Positions 1 to 64,000 of a stretch of DNA of 64,000 bases are shown in pieces; the stretch's first letter is position 1; every line of letters begins with the position of its first letter. The DNA is taken from positions 1,736,001-1,800,000 of the forward strand of contig NZ_JAGINT010000002.1 of NCBI RefSeq assembly GCF_017876295.1, given 5' to 3'. The stretch is from Kribbella aluminosa (GTDB lineage Bacteria; Actinomycetota; Actinomycetes; Propionibacteriales; Kribbellaceae). A program made the translations under genes and the position numbers. Under the pieces are notes generated by a model that saw only the letters and a list, made by a program, of their open reading frames with translations, did no database searches and was not told the DNA's origin.

Positions 1-117
1 AACTTCGGTAGCTGAGAATCCTCAATTCTCCTCGGTCGTCTGTCGCCGAAGACGCTCCAGACACAAGGCCATGCTGCGCCGTGGCCGCTCAGTCAAGATG
101 TGACCTGAGAGCGGGGG

Positions 118-1368
118 TCAGGGCAGGTTCAGCCATGCCACGGCGGCTACGACGAGGGCTTGCGTGCCGGTGTCGAGGGTGGGCTGGAGGACTGGGGCGA
201 AGTTCGCGGAGTGGTTCACGGGGATGTCCTGTGCGACCCGGCCGGCCCGTTCGGCGGCCCGGTAGGTGTCGGGGTCGATGCCGCCGATTCCCCAATAGGT
301 GTACGGCGTACCGAGTGCGGCTGGGATGTCGCTGAAGTCCTCGCTCGCGCTCTGCTGCGGGAGGTGGCCGGCGCGGTCGCCGAAGAAGTCCGCGAACGCG
401 GCGGTGACGCGGTCTGTGATGCCGGCGTCGTTGTCGGTGAGCGGGTAGCGGTCGAACAGTTCGAACTCGGGATCCCGCGGCGAACCGGATGCCTTGCACT
501 CGGCGCGGACGATCCGCTCGATCGCGCCGAGCACGGTCGTCCGGGTGTTCTCGTCGTACGTGCGGACGTTGAGCTGGAGGACCGCATGGTCCGGGATGAC
601 GTTGCTCTTCGTACCGGCCTGGATGCTGCCCACGGTCAGGACCGCGGTGTCACCTGGAGCGACCTCGCGGGCGACGACGGTCTGCAGCCGGACGACGATC
701 ATCGCGGCGAGGACGACCGGGTCGACGGCGGCTTGGGGCATGGAGCCGTGGGCGCCGCGACCGTGCAAGGTGATCTTCATGCTGTCGGCGGCGGACAGCG
801 TCGGACCCGAGCGGGTCATGACGGCGCCGGCGGTGAACGGCAGCACATGCTGGGCCATCGCTACGTCGACGTTGCCGATGAGCTTGACCAGGCCGTCGTC
901 GACCATCGCTTGGGCCCCGTCGGCGGTCTCCTCGGCGGGTTGGAACAGCGCGACGAGGGTGCCTGACCACCGGTCGGGGGCTCGGGCCATCAAAGTGACC
1001 GCACCGAGTAGGCAGGTGACGTGGATGTCATGGCCGCAGGCGTGCATGACGGGGGTGCCGTCGTCCGAGGTCTCGGTGCTCGCGTAGGGCAGACCGGTCT
1101 TCTCGCGCACGGGAAGTGCGTCCATGTCGGCGCGTAGCAGCACGATGGGGCCTTCGCCGTTGCGCAGGATGCCGACGACGCCGGTGCCTCCGATGCTCTC
1201 GTGCACCTCGCAGCCCGTCTCCCGCAAGCGCGCGGCCACGTTGGCCGCTGTCCGCCGCTCTTGATGCGACAGCTCGGGGTGGGCGTGCAGGTCGCGGTAG
1301 AAGTCTTCCTGCCAGGCCTGGACCGTGCTGAGACTGTCGAGGATTGCGGTCACTGGTTGGCTGTCCAT
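118..1368 (-). CDS. M20 family amidohydrolase (hippurate hydrolase-like)
   Basis: A 416-residue zinc-dependent amidohydrolase of the M20D group, which removes acyl groups from N-acyl amino acids or similar amides in the cytoplasm. Visible family marks are LLRADMDALPV near residue 80, the metal-binding HACGHDIH near 110, the acidic pair in FQPAEE near 145, a dimerisation-domain segment GRGAHGSMPQ near 205, and SASEDFS near 340. Length is normal and there is no signal peptide. It starts seven bases after the stop of the upstream TRIC-like gene, so the two are probably co-transcribed. The substrate cannot be told from sequence. Family is sure, exact activity is not. Confidence 0.9.
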   Translation of the reverse strand: MDSQPVTAILDSLSTVQAWQEDFYRDLHAHPELSHQERRTAANVAARLRETGCEVHESIGGTGVVGILRNGEGPIVLLRADMDALPVREKTGLPYASTETSDDGTPVMHACGHDIHVTCLLGAVTLMARAPDRWSGTLVALFQPAEETADGAQAMVDDGLVKLIGNVDVAMAQHVLPFTAGAVMTRSGPTLSAADSMKITLHGRGAHGSMPQAAVDPVVLAAMIVVRLQTVVAREVAPGDTAVLTVGSIQAGTKSNVIPDHAVLQLNVRTYDENTRTTVLGAIERIVRAECKASGSPRDPEFELFDRYPLTDNDAGITDRVTAAFADFFGDRAGHLPQQSASEDFSDIPAALGTPYTYWGIGGIDPDTYRAAERAGRVAQDIPVNHSANFAPVLQPTLDTGTQALVVAAVAWLNLP

Positions 1369-1375
1369 CTCTCCA

Positions 1376-2011
1376 TCATGCGCCGCGCTTGCTCCCCGGC
1401 GGTGCCGGTGCGTCGAGGTCGTAGCGAATGCCGAGCATGCGGACGATGAAACAGACGGCCGCCGCGGCGATCGAGATGGGCAGATCCGCGGCGCCCAGTC
1501 GGTCTGCGGCCACCACCACTACAGCACCCAGCAGTGCGGGGATCGCGTAGAGGCCGCTGGTGAGCACCGACGGGATTTCGCGGATGAGGACGTCACGCAA
1601 GGTTCCACCGCCGACGGCGGTGATCGTGCCGAGGATGACCGCCTGGCTGAAGCCGACCCCGTGTTGGAGCCCCTTGAGCGCGCCGCTGACCGCGAACAGG
1701 CTCAGTCCGGCGGCGTCGAGGATCAGGATCGGTTTGGCGAGCCGGTTGAGGTGGCCGCCGAAGACGAACGCCACGAGGCCGCCGCCGGCGGCGACCGTCA
1801 GGTACCGCCAGTCGCTGAAGGTGGCCGGCGGTAGCGCGTTGAGAAGGATGTCGCGGATGATTCCACCGCCGAGTGCGGTGCACATGCCGAGCGTGACCAC
1901 ACCGACGATGTCGACTCGGGCGACCCGGAGTGCCGTCAAGGCGCCGTTCAGGGCGAACGCGAATGTGCCAGTCAGGTCCAGAACCAGAAAGGTCGACGAC
2001 GCGGTGCTCAC
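1376..2011 (-). CDS. TRIC/YicG-family (UPF0126) membrane channel protein
   Basis: About 211 residues of almost wholly hydrophobic sequence with two glycine-rich repeats, GGGIIRDILL near residue 50 and GGGTLRDVLI near 135. This duplicated signature is typical of the bacterial TRIC (YicG/UPF0126) family, known as trimeric cation channels in the inner membrane. Six or seven membrane segments are expected. A GTG at the given position is preferred, with a TTG three bases upstream as alternative; neither has a strong ribosome site. The gene precedes the M20 amidohydrolase by seven bases. A functional link to that enzyme is not evident. Confidence 0.88.
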   Translation of the reverse strand: MSTASSTFLVLDLTGTFAFALNGALTALRVARVDIVGVVTLGMCTALGGGIIRDILLNALPPATFSDWRYLTVAAGGGLVAFVFGGHLNRLAKPILILDAAGLSLFAVSGALKGLQHGVGFSQAVILGTITAVGGGTLRDVLIREIPSVLTSGLYAIPALLGAVVVVAADRLGAADLPISIAAAAVCFIVRMLGIRYDLDAPAPPGSKRGA

Positions 2012-2059
2012 CAACCCTGTTTACCGGACCCGCACGAGGCGAACCAGCCCGGTCGGCGC

Positions 2060-3336
2060 TCAAATCCGGCGTGAGCGCTCGGATCGGCCGCTGCCGATGA
2101 ACGTGACCGCCCAGTGCAGCAGGGCGGTGACCCGGCTCTTGAATCCGGTGATGTAGACCAGGTGGACAACCAGCCACGTCAGCCAGGCGAGGAAGCCGGT
2201 GATGTGCAGCTTGCCGATCAAGGCGACCGCACGGAAGCGGGAGATGGTCGCCATACTGCCCTTGTCGTAGTACTGGAACGGTCCTTCGGGAGCCTCGTCC
2301 TTGGTCCGGTGCTCGATCTGCCTTACCGCGTACCGGGCGCTTTGAATGGCGACCTGTGCGAGACCCGGGAGATTGTTCAGCTTGATCATGTCGCCGACGA
2401 CGAACACGTCGGGGTGTCCAGGCAGGGTGAGGTCGGAGTTGACCTCGACCCGTCCGGCTCGGTCGATGCCCGCGCCGGTCTGCTCGGCGAGGATCCTGCC
2501 GAGCGGGCTGGCCTGCACGCCGGCCGCCCACACCTTGGTCACCGCGTTGATGCGGCGGCGGCTTCCGTCCTTGTCCTGGACCACGAGGCCGCGATCGTCG
2601 ACGTCGACAACCAGAGCTCCGAGCTGAACCTCGACGCCGAGGTCCTCGAGGGCCTCCTGCGCCTTGGCGCCCAGCTTCTGCCCGAACGGCGGCAGCACTT
2701 GTGGCGCGGCGTCGAGGAGGATGACCCGGGCTTGGCGGGTGTTGATGCGGCGGAAGTCCTGGTGCAGGGTACGGCGGGCGAGTTCGGCGATCTCGCCGGC
2801 CATTTCGACTCCGGTTGGGCCGGCCCCGACGACCACGAAGGTGAGCAGGCGGTCGACGTCGTCGGTGTTGTCCGCCAGTTCGGCGAGCTCGAACGCCCCG
2901 AAGATCCGGCCGCGCAGCTCCAGCGCGTCGACGATGCTCTTCATCCCGGGCGCGAACCTGGCGAACTGGTCGTTGCCGAAATACGCCCGGCCCGAGCCCG
3001 CGGCCACGATCAGGAGTCGTACGGCGTGACGGTGACTCGATCGAGTACGTGGGAACTGACGGTCTTGTTCTCGACATCGATGTCGGTGACCTCGCCGAGG
3101 ATCACCCGAGCGTTCTTCTGGCGCCGCAGGATCTCCCGGGTCGGTGGCGCGATCTCGCCCTCGGAGAGGATGCCGGTCGCCACCTGGTAGAGCAAGGGCT
3201 GGAACAGGTGGTGCGTGGTCTTGGCGATCAGGGTGATGTCGACCGGCGCATGCTTGAGCGCCTTCGTGCCGAAAAGTCCGCCGAAGCCCGATCCGATCAC
3301 CACGACCCGGTGCCGATGCGGTCCGACTTGATTCAT
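2060..3336 (-). pseudogene. ndh: Type II NADH dehydrogenase, disrupted by one-base frameshift
   Basis: The N-terminal third (start ATG with GGGAGG upstream) reads in one frame: FAD-binding VVVIGSGFGGLFGTKAL, then HHLFQPLLYQVATG, ending at a stop right after TPYDS. The rest continues in another frame from LIVAAGSGRAYFG, through the NAD-binding VVVGAGPTGVEMAGEIAEL, to a hydrophobic C-terminal segment near the end. Joining the frames needs one extra C in the coding strand at about 3013-3014, restoring YDSLIVAAGSG and a normal protein of about 425 residues. The enzyme would pass electrons from NADH to quinone at the membrane without pumping protons. Both halves look well conserved, so this is either a very recent mutation or a base missed in sequencing. 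Confidence 0.85.
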
Positions 3337-3674
3337 CGTCCCTCCCGGGCTCGATGACGTGGGGTCCAGTGGCCTGTGCCCATCTCTGTGCCCGGTCAAG
3401 ACACAAGCGACGAGATCTTGGCTCCTTCCTACGCCGCACACGACGCGCGAGAATGACGGATGGCACCTACGACCGCAGGCGGAGGACGGCCGTCACGGTT
3501 GCTCGCAAGCAGTTGGCAGACAGCAAGCCGGTCCGCGAAAGCGGGGCCTGCCTGGAGGACAAGCAGTACGCGGTGGCGATCCCCACCCGACGCGTCCGAG
3601 CGGCTGATCGATGGGCCGAACCGAGGTGAGCCACGCTCGCCATGAGATCAGCCAGGACCCAGAGGCGATAGCGC
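3337..3674. other. Intergenic region, no gene supported
   Basis: This 338-base gap lies between the start of the NADH dehydrogenase gene and the end of the lactate dehydrogenase-like gene. Short open frames exist on both strands but have no recognisable protein motif, no good ribosome site, and composition like random high-GC DNA. It should hold the promoter of the NADH dehydrogenase gene, but no convincing -35/-10 pair was found. Confidence 0.5.
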
Positions 3675-4607
3675 TCAGGTGATCTTGGCTGTGGCCTGCC
3701 TGAGGATCTCGGCGCTGTGCTCGAGAGCTTGTTGCTCGTCCTCTGTCATGGCAGGCAGATACGTCTGCGTCACGCCGTGCGAGCCGAGCGCTGACAACAG
3801 GGAGAGCGTCACCCCGCGGGCTGGGTCGTGGGCGGCGACGGTGAACAAGGCTTGTTCGTTCCGGACGACCGCCTCCGCCAGGCGCGCCACCACGGCGCCG
3901 ATGCCGTACTGACTGGCGCCGATGCCCTCGATGATGCTGATGTTCGCGAACCGGATCTCGGACTCGACTTGTGCGCGTGCCCGATCGATGGGCTCACTGC
4001 GGCGGGACAAGATGTCGAGCACGGGTACACCGCCGACGTTGGCGGATGACCAGAGCAGTACTTCGCTGGTGCCGTGCTCGCCGACGACGAGGGCCTGAAC
4101 GTCCTCCGCGCGTACCTGCAGCAGTTGGCTGAGGTGGCGTCGGAAGCGGAGGGTGTCCAGGACGGTGCCGGTGGAGAACACGCGGCCGTGACCGGCAAGA
4201 GTTCGAGTGAGTGCCGCCAGCGGGTCCGGGGGATCTGTGACCACCATGATCGTCGCCTCGGGCGCGGTAGTCATCAGTTCGGGGACGAGGTCGCGGTAGA
4301 TGGCGGCGTTGTGGTCGAGCAAGCGTAGTCGTCCGGTGGGGTCGTTCCGGTCGGTGGCGCCGCCCGCGGCCTCGTTCACGCCGGCGGTGATGATCAGCAG
4401 GTCGGCGCCGGTGAGGTCGGTTGCTTCGCCGGCGCTGACATCGGCCGGAGGCAACAGCGGCAGCCCGTAGTCGATGTCGAGCGCCACCCCCTTGGCGCGG
4501 GCACGATTCTGATCGACCAGCACGATCTCCCGCGCGCATCCGCGAGCGAGGAGTGCCATTGTCGCGGCCGCTCCGACGGCTCCGACACCGATCACGCCAA
4601 CTTTCAT
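3675..4607 (-). CDS. L-lactate/malate dehydrogenase family protein
   Basis: A 310-residue NAD-dependent 2-hydroxyacid dehydrogenase. The start is set by GAGGAGG five bases upstream of ATG, giving MKVGVIGVGAVG, a Rossmann loop. Other marks are the aspartate of LVDQN for NAD preference, a substrate-loop segment GRLRLLDHN near 100, LDTLRFR near 155 (catalytic Asp and substrate Arg), and the catalytic histidine in VVGEHGTSE near 180. The usual NPVD motif is replaced by DPPD near residue 130, removing an asparagine that contacts substrate and cofactor in classical LDHs. It may therefore act on a related hydroxyacid. The next gene upstream belongs to a mobile-element remnant. Confidence 0.85.
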   Translation of the reverse strand: MKVGVIGVGAVGAAATMALLARGCAREIVLVDQNRARAKGVALDIDYGLPLLPPADVSAGEATDLTGADLLIITAGVNEAAGGATDRNDPTGRLRLLDHNAAIYRDLVPELMTTAPEATIMVVTDPPDPLAALTRTLAGHGRVFSTGTVLDTLRFRRHLSQLLQVRAEDVQALVVGEHGTSEVLLWSSANVGGVPVLDILSRRSEPIDRARAQVESEIRFANISIIEGIGASQYGIGAVVARLAEAVVRNEQALFTVAAHDPARGVTLSLLSALGSHGVTQTYLPAMTEDEQQALEHSAEILRQATAKIT

Positions 4608-4662
4608 TCGGCCTCCTCGGTTCACCCCCGCCGACCGGCAATCTTGGTCTTTCGATCATGGA

Positions 4663-4869
4663 TCATCTCCAGACCCCGGTCCACCTGCCACCCTCTCTCC
4701 GCTGGCTGCCACTCTGGCGAGCTGGCCGGCCCGTTGGTCCAGCCTTGGCGGGGTTTACGTTAATTTGACCGGCCACGGCTTCGGCCTCGAGCCGCTCAGC
4801 CGGGTCGTCACCCTCGCCGTCGTCCTCGCTGTCATCGCTGCCGTCCCATTCGGTGTCGGTCAGGGTCAC
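4663..4869 (-). CDS. Small acidic protein downstream of TraG remnant
   Basis: A 68-residue open frame starting with GTG whose bases overlap the TGA stop of the TraG-like remnant (GTGA), with AGGAG seven bases upstream. The first half is very acidic (TEWDGSDDSEDDGEGDD) and the second half basic and low in complexity. Translational coupling and the ribosome site support it as a former element gene. No domain is recognised. The basic tail may be readthrough across an old element boundary. Confidence 0.5.
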   Translation of the reverse strand: MTLTDTEWDGSDDSEDDGEGDDPAERLEAEAVAGQINVNPAKAGPTGRPARQSGSQRREGGRWTGVWR

Positions 4870-6113
4870 GAGGGTTCTCCTGTCGGCGGAACGTACGAGG
4901 TGCTGCTCGGCGTCGTGTGCGGTGCAGCGTTCTGGGCGGTGTTCGGTGCGACGGTACGGCGGGCGCCGGGGTCGAACTGTGCGATGGAGGCGCGGATCTG
5001 GTCGGCGTAGGGGCGTTCCATCCAGGGGATGGTCCGGATCAGGGTCGCGCGGGACCCGGACGAGAACACGATCGCGCGGCCGGCGGGTAGCGCGGCGAGA
5101 TCGGAGACGTCGAGGATCTGTTCGCGTTGCAGGGACCTGCTGACCGAGGTGCCGTCTTTGTTGGTCGACGTGGAGCCGCGGAGCCGTTCGTGGTCGCCGA
5201 TGATCTTGGCGAGGCGTTCGAGGAACGCGACGTCGTCGACGCCGCCGCCGTAGAGGCGCCGGTTCGCGGCCGACCACAGTTTTTCCATGCCGCGGTCGCC
5301 CCAGCAGGCCACGCCTTGGGCCCAGGATTGCAGGATCGTGTCGAGCACGATGCCGCGGGATCCGTAGTGGCTGTAGAGGTCGGGGAGGTCTTTCCAGCGG
5401 CAGACGTTCGCGGCCTCGTCGAGGACGCCGAGCATCGGCACGGGGAGTCGGCCGCCGGGGCGGGTGACGGCGTAGTCCTCGGCGGCTTTGACAATGGCCG
5501 CGGTGAGTGCGGTGACCAGGGGCCCGGCGTTCACGGCGCCTTCGCGGGAAGGCTGTAGAGGGTACCGGCGCGGCGGACGAACTGGTGCGGGTTGAACTCG
5601 GGCCGCGGGACCGTGCCGGGGTTGACCCAGGCCGCGATACGGCTCGACGAGAGGCAGCTGGCCATCTGCCGAGCGGTGTCGAACACGCCGCCGCGTTGCC
5701 GCTCGGGAGCGGCGCGGATCGATTCAAGGGCATCGGCGAGCGTCTGGTCGTGCGTCTTGCGCAGCAGCTCCTCGGGTTCGGTGGAGTTGACGTTGTTCAG
5801 CCACGTGTAGACCTGGCTGATCGGCCGGCCGCCGCGGGCGGCGGCGAGCAGCAGGCAGGCGAGCAGCAGGCAGGCGAGCAGCGTCGAAGAACGCGTCAGC
5901 ACGGGCGTCAGCGGCCCGGGAGGCGTAGGCGAAGTGCTGGGCCAGGTCGCGCGCGGTGTCGTCGTCGACGACGTAGCTGAGCGGATTCCACCACCAGCTG
6001 GGTTCCTCGGCCGCGACGCGCTGGGGGTGGAACACCCACACGCCATCCTTGCCGTGGTCGCCGTCCTCACGCAGCCCGCGGGTGGCGTCGAGGACGTGCG
6101 ATCTGGTACCCAC
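4866..6113 (-). pseudogene. TraG/VirD4-type conjugative coupling ATPase, 5'-truncated and twice frameshifted
   Basis: Three consecutive fragments in different frames make up the C-terminal part of an actinobacterial TraG/TraD-like coupling protein, which feeds DNA into a conjugative pore. Fragment 1 runs from about 6113 (TRSHVLDATRG, WWWNPLSYV, LAQHFA, DAFFD). Fragment 2 covers roughly 5880-5531 (VYTWLNNVN, ARQMASCL, GTLYSLPA). Fragment 3 covers 5534-4866 (NAGPLVTALTAAIV, MLGVLDEAANVCRW, YGSRGIVLDTILQSWAQG), matching the TraM-recognition region. The Walker A half is absent. One frame break is at about 5538-5545, where a single missing base would restore TLYSLSREGAVNAGPL. The other is at 5840-5890, beside a 15-base tandem repeat. 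Confidence 0.8.
5844..5882. repeat. 15-bp tandem repeat inside TraG remnant
   Basis: The unit GCGAGCAGCAGGCAG occurs twice in full (5844-5858, 5859-5873) and continues for nine more bases. It duplicates the leucine-rich stretch LLACL in the coupling-protein remnant. Because it is 15 bases it keeps frame by itself, but it adjoins the first frame break, so slippage is a likely cause. Confidence 0.85.
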
Positions 6114-6289
6114 CGTCGGAGCTCCTCCCTGAGCCGAGAGCTCACCGTTTTACTCACCGGAATGAACGCGAAGGTTTGAGCCATTTCGATCAACCGCGGG
6201 TGCTCTCCATCGAAGAGTGAGCAGGTCAGCGGCAACTCTCGGCTGCTGACGCGAACCGGCGCAAAGGTTGGCACGGTAAAGCGGGGGTT

Positions 6290-6314
6290 GGGGGTTCGAG
6301 TCCCCCCACCGGCT
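6290..6314 (+). other. tRNA 3'-end fragment, possible attachment-site scar
   Basis: GGGGG TTCGAGT CCCCC forms a T-arm with a 7-base loop and is followed by CACCGGCT, which looks like a 3' acceptor strand. No matching 5' acceptor, D-arm or anticodon arm precedes it, so this is not a complete tRNA. Actinomycete integrative elements commonly insert into tRNA 3' ends and leave such copies. Its place beside the TraG remnant fits an att scar. The rest of 6114-6432 holds no supported gene. Confidence 0.5.
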
Positions 6315-6432
6315 CTCACCTGGGGATATGCCCGGGAGGTCATGATCCTGAGACCTCCGGGCCATGGTTTACCCCATCGTTTCCTCGTCCGGGGAAACCG
6401 GCATTCCGGAAGACGTGCGACCCCGCCGAGTC

Positions 6433-7761
6433 TTAGCGCAGTAGTTGGGCGAGGTCTGGGTGGCGGGTGCGGTAGTTGGTGAGCAGGGTGCGGGCGGTGG
6501 TGACCGAGTCGACGAGGGGATGGAGCGCGAGAGCTTCGAGCGCCAGTGTGGGGGAGTGTTCGCGGGCGGCCTTGATCGTGAGTTGTTCCACGGCCTTCAC
6601 CTGCTGGATGAGGCCGAGTTGATGGCCGGCGAGTGGTGCGGTGGCGAGTGGATGAGGGCCGTCGGCATCGACCGTGCACGGGACCTCGACCACTGCGTCG
6701 GCGGGCAGGCCGGGAAGCGTGGATCCGTTGCGGACGTTGAGGATCATCGTGCTGCGCTCGTTCCGCGCGATGGCGGCCATGATCGCGACCGCGACTCCTT
6801 CGTACCCGCCACCGGCGACGTCGGCTTCGTCGCGCGCTTCGGCCGCACCACGAGTCTCCTTCATGTACGTCGAATCGCGCTCCTCGCGGACCTGGCGCCA
6901 GCGGTTCAGCGCCGAGCCCGGGTCGGCGGCGACGGCGTCGTAGAAGGCGCGCTGCTGGTCGAGCAGGAACTCGCCACGGGTCTCCGCGCCGCCGCGGATC
7001 GAGGCGACGGCGTCCCGGGTGAAGTAGTAGTAATACAGGTACTCGTTCGGGATACAGCCCAGCGTCTGGATCCACTCCGCGCCGAACAGCCGCCCCTCCT
7101 CGATCGTGCCCAGCAGTTGGTCGTTCGAGAGGAGATCCGGGAGTACGTCGCGGCCGTCGTACCCGAGCTCGTTCAGCCAGCCGAGGTGGTTCAGGCCGAC
7201 GTACCCGAGCGAGGCCCGGTCCGGGTCGTGGCCGAGGGCGCGGGCGGCGCGGCGGCCGAGGCCGATCGGGGAGTCGCAGATCCCGATCACGCGCCGGCCG
7301 AGCACCTGCTGCATCGCTTCGGTGATCATCCCGGCGGGGTTGGTGAAGTTGATGACCCAGGCCTGCGGGCAGATCGCGGCGACCCGCTCGGCGACGTGGA
7401 TCGCCGTCGGTACCGTCCGCAGGCCGTAGGCGAGGCCGCCGGGTCCGGTCGTCTCCTGGCCGAGGAGACCGAGATCGAGGGCCACCCGCTCGTCCGCGGT
7501 CCGGCCTTCGAGTCCGCCGACCCGGATCGCGGAGAAGATGAAGTCCGCGCCGTCCAGGGCGACGTCGAGCTCGGTGGTCACCTCGACCTCAGGTGCATCC
7601 GGTTGCTCGGCGGCCAGTTGCCGCAGCACCTGGCCGATCGCCTCCAGCCGCACCGGATCGACGTCGTACAGGCACACCTGATCGACGCTCCGGTTGCGCA
7701 GCACCGCGCCGTACACGAGCGGAACCCGGAAGCCCCCGCCACCGAGGATCGCCAACTTCAT
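6433..7761 (-). CDS. GH4 family 6-phospho-beta-glucosidase-like enzyme
   Basis: A 442-residue GH4 enzyme, the NAD- and metal-dependent glycosidases that cleave by oxidation at C3 and elimination. The start MKLAILGGGGFRVPLV gives the N-terminal Rossmann loop directly. Further marks are VINFTNPAGMIT near residue 145, the metal-binding cysteine in ICDSPIGL near 170, and NHLGW near 200. The start codon overlaps the stop of the DeoR-family gene by four bases (ATGA), so it is translated from the DeoR mRNA. The 34 in-frame codons upstream belong to the DeoR coding region and are not part of it. The exact sugar (phospho-glucoside or another) is not determined. Confidence 0.92.
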   Translation of the reverse strand: MKLAILGGGGFRVPLVYGAVLRNRSVDQVCLYDVDPVRLEAIGQVLRQLAAEQPDAPEVEVTTELDVALDGADFIFSAIRVGGLEGRTADERVALDLGLLGQETTGPGGLAYGLRTVPTAIHVAERVAAICPQAWVINFTNPAGMITEAMQQVLGRRVIGICDSPIGLGRRAARALGHDPDRASLGYVGLNHLGWLNELGYDGRDVLPDLLSNDQLLGTIEEGRLFGAEWIQTLGCIPNEYLYYYYFTRDAVASIRGGAETRGEFLLDQQRAFYDAVAADPGSALNRWRQVREERDSTYMKETRGAAEARDEADVAGGGYEGVAVAIMAAIARNERSTMILNVRNGSTLPGLPADAVVEVPCTVDADGPHPLATAPLAGHQLGLIQQVKAVEQLTIKAAREHSPTLALEALALHPLVDSVTTARTLLTNYRTRHPDLAQLLR

Positions 7762-8525
7762 GTGGTCAGTACCTCCACGCCATTGTCGCTGCAGATCTGG
7801 AGAGTGTCCGGGTCGGCCCCGGAGTTGGTCACGAGTACGTCGAGGTCGGCGACGCCGCACACCTTGAGCTTGCCGCTGCCCGGGAACTTGTTGCCATCAG
7901 CAAGCAGCACGGTCTTGTCGGCGGCGGCGATCATCGCGCGCTTCACCGGCACCTCGACCGTGGTCGTGTCGAGCACGAAACCGTCCCGCCGTACGCCGCT
8001 CGCACCGAGGAACGCCACATCCGCGTGGATCTGGCGCAACGCGTCCTCGGTCAGTACGCCGACCAGCGAGTGGTACGCCCGGCGGACCCAGCCGCCGAGG
8101 AGGATCAGCTCCACCACCGGGTCGTCGCGTAGTACGTCGAGGACCGCGAGACTCGTCGTCATCACGGTCACCTGACGGCCGCGCAGCTCGTCGGCGAGTA
8201 GCTGGGTCGTCGTTCCGACATCGAGCAGTACGACGTCGCCGTCGTGGATCAGAGTCGCCGCACGCCGGGCGATCCGGCGCTTCTCCGGGGTCGCGTCGGC
8301 GGCCACCGAGGCGAACGGCCGCTCCCGGTCGGCGTCCTCGCTGTCACCCGCCGGGATCATCGCGCCGCCGTGCACGCGGGTGATCTGGCCGGCCTCGTCG
8401 AGGTGCTGCAGATCGCGCCGGATCGTCGCCGAGCTGACCCCGAGCAGGCGGGCCAGTTCGTCGACCGAGGTGGCGCCGTCGGTCCGCAACCGCTGCACGA
8501 TCTCGAGTTGCCGCTGGTGTCGCAC
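7758..8525 (-). CDS. DeoR/GlpR family transcriptional regulator
   Basis: About 255 residues: an N-terminal helix-turn-helix (RQLEIVQRLRTDGATSVDEL, then SSATIRRDLQHL, GQITRVHGG) and a C-terminal sugar-phosphate sensor domain with DVGTTTQLLADEL near residue 100, LLGG near 140 and LLADGNKF near 225. DeoR proteins usually repress local sugar genes until a phosphorylated intermediate appears. A GTG at the given position best fits family length; an ATG ten codons upstream is possible. It is divergent from the PfkB-ABC operon and overlaps the GH4 gene, so it probably controls both directions. Confidence 0.9.
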   Translation of the reverse strand: MRHQRQLEIVQRLRTDGATSVDELARLLGVSSATIRRDLQHLDEAGQITRVHGGAMIPAGDSEDADRERPFASVAADATPEKRRIARRAATLIHDGDVVLLDVGTTTQLLADELRGRQVTVMTTSLAVLDVLRDDPVVELILLGGWVRRAYHSLVGVLTEDALRQIHADVAFLGASGVRRDGFVLDTTTVEVPVKRAMIAAADKTVLLADGNKFPGSGKLKVCGVADLDVLVTNSGADPDTLQICSDNGVEVLTT

Positions 8526-8542
8526 GGCACGACGATAGCAGG

Positions 8543-8558
8543 CAAAACCAATCAAAAG
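8543..8558. promoter_or_regulatory. Candidate DeoR-type operator
   Basis: The intergenic region between the DeoR gene and the PfkB gene holds CAAAACCAATCAAAAG. Its A-rich CAATCAAA core resembles sites of DeoR-family regulators, which often carry repeats of CAATCAAA or TTTGATTG. Assigned from position and resemblance only. Confidence 0.4.
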
Positions 8559-8619
8559 TATGCAGATCCTGCAGATTCTTGCTCATAAATGCTTGCCAGG
8601 TGAGTTTGTCAGGAGCAAG

Positions 8620-9747
8620 ATGACCGTCATGCCTGATCCGACCTACGACCCGCTCGCTGCTCTGCGCGGTCCTGGGACACCCGACTTCGACGTCTTCCTG
8701 TGGGGTGCGGTCTTCCTGGACATCATCTTCACCGGCCTGCCCGACCGCCCCACGGGCGGAACCGAGGTGTGGGCGGAGGGGATGGGCTCGTCGCCCGGTG
8801 GCATCGCGAACCTGGCGATCGCGGCGAGCCGGCTCGGCCTGCGTACGTCACTCGCGGCCGCGTTCGGCGACGACGACTATGCGGACTTCTGCTGGCGCAC
8901 GCTGTCGGAGCAGGAGCACGTCGATCTCAGCCGGTCACGCCGTTTCGACAACTGGCATTCGCCGGTGACGATGTCGGTCGCGTACGACGGCGATCGCAGC
9001 ATGGTCACGCACGGGCATCCGTCCCCGGTGCCGGCCACGGACATGATCGGGCAGCCGCCGAGGACCCGCGCGGTGATCGTCGACCTGAGCGACATCGAGC
9101 CGCTCGGCGATCCGGAGCGGGCAACCTGGGTCGACCTCGCCCGCGGCGACGGCGCGCAGGTCTTCGCCGACGTCGGCTGGGACGCCACCGGGACCTGGTC
9201 GCCGCGGGTCCTCGACCAGCTCGAGCACTGCAACGCCTTCCTGCCGAACGCCGGCGAGGCGATGGCTTACACCCGGACCGAATCGCCGCAGGACGCGCTC
9301 TACGCACTGGCCGACCGGGTGCCGCTTGTGGTCGTCACCAACGGTGCGGAAGGTGCCATGGGCATCGATGCACGCACCGGTGAGGAAGTCCGGGTCCCCG
9401 CGCTCCGCGTCCCGGCCCTCGACCCGACCGGCGCCGGTGACGTGTTCGGCGCCGGCCTGGTCCTCGGAACGCTCGCCGGCTGGGCGCTCGGCGACCGGCT
9501 CGCGTTCGCCAGCCTGTGCTCCGCTCTCGCGGTTCAGCAGTTCGGCGGTTCGCTCGCCGCTCCCGGCTGGGGCGACATCGCCGACTGGTGGCACGACTTG
9601 CGCAGCAACGACGACCAGAGCAGCTTCACCCGTTCGGTCCGCCGCAGGTACGAGTTCCTCGACGACATCATCCCGAGCGTGCCGGTCGGCGCCGTACGCC
9701 GGGCCGTGGCGACCATCGCCCGCAACGCCGACGTCACCAACAACTGA
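8620..9747 (+). CDS. PfkB family carbohydrate kinase
   Basis: A 375-residue ribokinase-type sugar kinase. The start ATG follows AGGAG by four bases. It shows the N-terminal glycine pair region GSSPGGIANLAIAASRLG near residue 55, a substrate lid region after it, and the ATP-site and catalytic-base motif DPTGAGDVFGAGLVLG near 268, with the Asp of GAGD as base. It would phosphorylate an incoming sugar or nucleoside in the cytoplasm. It is first in an operon with an ABC importer 23 bases downstream and lies opposite the DeoR regulator, so its product may be the signal that regulator senses. Confidence 0.9.
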   Translation: MTVMPDPTYDPLAALRGPGTPDFDVFLWGAVFLDIIFTGLPDRPTGGTEVWAEGMGSSPGGIANLAIAASRLGLRTSLAAAFGDDDYADFCWRTLSEQEHVDLSRSRRFDNWHSPVTMSVAYDGDRSMVTHGHPSPVPATDMIGQPPRTRAVIVDLSDIEPLGDPERATWVDLARGDGAQVFADVGWDATGTWSPRVLDQLEHCNAFLPNAGEAMAYTRTESPQDALYALADRVPLVVVTNGAEGAMGIDARTGEEVRVPALRVPALDPTGAGDVFGAGLVLGTLAGWALGDRLAFASLCSALAVQQFGGSLAAPGWGDIADWWHDLRSNDDQSSFTRSVRRRYEFLDDIIPSVPVGAVRRAVATIARNADVTNN

Positions 9748-9770
9748 CCACCAGGTCGGAAGGAGTACTC

Positions 9771-11132
9771 ATGTCACGCATTTCCCGGCTCGGGATCGTC
9801 GCGGCGACCGGCCTGCTCGGTCTGGTCGCCGCCTGTACGCCGGGGTCGAACACCTCGGCCCCGCCGTCCCAGGCGAACCCGTCGTCGGTGCAGACCGACC
9901 CGGCGAAGCTGGGCGACGTCTCGCTGCTGATCTGGGACCAGGAAGTCCGCGGCGGGCAGGCGGCGCAGATGAAGGAGCTGAACGACGCGTTCCAGGCGAA
10001 GTACCCGAACATCAAGCTCAAGCGGGTGTCCCGGTCGTTCGACGACCTGAAGACGACACTGCGGCTGGCGCTCAGTGGCAACCAGCCGCCCGACGTGGTT
10101 CAGGCGAACAACGGCCGCTCGGACATGGGCGAGTTCGTCAAGGCGAACCAGCTGGTCCCGCTCGACCCGTACCTGAAGGCGTACGGCTGGGACAAGAGGT
10201 ACCCGGAGTCGGTCCGGCAGTACTCGCAGTACACCGCGGACGGCAAGACGTTCGGCCAGGGCAACCTGTACGGGCTGCCGCAGGTCGGCGAAGTGGTCGG
10301 GATCTTCTACAGCAAGAAGAAGCTTGCCGCCGCGGGTCTGCAGCCACCGAAGACCTGGGACGAGTTCCAGTCCTCGCTGGCGACACTGAAGTCGAAGGGT
10401 GACGCGCCGCTGGTCCTCGGCAACCTGCAGAAGTGGCCGGCGATCCACGTGTTCGGCACGGTCCAGGGCCGTACGACGGCGCCGGACGCGATCAAGCAGC
10501 TCGGGTTCGGCCGCAAGGGCGGGTCGTGGAAGGCCGACGAGAACCTGAAGGCCGCGCAGACGCTGACGGACTGGGTGAGCAAGGGCTACTTCAACGAGGG
10601 CTTCAACGGCCAGGACTACGACCCGGCCTGGCAGTCGTTTGCCAAGGGCAAGGGAACGTACCTGATCGGCGGCACCTGGCTGGAGGCCGATCTCGGCAAG
10701 GCGATGGGTGACGACGCCGGCTTCATGCTGCCTCCCGGTACGTCGGCCGACGCCAAGCCGATCGCCACCGGAGGTACGGGCCTGCCGTTCGCGATCACCG
10801 CGAAGAGCAAGCACCCGGAGGCGGCCGCGGCGTACCTGAACTTCATCACCAGCGCGGACGCGATGAAGACGCTCGCCAAGACCGGCAACCTGCCGGTGGC
10901 CGACACCTCCCAGCAGGAGGTCAGCGGCGGTCTGCAGAAGGACGTGTTCACCGCGTTCGGCAAGGTCGTCGAGGCCGACGGCCTGGTCCCGTACCTGGAC
11001 TACGCGACGCCGACGATGCCGGATACGATCGGCGCGGCCCTGCAGGATCTGCTCGCCGGCAAGGCGACGCCGGACAAGTTCGCCGACCGTCTCGAGAAGG
11101 ACTATGGTGCGTTCGCCGAAGCCAACGGGTAG
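9771..11132 (+). CDS. Sugar ABC transporter substrate-binding lipoprotein (importer 1)
   Basis: A 453-residue extracellular binding protein of the CUT1 group. GGAAGGAG precedes the ATG. The N-terminus is a lipoprotein signal with VAAC as lipobox near residue 22, followed by a Thr/Ser/Pro linker. The mature part has typical family features such as VSLLIWDQEVRGG, YGLPQVGEVVGIFYSKKKL near 165 and a late AAAYLNFITS segment near 360. It captures an oligosaccharide for the two permeases just downstream; the first permease gene overlaps its 3' end by 29 bases. The ligand is unknown but is probably linked to the GH4, PfkB and PIG-L enzymes nearby. Confidence 0.93.
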   Translation: MSRISRLGIVAATGLLGLVAACTPGSNTSAPPSQANPSSVQTDPAKLGDVSLLIWDQEVRGGQAAQMKELNDAFQAKYPNIKLKRVSRSFDDLKTTLRLALSGNQPPDVVQANNGRSDMGEFVKANQLVPLDPYLKAYGWDKRYPESVRQYSQYTADGKTFGQGNLYGLPQVGEVVGIFYSKKKLAAAGLQPPKTWDEFQSSLATLKSKGDAPLVLGNLQKWPAIHVFGTVQGRTTAPDAIKQLGFGRKGGSWKADENLKAAQTLTDWVSKGYFNEGFNGQDYDPAWQSFAKGKGTYLIGGTWLEADLGKAMGDDAGFMLPPGTSADAKPIATGGTGLPFAITAKSKHPEAAAAYLNFITSADAMKTLAKTGNLPVADTSQQEVSGGLQKDVFTAFGKVVEADGLVPYLDYATPTMPDTIGAALQDLLAGKATPDKFADRLEKDYGAFAEANG

Positions 11133-11994
11133 CCCTCCCGGCGAGCCGCGACGGATCGCGTACCTCTACATCCTGCCGGGGTTCGCCGTCTACGCAGCCT
11201 TCCTGCTCTACCCGTTGCTCCGCTCGGTCCAGCTGTCCTTCTACGACTGGGACGGGCTGACGCTCGGCAAGTGGGCGGGATTCGCCAACTATCAGGAGAT
11301 CATCAGCGACGTGGGCCTGCGGGCCGCGTTCGGGCACGCGCTGGTCCTGATGCTGTTCTTCGCGGCGATCCCGGTCTGCGTCGGGTTGGTCCTGGCGTCG
11401 GTGCTGAACCGGGCGAAGGTCCGCGGACTGACGTTCTTCCGTACGGTCGTGTTCCTGCCGCAGGTGGTCGCGATGGTCGTCGTCGCGGTCGCCTGGCGGC
11501 GGATGTACGCGCCGGACGGCAGCATCAACGACCTGCTCCGCGCGCTTGGGCTCGGCTCGCTCGCACGGGGCTGGCTCGGCGACTACGCGCTCGCGCTGCC
11601 GGCCGTCGGGTTCATCGGGACGTGGTTCGAGACCGGCCTCGTGACCGTGCTGCTGCTGGCCGGAATGAGCCGGATCAGCGGCAGCCTGTATGAGGCGGCC
11701 CGGCTGGACGGTGCCGGACCGGTGCGGGAGTTCTTCGCGGTCACGTTGCCGTCGGTACGCGGTGAGATCGCGGTCGCGCTGACGCTGACCGTGATCGCGG
11801 CGCTGCGCACGTTCGACCTGGTGTACGTCACGACCAGCGGTGGCCCGGGCAACCAGACGTCGGTGCCGTCGTACGAGGTGTACCACCGGGCGTTCGAGCT
11901 CGGCCGGGTCGGCTCGGCCGCGGCGATCGGGGTCACGCTGACGGTCCTGATCCTGCTCGTCTCGCTGTTGATCAACCGGATCGGTGACCGATGA
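11104..11994 (+). CDS. Sugar ABC transporter permease, MalF type (importer 1)
   Basis: A 296-residue inner-membrane permease with about six membrane segments and the EAA loop EAARLDGAGPVREFFAVTLP near residue 197, where the ATPase docks. The start lies within the end of the binding-protein gene, with GAGAAGG upstream, and the stop overlaps the next permease start (ATGA). No ATPase gene follows, so the importer must use an ATPase encoded elsewhere. Confidence 0.93.
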   Translation: MVRSPKPTGSPPGEPRRIAYLYILPGFAVYAAFLLYPLLRSVQLSFYDWDGLTLGKWAGFANYQEIISDVGLRAAFGHALVLMLFFAAIPVCVGLVLASVLNRAKVRGLTFFRTVVFLPQVVAMVVVAVAWRRMYAPDGSINDLLRALGLGSLARGWLGDYALALPAVGFIGTWFETGLVTVLLLAGMSRISGSLYEAARLDGAGPVREFFAVTLPSVRGEIAVALTLTVIAALRTFDLVYVTTSGGPGNQTSVPSYEVYHRAFELGRVGSAAAIGVTLTVLILLVSLLINRIGDR

Positions 11995-12791
11995 TCTCGC
12001 GCTCGGAGAAGGTGGCGAACTACGTCGTACTGCTGGCCTTCGCCGCGTTCGCGCTGGCCCCGATCCTGACGGTGCTCCAGGCTGCCCTCGGGCGTGCTGA
12101 CGCCGGTGAGAGCTCCGGCTTCGGGAACTTCGCCGAGGCCTGGAAGATCGGCCACTTCGGCACCTACCTGCGGATGAGCCTCGCGGTGTCGGTGTCCGTC
12201 GTACTGCTCAGCGTGCTGCTGTCGATCCTGGCCGGGTTCGCGTTCGGCACGATGCGGTTCCGCGGATCCGGCGTCCTGTTCTACCTGTTCCTGCTGGGCA
12301 TCATGATGCCCAGCGAGGCGATCGTCGTGCCGCTGTACTTCGACCTGCGCACGCTGGGTCTCACCAACACGTTCTGGGCGGTCGCGCTGCCGCAGGTCGC
12401 GCAGTCCGTTGCCTTCGGCACCTTCTGGATGCGGACCTACTTCCGGGCCGGCGGTCGCGACCTGGTCGAGGCGGCCCGGCTGGACGGAGCCTCCACACGC
12501 CGGATGCTCTGGCAGATCCTGGTCCCGCTGGCCCGGCCGGCGATCGTCACGATGACCGTGCTGGTCTTCATGTGGACCTGGAACGAGTTCCTCATCCCGC
12601 TGGTCATGGTCACCGACGAGAACCTCCGCACCGCACCGCTGGGCCTGGCCTTCTTCCAAGGCCAGTACAGCCAGGGATTCACCCTGCTCGCCGCCGGTGC
12701 CGTCATTGTCGCGACCCCGGTCGTGATCCTTTACCTCTTCCTGCAACGCCACTTCATCGCGGGCATGCTCGACGGCGCAGTCAGGGAGTAA
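11991..12791 (+). CDS. Sugar ABC transporter permease, MalG type (importer 1)
   Basis: A 266-residue partner permease with six membrane segments and the EAA loop EAARLDGASTRRMLWQILVP near residue 157. The C-terminal end FIAGMLDGAVRE is typical of MalG proteins. It is translationally coupled to the preceding permease and is followed after 50 bases by the secreted deacetylase. Confidence 0.93.
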   Translation: MISRSEKVANYVVLLAFAAFALAPILTVLQAALGRADAGESSGFGNFAEAWKIGHFGTYLRMSLAVSVSVVLLSVLLSILAGFAFGTMRFRGSGVLFYLFLLGIMMPSEAIVVPLYFDLRTLGLTNTFWAVALPQVAQSVAFGTFWMRTYFRAGGRDLVEAARLDGASTRRMLWQILVPLARPAIVTMTVLVFMWTWNEFLIPLVMVTDENLRTAPLGLAFFQGQYSQGFTLLAAGAVIVATPVVILYLFLQRHFIAGMLDGAVRE

Positions 12792-12841
12792 GGCACCGCC
12801 CACTCGGGGGATCCCCGCCCGCATCTCCAAGGGAGACAGCA

Positions 12842-15800
12842 ATGAAGCGTTACCGCACGAGGGTTGCCCTGCTGGCAGCCGCTGTCCTGATCCCGCTGGG
12901 AATCCTCGCGACCGGTCCGGCCCAAGCCGGTTCCGGTACACCAGCGTCGTACGTCGCCGACAGCGCGACCAAGATCAACGTCATGGGGGAGTGGGCCCAC
13001 CCCGACGACGACACCAGCATCATCGGGCCGTGTGGAGTATGGCATCAGCGGTACGGCGTGAAATGCGGCATCATCATGGTGACCCGTGGTGAGGGCGGCG
13101 GCAACGCGGCCGGCACCGAGCTCGGCCCGGACCTCGGGCTCCGCCGGGAGAACGAGGACCGCGTCGCGCACTACCGCTCCGGCACGGTCGACATCTTCAA
13201 CCTGGACCGGGTCGACTTCTTCTACAACCAGAGCGCGCCGCTGACGCAGTACTTCTGGAACGACGAGGAGACCCTGCGCCGCGTCACCCGGGTGATCCGC
13301 CAGACGCAGCCGGACGTGTACGTCGGGTTCACGCCGACGCTCGCGGCCGGGCACGGCAACCATCAGCAAGCCGGCCGGCTGATCTGGGAAGGCGTCATCG
13401 CGGCGGCCGATCCCAACATGTTCCCCGAGCAGCTGAAGGGTCCTCACGCGCTCAGCACGTGGCAAGTGAAGAAGGTCTTCTCCGGCGGCAGCACGGCAGG
13501 CACCGGTGGTACGACGACTGCCGCCAACTGCACCACCGGGTTCACCCCGACCGGGCTGGACACTGTTGCAGGTGTGTGGACCGGGTACGACTCGCCGTAC
13601 AAGTGGCCGGCCGGGAACCTGCAAGGGCAGCCAGCCGGTACGCCGAAGAATTGGCAGCAGGTCGCTGACGAAGGGCGCTCGGCGTACCCGACGCAGAGTC
13701 GCGTGATGTACAAGGGCACTTCGGCACCGGCATGTTCGCGGTTCGGGATGACCGAGTCGTTCGTACCGTTCCAGCCGAACTCCAACGCCGTGGCCGGCCG
13801 GGACGAGGCGATCCTCTTCGGGGCGACCAAGCCCGACCCGGGCGGGCTGCCGCTCGGCACGCTGGAGTACCTCACATTCGACCGTTTCCTGAACGTCGCG
13901 GGCACTCCGTTCCAGGCCACGGTGCACCTTCGCTCCGGTGCGCGGCCGCTGCAGCCAGGCAAGGTCGCGCTGACCGTGCCCGACGGCTGGCAGGTCAGCC
14001 CGCCGCAACGGGTGGGCCTGGTTACCGCGACGCGCGAAACCACGGTGACCTTCACCATCACACCGAGCGCCAACGCGCCGGTGAACCAGAACGCCAAGGT
14101 GTCCGCGGTGTACAGCACGGGCGCGAAGACCGGCTACACCGACAACGTGGTCCGGATCGTGTCCCCGACCGAGGGCCGGTTCCAGCGGTGGGGCAACTGG
14201 AAGGAGTACGACGACTGGCTGGCGAACGTGGCGCCGCAGGCGACCCGGCTCGGCCGCTCGGCCGCGATTCAGTCGATGGGGATCGGCAAGACGATCGACG
14301 TACCGGTCGTCGTGCACAACTGGTCGAACCAGCCGCAGAGCGGTGCGGTCAGCCTCGACCTGCCGGCGAACTTCACCGCCGACGCGACCTCGAAGCCGTA
14401 CAGCAACCTGGCTGCGGGTGCCGAGACGACGGTGACGTTCAAGGTGACCAACACCGACACCACGCTGCCCGCGACGCAGAACGTGAACATCCCGATCACA
14501 ACGACGTACAGCGCGCCGGCCGGCAGCGGGAACGAAGTACTGACACTGTCGCTCGTCCCGACGACTGCGATCGCGCAGGCGACCACGACGCCGACCGTGG
14601 ACGGTGTTGCTTCGCCTGGTGAGTACACGGGTCCGACGCTCGACCTCGGCCGGATCTGGCAGGGTGCGTCCGGGTGCACCGGTGTGGACGACTGTGGTGC
14701 CTCGTCGACCGGCGACGGCAACACCGCCAAGGTCACCTGGTCCAACGACGCGCTGTACTTCTTCGTGCACATCCGCGACGACTACCAGTCGTACGCCGTG
14801 ACGCCGGAGGAGTGCGTCGGGCACTGGCAGGCGGACTCGGTGGAGATCCTGATCGACCCGCGCGGTACTGCGTCCCAGGACCTGAAGGACACCGCGAACA
14901 CGTTCAAGCTCGGGATCTTCCCGTTCACGAACGACCCCACGAACCGCAACGGCAACGGGGTGAACGGACCGTGCTGGGAGCGGGACGCCGACAACCACCA
15001 GGGATACTCGACCGGGCCGCTGGCTTCGACGGTCCACAACGCGCCGAACGCCCCCGGCGTGCAGGTCGCCTCGACGGCGAAGTGGGTCGGCAGCAACGAG
15101 ACGACGGTGCCGCACGCGTACGCCGGCGGCGGGTACGACCTCGAGGTGAAGATCCCGATGGCGGATCTGCCCGCCGCCGTCGACCCGTCGCACCTCGGGC
15201 TGAACGTGACGCCGTACGACAACGACGACACCTCGGCCGCCGGTACGACGACGCTCCGGCACATCGACATGAGCACCCGGCTCGGCTGGTCGGCACTGGG
15301 CAGCGTGCAGTCCGACCCGTACCGCTGGGGTCAGGCGACGCTGACCGGCTACACCCCGCCGGCCGGTCGTCCGACCATCCCGTCCGCGCCGGACGTGTCG
15401 AACCCGAACCTGAACGGGGTGCTGTCGCCGCAGACGATCGCGCAGTCCGCGCGCAACGGCGTACCGATCTCCGGTCGGGTGCCGGCACCTGCTTCGAATT
15501 CGCTGAAGGTGAAGCGGGTGACAGTCGGTCATTCGTCCGTCGACGTCGACGTCGACCTGACCGCGACCGGATCGGGTAGCGCCCAGCTGTACCTGTGGAC
15601 CGGCCTGATCGGCGCGATCCCCGTGTACACAACGAGTTGCTCACCGGCCGCGGACCCGGCGCCGGACTACGGCCTGACACCGTGCGCCGTCACCGACGGG
15701 GGCACCCCACCCTGGTCCCCGGACATGAGTGGTCACGTCGTGAAACACACGACCGGGCAGATCACGCCGAAGACCAAACACCTGTCCATCCCGATCACAC

Positions 15801-15898
15801 CCGCCCAGCGGAGCACTCTCCTCCGTGACGGCAGGCTGCTGATCTCGTACCAAACCCCGAACGACGAGGTCCAGGCCCTTGACCTCAAACTGAACTGA
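12842..15898 (+). CDS. Secreted PIG-L deacetylase with NEW3 and CBM9-like domains
   Basis: A 1018-residue exported enzyme. GGGAG precedes the ATG and a Sec signal peptide ends near AQA-GSG at residue 30. The PIG-L deacetylase domain (about 45-300) shows the zinc motif AHPDDD near 58, RGEGGGNAAG near 82 and GHGNHQ near 177, as in enzymes that deacetylate N-acetylglucosaminyl groups. Residues about 340-580 hold two beta-sandwich segments, including a NEW3-like one. Residues about 582-845 form a CBM9/DOMON-like carbohydrate-binding domain (TPTVDGVASPGEYTG, then WSNDALYFFVHIRDD). A further beta-domain ends the protein. It probably trims N-acetyl sugars of a polymer outside the cell before import. 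Long open frames on the opposite strand here are shadows. Confidence 0.9.
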   Translation: MKRYRTRVALLAAAVLIPLGILATGPAQAGSGTPASYVADSATKINVMGEWAHPDDDTSIIGPCGVWHQRYGVKCGIIMVTRGEGGGNAAGTELGPDLGLRRENEDRVAHYRSGTVDIFNLDRVDFFYNQSAPLTQYFWNDEETLRRVTRVIRQTQPDVYVGFTPTLAAGHGNHQQAGRLIWEGVIAAADPNMFPEQLKGPHALSTWQVKKVFSGGSTAGTGGTTTAANCTTGFTPTGLDTVAGVWTGYDSPYKWPAGNLQGQPAGTPKNWQQVADEGRSAYPTQSRVMYKGTSAPACSRFGMTESFVPFQPNSNAVAGRDEAILFGATKPDPGGLPLGTLEYLTFDRFLNVAGTPFQATVHLRSGARPLQPGKVALTVPDGWQVSPPQRVGLVTATRETTVTFTITPSANAPVNQNAKVSAVYSTGAKTGYTDNVVRIVSPTEGRFQRWGNWKEYDDWLANVAPQATRLGRSAAIQSMGIGKTIDVPVVVHNWSNQPQSGAVSLDLPANFTADATSKPYSNLAAGAETTVTFKVTNTDTTLPATQNVNIPITTTYSAPAGSGNEVLTLSLVPTTAIAQATTTPTVDGVASPGEYTGPTLDLGRIWQGASGCTGVDDCGASSTGDGNTAKVTWSNDALYFFVHIRDDYQSYAVTPEECVGHWQADSVEILIDPRGTASQDLKDTANTFKLGIFPFTNDPTNRNGNGVNGPCWERDADNHQGYSTGPLASTVHNAPNAPGVQVASTAKWVGSNETTVPHAYAGGGYDLEVKIPMADLPAAVDPSHLGLNVTPYDNDDTSAAGTTTLRHIDMSTRLGWSALGSVQSDPYRWGQATLTGYTPPAGRPTIPSAPDVSNPNLNGVLSPQTIAQSARNGVPISGRVPAPASNSLKVKRVTVGHSSVDVDVDLTATGSGSAQLYLWTGLIGAIPVYTTSCSPAADPAPDYGLTPCAVTDGGTPPWSPDMSGHVVKHTTGQITPKTKHLSIPITPAQRSTLLRDGRLLISYQTPNDEVQALDLKLN

Positions 15899-15904
15899 CG
15901 CCCT

Positions 15905-15942
15905 GGCCCCGTCCCGCCGCCCGCGGGGCGGGGCCCCTTGTT
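15905..15942 (+). terminator. Likely intrinsic terminator after PIG-L gene
   Basis: GGCCCCG(T)CCC and GGGGCGGGGCC can pair as a GC-rich hairpin with one bulged base, followed by CCTTGTT. It lies a few bases after the deacetylase stop. The U-tract is short, as is common in actinomycetes. Confidence 0.6.
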
Positions 15943-16028
15943 ACGGACGCCGGTGAGCTGCTTGGTGACGGGCTTGCCGGACCCGACTACTCCTCGCGCG
16001 CGCCTGCTGCCGCTCTGCGACTGGCGAG

Positions 16029-16040
16029 TGAAATGATTCA
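16029..16040. promoter_or_regulatory. Candidate upstream LacI-type half-conserved operator
   Basis: TGAAATGATTCA keeps the TGAA and TTCA arms of the LacI-family consensus TGAAACGTTTCA. It lies 78 bases upstream of a better copy at 16107-16118, a spacing that could allow looping. Weak on its own. Confidence 0.35.
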
Positions 16041-16067
16041 TTAGTCGATGCTGCTGTGCTCGGGCTA

Positions 16068-16096
16068 TGGACAGCCTGAGCGCTCAGAGCTACGAT
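16068..16096 (+). promoter_or_regulatory. Candidate sigma70-type promoter of importer 2 operon
   Basis: TGGACA and TACGAT are separated by 17 bases, close to the vegetative consensus. Transcription would start near 16103, just before the LacI-type operator, leaving a leader of about 50 bases before the binding-protein gene. Confidence 0.45.
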
Positions 16097-16106
16097 CGCA
16101 GCCGAT

Positions 16107-16118
16107 TGAAACATTTCA
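16107..16118. promoter_or_regulatory. LacI-family operator upstream of importer 2
   Basis: TGAAACATTTCA matches the LacI/GalR-family consensus TGAAACGTTTCA at 11 of 12 positions and sits right after the putative -10 element, where a bound repressor would block transcription. The LacI-type regulator encoded in the same operon (20352-21407) is the natural candidate. Confidence 0.65.
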
Positions 16119-16156
16119 CCCAAGCCGCATCCGAGTCGTGCGAAGGAGCTTGCGAG

Positions 16157-17476
16157 ATGTATCGCTCAGCAACGAGGAGGGCCACCGTTCTGACGGTGAT
16201 CGCCCTCGCAGCGGCCGGTCTCGTGGGCTGCTCGTCCGGGTCGAAGGAACAGGCCCAGAGCGGTCCGGTGACGCTCACCTGGTGGGGCTGGAACGCGTTC
16301 GACAACGTCCGGGCGATCAAGGACTTCGAGGCGGCGAATCCGTCCGTCAAGGTCACGTACAAGCAGTACGCGTACAACGACTACGTCACCGCCCTGCGTC
16401 CTGGGCTGTCGTCGGACAAGGGCCCGGACGTGTTCCAGGTCCAGCCCGGTGACCTCACCACGAACTTCGGCCCGCTGGCGGTGCCGGTCGAGGACCGCGT
16501 GTCGAAGGACCTGGGCAGCGACTGGGCGGGCAAGTTCAACCCCGAGGGGCTCGTCCAGCTGCAGCTGGACAAGAAGCAGGTGGCGTTGCCGGCGTACATG
16601 TCAGCGGCCGGCCTCATCTACTACAACAAGAAGATCCTCGACCAGTACGGTCTCGGCGTACCGACCGACTTCGACCAGTGGAAGAAGGTCTGTGCCGCCC
16701 TGAAGTCCCACAACGTCAAGTGCCTTGCGCACGGCGCCAAGGACGCGTGGGTCAACACCGACGTCTACCTGGCGCTGATCAACAGCATCGCCCCTGGCAA
16801 GGTGTACGACGCCGTCCAGGGAAAGGCGTCGTGGACGGATCCCGAGTTCGTGCAGGCGATGAGCGCGTGGTCGGACCTGTTCACCAGCGGCATCATCCCG
16901 GCCGGCGCGACCGCGGCCACGGAGTACCCGGATGCGCAGACGACGTTCCTGTCCGACCAGGCGGCGTTCATTGCCCTGGGCACCTGGAACACGCCGGCGA
17001 CGATGACGAAGACCGGGCAGGTCGACGCCCAGAAGACCGTGACGAAGAAGATCGACGGGCTGTTCCTGTCGGCGCCCTTCCCGGCACCGGTCGCCGGAGG
17101 CGAACCGACCAAGCTGTTCGGCGGCCCGGACAACGGGTTCGCGGTGTCGGCGAAGTCGTCGAAGCAGGACGCGGCGTTCAGGTTCCTCGAGTTCCTGACC
17201 GCTGGTGACGGTCAGAAGATCCAGGCGGCGGGCGGGAACATCCCGGCGATCACGTCGGTGAAGGTGGCGACCACGGATGTGATCAACCCCAGCCAGGTCG
17301 CGGACATCGAACGCCAGCAGCAGTCGCTGACCGGCCTGATCGGTGCGCGGCAGATTCCGTACAGCGACCTGTCGGCAGCCCTTGGCGATGCTCTGTCCGC
17401 CGTTGCCGCCGGTACGTCGTCCCCGGAAGCCGCACTCAAGAAGGTCGAGGCCGCGTCAAAGTCCGTCAGCCGATGA
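16157..17476 (+). CDS. Sugar ABC transporter substrate-binding lipoprotein (importer 2)
   Basis: A 439-residue CUT1 binding protein. AAGGAG stands eight bases before the ATG. The signal peptide ends in the lipobox LVGC at residue 22. The mature protein begins VTLTWWGWNAFDN and has later family segments such as YMSAAGLIYYNKKILDQYGL near residue 152 and KLFGGPDNGFAVSA near 317. The stop overlaps the first permease start (ATGA). The operon continues with a WbsX/GH99-like enzyme, a LacI regulator and a secreted GH2 enzyme, so the ligand is probably an oligosaccharide released by the GH2 protein. Confidence 0.93.
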   Translation: MYRSATRRATVLTVIALAAAGLVGCSSGSKEQAQSGPVTLTWWGWNAFDNVRAIKDFEAANPSVKVTYKQYAYNDYVTALRPGLSSDKGPDVFQVQPGDLTTNFGPLAVPVEDRVSKDLGSDWAGKFNPEGLVQLQLDKKQVALPAYMSAAGLIYYNKKILDQYGLGVPTDFDQWKKVCAALKSHNVKCLAHGAKDAWVNTDVYLALINSIAPGKVYDAVQGKASWTDPEFVQAMSAWSDLFTSGIIPAGATAATEYPDAQTTFLSDQAAFIALGTWNTPATMTKTGQVDAQKTVTKKIDGLFLSAPFPAPVAGGEPTKLFGGPDNGFAVSAKSSKQDAAFRFLEFLTAGDGQKIQAAGGNIPAITSVKVATTDVINPSQVADIERQQQSLTGLIGARQIPYSDLSAALGDALSAVAAGTSSPEAALKKVEAASKSVSR

Positions 17477-18396
17477 TCGCTCAAGTGGAGGAGGAGGTCG
17501 GGGTCTCGACTCCGCCGGAGACCCCGGACAGGCGCCGGCTCGCGCTGTCGGACTACCTGTGGGCGCTGCCCGCGCTGATCCTGGTCGTCGGCGTCATCCA
17601 CGCGGGCATTGCCGCCAACGCGTTCTACTCGCTGTTCGACTGGTCCGGTGTGGGCTCGCCGAGCGACTTCGTCGGGGGCGCGAACTACACGAAGCTTCTG
17701 CAGGACCCGATCTTCTGGCAGGCGTTGCGCAACACGCTCGTCTTCGCGGTGGCGACGGTCGCGATCCAGCTCACCCTCGGCCTCGCACTGGCGGTCCTGG
17801 TACGCACCAAGGTACGGCTGCGGGGCCTGCTGCGGACGATGGTCTTCGTCCCTGTGGTCCTCGCACCGGCGGTGGTCGCCACGTCGTTCCGCATCCTGCT
17901 GACACCGGACGGCGGCTTCAACCATCTGTTGTGGGGCCTAGGGCTGGGCGGATTCGATCAGGCCTGGCTGGCAGACCCGAGGACGGCGTTCGGCGCGATC
18001 ATCCTGATCAACGTCTGGCAGTACACCGGCTACAGCTTCCTGATCTACGACGCCGCGATCGGGCAGATCGATCGCGGGCTGTTCGAGGCCGCCCGCATCG
18101 ACGGCGCGACGACCTGGCAGCTGAACACTGCGGTGGTGGCTCCGATGCTGCGCGGCTCGCACCTCGTGCTGATCGTGCTCGGCTTCATCAGCTCGCTGAA
18201 GATGTTCGATCTCGTCTTCCTGACGACCGGTGGCGGTCCGGGTACGACGACGCAGGTGCTGACCGGCTACATCTACAAGCAGGTGATCGCGCAGTTCCAT
18301 GCCGGGTACGGCGCCGCCCTGTCGATCGTGCTGGTGCTGACAGCGCTGGTCTTCTCGATCCTGCAGGTTCGTCTCTCGACCAGCGAAAGCCGGTGA
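17473..18396 (+). CDS. Sugar ABC transporter permease, MalF type (importer 2)
   Basis: A 307-residue permease with a short cytoplasmic N-terminus, six membrane segments and the EAA loop EAARIDGATTWQLNTAVVAP near residue 204. It overlaps the binding-protein stop by four bases and is followed after four bases by the second permease. Confidence 0.93.
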   Translation: MIAQVEEEVGVSTPPETPDRRRLALSDYLWALPALILVVGVIHAGIAANAFYSLFDWSGVGSPSDFVGGANYTKLLQDPIFWQALRNTLVFAVATVAIQLTLGLALAVLVRTKVRLRGLLRTMVFVPVVLAPAVVATSFRILLTPDGGFNHLLWGLGLGGFDQAWLADPRTAFGAIILINVWQYTGYSFLIYDAAIGQIDRGLFEAARIDGATTWQLNTAVVAPMLRGSHLVLIVLGFISSLKMFDLVFLTTGGGPGTTTQVLTGYIYKQVIAQFHAGYGAALSIVLVLTALVFSILQVRLSTSESR

Positions 18397-18400
18397 CGGC

Positions 18401-19189
18401 ATGTTCCAGTTCCAGCGGCTGCCGGGTCGCGTGCTCAGCCAGATCCTCGTGCTGGTCGCGCTCGTCGTGCTCGTCGTCCCGCTCGTGCTCATCGTCAAGG
18501 AATCCCTGGCCGGCGAGGGCTTGACCAACTACACGCTCGTCCTCTCGTCGACACCGTTCGTGCGGTTCTTCGCGAACAGCCTGATCGTCTCGGTGTCGAC
18601 CGTGGTCCTCGTCATGTACCTCGGACTCAGCGCGTCCTACGGCTTCGCCGTACTGCGGCCGCGGGGCTCGACGATCGGAGCCGTGGTCATCCTGACCGGG
18701 CTCGCGCTGCCCGCGATCGCGCTCGTCGTTCCGTTGTACTACGTCGTCGAAGCGATCGGACTGCTCGACACCTACTGGTCGGTGATCATCCCGCTGACGG
18801 TGATCTCGATCCCGTTCGGAGTGCTTGTCAGCAGCAACTACATTCGCGGGCTGCCGGCCGAGCTCTACGAGGCCGGCCGGCTCGACGGGGCGAACTCCTG
18901 GCAGTTCTTCTGGCAGATCCTGGTCCCGATCTGCCGGCCGATCCTGTCCGTCGTCGCGATCTTCACCTTCCTCGCCGCGTGGAACGAGTACCTGCTGCCG
19001 CTGCTGTTCATCCAGTCGACCGATCTGCAGGTGCTCACCCAGGTTCCGACGTACTTCCAGAGCGAACGACTGGTGGACACCCCGAAGATCTTCGCCGCGA
19101 ACATCCTGATCTCGCTGCCCGTCGTCGTGCTCTTCGTCGTCCTGCAGAAGACCTTCCGCACCGGCGTCTCGGCCGGTGCCGTCAAATGA
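18401..19189 (+). CDS. Sugar ABC transporter permease, MalG type (importer 2)
   Basis: A 262-residue partner permease with six membrane segments and a slightly diverged EAA loop, EAGRLDGANSWQFFWQILVP, near residue 156. It sits between the MalF-type permease and the WbsX/GH99-like gene, 17 bases before the latter. No ATPase is present in the operon. Confidence 0.93.
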   Translation: MFQFQRLPGRVLSQILVLVALVVLVVPLVLIVKESLAGEGLTNYTLVLSSTPFVRFFANSLIVSVSTVVLVMYLGLSASYGFAVLRPRGSTIGAVVILTGLALPAIALVVPLYYVVEAIGLLDTYWSVIIPLTVISIPFGVLVSSNYIRGLPAELYEAGRLDGANSWQFFWQILVPICRPILSVVAIFTFLAAWNEYLLPLLFIQSTDLQVLTQVPTYFQSERLVDTPKIFAANILISLPVVVLFVVLQKTFRTGVSAGAVK

Positions 19190-19206
19190 ACCAAGGAGTC
19201 CCATCG

Positions 19207-20340
19207 ATGGATCGACCGAAGATACTCGCGTACTACTTCCCGGATTGGCACCGCGATCCGCGGAACGCGAAGTGGTTCGGCCAGGACTGGGACGAGTGGA
19301 AGCTCCTCGAAGCGGCGAAGCCGCGGTTCGACGGGCACCGGCAACCGCGCAGCCCGATCGACGGCCCGTTCGACGAGGCCACGCCGGCCGCGGCGGAACA
19401 CCAGATCCGGCTCGCCAAGGAGTACGGCGTCGACGGATTCCTGGTCGACTACTACTGGTACGACGACGGCCCGTATCTCCAGGCGGCCCTCGACGACGGT
19501 CTGCTCGCGGCCCGCAACAGCGACGACATCACGTTCGCGTTGATGTGGGCGAACCACGAGCTCGTCGACATCTTCCCGCACGACGACCCGGCCAACGACT
19601 CGCCGCGGCGGCTCAAGAACGGCGCGGTCGATCGGGTCGCCTTCGAGAAGCTGGCCAGGCACGTGATCGACGCGTACTTCGCGCGCCCGAACTACCTCAC
19701 CGTCGACGGCCGGCCGTGGTTGTCGGTCTACGAGCTCGGCAACCTCATCGCCGGTCTCGGCGGTGTCGAGGAGACAGCGGACGCGTTGCAGTGGTTCGAC
19801 GAACAGACCCGGCTGGCCGGCTTCGAGGGGCTGCACCTGGATGCGGTGATCTGGGGCGTCGGCGTACTCCCGGCAGCGATCACGCTCGACAAGCCGGCCG
19901 AGTTGGTGCAGAAGCTAGGCTTCCGGTCCGCGACCTCCTACGTCTGGGTGCACCACGCCGACGTCGGCGGGTTCGACTTCCCGCGGTCCGGGATCGACGG
20001 GCTGCGCGCTGCGGCCTTCGCCGAGTACGAGCGGTACGCCGCGGAGCTCGACGTACCGTTCTATCCGAATGTGACCGTCGGGTGGGATCCGAGCCCACGC
20101 ACCGACCAGAGCCGCGAGTTCGTGCGCGGCCGGTACCCGTGGACGACGACGTTCGATCCCTCGCCCCAGGACTTTGAGTACGGGCTGCTGCTGGCCAAGT
20201 CCTTTCTCGAACGGCACCGGCAACCGCATCCGATCATCACCGTCAACGCCTGGAACGAGTGGACCGAGGGTTCGGCGCTGCTCCCCGACAGCCACAATGG
20301 CTACGGCTTTCTCGAGATGATCCGGGATGTGTTCGGCTAG
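19207..20340 (+). CDS. WbsX/GH99-like glycoside hydrolase domain protein
   Basis: A 377-residue cytoplasmic protein (AAGGAG before ATG, no signal). It begins ILAYYFPDWHRDPRNAKWFG and carries the family traits DEWKLLEAAKPRFDGHRQPR near residue 32, YGVDGFLVDYYWYDDG near 75, and the C-terminal NAWNEWTEGSALLPD near 348. This matches the WbsX (glycosyltransferase WbsX/GH99-like TIM-barrel) family. GH99 members are endo-mannosidases, but many WbsX proteins have no proven activity. Between an importer and a GH2 enzyme, a role in breaking down the imported oligosaccharide is more likely than synthesis. Confidence 0.85.
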   Translation: MDRPKILAYYFPDWHRDPRNAKWFGQDWDEWKLLEAAKPRFDGHRQPRSPIDGPFDEATPAAAEHQIRLAKEYGVDGFLVDYYWYDDGPYLQAALDDGLLAARNSDDITFALMWANHELVDIFPHDDPANDSPRRLKNGAVDRVAFEKLARHVIDAYFARPNYLTVDGRPWLSVYELGNLIAGLGGVEETADALQWFDEQTRLAGFEGLHLDAVIWGVGVLPAAITLDKPAELVQKLGFRSATSYVWVHHADVGGFDFPRSGIDGLRAAAFAEYERYAAELDVPFYPNVTVGWDPSPRTDQSREFVRGRYPWTTTFDPSPQDFEYGLLLAKSFLERHRQPHPIITVNAWNEWTEGSALLPDSHNGYGFLEMIRDVFG

Positions 20341-20351
20341 TGGGAGGGAAG

Positions 20352-21407
20352 TTGGCGAAGAACGTCACGATCAAGGACGTCGCCGCGCTCGCGGGGGTGT
20401 CGATCGGCACGGTGTCGAACTACATCAACGGCACCAAGACGGTGGCCGAGGCGACCCGGGCGCGGATCGACCGCGCGATCGAGGAGACCCGGTTCGTTCC
20501 CAACCGCGCCGTCCGTACGCTGCGGGGGAACCGTACGCACACGTTGGGACTGCTCGTTCCGGACGCCGCGAACCCCTACTTCACCGAGATCGCACGCGGG
20601 GTCGAAGACGTCGCCCGGAGCCGCGGCTTCGTGCTGGTGTACTGCGACACCGCAGGCGACCCGGTCCGCCAGGGCGTGTACGTGCGCAACCTGGCCGAGA
20701 TGCGGGCCGGCGGCCTGATCATCGCGTCGGCGACCGCGGAGCCACCGGACCTCGGCGATCTCGAGTCCATCGGCACTCCGATCGTCGTCCTGGGGCACGA
20801 AGGAATGGCGCTGACGTCGTCGGCGGTCATCGTCGATCAGCACCGGGGCGGCTTCCTGGCGATGAAGCATCTGCTCGACCTGGGCCACCGGCACGTACTG
20901 TTCGCCGGTGGTCCCGGCGGCGATCTCGTCCTGAAGGCGCGCTTCGAGGGTGCGCTGCTCGCGATCGAAGCGGCCGGCGAGGATCCCGCGTTGCTGCAGC
21001 GCGCCGACGCGGCCGGCCGGACGGTGCGCGAGCGCAGCGAGCTGGCCGGCCTCATCACGGCGATGCGGCCCCGGCCGACTGCCGTCCTCTGCGGCAACGA
21101 CATGATCGCGATCGCGATCGTCAACAAACTCATCCGGGACGGCTGGTCGGTCCCCGGCGACATCGCGATCGTCGGGTACGACGACATCGGCGAAGCACAG
21201 CTGGCCGTCGTCCCGCTGACCACGATCCGGCAACCGGGGCACGACATCGGCGAGTCGGCGGCCCGTCTCCTCTTCGAGACCTCCGACGACCCGACCCGGC
21301 CGCACCGGCAGGTCACCTTCACACCGGAGCTCGTCGTCCGCGCGTCAACGATTCAACAAGGGAGTCGAATGACATGGCGATCACCAGATCAAGGTTCCTC
21401 AGGGTAG
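20352..21407 (+). CDS. LacI family transcriptional regulator
   Basis: About 351 residues. A TTG start with GGGAGG six bases upstream is preferred, giving LAKNVTIKDVAALAGVSIGT, the LacI-type helix-turn-helix, then SNYINGTKTVAEATRARI and a hinge. The periplasmic-binding-like sensor domain has HTLGLLVPDAANPYF near 60, FAGGPGG near 185, and the late segment IAIVGYDDIGEAQLAVVPLTTIRQP near 275. It sits inside the operon that carries LacI-type operators upstream of its first gene, so autoregulation is expected. Its 3' end overlaps the GH2 gene by 34 bases. Confidence 0.92.
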   Translation: MAKNVTIKDVAALAGVSIGTVSNYINGTKTVAEATRARIDRAIEETRFVPNRAVRTLRGNRTHTLGLLVPDAANPYFTEIARGVEDVARSRGFVLVYCDTAGDPVRQGVYVRNLAEMRAGGLIIASATAEPPDLGDLESIGTPIVVLGHEGMALTSSAVIVDQHRGGFLAMKHLLDLGHRHVLFAGGPGGDLVLKARFEGALLAIEAAGEDPALLQRADAAGRTVRERSELAGLITAMRPRPTAVLCGNDMIAIAIVNKLIRDGWSVPGDIAIVGYDDIGEAQLAVVPLTTIRQPGHDIGESAARLLFETSDDPTRPHRQVTFTPELVVRASTIQQGSRMTWRSPDQGSSG

Positions 21408-23896
21408 CGACGGCACTCGTCACCGCGTTCGCGCTGGCGAGTGTCGCGGCGCCGCCCGGACATGCCTCAGGTGTCACCACCTGGAGCGGAGCCACGCCCC
21501 CGCTACCGACGCCGTGGACATCGCAGGTGTCGCCAACGAACGCGTTGCCGGACTACCCGCGCCCGCAGCTCGCCCGACCGACCGCCGCATCGCCGACCTG
21601 GACGAACCTCAACGGACTCTGGCAATTCGCCGCCTGGGACGGCTTCAGCACGATCCCCTTCGGCCGGAGCCTCGGCGGGAAGGTCCTCGTGCCGTATCCG
21701 ATCGAGTCGGTGCTGTCCGGCGTACAGAAGCACTACGACTACATGCTCTATCGCCGCACGGTCGACGTCCCGAAGTCGTACACCAAGGACGGTCGGCACG
21801 TCCGGTTGAACTTCGGCGCGGTCACGTACGACGCCACCGTCTTCGTCAACGGTCAGCAAGTCGCGCGGCATCTCGGCGGGTACGACGCGTTCAGCGCCGA
21901 CATCACCAGCGCGCTCACGGCGACCGGGCCGCAGGAAATCATCGTCGCCGTTCACTCGCCCGTCGACAGCGAACACATCCCGGTCGGCAAGCAGCGGCTC
22001 GCTCCGGGTCCACTCGGCGGCGTGTGGTTCACGGCGTCGTCGGGCATCTGGCAGACGGTCTGGCTGGAGCCCGTGGAGTCCACGAGTATCGCGAGCTTCA
22101 CCGCGACTCCTGACGTCGACACCGGGTCGTTCGCGGTCACCGCGACGTACAACGGGGATGCCGGCGGCGCCCGCCTTTCGGTCGACGTCTTCGACGGTAC
22201 GAAGAAGGTGGCGTCCGGCGGCGGCCTGGCCGGCGCCCCGATGAAGCTCGTCGTACCCAACCCTCATCTGTGGACACCGGACGATCCGCACCTGTACACG
22301 TTCAAGGCTCGCCTGAAGTCCGACACCGTGGAGAGTTACGCCGGGCTGCGCCAGATCTCCGTCGAGAACGTCGGCGGTAAGCAGCGGGTGACGCTCAACC
22401 ACAAGCCGACGTTCCTGCTCGGCACTCTCGACCAGGGATTCTGGCCGGACGGCATCTACACGGCGCCGACGGATGCGGCACTCAAGTTCGACCTGCAGAA
22501 GACGAAGGACCTCGGCTTCAACACCATCCGCAAGCACATCAAGATCGAGCCGGCACGCTGGTACTACTGGGCGGACAAACTCGGCCTGATGGTCTGGCAG
22601 GACATTCCCTCGATGACGCCGGAGAGCAGCGGCAGCTTGACCACCGGCGAGAAGGCGAACTTCCGCGCCGAGGCGAGCCGGATCGTCGCTCAACTGCGCA
22701 ACGTGACCTCGATCATCGGCTGGATCCCTTTCAACGAGGGCTGGGGGCAGTGGTCGGTGCAGGCCGCCGCCGACGTCGGAACCCAGCTCAAGGCACAGGA
22801 TCCCTCCCGCCTGATGGACGAGCGAAGCGGATCCAACTGCTGCTATACGCCAGGCGATCCGGGCGGTGGAGACATCATCGACTGGCATGTCTATCCCGGT
22901 CCGGCGTTGCCGGCTCCGGATGCGCATCGCGCCTCGATGGACGGCGAGCACGGCAGCTACAACTACTCCGTCGAGGGCCATCGGTGGCCTGGTGCGCCCA
23001 CGGATCTCTGGAACTCCGTGGACAGCAACGCGGCCCTCACTGATGCGTACGTCGCCAACACCGCAGTACTTCGGGACCAGGGAGCGCCGTACGGACTGTC
23101 GGGTTCGGTGTACACCGAGATCACCGACATCGAAGGCGAACAACCGGGCCTGCTGACCTACGACCGTGCCTACGAGAAGGTGGACGAGCAGCGAGTACGC
23201 ACGGTCAACCAAGAGGTGATCGCGGCCGCCACCAAAGCGCCACCGACACCGCCGGAGGGGACGCCTGGTCTCAAGGGCGTCGACGCCTGGACCTTTGACG
23301 AGGGCTCCGGTACGTCGGTAGCCGATGCGGTCGGTACGAACCCTCTCAGTCTGACGGGCGGGTACCAATGGGCCGGCGGTCTTGCCGGTGGAGCGATCCA
23401 GTTCGGCGGCAACGGCTCCGCGGCCACGGCAGGCCCGGTCCTCAGGACCGACGAGCGCAACTACAGCGTGTCCGCGTGGGTTCGCTTCAACCAGCTGGGT
23501 GGGGGCTTTCAGACGGTCGTCGGCGAGGACGGCGAGCAGAACAGCGCCTTCTTCCTCCAGTGGTCGGGAGCTGACCAACGCCTTGCCTTCGCTGCACTGG
23601 GAACCCGCGCTGTTGCAAGGGACATCACTGTGCAACCGGGCCGGTGGTACCACCTCGTCGGCGTGCGTGATCTCACCGCCTCGACACTGACGATCTACGT
23701 GGACGGACAGCAGGCGGGATCGACGTCAGTGCTCGGCTTCGGCGACAAGGCGACGGGTCCGTTGACAGTCGGGCGGGGCCGCTTCGGCGGCGGACCTGTC
23801 GACTTCCTCAACGGGAGCGTCGACGGAGTACGCGTGTTCGACCGCGCGCTGTCTGCGGAGGAGGTAGCGGCCCTCTTCGCTCAGAACGGATCCTGA
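21374..23896 (+). CDS. Secreted GH2 family glycosidase with C-terminal LamG domain
   Basis: An 840-residue exported enzyme with a Sec signal ending near HAS at residue 32. Residues about 45-235 form the GH2 sugar-binding jelly roll (NLNGLWQF, VLVPYPIES, YRRTVDVPKSY, GGYDAFSADIT). An Ig-like domain follows, then the TIM barrel (about 350-610) with the acid/base glutamate in IPFNEGWGQW at residue 455 and a later GSVYTEITDIEGE that probably carries the nucleophile. Residues about 640-840 are a LamG/concanavalin-like binding domain (WTFDEGSGTSVADAVG, VSAWVRFNQ, DGVRVFDRALSAEEVAALF). It likely attacks a polymer outside the cell and feeds importer 2. Substrate is open (galactoside, mannoside or glucuronide). 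Confidence 0.9.
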   Translation: MAITRSRFLRVATALVTAFALASVAAPPGHASGVTTWSGATPPLPTPWTSQVSPTNALPDYPRPQLARPTAASPTWTNLNGLWQFAAWDGFSTIPFGRSLGGKVLVPYPIESVLSGVQKHYDYMLYRRTVDVPKSYTKDGRHVRLNFGAVTYDATVFVNGQQVARHLGGYDAFSADITSALTATGPQEIIVAVHSPVDSEHIPVGKQRLAPGPLGGVWFTASSGIWQTVWLEPVESTSIASFTATPDVDTGSFAVTATYNGDAGGARLSVDVFDGTKKVASGGGLAGAPMKLVVPNPHLWTPDDPHLYTFKARLKSDTVESYAGLRQISVENVGGKQRVTLNHKPTFLLGTLDQGFWPDGIYTAPTDAALKFDLQKTKDLGFNTIRKHIKIEPARWYYWADKLGLMVWQDIPSMTPESSGSLTTGEKANFRAEASRIVAQLRNVTSIIGWIPFNEGWGQWSVQAAADVGTQLKAQDPSRLMDERSGSNCCYTPGDPGGGDIIDWHVYPGPALPAPDAHRASMDGEHGSYNYSVEGHRWPGAPTDLWNSVDSNAALTDAYVANTAVLRDQGAPYGLSGSVYTEITDIEGEQPGLLTYDRAYEKVDEQRVRTVNQEVIAAATKAPPTPPEGTPGLKGVDAWTFDEGSGTSVADAVGTNPLSLTGGYQWAGGLAGGAIQFGGNGSAATAGPVLRTDERNYSVSAWVRFNQLGGGFQTVVGEDGEQNSAFFLQWSGADQRLAFAALGTRAVARDITVQPGRWYHLVGVRDLTASTLTIYVDGQQAGSTSVLGFGDKATGPLTVGRGRFGGGPVDFLNGSVDGVRVFDRALSAEEVAALFAQNGS

Positions 23897-24021
23897 GGTG
23901 AACAGTCACCAGCGCCCGGGTTGCGCGGTCCGCGCGTCGACCACGTGACCACCGAGTTCTCCGAGTAGGAGGTCTCCGAGCGCACCGACATCGACGGTGA
24001 CCTCGCCACCCGGTTCAGCGA

Positions 24022-25584
24022 CTACCAGAAATCGGGAACCCTCGACGGCCGGCCGGCTGCTGGTCGTTCGGCTGCGCCGATCGTCGGGGGACGGTTGGCG
24101 GGGACGGGTCGGCCGAAGACGTCGCGGCCGCCGTTGCCCGGGATGATCGTGCCGGCGTGAAGCGCGGGGGAGCCGGTCAGGACGTGATACCCGTCGAGGT
24201 CGTCGATGCCTGTTGCGCTACGGGGGGTGTTCAGTAGCGGGTCGGCGGTTGATCCGCCGGGGTTGTCGACGGTGCCGGTGACGCCGTACAGGAGGTTGTG
24301 GGTGGTGCGTACGGCGGTGCCGGGCTGGAGGCGCATCGCCGCGGTGCCGGATCCTTCTTTGGTCACGAGGTTGTTGTCGAAGCGGACGTTGTGCGGTGCT
24401 GTGGTGTTCTCGTTGATCACTGTCATCGATCGCCCGGGGCCGACGTAGATCGTGTTGTTGTAGACGTGTGCACTCTCGAGTCCGCCGGAGCACATCTCGA
24501 CGCCGCGGTAGGAGTCGTTCTGGCTGATGTTGTACCGGATCACGGCGTTCGCGACGCGGCCTGCGGCGTTGCACAGGAGCAGGAATCCGCCGGCGTTGTC
24601 GTGGCTGTAGTTGTACTCGAAGGTCGTACCGTCGGTGCCTTGGTCGACGTCGAAGGCCATCCCGTCGCGGGTGGTGGTCCCGCCGGAGACCTCGTTGTGG
24701 CGGAAGGTCGTGCCGTCGGAGTTCCACGGCCACAGGCCGGCGTTGTAGCCGGCGGAGCGGCGCTGGAACCCGGCGATGTGGTTGCCCTCGACAACGGCGT
24801 CGCGTGCGGTCAGGATCACGATGCCGTCGCCGCCGATGTCGCTGACCTGGTTGTTCCGAACCACGATGCCGGTGTTCGGGGTCCATGGTTTGGTGTACGG
24901 CGCGGTGCTGCCGGCCTGGGCGCGTTGTTCCCATTGCGAAACGACGAGCCGGATGCCGCCGCGGTTGACGCCGGCGACGCGGTTGCCGACGACGCGGACA
25001 TCGTCGAAGCTGCTGGGCCGTTCGTCGCCGGTGACGGAGAAGAGGATGCCGTCGCTTCCCGAGGTGCTCTTGGTGTCGTCGCCCCAGATGTCGTGGACGT
25101 CGAGGTTCTGCAGTACGTAGTGCCGGCCTTGGCCGTAGTTCTCGAGCTGGACATGGACGCCGCGCCGGTTGGAGCCGGGCGCGGCGCCGTTGGTGATCTC
25201 GAGGTCGCGGAGCTCGATCCACTGTGTGTTGCGCAGCAGGACCGTGTCCGGTGCGCCCGCGCCGTCGATCACCGGCTGCGCGCCAGGGCCGTAGGCGCCG
25301 ATCTGGATCGGCGCACCGGGGCGGCCTTCCCCGGACGGGGCGAGGGTTCCGGTGCAGCGTGAGCCGCGCCGGAACAGTACGAGCTGACCCGGACGGAGAC
25401 GGGTCGCGTTCACGGCGGCGAGGCTCGTGACCGGTCGTGCGGCCGAGCCGTCGCCGGGCGCGGTGGCGCTGCAGTCGACGTGGATCGTGCCCGGGCCGGC
25501 GGCTGTGGCGGGCGCCGCCGGAGCGACGACAGCCAGGCAGACCGCGGCCACGGCAAGGGAAGCGGGTGAACGGAACCTGGTCAC
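24022..25584 (-). CDS. Secreted right-handed beta-helix protein (pectate lyase-like fold)
   Basis: A 520-residue exported protein starting at GTG with GGAGG seven bases upstream. A Sec signal ends near ATA-AGP at residue 29. The mature part opens IHVDCSATAPGDGSAARPVTSL, then shows repeated Asn-rich rungs such as IVVRNNQVSDIGGDGIVIL, VVEGNHIAGF, TFEYNYSHDNAGGFLLL and VIRYNISQND, typical of parallel beta-helices of the pectin lyase superfamily. Such proteins are polysaccharide lyases, hydrolases or binding proteins; a specific activity is not evident. It diverges from importer 3, whose binding-protein gene starts 290 bases away, so both may share a regulated intergenic region. Confidence 0.87.
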   Translation of the reverse strand: MTRFRSPASLAVAAVCLAVVAPAAPATAAGPGTIHVDCSATAPGDGSAARPVTSLAAVNATRLRPGQLVLFRRGSRCTGTLAPSGEGRPGAPIQIGAYGPGAQPVIDGAGAPDTVLLRNTQWIELRDLEITNGAAPGSNRRGVHVQLENYGQGRHYVLQNLDVHDIWGDDTKSTSGSDGILFSVTGDERPSSFDDVRVVGNRVAGVNRGGIRLVVSQWEQRAQAGSTAPYTKPWTPNTGIVVRNNQVSDIGGDGIVILTARDAVVEGNHIAGFQRRSAGYNAGLWPWNSDGTTFRHNEVSGGTTTRDGMAFDVDQGTDGTTFEYNYSHDNAGGFLLLCNAAGRVANAVIRYNISQNDSYRGVEMCSGGLESAHVYNNTIYVGPGRSMTVINENTTAPHNVRFDNNLVTKEGSGTAAMRLQPGTAVRTTHNLLYGVTGTVDNPGGSTADPLLNTPRSATGIDDLDGYHVLTGSPALHAGTIIPGNGGRDVFGRPVPANRPPTIGAAERPAAGRPSRVPDFW

Positions 25585-25735
25585 GAGAAGACCTCCGCGG
25601 GCGGTTATGAGGTGAGTGCTAGTGACGTATTCCCCAGAACTACGTGCATAAACGCGCATTGCGCCTGAATGTGCCCGGGACGACTGCTCTCGGATCAGGT
25701 GGCGTGTCCTGCGGCGTCTCCAGGAACACGAAAGT

Positions 25736-25753
25736 CCAAGACTTGATTCTTGG
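25736..25753. promoter_or_regulatory. Inverted repeat in beta-helix/importer 3 intergenic region
   Basis: CCAAGA-CTTGAT-TCTTGG forms a six-base inverted repeat. It contains part of the decamer GATTCTTGGG (25745-25754), which also occurs, on the opposite strand, just upstream of the AraC gene (29903-29912). This makes it a candidate binding site for that AraC regulator. Confidence 0.4.
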
Positions 25754-25874
25754 GAGTCCATTCCGCCGATGACAGGCGTGTCTCACTGTGGCTAGACCCG
25801 GACGGAAGTCCATGCCCGCATCCGAACGCCGGCGGAGGCGTTGACCGCCTACGCCTCGAAGAGAGCGAGAGCCG

Positions 25875-27182
25875 ATGACCCGTTCCCCTGCGTCCCGGCC
25901 GCTCAGCAGGCGGGCCCTGCTGGGCGGCGCCGCTGCGCTCGGAGCAGCTGCCGCCACTGGCGGACTGTCAGGTTGTGGCTCACCTGCCTCGCTCTCCGCG
26001 GACCCGAGCGAGCTGGTGCTGTGGTACTGGAACCGTGCGGTGACGCCGGAGCTCCTGGCGCAGGCCGCCGAGCACATCCCCGGCAGTCCCGGTCGTCGTG
26101 TCCGTGGAGACCTCATCGGTGCCGGCTTCGACACCAAGCTACGGACGAGCCTGGCAGGTGATGCCTACATCCCGAACATTACGCTGATCAATTCCAACTG
26201 CGCGCTGTACTTCCCGAACGAATCCCTGTTTCTCGACTTCTCCGAGCTCGGTGCAGCGCAGTACCGCGACCTGTACTACCCGTGGAAGTTGAAGCTGGGC
26301 ACGACCCCGTCCGGCCGGTTGTGCTTCTGGCCGCTCGACACCGGTCCGACCGGCTTCTACTACCGGGCGGACCTGTTCGACAAGGCCGGGCTACCGTCTG
26401 CGCCCGACAAGGTCAGCGCCGCGATCCGTACCTGGGACCAGTGGATCGAGCTCGGCCGGGAACTCCGGGCCAACGGCGGACCGGCGATGGTCAACTCCGC
26501 CGCTGTCGTCTTCGGGCAATTCATCAACGCCAGCCCCGAGCGCTACTTCGACGAGCAGGACCGCCCGATCTTCGCAGCCGAAGGCAGCGCCGTACGGCGA
26601 GCCTGGGACACGGCGGTCAAAGCCGTCGACGCCGGGATCACCGGCAACCAGCAGACCGCGACCGGTCAGAACTCCGCCTGGGTGACCGGTGCGACGGCTG
26701 GGCACATCGAGGCTGTCTGGTGGGCGGAAATCCTCGGTGACACCGCACCGAAGACCAAGGGCCTCTGGCGGATCGCGGATCAACCGGTGGCGCCGGGGAA
26801 CAGCGGTGGATCGTTCGTCGCCATTCCCCGGTCCTGCAAGGATCCCGAGGCTGCCTTCAACTTCACCACCTGGTTGACCAGTCCGGCGAACCAGGCCGTG
26901 GCGTTCAACAAGATCCAGCTGTTCCCGTCCTCGCCGGCGTCGTTCGAGCGGGGTGGCCTGCGTGCCGATGCAACGTTCTTCGGCAGCCAGAACATGCTGC
27001 GGTTCTTCTCCGACGCCGCTCGAAGAGTGCCGTCGACCTTCGTCAGTACCTACGAGAGTCAGGTTGAGGCCTTTGCCGCCGAGCTCGCGAACGTGGAGAG
27101 CGGTGGCAAGGCCCCGGAGCAGGCCTGGGAGGACGCGGTCGCCCAGGTGAACCGCGTGCTGAAGAAGCGAGGAGTGATCTGA
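25875..27182 (+). CDS. Sugar ABC transporter substrate-binding lipoprotein (importer 3)
   Basis: A 435-residue binding protein exported by the Tat system: LSRRALLGGAAALG gives the twin-arginine motif and LSGC the lipobox near residue 34. The mature part has ELVLWYWNRAVTPE, GRLCFWPLDTGPTGFYYRADLFDKAG near 148 and a binding-site-like QNSAWVTGATAGHIEAVWWAE near 262. The stop overlaps the first permease start by one base (TGATG). Its neighbours are the divergent beta-helix protein and the AraC regulator downstream. The ligand is unknown. Confidence 0.92.
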   Translation: MTRSPASRPLSRRALLGGAAALGAAAATGGLSGCGSPASLSADPSELVLWYWNRAVTPELLAQAAEHIPGSPGRRVRGDLIGAGFDTKLRTSLAGDAYIPNITLINSNCALYFPNESLFLDFSELGAAQYRDLYYPWKLKLGTTPSGRLCFWPLDTGPTGFYYRADLFDKAGLPSAPDKVSAAIRTWDQWIELGRELRANGGPAMVNSAAVVFGQFINASPERYFDEQDRPIFAAEGSAVRRAWDTAVKAVDAGITGNQQTATGQNSAWVTGATAGHIEAVWWAEILGDTAPKTKGLWRIADQPVAPGNSGGSFVAIPRSCKDPEAAFNFTTWLTSPANQAVAFNKIQLFPSSPASFERGGLRADATFFGSQNMLRFFSDAARRVPSTFVSTYESQVEAFAAELANVESGGKAPEQAWEDAVAQVNRVLKKRGVI

Positions 27183-28180
27183 TGACGCTGAGCTTGACCA
27201 CTCAACCGGCCGGCCGAACCGCGGGGACCGGTGCAGTTGCCAGAGGCCCCCGTCGCCCGCTGCGGTCATTCTGGCCCCAGTATCTGGCCGTAGCGCCGTT
27301 CTACCTGCTGTTCTTGATCTTCGGGCTGTTCCCCATCGGGTTCTCGATCTACTTGTCCTTCACCGACTGGGACGGGATCGGGAAGATCAAGTTCGTGGGC
27401 CTGGCTCAGTACCAGTACCTGATCAGCGACCCGCGGTTCTGGAACGCGGTGGGGAACACCTTGGTCATCTGGTTGCTGGCTACCGTTCCGATGCTGTTTC
27501 TCGCGCTGGTGCTCGCCTTTCTGCTGCACCAGAACATCCGGTTCAAGTCGGCGTACCGGGTTGCGTACTTCCTTCCCAACGTGACCAGCATGGTGGCGAT
27601 GGCGATCGTCTTCGGGTCGGTCTTCTCGGACAGCTTCGGGCTCGTCAACTCGGCCCTCACCGCGCTGGGCGTGAACGAAGTGCCGTGGCTCTCCTCGAAC
27701 TGGGGGATCAAGATCACCATCGCGGTCATGGTGATCTGGCGCTGGACCGGCTACAACGCGATCATCTACCTCGCCGGTCTGCAGGCGATCCCGACCGAGC
27801 TGTACGAGTCCGCCCGCGTCGACGGTGCCGGCAACTGGCACATCTTCAGCAAGCTCACTGTGCCGCTGCTGCGTCCGGTGATCCTGTTCACGGTGATCAC
27901 CTCCACCATCGGCGGTCTGTCGCTGTTCACCGAGCCGCAGGTGCTGCTGGGCAACAACGGCGGCACCGACGAGGCAGGCATGACGATCGTCCTCTATCAG
28001 TACAACCAGGCCTTCACCCAGTTCGATTTCGGCTACGGCTCCGCGATCGCCTGGGCCTTGTTCATCATCGCCTTGGTGTTCGCGGTCATCAACTGGCGGC
28101 TGGTACGCGAGCGTAGTACGGACTCTTCGTCGCAGCGACGGCTGTGGACCGCCACGACGCGGAAGGGGATCACCCGATGA
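27182..28180 (+). CDS. Sugar ABC transporter permease, MalF type (importer 3)
   Basis: A 332-residue permease with an extended cytoplasmic N-terminus, six membrane segments and the EAA loop ESARVDGAGNWHIFSKLTVP near residue 208. The start shares one base with the binding-protein stop, and the stop overlaps the next permease (ATGA). Confidence 0.93.
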   Translation: MTLSLTTQPAGRTAGTGAVARGPRRPLRSFWPQYLAVAPFYLLFLIFGLFPIGFSIYLSFTDWDGIGKIKFVGLAQYQYLISDPRFWNAVGNTLVIWLLATVPMLFLALVLAFLLHQNIRFKSAYRVAYFLPNVTSMVAMAIVFGSVFSDSFGLVNSALTALGVNEVPWLSSNWGIKITIAVMVIWRWTGYNAIIYLAGLQAIPTELYESARVDGAGNWHIFSKLTVPLLRPVILFTVITSTIGGLSLFTEPQVLLGNNGGTDEAGMTIVLYQYNQAFTQFDFGYGSAIAWALFIIALVFAVINWRLVRERSTDSSSQRRLWTATTRKGITR

Positions 28181-29004
28181 CCGTCAGAGTAGTCTCCCGG
28201 CTCGTCACCCATCTGTGCGTGCTCTTCGGCGTGCTGCTGTCGGTGTTCCCGTTCTATTGGCTGGTGGCGATGTCCACTCAGACCACTGCCGAGATCTTCG
28301 GCTACCCGCCGCGGCTGACGTTCGGCCCGGAGCTGCTCACCAACATCCGGTCGGTGATCCACAACGTCGACCTGATCCAGGCCCTGTTCTACACGGTGAT
28401 CGTGTCGGCGGCCTCGGCGCTGCTGGTGATGTTCTTCGACTCGCTGGCCGCGTTCGCGTTCGCGAAGTACAGCTTTCCCGGCAAGAGCGTCTTGTTCGTG
28501 GCGTTGCTGGTGACGATGCTTGTCCCCGGCAACCTTTCGCTGGTGCCGTCGTTCGTACTGATGAGCCACCTCGGCTGGGCCGGCAGCCTGCAGGCCCTGA
28601 TCATCCCCGGGGCCGCCAATGCGTTCGGCATCTTCCTGCTCCGGCAGTTCGCGGCCGGGTCGATCCCCGACGAACTGGTGGACTCGGCGCGGATCGACGG
28701 CGCGGGGTTCTTCCGCACCTACTGGAGCGTGGGTGTGCCGATGCTGCGCGGCGGACTGGCCTTCCTCGGCATCTTCACCTTCATCTCGGCCTGGAACGAC
28801 TACGTGTGGCCCCTGATCGTGCTGGTGAACCCGCGCGTGCAGACGCTGCAGACGGCGCTGTCGACGCTGAACTCGGTCTACGGCACCGACTACGGTGCGG
28901 TGATGGCCGGCGCGTTGGTGAGCTTGCTTCCACTGATCGGGATCTTCATCATCGGCTCACGGCACTTCATCGCCAACATCGCGGCGGGCGCGCTGAAGGG
29001 CTGA
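28177..29004 (+). CDS. Sugar ABC transporter permease, MalG type (importer 3)
   Basis: A 275-residue permease with six membrane segments and the EAA loop DSARIDGAGFFRTYWSVGVP near residue 167. The C-terminal FIANIAAGALKG is typical. It is the last gene of the operon, converging on the AraC gene with only 19 bases between stops. No ATPase follows. Confidence 0.93.
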   Translation: MTVRVVSRLVTHLCVLFGVLLSVFPFYWLVAMSTQTTAEIFGYPPRLTFGPELLTNIRSVIHNVDLIQALFYTVIVSAASALLVMFFDSLAAFAFAKYSFPGKSVLFVALLVTMLVPGNLSLVPSFVLMSHLGWAGSLQALIIPGAANAFGIFLLRQFAAGSIPDELVDSARIDGAGFFRTYWSVGVPMLRGGLAFLGIFTFISAWNDYVWPLIVLVNPRVQTLQTALSTLNSVYGTDYGAVMAGALVSLLPLIGIFIIGSRHFIANIAAGALKG

Positions 29005-29023
29005 AGGGCTGTAGGCAGGCTGG

Positions 29024-29899
29024 TCAGGTCGTGGGGCTGTGGGTGACTGTGCCGTTGCGCCGGAACTCACGGGGCGGCAGGCCGACCCGGGTGGTGAAGA
29101 GCCGGCTGAAGTACGCCGGGTCGTCGTACCCCGTACGGTGCGCGATCGCGGCCACGGTGAGAGTGGATCCGGTCAGTAGCGCCTTCGCCTCGTTCAGCCG
29201 GACCCCGAGGAGGAACTCCTGCGGGTTCAGGCCGGACACGTTCCGGGTGGCGGCGCGGAGCCGCGGCACGGTGATGCCGAGCCGGGCGGCGTGACCGGGT
29301 ACGGACGTCGGCGTACAGGCGCCGTCGCGCAGGCGTTCGACGAGTTCGGAGTCGTCCGGGCCGGTGCTGGGTGTGGCTTGGCCGGCGCCGATCAGCAGTT
29401 CGTGGAGGGCCGGGACGGCGCGTACGTCGGCCGCGGGGTGCGGCTGCCGGCAGAGGTCGAGCAGCCGGCCGAACGCCTGCTCGACGCGAAGCCGGTTCCC
29501 GGAGCGGGCGTCGAGTGGCAGTACCGGGCGTTCTGGGTCGAGGTAGCCGAGTGCGGAGTACGCCGCGGCGGCGGGACCGTCGTACAGCACCCAGGCCTGC
29601 GTCCAGCCGGACCCCGTCGGCCGATAGCCGTGCAGGACGCCCGGGAACAGCCACAGCACGGCAGGGGCCCGAACCTCGGTGATCCGACGGCTCGGGCCGT
29701 GCAGGAGGGCGCCGTGACCGGCACGGAGCAACACCGCCGCATGGCAGCCAAGGGCGCGTTCCGCGGTCGGCCCGGGCGGATTGCGCTCCTCGCCGACTCC
29801 GAGGCAGAAGAGTCCAAGTCGTCGATGTGCCGCGCCAGGAGTGAGATAGGTCGACCAGTCCTCAGACGGATGGGCGACGCCGGGGACCCGAGAACTCAT
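29024..29899 (-). CDS. AraC family transcriptional regulator
   Basis: A 291-residue regulator with an N-terminal cupin-like sensor domain (VLLRAGHGALLHGPSRRITEV near residue 58, APAVLWLFPGVLHGY near 80) and a C-terminal pair of helix-turn-helix units, the second ending in the signature IAHRTGYDDPAYFSRLFTTRVG near residue 265. AraC regulators of this build usually activate sugar genes. It lies convergent to importer 3 and a shared decamer links its promoter to the importer 3/beta-helix intergenic region, which suggests it controls both. Confidence 0.9.
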   Translation of the reverse strand: MSSRVPGVAHPSEDWSTYLTPGAAHRRLGLFCLGVGEERNPPGPTAERALGCHAAVLLRAGHGALLHGPSRRITEVRAPAVLWLFPGVLHGYRPTGSGWTQAWVLYDGPAAAAYSALGYLDPERPVLPLDARSGNRLRVEQAFGRLLDLCRQPHPAADVRAVPALHELLIGAGQATPSTGPDDSELVERLRDGACTPTSVPGHAARLGITVPRLRAATRNVSGLNPQEFLLGVRLNEAKALLTGSTLTVAAIAHRTGYDDPAYFSRLFTTRVGLPPREFRRNGTVTHSPTT

Positions 29900-29902
29900 A
29901 CA

Positions 29903-29912
29903 CCCAAGAATC
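29903..29912 (-). promoter_or_regulatory. Decamer upstream of AraC gene shared with importer 3 promoter
   Basis: Read on the AraC strand this is GATTCTTGGG, starting four bases before the start codon. The identical decamer lies at 25745-25754 inside an inverted repeat. Possible autoregulatory site. Confidence 0.35.
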
Positions 29913-29996
29913 CAACAGTCCGTCGACAGCTGTCCATCCGTAACTCTCGACGGTGTCGGCGTACGTGATGCTGCCGCCCGGCGCCAGTTCTCGTGA

Positions 29997-30845
29997 TCAG
30001 GGTTGGTTGATGAGGGTTTGGGCGGCGAGGGTGATGAGGTGGTCCATGGCGGGGCCGTCCATGGTTGGGGGTTGGAGTAGGAGGCGGTGCACGCCTAGGG
30101 CGGCGTACTGGCGGGCGGTGGCCGGGTCGGGGATGCGGTCTGGGGTGACGGTGATCTCCAGGTTGCCGAGGTCGGTTGGGCGGTTCCAGCGCTTGGACGC
30201 TTCGCGGAGGCCGGTCAGTGCGGCCGCGGTTTGCCCGAGGTCGAGTTCCCAGCCGTACCAGCCGTTCCCCTGCTCGGTCGCGCGACGGTAGGCGGCCGGG
30301 GAGTGGCCGCCGACCACGATCGGCGGCCGCGGCCGCTGCACCGGTCGAGGCCGTTCGAAGACGTTGGCGAAGGCAACGAAACGCCCCTCGAAATGTGGAG
30401 CCGGTTCGGCCCACAAGGCCCGCATCGCGGCGAGGTACTCGTCGGTTCTGGCGCCACGTTCGGACAGCGGCACGCCGAGGGCAGACAGTTCAGGTTCGAC
30501 GTACCCGACGCCGATCCCGACGGTGAGCCGTCCGCCGGACAGGTGGTCGATGGAGGCCAGCTGCTTGGCCAGCAGCACCGGCTGCCGCTGCGGCAGGACG
30601 ATCACACCGGCTCCCAGGCGGATCCGGTCGGTGAGCGCCGCCAGATGTGCGAGCGCGACCAGCGCCTCGATCCGCGGCTGCTCGCGAGAGTCCTCGTCGT
30701 TGTCGGGCAAGGCGATGTGGTCGCCGACCCAGAGTGATTCGAACCCGGCGTCTTCGGCCAACCGGGCCCGGCGGGCCATCGTCGCCGGATCGGCGCTGCT
30801 GCCCCGATGCAGGCCGTACAGCCCGAACTTCAGTTCGTTCGCCAT
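29997..30845 (-). CDS. LLM class F420-dependent oxidoreductase
   Basis: A 282-residue luciferase-like monooxygenase-fold protein. Marks include ARLAEDAGFESLWVGDHIALP near residue 27, TDRIRLGAGVIVLPQRQPVLLAKQ near 73, LSGGRLTVGIGVGYVEPE near 98 and PPIVVGGHSPAA near 170. This subgroup in actinomycetes usually uses cofactor F420 rather than FMN. The substrate is unknown. It stands apart from the neighbouring operons, with about 97 bases to the AraC start and a separate divergent gene upstream. Confidence 0.9.
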   Translation of the reverse strand: MANELKFGLYGLHRGSSADPATMARRARLAEDAGFESLWVGDHIALPDNDEDSREQPRIEALVALAHLAALTDRIRLGAGVIVLPQRQPVLLAKQLASIDHLSGGRLTVGIGVGYVEPELSALGVPLSERGARTDEYLAAMRALWAEPAPHFEGRFVAFANVFERPRPVQRPRPPIVVGGHSPAAYRRATEQGNGWYGWELDLGQTAAALTGLREASKRWNRPTDLGNLEITVTPDRIPDPATARQYAALGVHRLLLQPPTMDGPAMDHLITLAAQTLINQP

Positions 30846-30915
30846 TCACGCTCCCGGGTTCCGGCAGCCGGGTTGTTCAGCTGCCGATGCCTGACGCTAC
30901 ACCGTAGACATGTGC

Positions 30916-30931
30916 ATCAAAGCCTTTTGAT
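30916..30931. promoter_or_regulatory. Palindrome upstream of first CGNR gene
   Basis: ATCAAA-GCCT-TTTGAT is a perfect six-base inverted repeat with a four-base spacer. It lies in the divergent region between the LLM oxidoreductase and the CGNR gene, about 80 bases before the latter. A binding site for a dimeric regulator is plausible; the regulator is unknown. Confidence 0.4.
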
Positions 30932-31010
30932 CCTGTACGAAAGGCTGATCCTCACGAGCGTCCAGATCCACCGAGCCCCGGCCGCCCGCTCCTGGTAGCT
31001 TGGACTGAAG

Positions 31011-31559
31011 ATGATCGAGAACATGAACGGGCACACGCTCCGAACGGTCGTGGCGATCGTGAACTCTGGGCCCGAAGTGGACGGCGTCGACCTGCTCGCC
31101 TCGATCGTGGACCTCTCCCAGGCGGTCGAGGAGTGGGTCGTCACCGACATTCCCCCGATCACGATCGGCGACCTGGAAGACGTTCGTTCGTTACGCGACA
31201 GACTCCGCCCCGTGTTCACGTCGCCGGACGACGAGACCCGGGAGCAGCTCATCAATGAGCTGCTCAGCACAGCTACGGTGCAGCCGAGGCTGGTTTCGCA
31301 TGATCATCTCGGCCGGCATATTCACTACTTCCCTTTGCAGGCGCGTATTGCGGAGCACCTGCAAGCGGACTGCGGAATGACCCTGGCCATCGTCCTTGCC
31401 TCTGGGCAGGGGCGACGCCTGCGAGAGTGCTCGGCGCCGGACTGCGGCAGGGTCTTCGTCGACGTTTCCAGGAATGCAAATCGCCGCTATTGCGACTCCC
31501 GGCGCTGCGGGAATCGAATCAATGCCGCGGCATACCGGGCGCGACAGCGCAGTAGTTGA
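31011..31559 (+). CDS. CGNR zinc finger protein (copy 1)
   Basis: A 182-residue protein of the ABATE/CGNR family: a helical N-terminal domain and a C-terminal zinc finger with cysteines in CSAPDCGRVFVD and RRYCDSRRCGNR near residues 140-170, the family signature, followed by a basic tail. Such proteins are thought to bind DNA and are common in actinomycetes; targets are seldom known. A second copy, about the same length and with matching segments (RPVFTSPDDETREQLINELL here, RAVFIAPDRQAKISIVNELL there), lies at 51902-52456. The two copies bracket the catabolic island. A downstream ATG four codons in is an alternative start. Confidence 0.88.
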   Translation: MIENMNGHTLRTVVAIVNSGPEVDGVDLLASIVDLSQAVEEWVVTDIPPITIGDLEDVRSLRDRLRPVFTSPDDETREQLINELLSTATVQPRLVSHDHLGRHIHYFPLQARIAEHLQADCGMTLAIVLASGQGRRLRECSAPDCGRVFVDVSRNANRRYCDSRRCGNRINAAAYRARQRSS

Positions 31560-31575
31560 CAGCTGCCGCCAGTGC

Positions 31576-32547
31576 CTACCCCTCAACGGTCATAGCGGTC
31601 TGGACGCTCAGAGCGTTCGCGCCGCACAGGATGACGACCGGTGGGGCATCGCTTGCGGAGCGAACCAGGCCACCCATCACTGCAGCGAATGCGGCACCAG
31701 CAGATGGTTCCACCGCCAGTTTGAAGTCTTGCCACAGATACTCTCGGGCCATCTCGATCGCCTTGTCGTCCACCAGGACGCTGGTGACGTCGGGGTTCTG
31801 GTGGCAGATTTCGAACGCCAGCGATCCGATGCGAGCAGCACCGAGGGTGTCGGCCGCCAGCGTGTCCACCTCGACGTCGACCGGCGCTCCGGCCCGAAGG
31901 GCTCGATTGAACGACGGCGCCCCCGTCGGCTCGACTCCGACGGTTTCATAGCCGAGGTACTCACCGGCAAGCGCAACACCGGCGAGGAGGCCACCACCTC
32001 CGACCGCGACGACGATCGGCCCGTGACCGGGTGACTGCTTGACCAGATCGAGGGCAACCGTGCCCGCACCTGCGACTGCATCGACAGAATTGTAGGGATG
32101 CAGCATCACGGCCTTCGTGCGATCGGCGATGGTTCCGGCGATCTCATGGGTTTCGGCATGTGTCTCGCCTTGTGCGACAACCTCGACACCGAGCTGGCCC
32201 AGTTGGGCCAGCCGGCTCGGTGACGCCCAGGTCGGGACCACGACAGTCAGAGCGACGTCGAGCGACTTGCAGGCTACCGCCGCCGCGATGCCGGCGTTTC
32301 CGCCCGAAGCGATGACGAAGCGCTTCGGTCCCGAGCGGCTGCTCTCGCGGGCCATTCGAATGACTGCGTTGTAGGCTCCGCGGGCTTTGAAGGTGCCCGA
32401 GACCTGGAGGTGTTCGAGCTTCAGGAGGACATCTCGCTCACCGTCCACCGTGCGCACCCGCGCCGGCCACAACGGTGTCTTCCGTACGAAGGGCGAGATG
32501 CGCCGTTCCGCCGCGAGTATCTCGCGCATCGATGGCACCGCACTCAT
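31576..32547 (-). CDS. PLP-dependent threonine/serine dehydratase-like enzyme
   Basis: A 323-residue fold-type II PLP enzyme without an ACT domain, like catabolic serine/threonine dehydratases and serine racemases. The PLP lysine is in SGTFKARGAYNAV near residue 55, the phosphate region in VIASGGNAGIAAA near 83, and the glycine loop in VVAVGGGGLLAG near 180. The start is fixed by a four-base ATGA overlap with the M20 gene. It is last in an operon with a Gfo/Idh/MocA dehydrogenase, a metal hydrolase and a deacylase, suggesting that a hydroxylated or amino-substituted acid freed by the deacylase is deaminated here. Confidence 0.88.
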   Translation of the reverse strand: MSAVPSMREILAAERRISPFVRKTPLWPARVRTVDGERDVLLKLEHLQVSGTFKARGAYNAVIRMARESSRSGPKRFVIASGGNAGIAAAVACKSLDVALTVVVPTWASPSRLAQLGQLGVEVVAQGETHAETHEIAGTIADRTKAVMLHPYNSVDAVAGAGTVALDLVKQSPGHGPIVVAVGGGGLLAGVALAGEYLGYETVGVEPTGAPSFNRALRAGAPVDVEVDTLAADTLGAARIGSLAFEICHQNPDVTSVLVDDKAIEMAREYLWQDFKLAVEPSAGAAFAAVMGGLVRSASDAPPVVILCGANALSVQTAMTVEG

Positions 32548-33698
32548 GCCATCTCGCCGTCCGACAGGAGCGCTTCGACGAAGCGCACACCAGAACTCAG
32601 CTGACTGATCTCGATGAACTCGTCCTTCGTATGTGCCTGCTCGATCGATCCGGCGCCGAAGACGAGCGTCGGGATGCCGGCGCGCGCCAACTTCGAGGCG
32701 TCGGATCCGAACGGCACTCCGATCGGCGAGGGGTCGAGGCCCGCCGCGCGGAGCGATCGCCGAACATCGTGGACGAACGGTGAATCGGCATCCGCGTCCA
32801 TGCCGTAGTCGATCAGCGAGGGCGGTCCTACTTCCGCCGCCGGCCACCGTCGCTCGATGTCCGCTTTGAACGCTTGCCAAATGTCCAGCGGGTCATCGGA
32901 CGGGAGCGTCCGCTGATCGATCTCGATGGACGCCTCGGTCGGGATCAGGTTCACGCCTTCGCCGCCACGCATCGTCGTCACGGCGATCGTTCCCGCTCCG
33001 AGCAGCGGATGTACCCGATCGCGCAGCGCACCCGAGACGTCGTTGGCGATGTAGTTGGTGATCTCGGCACAGATGTAGATCGGATTGAGCTGAGCGTCGG
33101 GTCGCGAACTGTGTCCACCGGTTCCGCGCACGGATATCCGGCAGCGCAGCACACCCTTCTGGGCAACCACGAGCCGGAGGGAGGTCGGCTCACCGACGAT
33201 CGCACCGATACATGCGGGGAGTTCGTCACACAAGGCCGTGACTCCTCGATAGCGTTCTTCCTCGTCGACGCAGGCGGCAATGACGACTCCGTGGTGCGGT
33301 CGCGCCCCACGAGACACGTTCTCGACCGCGGCCATGAAGATGGCGAGTTGCCCCTTTGCGTCGCAGACACCGCGTCCGGTAACGCGGTCGTGCGCTCCAG
33401 CCCGGCCCAGCGCGAACGGCGGAACGGTCATGCCGCCGACCTCGACGGTGTCGGTGTGTGTCTGCAGCAGGATCGTTCCTGGGAGCTCACCCGGCACGGT
33501 GACGTAGACGTTGGCCCGGGCAGGTACTGCGTCCTTCATGCGCGACGCCCAACCGTGTGCTCTCGCCCATTCGTCCACATACACAGCAACCTCGGTCTCG
33601 CCACCGTCCGTGGCACCAAGGCGTGGATTGACGCTCGGGATCGCGATGAGATCCTCGAGCAGTTCGATCACTCGCAGCGCGTTCACGTCCTGCCTCAC
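32544..33698 (-). CDS. M20 family deacylase (ArgE/DapE-like)
   Basis: A 384-residue di-zinc amidase. Marks are IPSVNPRLG near residue 20, the metal histidine in LLQTHTDTVEVGG near 80, the bridging aspartate in GVCDAKGQL near 112, the catalytic acidic pair in DEEERYRG near 143, GEPTSL near 168 and GTGGHSSRPD near 188 of the lid domain. These enzymes remove acyl groups from amino acids or dipeptides. The start codon overlaps the amidohydrolase stop and the stop overlaps the dehydratase start, so all three are translationally coupled and probably act in sequence. Confidence 0.9.
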   Translation of the reverse strand: MRQDVNALRVIELLEDLIAIPSVNPRLGATDGGETEVAVYVDEWARAHGWASRMKDAVPARANVYVTVPGELPGTILLQTHTDTVEVGGMTVPPFALGRAGAHDRVTGRGVCDAKGQLAIFMAAVENVSRGARPHHGVVIAACVDEEERYRGVTALCDELPACIGAIVGEPTSLRLVVAQKGVLRCRISVRGTGGHSSRPDAQLNPIYICAEITNYIANDVSGALRDRVHPLLGAGTIAVTTMRGGEGVNLIPTEASIEIDQRTLPSDDPLDIWQAFKADIERRWPAAEVGPPSLIDYGMDADADSPFVHDVRRSLRAAGLDPSPIGVPFGSDASKLARAGIPTLVFGAGSIEQAHTKDEFIEISQLSSGVRFVEALLSDGEMA

Positions 33699-34540
33699 GA
33701 TATGCCTGCGCGCACGTGCGCAAGGAGTTGATCCAGGTTGTCCCTGAAGACGAGGCGCAGTTGCGAATCGTCGAGCGACTGCAGTCCTGGTACGTCCACT
33801 GCCTGCTGGAACGGTAAGAACTCGAGGACAGGCGAGTAGTCACTGCCCCATAGAAGTCGCTCAGGGCCGACGCTGTCGACGAGCCAATGAATCCAGTCGC
33901 ACGCCGCGGCGGCGAGGTCATGAGCGCGCCCCGGTGCGACCGTTGCGTAGGCTCCGGAGAGTTTCGTGTGGCAGTTCGCCAGCATCAGCAGGTCCTTCGT
34001 CGCCGCCAGAGACTTGTCCAACGGATCCGGCTGTACGCCGGGTAACCCCAGATGGCTCATCATGAAGACCAGGTCCGGGCGGCGGCTCAACACGCCGTAC
34101 AAGGCCCGGTGTGTGGCCGGGCCGGCGTTGATGCTGAGCAACAGCTGCTGCTCGTCGAGGACCGCCAGCGTCTGCGTCATCCAGCCGAACCAGTCGGGAT
34201 CTTCTACCTGTTGCGCATCCACGTAAGCACTTGCCCCGACAAATCCTTTGGCACGGAGCTCGGCGATCGAGCTCGCCGTGGTTCCCGGCGCGATGTAGGC
34301 GACGGGATGCATCCACGCATTCGTCGTCGACAATGCGCGGATGAACTCGTTGTTCCCCTTGAACCGTGGGATGCCCTCGTAGCCGATGACAAGTGCGTCG
34401 GCGAGCTCATGTTGTCCGCGGAGCTCCGCATAGTGTGCGACTTCTCCCTCGGGATGTGCTGCCTGCTGACGATCGCTGTACGAGCCCTCGAAGAAGTGCA
34501 CATGCGCGTCGGCGCGTCTGCGGGGTATCGGTCGGCGCAT
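33695..34540 (-). CDS. Amidohydrolase_2 family TIM-barrel metal hydrolase
   Basis: A 281-residue enzyme of the amidohydrolase superfamily. The metal-binding HxH is in RADAHVHFF near residue 13, a later histidine in MMSHLGLPG near 170 and the catalytic aspartate in LLWGSDYSPV near 237. Relatives include sugar-lactone hydrolases and 2-pyrone-4,6-dicarboxylate lactonase, as well as decarboxylases. After a Gfo/Idh/MocA dehydrogenase in the same operon, a lactonase role is attractive: the dehydrogenase would make a lactone and this enzyme open it. It overlaps the M20 gene by four bases. Confidence 0.82.
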   Translation of the reverse strand: MRRPIPRRRADAHVHFFEGSYSDRQQAAHPEGEVAHYAELRGQHELADALVIGYEGIPRFKGNNEFIRALSTTNAWMHPVAYIAPGTTASSIAELRAKGFVGASAYVDAQQVEDPDWFGWMTQTLAVLDEQQLLLSINAGPATHRALYGVLSRRPDLVFMMSHLGLPGVQPDPLDKSLAATKDLLMLANCHTKLSGAYATVAPGRAHDLAAAACDWIHWLVDSVGPERLLWGSDYSPVLEFLPFQQAVDVPGLQSLDDSQLRLVFRDNLDQLLAHVRAGIS

Positions 34541-34566
34541 GGGCGGTCCAGTCCTCCTGATGATGA

Positions 34567-35517
34567 TCAGGACGTCAGGTATTCGGGCGTGATCGGCACC
34601 GCAGTGCGGGTCGTTGCAGCGGTCGTTATGGCCTCGGCCAGGGCAATGCCGGCGAACGCGTCATCGAGCGAAACGATCTCGGACGGAACCCCCCGCCGTG
34701 CGCAGTCGACGAAATGGCTCAACTCGCGGCGCAAAGCCTGGTGCAGTACGTCCTCGTCGCTCCCGTCGAACCTGACGCGGAGGATCCCGGTTTTCAGAAC
34801 CACGGTGAGCTCGTCACCGGGATACCGTTCGTTCTCGGTCAGCAGCCAGCTACTCGAGAACGACCAGGAAAGGCCGTTCGCCAGCTCCATGACGGCGGAC
34901 AGGCAGACGCCGAGCTTGCCGTTCTCACCGACCGGCGCGACCGCGACGACGGAGGACGGCACCTCGCCGGTCAGCCACAAAGCCAGGTCGATGTCGTGGA
35001 TCGTCGTCATCAGCGGGATGCCGACGTCGCTGAACAGGACCTGGTGGTCGCGGGGACGGTGGCGTTGTGCGTGTACGGCCAAGACGTCCCCCGGTTGCCC
35101 GGAACCGACGGTCCGGCGCAGTCCGAGGTATGGCGAGGCGAATCTCAGGATGTGCGCCGGAACGATCGGCGCGAGACGACTCGCTTCGCGGAGCGTGCCG
35201 AACTCGGCCCGGGAGACAGCGACCGGCTTCTCCACGAGTGCGGCGACACCGCGTGCCGCCGCCTGCGTCGCGAAGTCCGCGTGGGTCGTGCCGGGACTGA
35301 CGATCGACACCGCATCGACGACATCCGCATCGAGCATGTCGACCGCGTCAGCGAATGCCGGAACACCGCCGGCCTTCTCCGCAGCCCGCGCGGCACGCTG
35401 GGGATCGGCATCTGCCACAGCGGTCACCTGGACACCGGGCATCTCCAGGTAGGCGTTCAAATGCGCAAGCCCGAATGTCCCCACACCGATGACACCGACC
35501 CGAACGTGATCAGTCAT
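34567..35517 (-). CDS. Gfo/Idh/MocA family oxidoreductase (copy 1)
   Basis: A 316-residue NAD(P)-dependent sugar or cyclitol dehydrogenase. The start is the ATG before TDHVRVGVIGVGTFGLAHL, which gives the Rossmann loop at the N-terminus; upstream bases GGGGGTGG are a modest ribosome site. The family motif AALVEKPVAVS near residue 90 supplies the catalytic lysine, and TTIHDIDLALWLTG near 165 the conserved histidine. It opens the four-gene run ending with the dehydratase, with 26 bases to the amidohydrolase. Confidence 0.92.
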   Translation of the reverse strand: MTDHVRVGVIGVGTFGLAHLNAYLEMPGVQVTAVADADPQRAARAAEKAGGVPAFADAVDMLDADVVDAVSIVSPGTTHADFATQAAARGVAALVEKPVAVSRAEFGTLREASRLAPIVPAHILRFASPYLGLRRTVGSGQPGDVLAVHAQRHRPRDHQVLFSDVGIPLMTTIHDIDLALWLTGEVPSSVVAVAPVGENGKLGVCLSAVMELANGLSWSFSSSWLLTENERYPGDELTVVLKTGILRVRFDGSDEDVLHQALRRELSHFVDCARRGVPSEIVSLDDAFAGIALAEAITTAATTRTAVPITPEYLTS

Positions 35518-35671
35518 CGCACCACCCCCTCGCGCCAGAACGTTCAACCCATGGTCTTCGCCGCGAAGAGGCTCATGACCGTACTGCGTTAGCTGGTGAT
35601 GGGAATCTAGAGGCTGCACGCGAGATCGTCAAGCGGACGGCGCTCGCGTGCGAGCCTCTGGCAGGCCTTCG

Positions 35672-36346
35672 TCAGTAGGTCGCGCGGCCGCCACTGATGT
35701 CGTAGACCGCGCCCGTGGAGAAGCTCACCCGGTCCGACGCCAGGAACGAGATGAGCTCGGCAACCTCCTCGGGCCGGCCGACTCGCTGCATGGGGATCAG
35801 GCTGGTGATGTGGGCGAGGACTTCGGGGCTGGTGCTGTCGTTCATCGGAGTGGCGATCACAGCCGGAGCGATCGCGTTGACGAGGACACCGGTGGTCGCG
35901 AGCTCCTTGCCGATGGACTTGGTCAAGCCGATCACGGCGGCTTTTGTGGCCGAATAGATGGAGAGATTCGGATTGCCGTCCTTGCCGGCCATGCTGGCGA
36001 AGTTGACGACCCGACCCCATCCGCGCTCGCACATGCCGGGTACGAACGCCCGCAAGGTGTTCACGGTGCCGACGACGTTCACGTCGATGACCCGGTGCCA
36101 ATCGTCGGAGGTGGTGTCCAGCAGCGGTTTGTTCGGCCCCACGATGCCGGCCGAGTTGATCAGTACGTCGACGGGCCCGAGCTGTTCGGCGACCCGACCG
36201 AGTGCATGCTCATCGGTGACGTCGGCGGTCAGGTCCGCGCCCTGCAGGTCGAGTGTGTGTACTTGCAGCCCGTCGGCGCGAAGCCGTCGGGCCGCCGCGG
36301 CGCCGAGTCCACTGGCGCCGCCGGTGACGAGTGCGGTTCGAGTCAT
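35672..36346 (-). CDS. SDR family oxidoreductase (left of divergent pair)
   Basis: A 224-residue short-chain dehydrogenase. The start follows GAGGGG and gives MTRTALVTGGASGLGAAAARR with the TGxxxGxG cofactor loop; NSAG is near 85, and the catalytic serine, tyrosine and lysine are in VNFASMAGKD and IYSATKAAV near residues 125-150. The end SFSTGAVYDISGG is typical. It reads toward the Gfo/Idh/MocA operon, 154 bases away, and may be part of it. The second SDR, 254 bases upstream, is divergent. Confidence 0.92.
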   Translation of the reverse strand: MTRTALVTGGASGLGAAAARRLRADGLQVHTLDLQGADLTADVTDEHALGRVAEQLGPVDVLINSAGIVGPNKPLLDTTSDDWHRVIDVNVVGTVNTLRAFVPGMCERGWGRVVNFASMAGKDGNPNLSIYSATKAAVIGLTKSIGKELATTGVLVNAIAPAVIATPMNDSTSPEVLAHITSLIPMQRVGRPEEVAELISFLASDRVSFSTGAVYDISGGRATY

Positions 36347-36600
36347 CGCTTCCCCTCGGATCAGGTGATCGGTTGGATCGCAGCTGACGGCGTGGTGCAG
36401 CGCACGTTGCCCACCAGGCAGTGCCGTATCCTTGCACGGCCTGAACGTCGAACATCCACACAGCCGACCGCCCTGGTGGGGCAGCGGTCGAAGATCGCAG
36501 TGCGATTCTCTCGCGTGCGATCCCGCACGCCCAGGGCCGTCGCCCAGATCGTCGAGGCTCTCGGACATTCGCCGGGAGCTCCTATTCAGAAGGGCTTCGC

Positions 36601-37317
36601 ATGACATTGACGGGTCAACGTGTACTGGTGACCGGCGGCACCCGGGGGATCGGACGAGCCATCGCCGATGCGTTCCTAGGCAGGGGATGCGAGGTCGTCA
36701 CGATCGACGTCGATCCCGCCGACACGTCCTGGCCGCACTACCAATTCGATCTGGCGGACACCGCCGGGATCGCTGATCTGGTATCGACGATAGTGCAGCA
36801 GGAGGGACCGCTCGACGTCCTGGTCAACTGTGCCGCGATCCCCAGCCGGGTGGCGTTTGCGGACCTCGGGATCGACCACTTCGACCAGGTGATGAGCGTC
36901 AATCTCAAGGCGGCGGTCTTCCTGGCCCAAGCCGTTGCCCGTGGAATGGCTGACCGCGGCTACGGCCGAATCGTCAACATCACGTCGATCCACGGCTCCC
37001 GCGGTGAACGAGAGTGTCTTGTCTACGACATGTCCAAGGCCGCACTGGGCGCGTTGACCCGGACGCTCGGTGTGGAGCTGGCCGGATCCGGAATCCTGGT
37101 CACCGCCGTAGCGCCGGGTTTCATCGACACCCGTGGCGCCGATCTGACGACGGACAGCTTCACGACGGTCTACCAGCAGTTCGGCAAGCTGCCGCTCGGC
37201 CGTGCCGGGCGGCCCGAAGAGGTCGCCGAACAGGTCGTTTGGCTGGCCAGCCCGCAGAACAGCTACGTGACCGGAACCGCGTTGGCCGTCGACGGTGGCC
37301 TCTCGGCCACCTTCTGA
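36601..37317 (+). CDS. SDR family oxidoreductase (right of divergent pair)
   Basis: A 238-residue short-chain dehydrogenase with VLVTGGTRGIGRAIA at the N-terminus, an aspartate in VVTIDVDPADTS that favours NAD, NCAAI near 78, and the catalytic ITSIHGSRG and VYDMSKAALG near residues 125-150. It ends with YVTGTALAVDGGLSATF. It is divergent from the other SDR, and the 254-base space between them contains GCCGT-ATCCTTGC-ACGGC, an inverted repeat that may be regulatory. About 140 bases downstream begins the GntR-controlled pair of secreted proteins. Confidence 0.92.
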   Translation: MTLTGQRVLVTGGTRGIGRAIADAFLGRGCEVVTIDVDPADTSWPHYQFDLADTAGIADLVSTIVQQEGPLDVLVNCAAIPSRVAFADLGIDHFDQVMSVNLKAAVFLAQAVARGMADRGYGRIVNITSIHGSRGERECLVYDMSKAALGALTRTLGVELAGSGILVTAVAPGFIDTRGADLTTDSFTTVYQQFGKLPLGRAGRPEEVAEQVVWLASPQNSYVTGTALAVDGGLSATF

Positions 37318-37410
37318 CCCTTTGGATAAGTCACGGGCAATCGTCGGCTAGCACCTGATGTGAGGTAGTCGAGATCCTGCTCTTTATCTTTTGCCGACAA
37401 GGTGCATAGT

Positions 37411-37426
37411 CTTGGTCCAGACCAGG
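37411..37426. promoter_or_regulatory. GntR/HutC-type operator before GH56-like gene
   Basis: CTTGGTCCAGACCAGG is a near-palindrome matching the perfect site at 45304-45321 at 14 of 16 core positions. Flanking bases are also alike (TAGnCTTGGTCnAGACCA), which suggests shared promoter architecture. HutC-subfamily GntR regulators such as DasR/NagR bind TGGTCTAGACCA-type sites. The local GntR at 44544-45254 is the likely binder. Confidence 0.72.
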
Positions 37427-37458
37427 CTACCCCCATTCACCGCTCGAAGGGGATCATC

Positions 37459-38304
37459 ATGGACCGCATCATCACGTCAGGAGTAAACCGGAGAACGTTT
37501 CTGGTTGGCAGCATCGGCACTGCTGCCGCGCTCGGCCTGTCGAGCCGGCCGGGCGTCGCGTCGGCCGCACCGACGTTCAAGGTGTACAACGCCGTTCGGG
37601 CACGCCCCGACCTGAGTGCCTACGGCGTCCCCAAGCGCACGATGATCTACCAGAATGCGCTGGTCGTGAACGGGACCGGCGACGAGACCCTCGTGAAGAA
37701 CACGATCCAGACCAACATGACGGCCGGGGTCACTCAGGCGTGCTTGGACATCGAGGCATGGCCGCTGGACAGCCTCCCCGATGCCGACTTCGCGGTGAAC
37801 GCGGCCAAGTACAACGAGGTCGCGGGCTGGGTGAAGGAAGTGAGTCCGTCGTTCCGCCTCGGCTGGTACGGCATCCTGCCGCGGCGCGACTACTGGTCGG
37901 TCATCCAGGGGACCACGGCCGCCTGGTACGCGGACAATGCCCGGCGCCAGGTCATCGCGGATCACGTTGACGACGTCTATCCGTCGCTCTACACGTTCTA
38001 CACCGACCAAACCGGCTGGGTGAACTACGCGAACGCCAACCTGACGCAGGCCGGGATCTACAACCGTCCCGGCTACGCGATCATCTGGCCGAAGTACCAC
38101 CCCAGCGCGCCCGCGGACATTCGCGGAACCTTCATCGCTCGTGACTACTGGCGGCTGCAGCTCGAAACCGTCCTGGCCCACCAGCAGTCGGCCGGCTCTG
38201 CCATCGTCGGCGTCGCCATCTGGAACGACGACTCGACCTGGGACCCGACCGCCGATTGGTGGCTGGAAACGATCGACTTCGTCAACGATCACAATCTCGG
38301 CTAG
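37459..38304 (+). CDS. Tat-exported GH56 (hyaluronidase)-like protein
   Basis: A 281-residue secreted protein. The start has AAGGGG upstream; NRRTFLVGSIG is a Tat motif and the signal ends near ASA-AP. The mature part begins FKVYNAVRARPDL and shows ACLDIEAWPLD near residue 100, LGWYGILP near 142 and VDDVYPSLYTFY near 180. These resemble the animal and venom hyaluronidase landmarks: the Asp-x-Glu catalytic motif, the YG strand and the YPSIY strand. That is pattern recognition from memory, and the protein is shorter than classical GH56 enzymes. It is followed after 22 bases by a DUF4838 glycosidase. A weak alternative is an uncharacterised TIM-barrel family. Confidence 0.6.
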   Translation: MDRIITSGVNRRTFLVGSIGTAAALGLSSRPGVASAAPTFKVYNAVRARPDLSAYGVPKRTMIYQNALVVNGTGDETLVKNTIQTNMTAGVTQACLDIEAWPLDSLPDADFAVNAAKYNEVAGWVKEVSPSFRLGWYGILPRRDYWSVIQGTTAAWYADNARRQVIADHVDDVYPSLYTFYTDQTGWVNYANANLTQAGIYNRPGYAIIWPKYHPSAPADIRGTFIARDYWRLQLETVLAHQQSAGSAIVGVAIWNDDSTWDPTADWWLETIDFVNDHNLG

Positions 38305-38326
38305 CCGCCACCACCGAAGGAGACCC

Positions 38327-40846
38327 ATGTCTTTCGAGCTGTCCAGACGTTCCCTGCTCGGTGGCCTCGGAGCGACCGCGGTCGCCTTCGGCCTGACCCG
38401 GACCTCGTCAGCGGCCGGCGCCACCGGCCTGCCTTTCGTGGTCGACGGGGCCGCCAAAGCAGTCGTCGTCGTACCGGACGCTGCCGATCCGCAAGTGAGT
38501 GCGGCGGCCGCGACATTGATTTCGACGATCGCGACCTCAACCGGCGTGACCCTCCCAAGGCTTACCGAGTCGGCAGCTACGGAGACCGCCTACCCAGGAT
38601 GGACCCGGATCAGACTGCGCGTCGCAAGCGACCGAGACACCGACGAACTCAGCCGGCAGGCGCTCTCGTTACCCGGCGACGGCTACTTGATCGCACCGGC
38701 CCAGACGGCGGTCACCGTCATCGCGGCATCGCCGTGGGGTACTCGATTCGGAACCTACGCGCTGCTGACCAAGGTCGTCGGCGCCGAGTGGATCATGCCC
38801 GGCCCGTCCGGCGCGGACATCCCGGCGTCGACGAATCTCGACGGGCCGGCAGCGACGATCCTGTCGGTACCTGCCTTCGCCAGTCGTCAGCTCTATCCGC
38901 TGGGCATCGGAAACACCTGGGACAGTACGAACGTCCTGGCCAAGTGGGGCGCCCAGAACCGCATGCACGAGACGCGAAGCTATTCGCACAACCTGTCGCG
39001 GATCTTCTCTCCGGCCCTGTACGGCGATCCGCAGAAGCCGGATACCTATCGACCTCAGCTCTATCCCCTCCGAGGTGGCGTACCGTACATCCCGCCGGCG
39101 ACGACGGCCACCGGCTGGCAGCCGCGCCTGACTGTGCCGGAAACGGTTGATATCGCCGCGCAGGCGGCGATCAGCGCCTTCGACGCGGACCCGGAACGCC
39201 GGGCGTTCTCGCTCGGCATCAACGACTCCGGCGGATTCAGCGAAGACGAGTACGAGCTGAGCGGGTACGACGAGTTCGGCCTCCGCAGCCTGTCGAACGT
39301 CTACTACGCCTGGGTCAACGCCGTCGCCGAAAAGGTCGCCGTCGCCTATCCGGATCGGCTGCTCGGGCTCATCGCCTACAACGAGGTGGCCGCCCCGCCG
39401 GACTTCGACGTACACCCGAACGTGATGCCGTATCTCTGTCGCGATCGGTACGGCTGGGTCGATCCGGGCACCAAGGCGGCTGATCTCCGCAGACACGAGG
39501 CCTGGCAGCGGCGGGCGTCGACCTTGGGCTGGTACGACTACGCGTACGGCGCTCCCTACCCGATCCCCCGGATCGCCGGCACGGCACTCCAGGACGCGTA
39601 TTCGTACGCGGCCGGTCATGACGTTCAAGGCGTCTTCGCCGAGCTCGCGCCGAACTGGGGCGACGGGCCGAAGGCCTGGATGTTCACGAAGCTCCTGTGG
39701 GACCCGAGCCTGGATGCGTCAGCCCTGCTGGAGGAGTGGTGCCGGCGGGCCGTCGGGCCGGCTGCCGCCGCCGATCTGATCGCCTACTTCCAAACCTGGG
39801 AAGCGATCTGGACAGATCGGGTGCCTGCCACCGAATGGTTCGGCGCCACTGGTGGGTCGACCTACTTTCCCTTCTACCAGGCCGACTTCATCGACGTCAT
39901 CGAGCCTGCCGAGATCGCCCAGCAGCGCCAACGCCTGGAACGCGTCGAGCTCCAGGCCGACTCCGCGCCGAGGAAGGCCAGGGCCGAGGTCCTGCAGCGT
40001 GCGTTCTCCTATTACGAGGCGTCGGTCCTCAGCTTTCCGCGCGCGACCCCGCCACCGGTTGACGAGATCACCGCGTCGGCCCTGTTGGACGACGTGACCG
40101 GCCGGCTGGACGATTCCATCGCCCTCGCCGCCAAGCGAGGCCAGCTGATCGACGAATTCAACGGGGACCCGCTGCTTCGCCACTCCACGGACGCCCGGAA
40201 GGTGGGGATGAACTGGTCGGGCTGGAACCTGCCGGTGCTCTGGCAGCTGGCCGAGTTCATCCAGTGCGGCGGCGCGGCTGCCGCGCACGTACGGACGAAG
40301 GTCCGGCAGCTGATCGATTCGGCAGCGTCGGCGAACGTCAAGAGCTACGCCGAGATGTTGCTGCAGGTGGCGGATCGCGAGGTGACCACGCTCGGTGTGA
40401 ACACCCGGTTCGCCGACGGGACGATCGCGCCCTGGCTGATCGAGTCCAGCGAACCGCCGCGCGAACCCGCGGTCATCGCGACCGAGCACGGTCGCCACCT
40501 TCTCCGGGTGGCCGGCGGCTTTCGCTCGGGCGGTATTTCCCAGGCCATTGCGGTGCAGCCAGGGCTGATCAGGCACCACCTCCGGTACCGGGTCACCGCG
40601 GATGCAGGCTCCGGTGGTGCGATGCAGCTGACCTGGTACCTGCTCAACGCCACCGGCGGCCTCGTCCAGCTGTATCGCGGCCGCCGTCGTCAGCTGTCCG
40701 GCACCGGCGGGCACTGGACCGACCTGGTAGGACTGGAGATGCTGCCGGCCGGAGTGACCACGGCCAAGCTGTACGTGTCGTTCCTGGGCATCCCGGCCCA
40801 GACCACGGTTGATTTCGATCGGATCGAGTTCAACCAGCTCCGCTGA
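38327..40846 (+). CDS. Tat-exported DUF4838-type glycosidase (GH67/GH20-like N-terminus)
   Basis: An 839-residue secreted protein with AGGAG before the ATG and a Tat signal (LSRRSLLGGLGATAVAFG) ending near SSA-AGA. Residues about 35-165 form the alpha/beta N-terminal domain shared by GH67 and GH20 enzymes (VVVVPDAADPQVSAAAATL, GDGYLIAPAQ, WGTRFGTYALLTKVVG). The central domain (about 175-600) has FSLGINDSGGFSEDEYE near 300, LIAYNEVAAPPDF near 348 and GVFAELAPNWGDGPKAWMF near 430, as in DUF4838 proteins. A beta-sandwich of about 150 residues ends it. The activity is unproven; release of uronic acids or amino sugars is plausible. It shares an operon with the GH56-like protein. Confidence 0.78.
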   Translation: MSFELSRRSLLGGLGATAVAFGLTRTSSAAGATGLPFVVDGAAKAVVVVPDAADPQVSAAAATLISTIATSTGVTLPRLTESAATETAYPGWTRIRLRVASDRDTDELSRQALSLPGDGYLIAPAQTAVTVIAASPWGTRFGTYALLTKVVGAEWIMPGPSGADIPASTNLDGPAATILSVPAFASRQLYPLGIGNTWDSTNVLAKWGAQNRMHETRSYSHNLSRIFSPALYGDPQKPDTYRPQLYPLRGGVPYIPPATTATGWQPRLTVPETVDIAAQAAISAFDADPERRAFSLGINDSGGFSEDEYELSGYDEFGLRSLSNVYYAWVNAVAEKVAVAYPDRLLGLIAYNEVAAPPDFDVHPNVMPYLCRDRYGWVDPGTKAADLRRHEAWQRRASTLGWYDYAYGAPYPIPRIAGTALQDAYSYAAGHDVQGVFAELAPNWGDGPKAWMFTKLLWDPSLDASALLEEWCRRAVGPAAAADLIAYFQTWEAIWTDRVPATEWFGATGGSTYFPFYQADFIDVIEPAEIAQQRQRLERVELQADSAPRKARAEVLQRAFSYYEASVLSFPRATPPPVDEITASALLDDVTGRLDDSIALAAKRGQLIDEFNGDPLLRHSTDARKVGMNWSGWNLPVLWQLAEFIQCGGAAAAHVRTKVRQLIDSAASANVKSYAEMLLQVADREVTTLGVNTRFADGTIAPWLIESSEPPREPAVIATEHGRHLLRVAGGFRSGGISQAIAVQPGLIRHHLRYRVTADAGSGGAMQLTWYLLNATGGLVQLYRGRRRQLSGTGGHWTDLVGLEMLPAGVTTAKLYVSFLGIPAQTTVDFDRIEFNQLR

Positions 40847-40854
40847 CCACCACC

Positions 40855-40885
40855 GCCCCGCCGGTCGCAGTGCCACCGGCGGGGC
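40855..40885. terminator. Bidirectional terminator hairpin
   Basis: GCCCCGCCGGT and ACCGGCGGGGC form a perfect 11-base-pair stem with a 9-base loop. It fills the 42-base gap between two convergent genes (stops at 40846 and 40889). There is no clear U-tract. Confidence 0.8.
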
Positions 40886-40888
40886 ACC

Positions 40889-41761
40889 TCAGCCCTTGAC
40901 CGCGCCGGTGAGAACTCCCTTGGTGAAGTGCTTCTGCAGGAAGGGATAGACACAAGCGATCGGGATCAGCGAGAGCACCAGGATCGCCATCTGCAAGGCC
41001 GGCTGGGACGGTGGCACGGCGCCGGCATCGGTGACGCCGACTTGGCTGTTGTTGATGAGGTACTGCCGCAGGACCAGTTGGATCGGCCACTTCTTCTGGT
41101 CGTCGATGTAGAGCATCGCCGAGAAGAAGGTGTTCCAGAAGTTCACGGCGTAGAAGAGCCCGATAGCAGCCAGGATCGGCTTCGACAGCGGCAGCACGAT
41201 GGTCCAGAAGATCCTGAACTCGCCGGCACCGTCGATCAGAGCCGCCTCCGTCAGTTCAGCGGGAAGGCTTCCGAAGAACGCGCGCATGACGATGACGTTG
41301 AAGGCGCTGACGGTCACCGGGATGATCAAGGCCCACAGCGAGTTCAGCAATCCGAACTGTTTGACCGTCAGATACATCGGGATCATGCCGGCGGAGAAGA
41401 GCATGGTGGCCAGGACGCCCAGCAGGATCACCCGCCCGAACAACAGGTGCGTGCGCGACAACGCGTAGGCCAGCGTCGACGTCACCGCCAGAGCCAGCAG
41501 CGTGCCCACGATCGTGACAAAGGCGGAGACTCCGAGCGCGGTCGTCACCTGCCCGCCGGCGAGGATCGACCGGTAGGCGTCGAACGTCGGACGCTCCGGC
41601 CACAGCACCAGGCCGCCACCTCGGCCGACCTGCGACGAATCGGCGAGCGAGGTCGAAACCACCATCACGAACGGGCCGAGCACGATCAGGCAGCACAGCG
41701 TCAAGATGATCATCTTGCCGACCTCGGCCGGTGCGTGCGGCCGACGAGTGAGCGAGGTCAT
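40889..41761 (-). CDS. ABC transporter permease, YtcP/MalG type (importer 4)
   Basis: A 290-residue permease with six membrane segments and the EAA loop EAALIDGAGEFRIFWTIVLP near residue 170. It is of the YtcP/LplC kind, which pairs with LplB-type permeases and large lipoproteins to import complex saccharides. The motif NNSQVGVTDAGAVPPSQPALQMA near 237 is characteristic of this subgroup. It overlaps the upstream permease by four bases. Confidence 0.92.
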   Translation of the reverse strand: MTSLTRRPHAPAEVGKMIILTLCCLIVLGPFVMVVSTSLADSSQVGRGGGLVLWPERPTFDAYRSILAGGQVTTALGVSAFVTIVGTLLALAVTSTLAYALSRTHLLFGRVILLGVLATMLFSAGMIPMYLTVKQFGLLNSLWALIIPVTVSAFNVIVMRAFFGSLPAELTEAALIDGAGEFRIFWTIVLPLSKPILAAIGLFYAVNFWNTFFSAMLYIDDQKKWPIQLVLRQYLINNSQVGVTDAGAVPPSQPALQMAILVLSLIPIACVYPFLQKHFTKGVLTGAVKG

Positions 41762-42702
41762 TTGTCGGCTCCTTGGTAGATGCCGGCTTCACCGAACAGA
41801 TGCGCCAGCTTGTTGGCGGCGAGTACGAGCACGACGCCGATCACACCCTTGACGAGACCGACCGCCGCGGACGTGCCCCACTCTCCGCCGACGATCCCGT
41901 TGTTGTAGACATAGGTGTCCAGCACCTCGGAGGCGTGCGCACCGACGGCAGCCTGCTGCAGGACGATCTGCTCGAAGCCGACCGACAAGAGGTCGCCGAT
42001 GCGCAGGATCAGGATCAAGATGATCACCGGCCGGATACCTGGCAGCGTGATGTGGAACAGCTGCCGCCAGCGGCTGGCGCCGTCGACCTCGGCCGCCTCG
42101 TACAGGTTCTGGTCGATTCCAGCAAGGGCGGCAAGGAACAGGATCGTTCCCCAGCCGCAGTTCTTCCAGATGTCCTGGAGGATCAGCAGCGGCTTGAAGA
42201 AGCTCGGATTGCCGATGATCTCCGGGTGCGGTCCACCGAGCGCGGACATCAGCTGCTCCAGCGGGCCGCCGAAGCCCAGCACGTGCTGGAAGATCGCAAC
42301 GACGACGACCCAGGACAGGAAGTGCGGCAGGTAGAGGACGGACTGCACGACCCGCTTGAACCGCTCGGAGACCAGGCTGTTCATCAACAGGGCCAGGGCG
42401 ATCGGCGCCGGAAACGTGAAGATCAACTGCAGGAACGTGATGATCAGCGTGTTTCGCAGCGCGTTCAGGAAGGCCGGATCCCCGTCGAACAGGATCGAGA
42501 AATTGCCCAGCCCGACCCAGTCCGACCCGAGGATCCCGATGAAGGGCTGATAGTCCTTGAACGCGATCACATTTCCGAGCAGCGGCAGATAGTAGAAGCT
42601 CGCGAAGATCGCCACACCGGGCAATGCCAGCAGCAACAGACTCCAGTCTCGCCGCAGCCGCCGCGCGAGCAGGGCGCGCGGCGGTTCCGAACGGGAGCTC
42701 AC
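41758..42702 (-). CDS. ABC transporter permease, LplB type (importer 4)
   Basis: A 314-residue permease beginning at GTG, whose bases overlap the binding-protein stop (GTGA). It has six membrane segments, the LplB-like segments YYLPLLGNVIAFKDYQPFIG near residue 30 and LLILQDIWKNCGWGTILFLAAL near 170, and the EAA loop EAAEVDGASRWRQLFHITLP near 198. Partner of the YtcP-type permease. Confidence 0.92.
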   Translation of the reverse strand: MSSRSEPPRALLARRLRRDWSLLLLALPGVAIFASFYYLPLLGNVIAFKDYQPFIGILGSDWVGLGNFSILFDGDPAFLNALRNTLIITFLQLIFTFPAPIALALLMNSLVSERFKRVVQSVLYLPHFLSWVVVVAIFQHVLGFGGPLEQLMSALGGPHPEIIGNPSFFKPLLILQDIWKNCGWGTILFLAALAGIDQNLYEAAEVDGASRWRQLFHITLPGIRPVIILILILRIGDLLSVGFEQIVLQQAAVGAHASEVLDTYVYNNGIVGGEWGTSAAVGLVKGVIGVVLVLAANKLAHLFGEAGIYQGADK

Positions 42703-44315
42703 CCGGCGGCCCGGCCCAACTCGTCCGCGATCTTGTCGCCGATCGCCGTCTTCCAGGAGCGGACCAGGTCGTCCCAGGTGGAGACCGGTGCGGCTCCGGT
42801 CAGGATGCTGCGCTGGGCATCGGTGATCCGCTTGGCGTAGCTGGCGCTCTTCGCGACGTCGGTCTCCGAGTACAGCCCCAGGGACGCGTCGTCGACACCG
42901 GACGGCATCTTCGCGGTCAGATAGGCATGCTGGGCTTTGGTCACGTCGTCTTGACCGGGCGTGTACAGGGCCGCCTGGGCGTTGCCGCCGCAGTACGACC
43001 AGCCGGCCAGGATGTTGGCGGACTGGCCGTCGCGGAACTCGGGATTTCCCTTGACCATGTCGTAGGTGACACCGGGCGCACCGTAGTTCACGTCCAGGAA
43101 TTCCTGGGTGCCGAACGGTGAGGCCAGGAAGTCGGCGATCCGGAGAAGTTCCCGCAGCCGTTGGTCACTGCTCTGCTTCTTGATGGCGATGAACGCCGGG
43201 TAGCCGGCGACGCTCTTGAAGATCGACGCCCGCCCGCCGCCACCCCACTTCGGCAGGTCGACATGGCCGAGGTTCCACTTCGGCTCCTGCCGGGCCCACA
43301 GTCCCCAGCCGGTGAAGGACTGGTGATAGAGCGAGATGGTGCCGGCTCGCAGCCACTCGGCGGTCTGCGGTGAGAAGGACTCGGGGTGCAGGTAGCCGGC
43401 CGCGATGATCTTGGCGCATTCGTTGAGCGCGTCCTTCATCTGCGCCGACTCGAGCTGGTTGACGAACCGTCCGTCGACCTTGTGCCATCCGTTGGGCGCA
43501 CCCATCATCTGGAGTACCAGCGGAAGGAGCCAGCTGGTCGGATCCTGCCCCATCGCGAACTGGTTCCGCTTCCGATCGGTCAGCTCGGCGAAGAGGGCAA
43601 CCAGCTCCGGTCCCGAATTGATCTTCGGATTCGGATCGATGCCTCTGGCCCGCAGGAGATCGCCACGCGTGGACAGAATCGATCCGGCCGGTGGCCGAGG
43701 CTGGGCGATCCCCCAGAGCCGGCCTTTCACCTCGGGGATCTTCCAGGTGGCCGGCGGAATGTTGGCCAACGCCGGATACTCTTTCACGCCGTCCCCGCCG
43801 AGGACGTCCGAGAGGTCGGTGAAGTATTTTTCCAGCAGTTGCGGATATTTCGGCACCAACGCCATTTGGACAAAGTCGGGGAGGTCGTTGCCGGCCATCG
43901 TCACCTGGAATTTGTCCAGATAGTACGTCGCAGTGACGACGACGGCGTCCAGCGAATTCCCGGACTGTGTCCGGGCGAGCCGGTACGCCAGGTTCGCGTC
44001 CGGAGCGACGTTCGGAGCGGTGCCTTGGAGCAAGGCGGTCGCGGGCGCGGTACTCGGCAACGGGAATCCCGGACGTTTGATCGGCGGTGCCGGAAACCCG
44101 AGGAATCCGGGGGCTACTCCGTCGATGGTCCCCGGCAGATCCGGTTTCACGTCGTTGAAGGGCACATAGATCGGTGGCGTGTAGCGAGCGCCGGACGACC
44201 CGTTGCCGTTCGGCTGCTGACCTGACGCGCACCCGTCCAGGCCCAGCGCCAGTAGGGCACCGGCGCTGCCGCCAAGAAGGGTGCGCCGTGACAACCGCGA
44301 CTCGTGGTAACTCAT
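42699..44315 (-). CDS. Large extracellular binding lipoprotein (importer 4)
   Basis: A 538-residue binding protein, about 100 residues longer than the other three in the window, as usual for partners of LplB/YtcP permeases. GGGAGG precedes the ATG. SRRTLLGGSAGALLALG is a Tat motif with LDGC as lipobox near residue 29. The mature protein contains YYLDKFQVTMAGNDLPDFVQ near 158, a long middle region, and VNYGAPGVTYDMVKGNPEF near 420, frequent in this family. It probably binds a saccharide released by the secreted GH56-like and DUF4838 proteins encoded convergently. Confidence 0.92.
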   Translation of the reverse strand: MSYHESRLSRRTLLGGSAGALLALGLDGCASGQQPNGNGSSGARYTPPIYVPFNDVKPDLPGTIDGVAPGFLGFPAPPIKRPGFPLPSTAPATALLQGTAPNVAPDANLAYRLARTQSGNSLDAVVVTATYYLDKFQVTMAGNDLPDFVQMALVPKYPQLLEKYFTDLSDVLGGDGVKEYPALANIPPATWKIPEVKGRLWGIAQPRPPAGSILSTRGDLLRARGIDPNPKINSGPELVALFAELTDRKRNQFAMGQDPTSWLLPLVLQMMGAPNGWHKVDGRFVNQLESAQMKDALNECAKIIAAGYLHPESFSPQTAEWLRAGTISLYHQSFTGWGLWARQEPKWNLGHVDLPKWGGGGRASIFKSVAGYPAFIAIKKQSSDQRLRELLRIADFLASPFGTQEFLDVNYGAPGVTYDMVKGNPEFRDGQSANILAGWSYCGGNAQAALYTPGQDDVTKAQHAYLTAKMPSGVDDASLGLYSETDVAKSASYAKRITDAQRSILTGAAPVSTWDDLVRSWKTAIGDKIADELGRAAG

Positions 44316-44401
44316 ATCAGTCCTCCCGCTGGATGCGGTGTGCTCCGCCTTGGTGGCTAAGGAGCATTCGCGACTTGCCCCTGACGAGGCGATCGAGAGT
44401 G

Positions 44402-44430
44402 ACAGTAGAACCCGGCCTGGTTCAGGTCAA
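44402..44430 (-). promoter_or_regulatory. Candidate promoter of importer 4 operon
   Basis: On the minus strand TTGACC and TACTGT are separated by exactly 17 bases, close to the vegetative consensus. The -35 lies inside a degenerate GntR-type site (44416-44431). The leader to the binding-protein ATG would be about 80 bases. Confidence 0.5.
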
Positions 44431-44431
44431 G
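44416..44431. promoter_or_regulatory. Degenerate GntR-type operator before importer 4
   Basis: CCTGGTTCAGGTCAAG matches the core of the perfect site (CTTGGTCTAGACCAAG) at 11 of 16 positions, and all five differences are transitions. It overlaps the putative -35 of importer 4. Position and similarity support it; the degeneracy lowers confidence. Confidence 0.45.
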
Positions 44432-44543
44432 AGATCCGGACCGGCTTCCTTGCTGGTCGACCTGCGCGGGCGTCAGTGCGCAGGCTGTCTACGGCCCGCG
44501 GAGCGGGCCGGGTTGAGCGCCTCGATGCGGGCCGCTGGTCGGC

Positions 44544-45254
44544 TCAGCTCGACTGCCGTCGGATCAGGTGCGTGAAGTCGTACCGGTCGGCGCGGTACGT
44601 GGAGGTTGCGATCTCCACGACCTGCGAAGTAGTGTCACTGGTTATGCGCCTGACTTGGAGTGCGGGTGACTTTGCCGGCACCATCAGCCACCGGGCGATC
44701 GGGCGGTCGAGCGAGATCGCCCGCGTCCGCTGGATCGAGCTGGCCACCCGGATCCGGAAGTGCCGGCCGAACAAGTCGTACAGCGACCCCGTCAGGTCGG
44801 CGGTCAGGATGTCCGGCATCAACCGCAGTGGGACCCGGACCACCTCGTGGCACATGGGAATCCCGTCGGCCAGGCGGAGCCGCTCGATGCGGGCCAGCGG
44901 GGTGTTCGGTTCGAGCCCGAAGTCGCGGGCCTGGGCGTCGTCCGCCGGCTCCGCCGCCGCGTCGATCAAGCTCGAACTCGGGACCATGCCGCGGGTCCGC
45001 ATGTCCTCGGTGAATGACGTGAGGGACCGGTCCTTCGAAATTCGCGACTCGGCGACAAAAGTCCCGGTGCGTCCGACTCGGTAGATCAGTCCGTCATCGA
45101 GGAGTCCGCCGAGCGCCTGCCGCAAAGTCATCCTGCTGACCTCGAACCGTGCGGTCAGTTCGCGCTCGGTCGGCAATTGCGCGTGCGGAGGCAGCTGCGC
45201 GATGTCTTTCTCCAATTCGCGCCGTAAGAAGAGGTGTTTGGGAATGTCATTCAT
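44544..45254 (-). CDS. GntR family regulator, HutC subfamily (UTRA domain)
   Basis: A 236-residue regulator: an N-terminal winged helix with QLPTERELTARFEVSRMTLR near residue 26 and GLIYRVGRTGTFVAE near 55, then a UTRA effector domain (LARIERLRLADGIPMCHEVV near 123, ARWLMVPAKSPALQVRRITSD near 185). HutC members such as DasR and NagR respond to sugar phosphates or related metabolites. It is divergent from the FAD oxidoreductase gene and has a perfect palindrome in the shared 134-base region. It reads toward importer 4, 228 bases downstream. It is the likely repressor of both and of the secreted enzyme pair. Confidence 0.92.
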   Translation of the reverse strand: MNDIPKHLFLRRELEKDIAQLPPHAQLPTERELTARFEVSRMTLRQALGGLLDDGLIYRVGRTGTFVAESRISKDRSLTSFTEDMRTRGMVPSSSLIDAAAEPADDAQARDFGLEPNTPLARIERLRLADGIPMCHEVVRVPLRLMPDILTADLTGSLYDLFGRHFRIRVASSIQRTRAISLDRPIARWLMVPAKSPALQVRRITSDTTSQVVEIATSTYRADRYDFTHLIRRQSS

Positions 45255-45276
45255 CTCACCCGCCAGGCTACATGTC

Positions 45277-45306
45277 TTGACGCGGACGAGTGCAGCTGCC
45301 TAGCCT
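45277..45306 (+). promoter_or_regulatory. Candidate promoter of FAD oxidoreductase operon
   Basis: TTGACG and TAGCCT are separated by 18 bases. The GntR palindrome starts inside the -10 element, a classic repressor arrangement. Comparison with the 37.4 kb promoter suggests the -10 could instead be TAGnCT read together with its upstream TGC. Confidence 0.45.
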
Positions 45307-45321
45307 TGGTCTAGACCAAGG
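45304..45321. promoter_or_regulatory. Perfect 18-bp GntR/HutC-type operator
   Basis: CCTTGGTCTAGACCAAGG is a perfect palindrome between the GntR gene and the FAD oxidoreductase gene. Its core TGGTCTAGACCA is the same as that of DasR/NagR-type sites. It is the best of three copies in the window and probably mediates autoregulation. Confidence 0.85.
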
Positions 45322-45388
45322 TGATTGGGCTTCGGCACCTGTCGTGCCAGGCCCGTTCAGCACATCGTCACGGACGCAGGAGTCATCC

Positions 45389-47056
45389 ATGGTGCCGGGA
45401 TCCGACCGCTCCCTCGAAGCTGCTTCTGCTCATTCTCCAAGCTCTGCGGAGGAATCCGAGTGGCCGGAGATCCTGGTCGTGGGCGGCGGTCTTGGCGGCA
45501 TCGCCGCGGCCCTGGCGGCGGCCGAACTCGGCGCCCGCGTGCTGCTGACGGAGGAGTCGGCATGGCTCGGCGGCCAGTTGACTTCCCAAGGCGTGCCGCC
45601 CGACGAGAACGGCCTGATCGAGACGATCGGCGGCACCGGCACCTATCGCCGGCTTCGGCGGGGCATCCGTGCGTACTACCGGGATCACCAGAAATTGACC
45701 CAGGCGGCCGCCCGGTCCTCCTTCCTGAATCCCGGTAACGCCCACGTGAGCAGAATCGCCCACGAGCCTCGGGCCGCGTTGGCGGCCATCGATGAGTTGT
45801 GCGCCCCCCTGCTGGCCAGCGGTCGGATGCGGATCCGGCGTGGGTGGACGCCGGTCAGCGCGTCCAGCGAGGCCGACGCCGTCCGGTCCGTCACCTTCTC
45901 CACCGCGGACGGAGACCTGATCACGGTCGAGCCGAGCTATGTGCTGGATGCTACTGAGGACGGCGGTTTGCTCGACCTGGTCGGCTGCGAACACGTGCTC
46001 GGTTCCGAGGCACAGACCGACACCGGTGAGCCGCGTGCTCTGACGGGCGCCGCCGATCCCCTTGACCAACAAGCCATCACCTGGTGCCTCGCAGTCGAGC
46101 ATCGCCCCGGCGAACGTCATGAGATCGGCAAGCCGGCTGACTACGACATGTGGCGTGCCTACCGGCCCGACTTCTGGCCCGGGCCGCTGCTGTCCTTTAC
46201 CGGCTGCAACCCACACACGCCTCGAGAGGCGATCACCTGGCCGCTGTTCGCCGAGCCCGGCGGCTGGTCGCTGTGGACCTACCGCCGGATCCGCGACGGA
46301 TCCCTGCACGATCCGGCGACGAGCGACATCTCGATCCTGAACTGGCCGCAGAACGACTACTTCGTCGATCCGGTCGTGGGCGTCACCCCCGAACAGAGAG
46401 AAGCCAGGCTGGCCGCGGCGCGCAACCTGTCGCTGTCGCTGCTGTACTGGCTACAGACCGAGGCTCCCCGCAGCGACGGCGGCACCGGCTATCCAGAGCT
46501 CGCGCCCGCCGCGAACGTGTTCGGCACCGCCGACGGGCTGGCTCTCCGGCCGTACCTCCGGGAAGGACGGCGAATCCAGGCAGTCACCACTGTCGTCGAG
46601 CAGGACATTGCCTTCGACAGCCGGCCCGATGGACCGCTCCAGTTCGCGGACTCGGTCGGTGTCGGTCACTACCGGATCGACCTGCACCCGAGCACCGGCG
46701 GCCGCAATTATATCGATTTCGCGGCCCATCCGTTCCAGGTGCCACTCGGAGCGCTGATACCGATCCGGTTGCGGAACCTGTTGCCTGCGGCAAAGAACAT
46801 CGGGTCGACCCACATCACCAATGGTTGCTATCGCCTGCATCCGGTCGAGTGGACCATCGGCGAAGCGGCCGGAGCATTGGCCGCCTTCTGCCTGAGACAC
46901 AACGTCCAGCCCGGCCAGGTCCAGGCGACCGCCGCACTCACCGAACAGCTGCAAAGCATTCTCACCGACAAGTTCGATACCACGCTGCGCTGGCCGACGG
47001 ACTACACCGAGGGCTATATCGCCGGCGAGGTCGCCAAACGCCGAGAAAGAAGCTGA
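45389..47056 (+). CDS. FAD-dependent oxidoreductase (FAD_oxidored / xanthan-lyase-associated type)
   Basis: A 555-residue flavoprotein with AGGAG upstream of the ATG and no signal peptide. The dinucleotide loop VVGGGLGGIAAALAAAELG is near residue 30, followed by LTEESAWLGGQLTSQGVPPDEN near 53, a signature of the FAD_oxidored family that is often found next to polysaccharide-degradation genes. Further conserved pieces are VLDATEDGGLLDLVGCEHVLG near 188 and a C-terminal FAD segment NIGSTHITNGCYRLHPVEWTIGEA near 472. It probably oxidises a sugar-derived substrate in the cytoplasm. It is first in a tightly coupled trio under the perfect GntR operator. Confidence 0.85.
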   Translation: MVPGSDRSLEAASAHSPSSAEESEWPEILVVGGGLGGIAAALAAAELGARVLLTEESAWLGGQLTSQGVPPDENGLIETIGGTGTYRRLRRGIRAYYRDHQKLTQAAARSSFLNPGNAHVSRIAHEPRAALAAIDELCAPLLASGRMRIRRGWTPVSASSEADAVRSVTFSTADGDLITVEPSYVLDATEDGGLLDLVGCEHVLGSEAQTDTGEPRALTGAADPLDQQAITWCLAVEHRPGERHEIGKPADYDMWRAYRPDFWPGPLLSFTGCNPHTPREAITWPLFAEPGGWSLWTYRRIRDGSLHDPATSDISILNWPQNDYFVDPVVGVTPEQREARLAAARNLSLSLLYWLQTEAPRSDGGTGYPELAPAANVFGTADGLALRPYLREGRRIQAVTTVVEQDIAFDSRPDGPLQFADSVGVGHYRIDLHPSTGGRNYIDFAAHPFQVPLGALIPIRLRNLLPAAKNIGSTHITNGCYRLHPVEWTIGEAAGALAAFCLRHNVQPGQVQATAALTEQLQSILTDKFDTTLRWPTDYTEGYIAGEVAKRRERS

Positions 47057-48231
47057 TGATGACCCTCCCCATCGACCGTATCGACGATTCCGTCGGCCGC
47101 GCGATCCGCTGGCTGATCACCTTGCTGCCCGAGGAGGACGGCTCGGCCGGCATCTGGGAGCGACTGCGGATCGACCAGGACGATGCCGTCGTCCGGAGAG
47201 TCCGGCCCGACTGCACCGCGGAGACCGCGGCCCTGCTCGATGCTGCCGGGGCCGTACAGGAACGACCGGACTACGGGAAACTCGCGGGCTCGATGCGCGG
47301 CTGGCTTCAGTGCGTTCAACGGCCGGACGGCGGATTCCCCTTCTACGAGCTGACCCCGGCGCCCAACGGCACTGCCGACGATGGCGCCACCGCCGACCTG
47401 ATGTGGCCGAACGACAACGGCAAGGTGCTGGAACTGCTGTGCCTGGGCGACTATCCACGCGAGTCGACGACGCGGCTCGCGTCGTACCTGATCGACAATC
47501 AACGCGAAGACGGCTGGTTCAGCCTGGACGCCGTCGACTATCGGGGTCCGTGTTTCGTGTCCTGGCCGGTAGTAGGCCTGGCCCGCTACTACGCGAGCTC
47601 CGGCGACGAGCGAGCCGCTGCCGCCGTCACCAAGGCGATCGGCTACTTGAGATCTCTTCAGTGTGCCGACGGCCGGCTGAAGACGACGTACGAGATCAGC
47701 GGAACGGAGAACTGGCGACCGGTGTCGTCGGAGACCGCCGAGGCGCTGCGGGCCTTCGCGCTGGCTCATCGATTGGTGGGCCTCGACACGCGCGCCGAGA
47801 TCGCCGGCTGTCGGGAGTTTCTGACTCGCCTGACCACGGCCGAGGGGGCAATCCGCAACTGCGACGCAGCCAGCGTGGGCGCCTCGGAACAGGCGGATCC
47901 GGCACTCACCGATCTCGTCTACACCTGCGGGTACGCTCTGCACGGCTGGCTCGATGCCTGGCGGGCGACCGGCGAGCGAAGCGATCTCGCCGCAGCGGTC
48001 AGCCTCGGCGAGTTCTTGATCTCGATCCAGGTCGATGATCCGTCGGTGGCGTGGGACGGCGCCTGGCGTGGCTCGTACGACGTCGATCAGCGGACCTGGC
48101 GAGGACGTGCCAACCAGTCGAACCCGATCGACGAGGGTGGCGAGTTCTCGGTCTACACCGGCTGGACCACCGCCACGATCGCGACCGGTTTGCTCCGGAT
48201 CCGGAACGAGCTCGCCCGGGCCCCTCGATGA
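47056..48231 (+). CDS. Alpha/alpha-toroid protein (terpenoid cyclase/prenyltransferase-like fold), unknown function
   Basis: A 391-residue cytoplasmic protein whose start shares a base with the oxidoreductase stop (TGATG) and whose stop overlaps the next gene (ATGA). It has repeated helical pairs with QxxDG turns: WLQCVQRPDGGFPFYE near 88, YLIDNQREDGWFSLDAVDY near 145 and YLRSLQCADGRLKTTY near 200, as in alpha/alpha toroids. The DXDD or DCTAE motifs of terpene cyclases are not convincing, and the context is sugar catabolism, so it may be a sugar-active toroid (epimerase, glycosidase or lyase) instead. Function not recognised. Confidence 0.72.
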   Translation: MMTLPIDRIDDSVGRAIRWLITLLPEEDGSAGIWERLRIDQDDAVVRRVRPDCTAETAALLDAAGAVQERPDYGKLAGSMRGWLQCVQRPDGGFPFYELTPAPNGTADDGATADLMWPNDNGKVLELLCLGDYPRESTTRLASYLIDNQREDGWFSLDAVDYRGPCFVSWPVVGLARYYASSGDERAAAAVTKAIGYLRSLQCADGRLKTTYEISGTENWRPVSSETAEALRAFALAHRLVGLDTRAEIAGCREFLTRLTTAEGAIRNCDAASVGASEQADPALTDLVYTCGYALHGWLDAWRATGERSDLAAAVSLGEFLISIQVDDPSVAWDGAWRGSYDVDQRTWRGRANQSNPIDEGGEFSVYTGWTTATIATGLLRIRNELARAPR

Positions 48232-48920
48232 TCGCAACCCCGGCCGGCTTCGATCCGCCTTCGGACCCGATGGATGGCGTACGGTCGCTGTTCGGGTCTC
48301 CCGACCCGGTGACGTGGCTCTTTACCGGGGACAGCGTGACCCAGGGCTCCGCCTATCTGCACGGCCATCGCGACTACACCCAGCTCTTCGCGGAACGCGT
48401 ACGGGTCGAGCTCAAGCGCTCGGCCGATGCCGTGATCAACACCGCGGTCGGCGGCCGTACGATCGCCGCGGTCGCAGCCGACGCCGATCGCGCGATTCTC
48501 CGCTATCGACCGGATGTGGTGATCTTCGGGGCCGGCCTCAACGACTCCCGCGGTGGGGCCGAGGGTGTGGCGTCCTTCGTCGACACCTACCGCGACCTGT
48601 GCCGGCAGGTGGGTGCGGCCGGCGCCAGAATCGTCCTCCAGACACCGAATGGCTTCCTGCCCTCGGCAGCCGATTTCATCGTCGATCATCTCGCCTCGTA
48701 CACCGAGGCGATCCGGGCGCTGGCCGTTGAACTGGCGCTTCCGCTGATCGATCACGCCGAGGTGTGGGCGACCGCCACCGACGAGGCGGTGCCGGACGAG
48801 TGGATCGGCAGTGGCTGCCATCCGAACCACTTCGGCCATCGCGTGATGGCGAACGCCGTCTTGCGGAGCCTCGGCATCTTCGACCCGGACTCGGCGACCT
48901 GCCGACTCTACATTCCCTGA
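48228..48920 (+). CDS. SGNH/GDSL-type hydrolase
   Basis: A 230-residue esterase-like protein without a signal peptide. Block I is TGDSVTQG with the nucleophile at Ser36, the glycine block is VGGRTI, the asparagine block is IFGAGLNDSRGG near 107, and the catalytic histidine is in GSGCHPNHFGH near 200. The aspartate usually three residues before that histidine is replaced (SGCH in place of DxxH), so the triad may be incomplete or different. It would remove acyl groups from sugars. It is coupled to the toroid gene, and its last 13 bases overlap the convergent Gfo/Idh/MocA gene. Confidence 0.87.
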   Translation: MIATPAGFDPPSDPMDGVRSLFGSPDPVTWLFTGDSVTQGSAYLHGHRDYTQLFAERVRVELKRSADAVINTAVGGRTIAAVAADADRAILRYRPDVVIFGAGLNDSRGGAEGVASFVDTYRDLCRQVGAAGARIVLQTPNGFLPSAADFIVDHLASYTEAIRALAVELALPLIDHAEVWATATDEAVPDEWIGSGCHPNHFGHRVMANAVLRSLGIFDPDSATCRLYIP

Positions 48921-49921
48921 GCAGGCCGGTGGCCGGCGGCGGAGCGATAGATTCCATCGAGGACGGCGACGGTCGCGACTCCGTCGTCGGCTGTGATCAT
49001 CGGTTCGGTGCCCGCGATCAGGGCTCGGAGCACGTCGGCCCATTGGGCGACATGGCCGGCGATGCCGATGGCTCTTGGATCCGAGGCGCCGCTGGGCGGC
49101 ACCTCGATCTCGGTAGGACGCGGCGCGGTCGGGAAGTCCCACCGGCTGATGCCCGACTGGGTGAGGTGGACCGAGCCGGTGGTCGTCCAGATCGACAGTT
49201 CGGACGGCTCGCCCACGCGTGTGGCGGTGGTGGTGGCGATGACGCCGAGCGCGCCATTGGCAAAGCGGATTGCGGCGACCGCGGTGTCCTCGGCCGCGAT
49301 GTCGTGGCCAAGTGTCGCCGTATGCCCGGCCACCGCGACGGCACCACCGAACAGCCAACAGAGCAGGTCGGCATTGTGCAGACCCTGGTTCATCAGGGAT
49401 CCGCCGCCGCCGTCGGCATCGGCTCGCCAGTCAGCCTCCGCGTAGTACTCGTCAGAGCGGTGCCAATGGACGAACGTCTCGCCGAGGACGACACGACCGA
49501 GTCGCCCTGACGCGATGGCCGCCTTGAGCTCGAGGTTCAGCGGCTCGAACCGCCGTTGGGCGACCGGGCTGACGATCAGGCCGGCGGCGGCGGCCTGATC
49601 GCGTACGCGTTCGGCGTCCGCCGTGGTCAGCGCCATCGGCTTCTCGACCACCACGTGCTTGCCGGCACGCAGTGCAGCCGACGTGTGCTCGGCGTGCAAC
49701 GCACTCGGCGAGCACACCGCCAGCACGTCGATGCTCTGGTCGGCGATCAGCTCGCCGGCCGCCAGACGTCGCGCATCGGGCCACCCGAACTCAGCGGCCG
49801 ACTGTCCCGATCCGCTGAACGCCTCCAGCGACACCTCGGTACCCGAATCTGCCAGGGCGGCCAGCGCCTGCGCATGAGTCGCCCCGATTCCACCCAGCCC
49901 GAGGATGCCGATCCTGATCAT
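48908..49921 (-). CDS. Gfo/Idh/MocA family oxidoreductase (copy 2)
   Basis: A 337-residue NAD(P)-dependent dehydrogenase with IRIGILGLGGIGATHAQAL at the N-terminus, KHVVVEKPMALT near 90 carrying the catalytic lysine, and GGGSLMNQGLHNADLLCWLFG near 170 with the conserved histidine. The ATG shares a base with the stop of the preceding gene (TGATG); a GTG one codon earlier is possible. It is last of three consecutive, coupled family members. Confidence 0.92.
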   Translation of the reverse strand: MIRIGILGLGGIGATHAQALAALADSGTEVSLEAFSGSGQSAAEFGWPDARRLAAGELIADQSIDVLAVCSPSALHAEHTSAALRAGKHVVVEKPMALTTADAERVRDQAAAAGLIVSPVAQRRFEPLNLELKAAIASGRLGRVVLGETFVHWHRSDEYYAEADWRADADGGGGSLMNQGLHNADLLCWLFGGAVAVAGHTATLGHDIAAEDTAVAAIRFANGALGVIATTTATRVGEPSELSIWTTTGSVHLTQSGISRWDFPTAPRPTEIEVPPSGASDPRAIGIAGHVAQWADVLRALIAGTEPMITADDGVATVAVLDGIYRSAAGHRPAQGM

Positions 49922-50985
49922 CACGGGAAGTTCGACAGCCGCCGTGCAGTCTCCATCACGTCGACCACTCGACGTACGCTCCTCATCGTGACGAATGGTT
50001 CGGCCTTGTTGCGAATGGTGTCGTAGAGCAGCTCGTAGTATTGATCTGTCCGGCGATCCTCAGGATCGACCGTGACCGTGGTCTCCTCCCAGTCCAGCGC
50101 CTCAGAGGCTGGGTAGGCGCGGCCATCGGGCGCGGTGTCCTTGGCTTCGCGGACCGGAAGGCCGGACAAGTCGGTACGGCGGACGTGCAGCAGCTGCGCC
50201 GTACCGGTGATCGTGCCGAGAGTTCCGGCAACGAACCAAGGTTCCTGCGGGCTGGCGATCGCCATGCTGGACTCGAGATCGATCACCGGCCCGTGATCGG
50301 GCCGAATGGTCAGTTTGACGTGGTCCTCGGCATCACCGGCGCTGATCGTGTGCCGGAGATCGGCGAAGATCTGCAACTCGGCGTCCGGCACCAGCGTCAT
50401 GAGCTGATCGAGGAAGTGCAGCGCGGTGTTCGGCAGTTCACCGCCGCCCATCCGCCGGAGCGTCTGCCAGTCGTCCCGGCGGGAGTAGCGATGCGTCGTA
50501 CGACGGATCAGCAGCGGCTCGCCGATCCGGCCGGAGTCGATGATGTCGCGGATGGCCAGGAAGGACGGCTCGAGGCGCTGGTTCTGGAAGGCTGTGACGA
50601 CGCGCTCGGCTTCGGCGGCCAGCTCGACCAGTCGGTCGACGTCCTCCACGGTCGTCGCGATCGGCTTCTCCACCACGACGTGCTTGCCGGCCGCCAGCGC
50701 TGCCGAGGCCACGGATACATGGGTGTGTGACGGCGTGGCCACGGTGACCACGTCCACCGCCGGATCGGCGAGCAGTTGGGACGGCTCGGCGTAGGTTTCG
50801 CAACCGAAACGAGCGGCCGCCTCCTCTCGGCGGCCGGCATCCGGGTCGGCCACGGCCACGATCTGGAACAGCTCCGGCAGCCGCGCGATGCCTGCGGCGT
50901 GGATGTCCCAGCCGCTGCGGCCAAGTCCGACGATACCGATCTTGATCTTGTCTTCGAGCACGCCTGTGCTCGGGTCGTTCGGCAT
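49921..50985 (-). CDS. Gfo/Idh/MocA family oxidoreductase (copy 3)
   Basis: A 354-residue family member with IKIGIVGLGRSGWDIHAAGI near residue 14, KHVVVEKPIATT near 95, and GGGELPNTALHFLDQLMTLV near 180. An AAGGAG lies inside the end of the preceding gene and the ATG shares one base with its stop. The C-terminal domain differs from copies 2 and 4, so the three are not recent duplicates and probably act on different substrates or steps. Confidence 0.92.
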   Translation of the reverse strand: MPNDPSTGVLEDKIKIGIVGLGRSGWDIHAAGIARLPELFQIVAVADPDAGRREEAAARFGCETYAEPSQLLADPAVDVVTVATPSHTHVSVASAALAAGKHVVVEKPIATTVEDVDRLVELAAEAERVVTAFQNQRLEPSFLAIRDIIDSGRIGEPLLIRRTTHRYSRRDDWQTLRRMGGGELPNTALHFLDQLMTLVPDAELQIFADLRHTISAGDAEDHVKLTIRPDHGPVIDLESSMAIASPQEPWFVAGTLGTITGTAQLLHVRRTDLSGLPVREAKDTAPDGRAYPASEALDWEETTVTVDPEDRRTDQYYELLYDTIRNKAEPFVTMRSVRRVVDVMETARRLSNFP

Positions 50986-51857
50986 CAGCTGAGCTCCTTG
51001 GCCTGCTGCAGTTGTGCACGGATTCGTTCGGTCACCGCGATCGGCGTGACGAGGCTGAGCCCGTCGGTCTGCGGTACTTCGCCGCCGACGACGGCCATGA
51101 ATCGGGTCAGCAGGGGAAGGTTGTAGTCCGCGCCGAGGGTCAGATCGCGCGCCCCGGACCCGTGCCGTCCGACCACCTCCGCGTGAAACGGAACCTGACC
51201 GTGCTCGTCCGGAACGACGAACCGCATGGTGACCAGGACGCCGCCGACCGAGGTCGTCGCGACGATTGCCGACGGCTCCTGGTGAACCGTCAGCCGCTCG
51301 AGATCGGGGAGCTGGTCCGCGGCTCCGGCAAGCAGCAGCGCGGTTTCCACGGTGTGGATGCCGTAGAAGAAGATCCCCGAATACGGGCTGTCCGGGTCCG
51401 CTGGGCCGGTCACGGAGACCGCTTGTAACGGCCCCACCTGGTCGGTGAGCGCGGTCAGCTCGGAGATCTCCGGTGTGAATCTCACAGCCGAGGCGGACAG
51501 CAGTTGAGCCCCTGCTCTGGCGCTTCCAGCCACCAGCGCTTCTGCTTCGGCGGTTGTCGTGGCCAGCGGCTTGTCGATCAGTACCGGGATGCCCGCTTGC
51601 AGCAACGGCTCAGCTTGCTGTGGATGCAAGGCGCCGTCCCGGCTGCAGACAATGGCCGCGTCGACCACGCCGGCGAGATCTTTCGGGCTGTCGAGAACCT
51701 CGAGTGGTCCGCGAGAGCGGAGCTGGTCGACGCGGTCCGCGTCGCCACGGACGATCGCGGTGACGCGTGCGCCCGGGAAGCGCTGCTCCTCGTTCAGGTG
51801 CCGAAGGAAATGATCGGTATGGCTGTTTTCGATGCCGATGATGCCGACGCGGCACAT
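50985..51857 (-). CDS. Gfo/Idh/MocA family oxidoreductase (copy 4, short)
   Basis: A 290-residue member with AAAGGAG upstream of the ATG. The N-terminal MCRVGIIGIENSHTDHFLRHL lacks the classical GxGxxG loop and instead has GIENSH, a variant seen in one branch of the family. IPVLIDKPLATT near 90 keeps the lysine-proline motif. IFFYGIHTVETALLL near 160 keeps a histidine. It opens the three-gene run and is about 50 residues shorter than the others. Cofactor binding may differ. Confidence 0.86.
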   Translation of the reverse strand: MCRVGIIGIENSHTDHFLRHLNEEQRFPGARVTAIVRGDADRVDQLRSRGPLEVLDSPKDLAGVVDAAIVCSRDGALHPQQAEPLLQAGIPVLIDKPLATTTAEAEALVAGSARAGAQLLSASAVRFTPEISELTALTDQVGPLQAVSVTGPADPDSPYSGIFFYGIHTVETALLLAGAADQLPDLERLTVHQEPSAIVATTSVGGVLVTMRFVVPDEHGQVPFHAEVVGRHGSGARDLTLGADYNLPLLTRFMAVVGGEVPQTDGLSLVTPIAVTERIRAQLQQAKELS

Positions 51858-51901
51858 GGCGACTCCTTTGAGCAGGTCGATTGCCGGAAACGCTGACAGG
51901 A

Positions 51902-52456
51902 TCAGTTGGCGGTGGCGGCGCGGGCCCGGTAGGCGGCGGCGTGCAGGCGGTTGCCGCAGGCCTGGCTGTCGCAGTAGAGGCGGGACCGGTTCTTCGATCG
52001 GTCGATGAACACCGTGCCGCAGTCAGGGGCAACGCATTCCTTCAGGCGGTCGGCTTCGCCCGCCTCGAACATCAGACACAGCACCATGGCGCAGTCGGCC
52101 ACCAGGTGATCGGCCAGCGAGGTGTACGGCTGAAAGTAATGTACGTGGAGGGGTAGCCCGTCGTGCTCCACGAGCCGCGGGTGGATGTCGGCGCCGCTCA
52201 GCAGCTCGTTGACGATGCTGATCTTGGCTTGCCTGTCAGGCGCGATGAAGACTGCCCGCAGTCGAGCACGGAATTTGTGCAGCGATTCCACGTCCGCCTT
52301 CGTCGGTGCGGCCGACTCCGTCACGATCCAGGTCGTCATCAGGCCTTTGAGATCCGTCACGTCCTGTATCAGTTCTGGCTGGTCGCCGTGTGGCATCGAG
52401 TTGGCCAGATCGACGATTACCTGTTGCACGCGAAGTCTGTCGGATTTGGTAGCCAC
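51902..52456 (-). CDS. CGNR zinc finger protein (copy 2)
   Basis: A 184-residue paralogue of the protein at 31011-31559, starting at GTG. It has the same two-part structure, with the zinc-binding CVAPDCGTVFIDRSKNRSR and LYCDSQACGNRLHAAAYRAR near residues 140-175. It precedes the triple Gfo/Idh/MocA run by 44 bases on the same strand, so it may head that operon and regulate it. Upstream, ATCAT and ATGAT flank the start region as a weak inverted repeat. Confidence 0.88.
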   Translation of the reverse strand: MATKSDRLRVQQVIVDLANSMPHGDQPELIQDVTDLKGLMTTWIVTESAAPTKADVESLHKFRARLRAVFIAPDRQAKISIVNELLSGADIHPRLVEHDGLPLHVHYFQPYTSLADHLVADCAMVLCLMFEAGEADRLKECVAPDCGTVFIDRSKNRSRLYCDSQACGNRLHAAAYRARAATAN

Positions 52457-52652
52457 ATCATGAGTTTAGCTATGATCACTCCTGACTGCAAAGGTGCTGA
52501 GACGACGATCACCCAGGCTTAACACTCTCCGTCCAACGCACCGAAACCCTTGACAGTGCGGGATCTCGGGGCTTGGATCGACGTCATCAGTAAACGGCTA
52601 GCGATCCTTACGCTGCCGCCTTCCGCGGGGGCCGCGAGGCAGGAATCCGTGG

Positions 52653-54893
52653 ATGACAAGACCCCGAGAGAGGACGACGCAGCCGATGGGAACACGGTCC
52701 GGTCAAGAGCAGCCCGCGGATCAGGCCGAGCCGGCGTACGGCTTCCGGCGACGGCTGGAAACTGTCCATCGGACCGATCGACGGGACCCCGCGGCCAACG
52801 CTCGAGGCGACGAGGTCGTCATCGACGACCGCTGGCGGATCGTCCTGCGCCCGGATGCCGGCGCCGTCGTCCGCCATGCGGCGGCGGACCTGTCCGACTA
52901 CTTCTCCGCCAGTATGGATCTGCGGCTGCCGATCGTCGAGGAGGCCGTGACCGACGGCCGGGCCGAAGCTGCCGGTGGTCCGGCGATCTTCGTCGCAACG
53001 GCGTCCGACATTCCTGGTCTGCTGCCGGCGGGCATCGCCGATCGAGGCTATACGGTGACGATAGAGCCGCAGCGCATCGTTGTCTGCGGCGCGACCGACC
53101 GTGGGGCCGCACAGGCCTGTTATCACCTCGAGGACTGCATGAATCTTCGAGGTGCTCCGTTTCTGAGTCCCGGCACACAGACCCGCGAGCCGTTGTTCGA
53201 ACCGCGGATGACCCACTCCGGCTGGGGACTCGACAGCTTCCCGGACGCCTATCTGAACCAGATCGCTCACGCCGGCATGGATTCGATCCTGGTGTTTGCG
53301 ACCGGCCCGGACAGGACTCCGGATGCGTTCACTCATCGGCAACCGTCGAGGCACAGCCCAGGACAGCTGTGCGACTTCAACGAGCTCGTCGACCGCTGCG
53401 CCGGATTCGGGCTGGATGTGTACCTGTACGCCTACTTTCACGGTGCTCGACCGGTCCATCCCGATGACCCGGAGGCGGACGCGTTCTTCGACCGAACCTA
53501 TGGTGCGCTGTTCGAGGCCTGCCCACGGGCGAAGGGCATCGTGCTGGTGGGGGAGTCGGTCGAGTTCCCCAGTCTGGACCCGAGAACGAACGGCCGGCTC
53601 CGGCTCGATCCGGCGCCGGACGGTTTGCCCTCCGACAAGCCGTTGCCCGGCTGGTGGCCCTGTGCGGACTTTCCGCAGTGGGTGACGAAGGTGCGGGACG
53701 CCTGCCGACGGTACAACGCGGAGGCGGAGGTCATCTTCTGGACCTACAACTGGGGTTGGGCGCCGGAGGAGGACCGGCTACGACTGGTCGAGAGCCTGCC
53801 GAAGGACGTCGTCCTGCAGGCAACCTTCGAGATGTTCGAGCCGGTCGAGCACGACGGCGTCCGAAGCGTCTGCGTCGACTACACGGCATCCTTCGTCGGC
53901 CCAGGCCGGTATTTCGCGAGCGAAGCCGCCGCCGCGAACCGCCGCGGGATGCCTCTGTACAGCATGGTCAATACCGGCGGTCTGACCTGGGACCTCGGTG
54001 TTGTGCCCTATCAACCGATCCCGCAGCGGTGGAGTGAACGGCACTCCGCGGTGCTGGCGGCCAAACGCGACTGGGGATTGACCGGGCTGATGGAGAACCA
54101 TCACTACGGGTGGTGGCCGTCGTTCGTCAGCGAGCTCGCGAAGTGGGCCTATTGGGCTCCGAGTCCTGACCCGGAGGACCTGCTGGCGGCGATCGCGTCG
54201 CGGGACTTCGGTGCGGCCGCCGAGGACGCGCTGGCAGGTTGGCGACTGTGGAGCGAGGCTGCCGGCGACCATGTGCCGAGCGATGGCGACCAGTACGGTC
54301 CGCTGCGGATCGGCCCCGCCTATCCGCTCACCCTGTTCAGCCGACCGGCGTTGCCGGTGTCGGACGACGCGATGTTCGGCGATCTGATCGTACAGATTCC
54401 GTACGAGCCCGATCATCACAACACGGTCCCGGCAACCGCCAACGCACGACGCATCAGGGCGGAGATCACTGCCCTCGAACGGATGATCGGCCGATGGGAC
54501 GCCGGCGTCAGCTGCGTCGATCGCGCGGCGGCAGCGGCCCCGGCGTACCGTCAGGAGGCGGCAGCGGAACTCGCTGGACTCGGTCGCTTCATCGGATGCT
54601 GCCTGCGGACCGCCCTTCATACCAAGCAGTGGTGGCTTCTGAAGGCCCAGCTGCTGGTGACCGCTGACACCGCGGCGGCGGAGGCGCTTGTTGCCGCGCT
54701 GTGCGCGGTCGGCGAGGCTGAGGTGGCCAACGCCGAGGCGGCGATTCCGTTGGTCGAGGCCGACTCACGGCTCGGCTGGGAACCGTCGATGGAGTACATC
54801 GGCGATGCCGATCATATTCGCTGGAAACTGGCGCACCTCCGGCACGCGCTTGACCTCGAGGTACCTGCGTATCGCACCACCCTGCATATCTGA
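52653..54893 (+). CDS. Cytoplasmic GH67/GH20-N-like glycosidase family protein
   Basis: A 746-residue protein without a signal peptide. Residues about 50-175 form the alpha/beta N-terminal domain of GH67/GH20-type enzymes (DDRWRIVLRPDAGAVVRHAA, ADLSDYF, IEPQRIVVCGATDRGAAQAC). The central barrel has RMTHSGWGLDSFPDAYLNQI near 187, KGIVLVGESVEFPSL near 295, VIFWTYNWGWAPEEDRL near 360 and GLMENHHYGWWPSFVSELAKW near 480. The helical C-terminus is rich in alanine. It differs from the secreted DUF4838 protein at 38327 but has the same plan, suggesting one acts outside and one inside the cell. A later ATG (52686) is possible. Activity unproven. Confidence 0.72.
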   Translation: MTRPRERTTQPMGTRSGQEQPADQAEPAYGFRRRLETVHRTDRRDPAANARGDEVVIDDRWRIVLRPDAGAVVRHAAADLSDYFSASMDLRLPIVEEAVTDGRAEAAGGPAIFVATASDIPGLLPAGIADRGYTVTIEPQRIVVCGATDRGAAQACYHLEDCMNLRGAPFLSPGTQTREPLFEPRMTHSGWGLDSFPDAYLNQIAHAGMDSILVFATGPDRTPDAFTHRQPSRHSPGQLCDFNELVDRCAGFGLDVYLYAYFHGARPVHPDDPEADAFFDRTYGALFEACPRAKGIVLVGESVEFPSLDPRTNGRLRLDPAPDGLPSDKPLPGWWPCADFPQWVTKVRDACRRYNAEAEVIFWTYNWGWAPEEDRLRLVESLPKDVVLQATFEMFEPVEHDGVRSVCVDYTASFVGPGRYFASEAAAANRRGMPLYSMVNTGGLTWDLGVVPYQPIPQRWSERHSAVLAAKRDWGLTGLMENHHYGWWPSFVSELAKWAYWAPSPDPEDLLAAIASRDFGAAAEDALAGWRLWSEAAGDHVPSDGDQYGPLRIGPAYPLTLFSRPALPVSDDAMFGDLIVQIPYEPDHHNTVPATANARRIRAEITALERMIGRWDAGVSCVDRAAAAAPAYRQEAAAELAGLGRFIGCCLRTALHTKQWWLLKAQLLVTADTAAAEALVAALCAVGEAEVANAEAAIPLVEADSRLGWEPSMEYIGDADHIRWKLAHLRHALDLEVPAYRTTLHI

Positions 54894-55048
54894 GGGTGAG
54901 CGCCGCGGCCACTCAGCGCGGGTGGACTCGGCTGCACCTGACGCCCCACGTCACCGGGCGGGCGCGAAGGCGGTTGCATCCGGCAACGGTGATGCCGGTC
55001 GCCGCGCCGCCGCACGCGGGCGGTTTCCGGCGGAGCTACCCTCGGAAC

Positions 55049-56317
55049 GTGGAGACGTGGTCGCTGCTCGGGGGATGGTTTCCGGTGACGGTGCAGGTCG
55101 TCGCCGGTGGGGTGTTGCTGGTTGCGGTGGGGTGGCGGGACCGGTGGTGGCGGTGGCGGGTGCTGCCCGTGATCGTCGGCGTGACGGTGATTCTGGCGGT
55201 GCTCGCGGCGTATCCGGGGGCCAAGGCGGTTCGGCAGGTGGATCCGGTGCCGTTCTTGGTGTGGTTCTGGCTGGGGGCGACGGTTGGGGCGTTGCTGGTG
55301 CTGGTGGTGGGGTGGCGGAGTGCGCGGTGGTGGCGGCGCGGTACGGCGTTGGTCGCGGTGGGGCTTGCGGCGTTTGCGGGTGCGAACGGGATCAACCAGT
55401 TCGTCGGCTACTACCCGACGCTCGGTGCGGCGTTCAGCGACTGGACGCACAAGCCGCTGCCTGGTGAGACGTCGCTTCCGGGTGCGGTGCGTGCTGCGGG
55501 GGCGGCGCACGTCCCAGCGGCGGGGAAGCTGGTGGCGGTGGACATCCCGGCGACGTACAGCCACTTCAAGCACCGGCAGGAGCTGGTGTACCTGCCACCG
55601 ATCTGGTTCGTCGGTCATCGGCGGCCGACCTTGCCGGTCGTCGAGCTGGTCGGTGGTGAGCGCGGCGGCCCGGGCGACTGGGTGCGGCTCGGGAACGCCA
55701 TCCAGGTCGCTGACGCCTATGCGCATCTGCACCGGGGATACGCGCCGATCCTGGTGTTCGCCGACGCGACAGGTCATTTCGACAACGACACGGAGTGCGT
55801 GAACGGCCCGCGCGGGAATGCCGCCGACCACCTGGCCAAGGACATCCCGAAGTACGTCGAGAAGACCTTCGGGGCCTCCAGCAACCCGCAGCAGTGGGCG
55901 GTCGGCGGGTTCTCGATGGGCGGTACCTGCGCGCTGGACCTGGTGGTCGAGTACCCGCACGTGTTCAACCACTTCGTCGACGTCTCCGGCGATCTCGCGC
56001 CGTACACCGGGACACCCGCCCAGACCCTGCAGGACCTGTACGGCGGGAACGTCGCCGTACAGCACGCCAACGAGGCACTCCGGGTGATGCGCGCGCACGG
56101 CCGCTATACCAACGTGACCGGGCTGTTCCTCACCAGCACCGAGGAGGTCCGCCACCAGCACCAGGCACAAGAGCTGTCGAGGGCGGCGGCAGCGGTCGGG
56201 ATCAAGTCCCTCGTCGAGATCACGCCGGGCACCCACACCTGGCAGTTCGCGGCCCCCGCGTTCGGCAACGCGTTCCCGTGGCTGGTCGATCAACTCACCC
56301 ACCGGGCGCCCGCGTAA
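55049..56317 (+). CDS. Membrane-anchored esterase (PF00756-like alpha/beta hydrolase)
   Basis: About 422 residues. A GTG start giving VETWSLLGGWFPVTVQVVAG is preferred but has no strong ribosome site; longer forms are possible. Four hydrophobic segments occupy roughly the first 115 residues, followed by an extracellular alpha/beta-hydrolase domain with the nucleophile elbow AVGGFSMGGTCALDL near 290 and a late histidine in ITPGTHTWQF near 395. This matches the esterase group that includes mycolyltransferase-like proteins with an N-terminal membrane domain, common in actinomycetes. The substrate could be a cell-envelope lipid or acyl sugar. Confidence 0.82.
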   Translation: METWSLLGGWFPVTVQVVAGGVLLVAVGWRDRWWRWRVLPVIVGVTVILAVLAAYPGAKAVRQVDPVPFLVWFWLGATVGALLVLVVGWRSARWWRRGTALVAVGLAAFAGANGINQFVGYYPTLGAAFSDWTHKPLPGETSLPGAVRAAGAAHVPAAGKLVAVDIPATYSHFKHRQELVYLPPIWFVGHRRPTLPVVELVGGERGGPGDWVRLGNAIQVADAYAHLHRGYAPILVFADATGHFDNDTECVNGPRGNAADHLAKDIPKYVEKTFGASSNPQQWAVGGFSMGGTCALDLVVEYPHVFNHFVDVSGDLAPYTGTPAQTLQDLYGGNVAVQHANEALRVMRAHGRYTNVTGLFLTSTEEVRHQHQAQELSRAAAAVGIKSLVEITPGTHTWQFAAPAFGNAFPWLVDQLTHRAPA

Positions 56318-56365
56318 CGATCCGGTCAACCTTCTGGTGTCGCACCGCGTCGGCACTAGGTGAGG

Positions 56366-57083
56366 ATGTGGAGAAAGGCCAGGTTGCCGATCGTCTTGCT
56401 GCTCGGGGCGGTCGTCGCGGTCTGGGGCCTGCATGCGCTGATCTCCGGCGAGAACCGGAAAGCGCGTGCCAGTGAGTCGGCACCTCCAGCTGCCACGTCG
56501 TCGCCGGAACCGTCGGCCCGGCCGACCGGTCCGATCAAGCAAGGACACGGGAAGGTCGTCTATCTGACCTTCGACGACGGCCCGGACCGAGTCTGGACGC
56601 CGCGGGTGCTCGCGATGCTGGCGAAGCACGGCGCGCACGCGACGTTCTTCATGCTCGCCCAGCACTCCCGCCGGCTCCCGGACCTGGTCGACGAGGTCCG
56701 CGCGGCCGGTGACGCGGTCGGAAACCATTCGGTGTCGCACCCGAAACTGACCAAGCTGTCACCGGCGGCGCTGCACGCGCAGGTAGCGAACGGCATCCAG
56801 TCGAGATGTTTCCGCCCGCCGTACGGCGCGACCGACCACCGCGTGCTGGCGGAGATCCGTCGCGACGGCCTGCAGCAGGTGCTCTGGGACGTCGACCCCA
56901 GGGACTGGTCGCGCCCCGGCGTGGCGGTGATCGTCAAAACGGGTGCTGGCAGCTGTGAAACCGGGTGCGATCGTGATCATGCACGACGGCGGCGGCAATC
57001 GGGCACAGACCGTGGCGGCGTTGGGCATGATCCTGCCTGATCTGTCTGCGCGGGGATACGGATTCCCCGCCTTGTCCTGCTGA
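56366..57083 (+). pseudogene. Polysaccharide deacetylase (NodB domain), frameshifted near the C-terminus
   Basis: The protein has one N-terminal membrane anchor and a NodB domain with VVYLTFDDGPDRVW near 65, the metal histidines in GNHSVSHPKL near 115, and FRPPYGATDHRVL near 150. After PGVAVIVK the frame is lost; a shift at the AAAA run at 56936-56939 restores [19 protein letters not shown] and the normal C-terminus ending ALSC at 57083, about 238 residues in all. One extra A explains the break. The restored motif is the conserved deacetylase histidine, so the unshifted product would lack a key part. A GTG two codons upstream is an alternative start. Recent mutation or sequencing error. Confidence 0.85.
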
Positions 57084-57091
57084 CGCGCAGG

Positions 57092-58666
57092 TCAGTCGCC
57101 GCTCGACCCTGGGGCATTGCCGATCGGGCCGCCGGTGCCGGTGGAGGTTGTGGGGAGGTCGTGCACCGAGGCGAGGTTGCCGACGGCGGGATGGGTTCGG
57201 CCCATCGGGCCGGCGGCCAGAGCGGTGAACAGGTTCAGGGTCACCTTCTGGGCGAAGGCCACCGATGCGGGGCCGGAGCCGTACTTCGCGTCCGGGCCGA
57301 GCAGCGCGCGGACCCACTCGATGCTGCCGGTGGCGAAGACGCCGGCGCCGGACTTCACGGTGTAGTACGTCGAGTCCGAAAACGTGTGCCGCTTGGCGCA
57401 GGTCGTCGGGGAGTGCGCCACCACCTGCAGGTTGGCCGGCGTTCCCTTGATCGGGTAGGCCCGGTCCGCCTCGTTGCCGACCAGACCCGGGTACGCCGAT
57501 CCCGCCTTGGCGCCGGTGCCCGCGAAGAGGAAGAAGTTCGGGTCGTGGACCGTGAACGCGCCGCTCGCCGGGAAGCATTCGTAGAGCATGCCGACCAGGC
57601 TGTTCTCCGGGTTCGCGTGCGGGTTCTGCCGCCAGTTGACCGTGGTGTCGGGCGCGTTGTGGATCGGGTCCAGCCCGGCGTCCTTGTAGTCGACGATGAT
57701 CCGGTTCGGGCCGTGCGGATCGGCGGCGTAGCGCATCCGCCGGTAGACCGAGTTGGCGCCGAGGAACGCGAGGTTCGTACCGGCGTCACGCGCCTTGGTG
57801 ACCGCCGCGCGCATGGGCAGCGACCAGTACTCGTCGTGCCCGCCGAAGACGATCCCTCGGGCGCCGTTGAGTAACCCGGGGTCGGCCTGGAGGTCCACGC
57901 TGGTCGCGTACGCGAGTCGTACGCCGCTCCGCTCGGCCAATTGGACCAGCGGGAGGTTGTCGTGGAGGACCCCGCGGGCGGGGTTGTAGCCGTACGGACG
58001 GTCGAAGGTGACCATCAGCGACCGCTGGTCGTGCGTGTGCTTGGGCCCGCCGACGTACAGGTTGTATCCGCCCCATCCGTTGTAGGCCTGGTCGGTGTTG
58101 ACCCCGCTGACGATCAGGACGGCGCCGCGGGCGGTGTCGGACCGGACCACGATCGGGACGTAGGTCTCCTTGCCCTTCGATGCGCCGTTGGATGCCCGGA
58201 GCAACAACAGGTAGCTGCCGGCGGGCCAGCCCTTGGTCTGGACGGTCGTCGTCGGCGACCAGTTGATCGCGGTGATCATCCGGTCCTTCGTCAGGATCTG
58301 TTTCGGCTGCGCCTTGCGCGGGAGGTCCGCCGAGGTCCAGATCAGCTTCGCGCCTGCACCGCCGTACCAGCCGATCCGGAAGGCCCGGACGGTGAAATCG
58401 CCCGCGGGCGAGGTGACGAACAGCCGGAACGACTGCCCGCTCCGGACGCTCACCTGGTCCGCGTACCCGGCCAGCTCCAGCGGCCCGGCCACCTGACGGA
58501 CCGGAATCCGCCACTGCTCGTCGGCCTTGACCGGCGAACTCGACGTACCGCTCGTCGGTGCCGAGGTCGGCCCGCCGTCGTTCGACGCCTTGTTCGTCGA
58601 GCCCTGGCAAGCACTCGCCACGGCCAGCACGAGTACGCCGGCCGCCAGTGTCCGCGCAGCCCCCAT
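57092..58666 (-). CDS. Lipoprotein with DMFase large-subunit-like domain
   Basis: A 524-residue exported lipoprotein (GGGAGG before ATG; lipobox ASAC near residue 20, then a Ser/Thr/Pro linker). The mature part begins with a beta-sandwich segment (VRSGQSFRLFVTSPAGDFTVRAF) and continues with YNGWGGYNLY near 198 and GGHDEYWSLPMRAAVTKARD near 275, LAFLGANSVYRRMRY near 300, typical of the domain related to the large subunit of N,N-dimethylformamidase. In actinomycetes this domain is frequent in secreted proteins of unknown activity. It is convergent with the deacetylase. Confidence 0.85.
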   Translation of the reverse strand: MGAARTLAAGVLVLAVASACQGSTNKASNDGGPTSAPTSGTSSSPVKADEQWRIPVRQVAGPLELAGYADQVSVRSGQSFRLFVTSPAGDFTVRAFRIGWYGGAGAKLIWTSADLPRKAQPKQILTKDRMITAINWSPTTTVQTKGWPAGSYLLLLRASNGASKGKETYVPIVVRSDTARGAVLIVSGVNTDQAYNGWGGYNLYVGGPKHTHDQRSLMVTFDRPYGYNPARGVLHDNLPLVQLAERSGVRLAYATSVDLQADPGLLNGARGIVFGGHDEYWSLPMRAAVTKARDAGTNLAFLGANSVYRRMRYAADPHGPNRIIVDYKDAGLDPIHNAPDTTVNWRQNPHANPENSLVGMLYECFPASGAFTVHDPNFFLFAGTGAKAGSAYPGLVGNEADRAYPIKGTPANLQVVAHSPTTCAKRHTFSDSTYYTVKSGAGVFATGSIEWVRALLGPDAKYGSGPASVAFAQKVTLNLFTALAAGPMGRTHPAVGNLASVHDLPTTSTGTGGPIGNAPGSSGD

Positions 58667-58790
58667 GTGATACCTCCCAGATCGCGCTCCAGGATAGAGA
58701 CGCACGGTTGCCTCGATCGGTTGTCGCGGCTCGACACGGTAACGCGGGCGACCCGGCCCGGGCCGGATGCTGGTGGTGTCGTGTCTACGA

Positions 58791-59043
58791 TCAGCGGTCG
58801 AGCGGGAAACGAAGTGTGACGCTCTGTTCGACGAAGCCGAGTTGTTCGTAGAATCCCCGGGCGCCTTCGTTGGCGGCGTAGGCGGTGACCGCCACCGCCA
58901 CGGCTTCGTGGGTGCGCGCCCAGCTTGTGAAACTGCCCTCTGACGTTCTCCTCGTACCTCGCGACGAGAACGATGGTGGAGTCACCGTCGATCAGGTGGA
59001 TGAAGTCCTCCCGGGCATGGCGGGCCGGCCAGGTGGTGTCCAC
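58791..59043 (-). pseudogene. GNAT acetyltransferase remnant
   Basis: One frame gives MDTTWPARHAREDFIHLIDG and STIVLVARYEENVRG. A second frame, from about 58920 onward, gives HEAVAVAVTAYAANEGARGFYEQLGFVEQSV, the C-terminal strand and helix of GNAT acetyltransferases. The acetyl-CoA loop (R/QxxGxG/A) that should lie between is missing. This points to an internal deletion with loss of frame, so the gene is probably dead. Confidence 0.6.
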
Positions 59044-59089
59044 GAGCGGGTCGTGGGCGCCTGCCCGGGTGATGTGTCGACGCCGGGGA

Positions 59090-59391
59090 CTAGTTGGGCG
59101 GGTGTTCGATGCGGTATTGGTCGGCTAGGTCGTCGAAGTTTCCGGGGACGCTTTCCGTTAGGGAGACCTCGTGGGCGGTGAGGCGGCGTACGGCGTCGGT
59201 GACGTCGGCGGCCTTCGTTGGGGTTGCGTAGATGCCCAGTAGGAGAGTGTTGTCGTCATGCTGAAGCCCCACGGCACCTCGCACGGGCTGTTGTGTTCCG
59301 GTTCGGGGCAGAGCAGCCGGGCGATCGGCTCCTGGTGGGCGAGGGCGTCGGCGCTGGTGGCGAAGCCGCTGATCCTGATCTCGTAGGTCAT
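59090..59391 (-). pseudogene. Small conserved-looking protein, one-base frameshift
   Basis: From the ATG at 59391 the frame reads MTYEIRISGFATSADALAHQ and continues to about EHNSP. A second frame then reads HDDNTLLLGIYATPTKAADV to the stop at 59090. The 302-base span needs one extra base to become an even 100-residue protein; the break lies around 59255-59290. No domain is recognised. The two halves look like one small alpha/beta protein. Confidence 0.5.
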
Positions 59392-59632
59392 CACCTGACG
59401 GAAACTACCGACGTTCCGTAACTTTCCGCATCGGGGAATGGCCGGGGGTTCGCCCTGATCGGACGTCCGACCAGGGTCGTACGATCGGTTGCCGGACGTG
59501 CCACGACGTCCAGGCGCGGGCCGCGTCCGTACTGCTGCTGTCGGTCGCTCTGCACTGACGGCGGCGACAGAGTTTGTCGTCAGTGAGTACAAAGGTCGGC
59601 CCGCGGTGACGGATTCTGCGGATGATGGTGGT

Positions 59633-60019
59633 ATGGCTACCTACTACACGGCTCGGGACGATGCGGGTGCTCCGCAGCAGTCCGAGGACGAGCAGCTGTC
59701 CAGTCCGATCACGGCCAGTGGCGGCGAGTTCCGCGTGCTGATCGAGCTGGTCTGGGGGAAGTCGGTGAACGACCTGCCGGACGCCGAGCAGCGCTGGGTG
59801 GAGACCTCAGTGGAAGGCCTCGCCCGGGTGGGGGACCGGCTGGCCGGCGAGATCGCCGATCGGGACCAGGACGAGCTCCAGGACCTGGCGACGCCGTGGG
59901 CGGAGCTGGTCCCGCAGCTCAAGGCGGCGGACCTGGTCGACTTCCTGACCGACCTGCAGCACCTCAGCCGGCACGCCAAGGCCGAGGGACTGCACGTGTA
60001 TTCGCTGGAGCTCCGCTGA
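59633..60019 (+). CDS. Hypothetical acidic protein
   Basis: A 128-residue soluble protein starting MATYYTARDDAGAP, with a weak GGTGG upstream. It is acidic and probably all-helical after residue 25 (FRVLIELVWGKSVNDLPDAE, VDFLTDLQHLSRHAK). Codon use looks like a real gene (GC-rich third positions). It is convergent with the GreA-like gene, 12 bases away. No family recognised. Confidence 0.65.
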   Translation: MATYYTARDDAGAPQQSEDEQLSSPITASGGEFRVLIELVWGKSVNDLPDAEQRWVETSVEGLARVGDRLAGEIADRDQDELQDLATPWAELVPQLKAADLVDFLTDLQHLSRHAKAEGLHVYSLELR

Positions 60020-60031
60020 CGGTTGGGCCCC

Positions 60032-60475
60032 CTAGTACACGGAGTCGATCTCGTGCTCCGTGGCGTCGTAGGTGAAGGTGTCGCCGCCGTGGAGGCCCTT
60101 GATCGCGCCGTAGAGCGGGGCGTCGGTGGTCATGCCCTCGTACGTCGCGCCGTCGCACTCGAACGGTGAGCTGATCACGCCGACGACGTACCGGCTGCCG
60201 TCCAGTACGACGATCGCGCCCGGCCGGACCTCGGTGGCCGGGCCGAAGTCCAGCTGCTCGGCCGCCTCGACGGTGCTGTGCTGGCGTTCCCCGACCTGTT
60301 CGAACAGCCCGCCGAGGTCGCCGGCCTCGTCGGACTGGGACTGGTCGTCGACCGAGAACACCGCGTCGGGATCGAGCCGGGCTGCCGAGTCCTCGCGGCC
60401 GACCGCGGCGTCGGTGGCGCGCAGGTGCGCCTCGAGGTGCGCGAGCAGAGCATCCTTGACCCGTAGCTTGTCCAT
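60032..60475 (-). CDS. GreA/GreB C-terminal-like domain protein
   Basis: A 147-residue protein with AGAGG before the ATG. The N-terminal 70 residues are helical and acidic ([24 protein letters not shown]). The C-terminus [20 protein letters not shown] and [20 protein letters not shown] resembles the FKBP-like C-terminal domain of GreA/GreB/Rnk proteins, which bind RNA polymerase. The coiled-coil that enters the secondary channel is not obvious. It may be a polymerase-binding regulator; this is a tentative fold assignment. Confidence 0.65.
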
Positions 60476-60566
60476 CACGGAACCTCTCGTCGATCGTTGC
60501 CGGACCCGTACCAGTGTTGCGCACGACGGCGTGCGGCGGGCGACAGAATTCATTGGCGGTGGCAAC

Positions 60567-61217
60567 ATGTCTTCCGACGTGACACGTGCTGCGCTGCTCC
60601 ATCCAGTCCTCCGGCTGACGATCGCAGTGGTCGTCGGTGGTGCCGCCCTGCTCGTCGTCGGCGTTTTCGGAAACTTTCCGCTGGGTGTGCTTTCCGGGAT
60701 TTCCGTCGCGACCGCGACCTTCGTCGGGACCGGGGTCGCCGTGCTCTGGCCGATGTCGGCGGACCGGACCCGGGAGTTCGCGCGGCGCGAGGACTTCCGG
60801 CCGTTCGCCGAGGAGCTGATCGTCGTGATCACCGCGCTCGCCAGCCTGAGCGGCATCGGCGTACTGCTGGTGCTCGGCAACTCCGGGACCCGGCACACGG
60901 CCGCGGCGGTCGGGCTCGTCGGGGTGTTCATGACCTGGGCGACGGTGCACCTGATGTACGCCGCGCGGTACGCCCACCTGTACTTCCGGGAGCCCGAGGG
61001 CGGGATCGACTTCAACAACGAGGCCGAGGTCCCGTCGTACCGGGACTTCTTCTACTTCAGCTACAACCTCGGCATGACCTTCCAGGTGTCGGACACGAGC
61101 GTGTCCACCAGCGCGATCCGGGCGGTGGTGCTGCGGCACTGCCTGCTGGCGTACGTGTTCTCGACGGTCATCCTGGCCGCGACCATCAACCTGGTCGCCG
61201 GAATCGCCTCGAGCTGA
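60567..61217 (+). CDS. DUF1345 family membrane protein
   Basis: A 216-residue integral membrane protein with five or six hydrophobic segments. The C-terminal half carries the family-typical [20 protein letters not shown] near 132, [18 protein letters not shown] near 165 and a final [20 protein letters not shown]. The function of DUF1345 is unknown. It stands alone between the divergent GreA-like gene and the GH30 gene. Confidence 0.88.
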
Positions 61218-61273
61218 GGTTCCGGAACCAGTTCCGGAACCGGCAGGGGGTGTTGCCGGGCGGTTTCCGAACC
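61218..61273. promoter_or_regulatory. Three near-identical palindromes before the GH30 gene
   Basis: GGTTCCGGAACC (61218-61229, perfect), AGTTCCGGAACC (61230-61241) and GGTTTCCGAACC (61262-61273) lie 50-100 bases upstream of the GH30 start, the first two back to back. Such tandem palindromes suggest cooperative binding by a dimeric regulator. The first pair could alternatively contribute to a terminator for the DUF1345 gene just upstream. Confidence 0.55.
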
Positions 61274-61321
61274 TACAGTCGGCCTGCCTGAAAAGGCTTT
61301 CCGGTCGACGTTGGAGGTTTC

Positions 61322-63508
61322 GTGAGGCGGACTCTGGGGCTGACGGTCGCCGTCGGAGTGGTGGCGGCAGGACTCGCAGCGGGCGGCGGGCAGGCGATGG
61401 CGGAGCGCGGGTCGGTGGTGCGGGGCACGTACTCGGCAGGCGCCGCGCACGCGTGGCAGCCGTTGCCGACGACGTACGTCGGGAACGACGGGCCGGCCGG
61501 TACGACGATCGTCGTGGACCCGAGCGCCGCCCGGCAGCGGTACACCGGGGTCGGGTTCTCGCTCGACGAGACCAGCGTGTCGAACCTCTGGAAGCTGACG
61601 CCCGAGCAGCGCGACCGGGCGGTCCGGCTGCTGGTCGACCCGAAGACCGGCGCCGGGTTCGACCGGTTCCGGCTGACGATCGGCAGCCCGGACCTGATCG
61701 AGCACCTGCCGTTCTGGTCGTACGACGAGCCGCCGGCCGGGATCGCCGAGGACCGGGACCTGAAGTACTTCTCGATCAAGCGGGACGTCGACCTGCACAT
61801 CGTCGACACCGTGAAGCTGATCCAGAAGTACAACCCGCGGGCGACGTTCTTCGCCTCGGCGTGGAGCGCGCCCGCCTGGATGAAGACCAACAACCGGTTC
61901 ACCGGCGAGGTCGCGCTGCAGCCGGGCAGTACGACGTCGTACTACCAGGTCGGCAAGCTCCGCGACGACTGCATCGACGTGTTCGCGAAGTACTACGCGA
62001 AGTACCTGCAGGCGTATGCGAAGTACGGGATCGACGTCGACGCGCTGACGCTGCTCAACGAGCCGGGGATCGACGTCGTCTACCCGGCGATGGACATCAG
62101 CGTCGCGCAGCAGCAGAAGCTCGCGGTCGCGATCAAGCGCGAGGTGCGGCGGGCCGGGCTGCGGACCCAGCTGTACGTGCACGACTTCAACTTCTGGGAC
62201 TGGCGGGACCCGAACAGTACGGCGACCAAGAACTACCACCGGATCTTCGACGACCCGAAGACCCGGGCCGCGGCGGACGCGCTCGCGTTCCACCCGTACT
62301 GGGGCGACCCGACGGTGATGCGGGACGCGTACGAGGAGTTCGGAAAGCCTGTGGAGATGACGGAAACCAGCGATCTGAATCCGGAAACGATTCTCGACTA
62401 CTTCCGCCTGGACGCGTCGTCGTACGTGATGTGGGCGCAGACCACCGACCAGGACGGCGGAACGCTGCACTGGACGCCGGCCCGGGACAACAACGTCGAC
62501 TGGGCCGAGGTCGGCCGGACGACGAAGTGGCCGAACCGGCTGGTGACCGTGAACACGAGTACGAAAACGTTTTCGGTCCGGGACGAGCTGTATGCGATGG
62601 GGCAGTTCGCGAAGTACCTCGGGCCGGAGCACACGCGGGTCGAGTCGAGCGGTACGGCGAACGGGATCAGCAACGTGGTGTTCAAGGACGCGGGGGACAA
62701 CTTCGTCGCGATTGTTGGGAACGCCAACGCAACACCGAGCACGGTACGGATCACGCTGGCGGGCAGGTCGTTCGCGGTGACCGTGCCGGCTGGTGCGTAC
62801 GCGACGTACCGCTGGCACGGTCAGGTGCCGCACCGGAGTCATGCGCCGCGGTTCCAGGACGTCCAGCCGGTGATCGCCGACCAGTACCGGACCACGCAGT
62901 TCCAGTTGCGGGCGACCGATCGCGACGGCGATCGGCTGGCGTACTACGCGACCGACCTGCCGGCCGGTGTCACGCTCGACGCCGTCACCGGGTTGGTGAC
63001 CGTTCATCCAACGGTTTCCGGCGAGCAGAATCTCAAGTTCCGGGTCACCGACGGCGCGGCGCACGACGACGTCACGGTGCTGGTCACAACGAGGCCGCAC
63101 GGTGCGCCGGCGGGGGAGCGGATCGAGGCGGAGTCGTACGTCGCCCAGCACGGCTGGACCGAGGGCGGCGCGAACTTCATCGAGAGCAACCCGGCGGCGA
63201 GCGGCGGGAAGAACGTCGGGTGGACGGCGGCGGGGAACTGGCTGCAGTACCGCGTGGACGTCGCGCAAGGGACGTACAACCTCGAACTCCGGGTCGCCAA
63301 CGGATCCGGTGCCCCGGCTCCCGATGCGATCTCGATCCGCGACGCCAGTGGTGCTGTCCTCAGCAAAGTCACGGTCCCCGATACCGGAGGCTGGGCCGGC
63401 TATCAGTCGATCAGCACCCGGATTCCACTTCCGGCAGGCGACCAGCCGCTCACCGTCTACTGCGAGACCGGCGGCTTCAACCTCGACTACCTCCAGTTGA
63501 GCAGCTAG
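61322..63508 (+). CDS. Secreted GH30 glycosidase with Ig-like and CBM6-like domains
   Basis: A 728-residue exported enzyme starting at GTG with GGAGG six bases upstream; the Sec signal ends near AMA at residue 27. The GH30 barrel (about 60-420) has YTGVGFSLDETSVSNLW near 75, FFASAWSAPAWMK near 178, the acid/base glutamate in TLLNEPG at residue 247 and the nucleophile in VEMTETSD at 348. The usual GH30 beta-side domain follows to about 500. A putative Ig/cadherin-like domain (DVQPVIADQYRTTQFQLRAT) and a CBM6-like domain (RIEAESYVAQHGWTEGG to GGFNLDYLQL) end the protein. It probably hydrolyses a beta-1,6-glucan or related polymer. Confidence 0.92.
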   Translation: MRRTLGLTVAVGVVAAGLAAGGGQAMAERGSVVRGTYSAGAAHAWQPLPTTYVGNDGPAGTTIVVDPSAARQRYTGVGFSLDETSVSNLWKLTPEQRDRAVRLLVDPKTGAGFDRFRLTIGSPDLIEHLPFWSYDEPPAGIAEDRDLKYFSIKRDVDLHIVDTVKLIQKYNPRATFFASAWSAPAWMKTNNRFTGEVALQPGSTTSYYQVGKLRDDCIDVFAKYYAKYLQAYAKYGIDVDALTLLNEPGIDVVYPAMDISVAQQQKLAVAIKREVRRAGLRTQLYVHDFNFWDWRDPNSTATKNYHRIFDDPKTRAAADALAFHPYWGDPTVMRDAYEEFGKPVEMTETSDLNPETILDYFRLDASSYVMWAQTTDQDGGTLHWTPARDNNVDWAEVGRTTKWPNRLVTVNTSTKTFSVRDELYAMGQFAKYLGPEHTRVESSGTANGISNVVFKDAGDNFVAIVGNANATPSTVRITLAGRSFAVTVPAGAYATYRWHGQVPHRSHAPRFQDVQPVIADQYRTTQFQLRATDRDGDRLAYYATDLPAGVTLDAVTGLVTVHPTVSGEQNLKFRVTDGAAHDDVTVLVTTRPHGAPAGERIEAESYVAQHGWTEGGANFIESNPAASGGKNVGWTAAGNWLQYRVDVAQGTYNLELRVANGSGAPAPDAISIRDASGAVLSKVTVPDTGGWAGYQSISTRIPLPAGDQPLTVYCETGGFNLDYLQLSS

Positions 63509-63563
63509 CGAATTGGTCAGGAATCGAGAAGCGGGCCGGCTGCCGGATACCTAGCTTTGAGGC

Positions 63564-64000
63564 ATGACAACTCTTGGCGGTGTGGTGCTGGAAGTGACCG
63601 ACGTTGCGTCGGCGGAGCGATTCCTGACGGATGCGTTCGGGCTGGACGACCGTGTACGGGCGCGTGAGTCCAGCGCGGAAACGAACGGTTTCCGTGGGTT
63701 CACGGTGTCGCTGACCGTGGGACAGCCGAGTACGGTGACCAGTCTGTTCGAGTCGGCGGTCGCCGCCGGCGCGACGGTGGTGAAGCCGGTGACCAAGTCG
63801 CTGTGGGGGTACGGCGGCGTGGTGCAGGCGCCGGACGGGACGATCTGGAAGGTGGCCACGTCGGCGAAGAAGGACACCGGTCCGGCGACGCGCGAGATCG
63901 ACTCCGTCGTACTGCTGCTCGGTTGCGAGGATGTGGCCGAGAGCAAGAAGTTCTACGTGGACCACGGGCTGACCGTGGCGAGAAGCTTCGGACGCAAGTA
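63564..64000 (+). CDS. VOC (glyoxalase/dioxygenase) superfamily protein, cut by window end
   Basis: The first 145 residues of a vicinal oxygen chelate protein, with TGAGG before the ATG. Two repeats are visible: TLGGVVLEVTDVASAERFLT at the N-terminus and IDSVVLLLGCEDVAESKKFY near residue 113. The first module ends with GYGGVVQAPDGTIWKVA. A two-domain protein of more than 200 residues is expected. Family only; the substrate is unknown. Confidence 0.85.
   Translation, partial: MTTLGGVVLEVTDVASAERFLTDAFGLDDRVRARESSAETNGFRGFTVSLTVGQPSTVTSLFESAVAAGATVVKPVTKSLWGYGGVVQAPDGTIWKVATSAKKDTGPATREIDSVVLLLGCEDVAESKKFYVDHGLTVARSFGRK

Follow-up and report, generated by a model that had tools for sequence, protein, structure and literature searches.

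Four intact genes, assigned to families by Pfam, lie tightly packed on the minus strand between positions 31576 and 35517 of the window, the 64,000-nucleotide stretch of the Kribbella aluminosa genome that was analysed. With stop codons included, they encode a Gfo/Idh/MocA dehydrogenase (GFO; 34567..35517, 316 aa), a COG3618-type hydrolase of the Amidohydro_2 family (33695..34540, 281 aa), an ArgE/DapE-like M20 deacylase with a GTG start (32544..33698, 384 aa), and a fold-type II PLP dehydratase or ammonia-lyase (31576..32547, 323 aa). A gap of 26 bases separates the first two genes, the amidohydrolase and M20 genes share a GTGA overlap, and the M20 and PLP genes share an ATGA overlap. The PLP reading frame stays open upstream to 32880, and its start is probably the ATG at 32547. 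An earlier, sequence-only reading had named the same four families in the same order, which Pfam bears out, and had delimited the operon correctly. It had also described the last three genes as joined by ATGA overlaps; this holds for the M20/PLP junction but not for the amidohydrolase/M20 junction.

The dehydrogenase matches Pfam GFO_IDH_MocA at 4e-22, and its EKP (96-98) and HD (174-175) motifs are invariant in an alignment of seven sequences. Its nearest NCBIfam models are UDP-GlcNAc 3-dehydrogenase and inositol 2-dehydrogenase, both with scores far below the cut-off, and the enzyme could act on a carbon other than C1.

The amidohydrolase (Pfam Amidohydro_2, 5e-18) found nothing among solved structures at E values up to 0.1 when it was searched as a single sequence. 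Its family profile matches solved LigI-type and COG3618 hydrolases (2ffi at 8e-16, 4dlf at 5e-12), and Foldseek relates its predicted structure (pLDDT 87.5) to COG3618/LigI-type proteins at 3e-12 to 1e-11. In structural alignment, 4do7 and 4dlf are the best fits among the matches listed, at Z 26 (for 4do7, Z 26.1, 259 aligned, rmsd 3.0), and decarboxylase neighbours score lower, at Z 19-21. Residues H13, H15, H163, K193, S195, G196, W231, S233 and D234 are invariant in seven amidohydrolase sequences and align with the same motifs of 2ffi. These motifs (HxH, a barrel histidine, KxSG and W(G/A)SD) presumably define the COG3618 lactonase family and have a catalytic role. According to a title cited in PMC13406643, COG3618 includes L-fucono-1,5-lactonase. 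The enzyme is proposed to be a lactonase.

The M20 protein has both the catalytic and the dimerisation domain (Pfam Peptidase_M20, 1e-26, and M20_dimer). Residues H81, D113, E147, E170 and H356, which we take to be putative metal ligands, are invariant in six M20 sequences. The nearest NCBIfam models are ArgE/DapE, and the protein stays below the cut-off of the acetylornithine deacetylase equivalog TIGR01892 (177 vs 297.7 bits). There are 14 M20 matches in the host genome, and the other 37 genomes of the host family contain no match to this M20 at E <= 1e-60. The PLP enzyme belongs to fold II (Pfam PALP, 4e-57). It narrowly misses the serine/threonine dehydratase model PRK08246 (308.5 vs 331 bits) and falls far short of the BhcB model (141.7 vs 550 bits). 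In a tree, it pairs with the copy from the related operon L037 (support 88/85, both branches long); the nearest other copy in the host genome, 40% identical, clusters with copies of the genus, apart from this pair.

L037 lies in G509, a genome from a different family within the class, and contains the four genes in identical order and, if the most likely start codons are taken, with GTGA and ATGA overlaps at the corresponding junctions. Its proteins are 36% (GFO), 32% (amidohydrolase), 51% (M20) and 50% (PLP enzyme) identical to those of the window. Since order and overlaps recur in another family, the set is more than a chance arrangement and, by sequence comparison, a real unit. A search for the same order in other genomes had been suggested as a check by the sequence-only reading, and L037 provides it.

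The amidohydrolase clade is rare. The single sequence found it at E <= 1e-15 in four of 293 genomes of the order, the host included, and at 1e-25 it matched the host genome alone in a phylum sample of 396 genomes. Profile searches of the order and class samples (293 and 394 genomes) brought the clade to seven genomes, with E-values flattered by the presence of most matched proteins in the alignment used (G510 was not in it in the first profile search). G040 (1.5e-26), which falls outside the clade, was dropped from the counts. In the genus of G509, two of 12 genomes have the amidohydrolase. Dehydrogenase and M20 genes occur near the amidohydrolase in six of the seven clade genomes (all but G022), and PLP enzymes, of three kinds, in five (all but G022 and G161); the pair of deacylase and PLP enzyme is likewise present in five of the seven. 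The G022 amidohydrolase is the closest copy found (43%) and has no partner genes. G409 and G509 were first found via M20, so the M20 association can be judged independently only in G022, G161, G218 and G510, which were found by the amidohydrolase alone. Three of these four have an M20 gene no more than 5 kb away, against about 0.09 such neighbours expected from M20 copy numbers.

Loci L038 and L040 were found through M20, have no clade amidohydrolase and are not among the seven. In L035 and L036, the M20 association is by family rather than by a close relative, because their M20 is only about 25% identical to that of the window. A search of genome contigs with M20 gave 16 loci, mostly from Verrucomicrobia, Kiritimatiellae and Lentisphaerae, at 27-36% identity; one of them, L024, is a short piece with 62% over 29 residues. 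By BLAST, the other 15 loci, several of them short, contain no relatives of GFO, the amidohydrolase or the PLP enzyme, only M20 and some SDR/epimerase matches. All 16 were excluded from the association counts. A plasmid search with the amidohydrolase returned four weak records.

The relatives vary in composition. In L038, an M20 of 45% identity is followed by a fold III PLP enzyme; fold III genes are also present in L037 and near L040 and L045, and are absent from the window operon. The sole PF14031 match of the host genome sits on another contig. The fold III enzymes of L037 and L038 best match the model for 3-hydroxy-D-aspartate aldolase, BhcC (104 and 93 of 690 bits). In L039, a single reading frame encodes both the amidohydrolase and a PLP enzyme of class V, and there is no internal start codon near the junction; creatininase-family proteins accompany L039 and L040. 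L045, a distant relative in a 1.5 Mb genome, has the order M20-GFO-PLP-amidohydrolase-rhaM mutarotase; the rhaM-type mutarotase, found solely there, points to an aldose. An oligopeptide-type transporter and D-aminoacylase-type genes adjoin L045. Transporters of the SBP_bac_1 family, which often serves sugar transport, occur in L037 and L038.

On the same strand, 154 bases upstream of the operon, Pfam identifies an SDR oxidoreductase (35672..36346, minus strand) with an ambiguous start, either the ATG at 36346 or farther upstream. It is 42% identical to an SDR adjoining the L039 cluster and may carry out a later step on a 2-keto-3-deoxy acid. Convergent with the operon is a Pfam-recognised CGNR zinc finger/ABATE-type gene (31011..31559, plus strand), whose product is a candidate regulator of the operon. 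In L035, L036 and L037, homologues of this gene (45-50% identity) are at most about 5 kb away from cluster genes. The sequence-only reading had mentioned neither this gene nor the upstream SDR. Membership is uncertain for a divergent second SDR oxidoreductase (Pfam; 36601..37317, plus strand) and for a secreted-looking DUF4838 protein (38327..40846, plus strand; Pfam DUF4838, 1e-35), which has no PDB sequence match at E up to 1. The DUF4838 family carries a GH163 label in one table of PMC9870897, and the protein is a possible supplier of GlcNAc-type sugars.

The operon may serve to break down a free N-acylated 2-amino sugar by oxidation, with no phosphorylation, a reading whose chances appear about even. 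The Gfo/Idh/MocA enzyme would oxidise C1 of the sugar to yield a lactone, which the amidohydrolase would open to an N-acyl-2-amino aldonic acid. M20 would strip the acyl group, giving a 2-amino-3-hydroxy acid (a 2-amino aldonic acid), from which the PLP enzyme would eliminate water and ammonia. The resulting 2-keto-3-deoxy acid might be oxidised by the SDR or cleaved by an aldolase. What was observed directly is the gene content, the intactness of the family motifs and the conservation of order and association; all the reactions and the substrate we infer. Oxidation, ring opening, deacylation and ammonia loss had already been proposed by the sequence-only reading and remain the best-fitting chemistry, with activities predicted at the sequence level; they are strengthened by the conserved order, the lactonase-type amidohydrolase, the mutarotase in one relative, and the deacylase and PLP pairs. 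Where that reading left the substrate as an amino sugar acid or a hydroxy-amino acid, the presumed substrate is now rather a sugar acid than a plain hydroxy-amino acid. Against an amino sugar stand the nearest models, ArgE/DapE for M20 and serine/threonine dehydratase and BhcB for the PLP enzyme, all of which act on amino acids. Further counterarguments are the best match of the L037 and L038 fold III genes to the BhcC model, the presence of a rhaM-type mutarotase in just one distant relative, the partnerless amidohydrolase of G022, the low M20 identity in L035 and L036, and the oligopeptide-type transporter adjoining L045. The operon contains neither a KDG kinase nor an aldolase. No KDG kinase was found among the scanned neighbours; the sole PfkB gene among the scanned window genes (8560-9744) is 22 kb off, and the KDPG-aldolase-family genes of the host genome are located elsewhere.

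The nearest known logic is that of the ong pathway (OngB-OngC-KdgK) of Pseudoalteromonas for oxidised chitin, in which GlcNAc1A is deacylated and then deaminated (PMC9537276). As proposed for the operon, that pathway takes an N-acetylated 2-amino aldonic acid, not phosphorylated beforehand, through deacylation and PLP-dependent deamination to a 2-keto-3-deoxy acid. However, the ong enzymes are a (beta/alpha)8 amidohydrolase of D-aminoacylase type (OngB) and a fold type III enzyme (OngC), whereas the operon has an M20 deacylase and a fold II PALP enzyme; in the ong system, the sugar is oxidised extracellularly by an LPMO, and the ong text mentions no lactonase (PMC9537276). Membership in the ong pathway was rejected, as the operon has no OngB-type deacetylase, OngC-type fold III deaminase or clustered KDG kinase. 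By analogy, the best reading is that the back half of the operon repeats the ong logic with other enzyme families. No description of the whole four-gene combination was found among the best literature matches listed, in agreement with the earlier claim that no pathway with this set is described, but the deacylation-deamination half is known from ong (PMC9537276).

The front half resembles the non-phosphorylative L-fucose pathway, which consists of a dehydrogenase, a COG3618 lactonase, fuconate dehydratase and KDF dehydrogenase (PMC13406643). Shared features are the dehydrogenase and COG3618-type lactonase front end, a possible late SDR, and the mutarotase of one operon relative, but the operon has a deacylase and a PLP ammonia-lyase in place of fuconate dehydratase, and its dehydrogenase is of the Gfo/Idh/MocA type (PMC13406643). 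No Pfam match to an enolase-superfamily sugar acid dehydratase was present among the genes scanned, a part of the reading frames at 24-52 kb.

BhcB, a fold II dehydratase, and BhcC, a fold III aldolase, come from families that act on a 3-hydroxy-2-amino acid, but the curated cut-offs exceed the scores of the operon and its relatives about 4- to 7-fold. To our knowledge, the beta-hydroxyaspartate cycle has no deacylase, lactonase or sugar dehydrogenase; membership in it was rejected on the BhcB score. The ureide/allantoate route, which combines M20 with a class V aminotransferase, was rejected as well, the nearest M20 models being ArgE/DapE. On another contig of the host genome, unlinked to the window, locus L072 holds a D-serine-dehydratase-like, D-aminoacylase-like and KDPG-aldolase-family trio. 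By family, this is again a deacylase, a PLP deaminase and a 2-keto-3-deoxy acid aldolase, but from protein families other than those of the operon. No OngB identity is claimed for the D-aminoacylases of L045, with close scores (1m7j 219 bits vs PpOngB 210), or L072, where D-aminoacylases are favoured over OngB (258 vs 225).

It is rather unlikely that the substrate is instead a non-sugar N-acylated 3-hydroxy amino acid, such as N-acyl-3-hydroxyaspartate or an N-acyl-serine/threonine derivative, deacylated by M20 and deaminated by the PLP enzyme after supply from another precursor by GFO and the amidohydrolase. The PLP model scores do point to serine, threonine and 3-hydroxyaspartate dehydratases, BhcC is the best-scoring model for the fold III partners, M20 is ArgE/DapE-like, and the genes adjoining L045 would suit such a compound. 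However, this leaves no clear role for GFO, the lactonase-type amidohydrolase or the L045 mutarotase, the scores with BhcB and BhcC fall well short of the cut-offs, and L037 and L038 have SBP_bac_1 transporters.

The amidohydrolase might also hydrolyse a cyclic amide or decarboxylate its substrate rather than open a lactone, with GFO attacking a nitrogen-containing ring or glycoside at a different position, as in a 3-keto-glycoside route. Its superfamily includes amide hydrolases and the decarboxylases aligned above, the best NCBIfam model of GFO is UDP-GlcNAc 3-dehydrogenase, and creatininase-family proteins accompany two relatives; yet COG3618/LigI-type structures outrank decarboxylases among the matches listed by sequence profile, Foldseek and structural alignment, and we consider this alternative improbable. 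That the four genes catalyse unrelated reactions and have only a promoter in common is very improbable: the families are common, as the M20 copies of the host genome illustrate, and this M20 lacks close matches in the rest of the host family, but the gene order, the overlaps and the association are seen again in other families, and L039 fuses amidohydrolase and PLP enzyme.

The amino-sugar reading may be extended, tentatively and with more doubt than confidence, to a complete, undescribed actinobacterial route for free N-acyl-2-amino sugars. Sugars with an L-like C2, such as ManNAc or L-FucNAc, would be handled by an L-type M20 and a fold II enzyme, and in relatives a PLP enzyme of fold III or class V would take the place of fold II for other sugars. 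The idea of an L-like C2 is weakened by L038, which pairs a 45% identical M20 with a fold III enzyme. If true, the operon would add further kinase-free bacterial amino-sugar consumption to the phosphorylating route of the textbooks, and four proteins that so far bear only superfamily names would gain functions. The combination of COG3618 hydrolase, Gfo, M20 and PLP enzyme would be a gene signature usable for finding the pathway, and the OngB/OngC logic of chitin oxidation would have been built a second time, with enzymes of unrelated families.

The sequence-only reading placed four genes at 31576-35517, and all are present and complete on the minus strand in the order claimed: a Gfo/Idh/MocA dehydrogenase (35517-34567), an amidohydrolase (34540-33695), an M20 enzyme (33698-32544) and a PLP enzyme (32547-31576). 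The source genome has 8.9 Mb in two contigs, and the GC content of the window is 65-69%, which together with the genes present suggests an actinobacterium. The last three genes had been said to share ATGA overlaps, which is correct at the M20/PLP junction but not at the amidohydrolase/M20 junction, where the overlap is GTGA; a 26-base gap follows the dehydrogenase gene. Upstream of the operon, 154 bases away and in the same orientation, lies an SDR gene; at the operon's other end stands a convergent CGNR/ABATE-type regulator. At some distance, the region is flanked by two ABC transporter gene sets, one with SBP_bac_1 (25875-29004) and one with permeases (40889-44315). Between them, a regulator of AraC type (29024-29899) and a luciferase-like oxidoreductase of F420 type (29997-30845) are also encoded. 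A TAT-signal-like protein with no Pfam match (37459-38304) sits between a second SDR gene (36601-37317) and a DUF4838 gene. Three consecutive Gfo/Idh/MocA-family genes (48911-52456, minus) adjoin a second CGNR-type regulator, 44% identical to the one at 31011; such regulators may be linked to Gfo clusters in this genome.

As a single sequence, the amidohydrolase finds no relative in the PDB at E up to 0.1. A profile from six relatives finds 2ffi (LigI-type, 8e-16) and 4dlf (COG3618, 5e-12). The structure model, built from a seven-row alignment (pLDDT 87.5), fits best to 4do7/4dlf (Z 26), then to LigI-type structures (Z 22-24), with decarboxylases lower (Z about 19-21), and Foldseek likewise puts the COG3618 (4do7/4dlf) and LigI-type structures first. 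The 4dlf entry, as retrieved, is a COG3618 amidohydrolase of Burkholderia multivorans, which we take to be the L-fucono-1,5-lactonase of that species. The reference list of PMC13406643 includes a paper titled for this lactonase.

The amidohydrolase clade is rare. In the order-wide sample, the single sequence matches 4 of 293 genomes at E <= 1e-15, its own included (the others: G022, 5e-67; G161, 2e-33; G218, 2e-29). Profiles give E below 1e-104 in four of these 293, a fifth reaching merely 1.5e-26, and match 4 of 394 genomes of the class-wide sample at 1e-30 (its own, G409, G509 and G510), E-values that are flattered in both samples because most matched proteins already sat in the alignments. 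Together, both kinds of search yield seven genomes. The amidohydrolase is accompanied by Gfo and M20 genes in six of them, a PLP enzyme in five and a CGNR regulator in four.

Locus L037 (G509) runs D-serine-dehydratase-like (fold III), Gfo, amidohydrolase, M20, PLP (fold II), epimerase and CGNR regulator, with the same two overlaps as the window if the most likely starts are taken. L039 (G409) holds an M20 gene (37%), an amidohydrolase-class V PLP fusion, an epimerase, a creatininase-family protein and Gfo; the fusion is one ORF (10560-12593) joining a COG3618-type amidohydrolase to a class V enzyme of the cysteine-desulfurase-like family. In L036 (G218), CGNR, class V PLP, amidohydrolase and Gfo genes occur with a different M20 gene. 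In L035 (G161), CGNR, amidohydrolase, Gfo and M20 genes adjoin a GHL6 glycosidase, with no PLP gene found by BLAST. L045 (G510; 1.5 Mb genome, local GC 47%) comprises M20, Gfo, class V PLP, amidohydrolase, rhaM mutarotase and alcohol dehydrogenase genes and one for an M81 protein; after these come genes for a fold III PLP enzyme, a RidA-family member, an SDR and a protein of D-aminoacylase type. In L034 (G022), the amidohydrolase stands without operon partners. Among the four genomes found through the amidohydrolase alone, three carry an M20 gene within 5 kb, the expectation across the four being about 0.09 (17, 12, 7 and 3 M20 matches in genomes of 7.9, 4.9, 3.7 and 1.5 Mb, counting 10 kb in each).

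The operon M20 protein is ArgE/DapE-like, and falls under the cut-off of every NCBIfam model among the 25 listed; none of the family's other 37 genomes matches it at E <= 1e-60. The PLP protein, a fold II dehydratase, scores slightly below the PRK08246 (serine/threonine dehydratase) cut-off (308.5 of 331 bits), and matches to it at E <= 1e-30 occur in all 38 searched genomes of the genus. It shares 40% identity with the nearest other copy in its own genome and 50% with the operon copy of L037, a locus of another family. These two operon copies pair in a 15-row tree (support 88/85), a grouping that is suggestive and not conclusive, since both sit on long branches flagged by the tree program.

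In two loci outside the clade, a deacylase related to the window's M20 is again paired with a PLP enzyme. L038 has an M20 gene (45%) directly followed by a fold III enzyme, and an SBP_bac_1-type ABC transporter; in L040, an M20 gene (35%) is accompanied by genes for class V PLP, creatininase-family, Gfo and DUF4432 proteins. Within the 20 kb covered, D-aminoacylase-type pieces occur in L037 and L040, and a fold III gene also in L040. Fifteen remoter M20 loci showed no Gfo, amidohydrolase or PLP relatives by BLAST. L039 and L040, both with M20, class V PLP and creatininase-family genes, also encode proteins of ~390 aa that are 50% identical (13575-14762 and 12420-13550); the L039 protein has no Pfam match.

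The theme shared across loci is a deacylase whose product, probably a 3-hydroxy-2-amino acid, would pass to a PLP enzyme, with a dehydrogenase and a hydrolase of lactonase type alongside. Oxidation of an N-acyl-2-amino sugar at C1 would yield exactly such a series; we infer every reaction of the pathway proposed for the window. OngB of the Pseudoalteromonas ong pathway, a D-aminoacylase-type amidohydrolase (PMC12017989), deacetylates GlcNAc1A, and the resulting compound is deaminated to KDG by OngC, a fold type III enzyme (PMC9537276). The window operon follows the same logic, deacylation then deamination, but its enzymes test negative for both the OngB and OngC families, and its additional dehydrogenase and lactonase steps are like those of the non-phosphorylative L-fucose pathway (PMC13406643). 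Among the matches listed, no description of this gene combination was found in open-licence literature.

The main rival is a pathway for hydroxy-amino acids instead of amino sugars. The rhaM mutarotase of L045, the SBP_bac_1 proteins of L037 and L038 and the DUF4838 protein near the window operon, a type labelled GH163 and described as an endo-N-acetylglucosaminidase in PMC9870897, point to a sugar, none decisively; against this, the transporter adjoining L045 is oligopeptide-type.

If an amino sugar is the substrate, its configuration can be considered. D-glucosaminic acid is D-like at C2, which suits the D-amino-acid-type OngB and OngC, and the usual substrates of ArgE/DapE-type M20 enzymes and fold II Ser/Thr dehydratases are L-amino acids. 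Because of this usual L-specificity, the sugars of the window operon may be L-like at C2, for example ManNAc or L-FucNAc, although L038, combining M20 with fold III, argues against a strict C2 rule. Elsewhere in the same genome, locus L072 (G000:C1:747001-766000) carries at 8591-12219 (minus) consecutive fold III D-serine-dehydratase-like, D-aminoacylase-like and KDPG-aldolase-family genes, the first 43% identical to that of L038 and the second 45% to that of L045. The trio contains the genome's sole PF14031 match and, with its deacylase, deaminase and aldolase families, resembles a D-configured counterpart.

The unit in the window is real and conserved, though rare, and most likely constitutes an oxidative amino-sugar pathway. 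With the three KDPG-aldolase-family genes of the genome, the host could make use of a 2-keto-3-deoxy acid.
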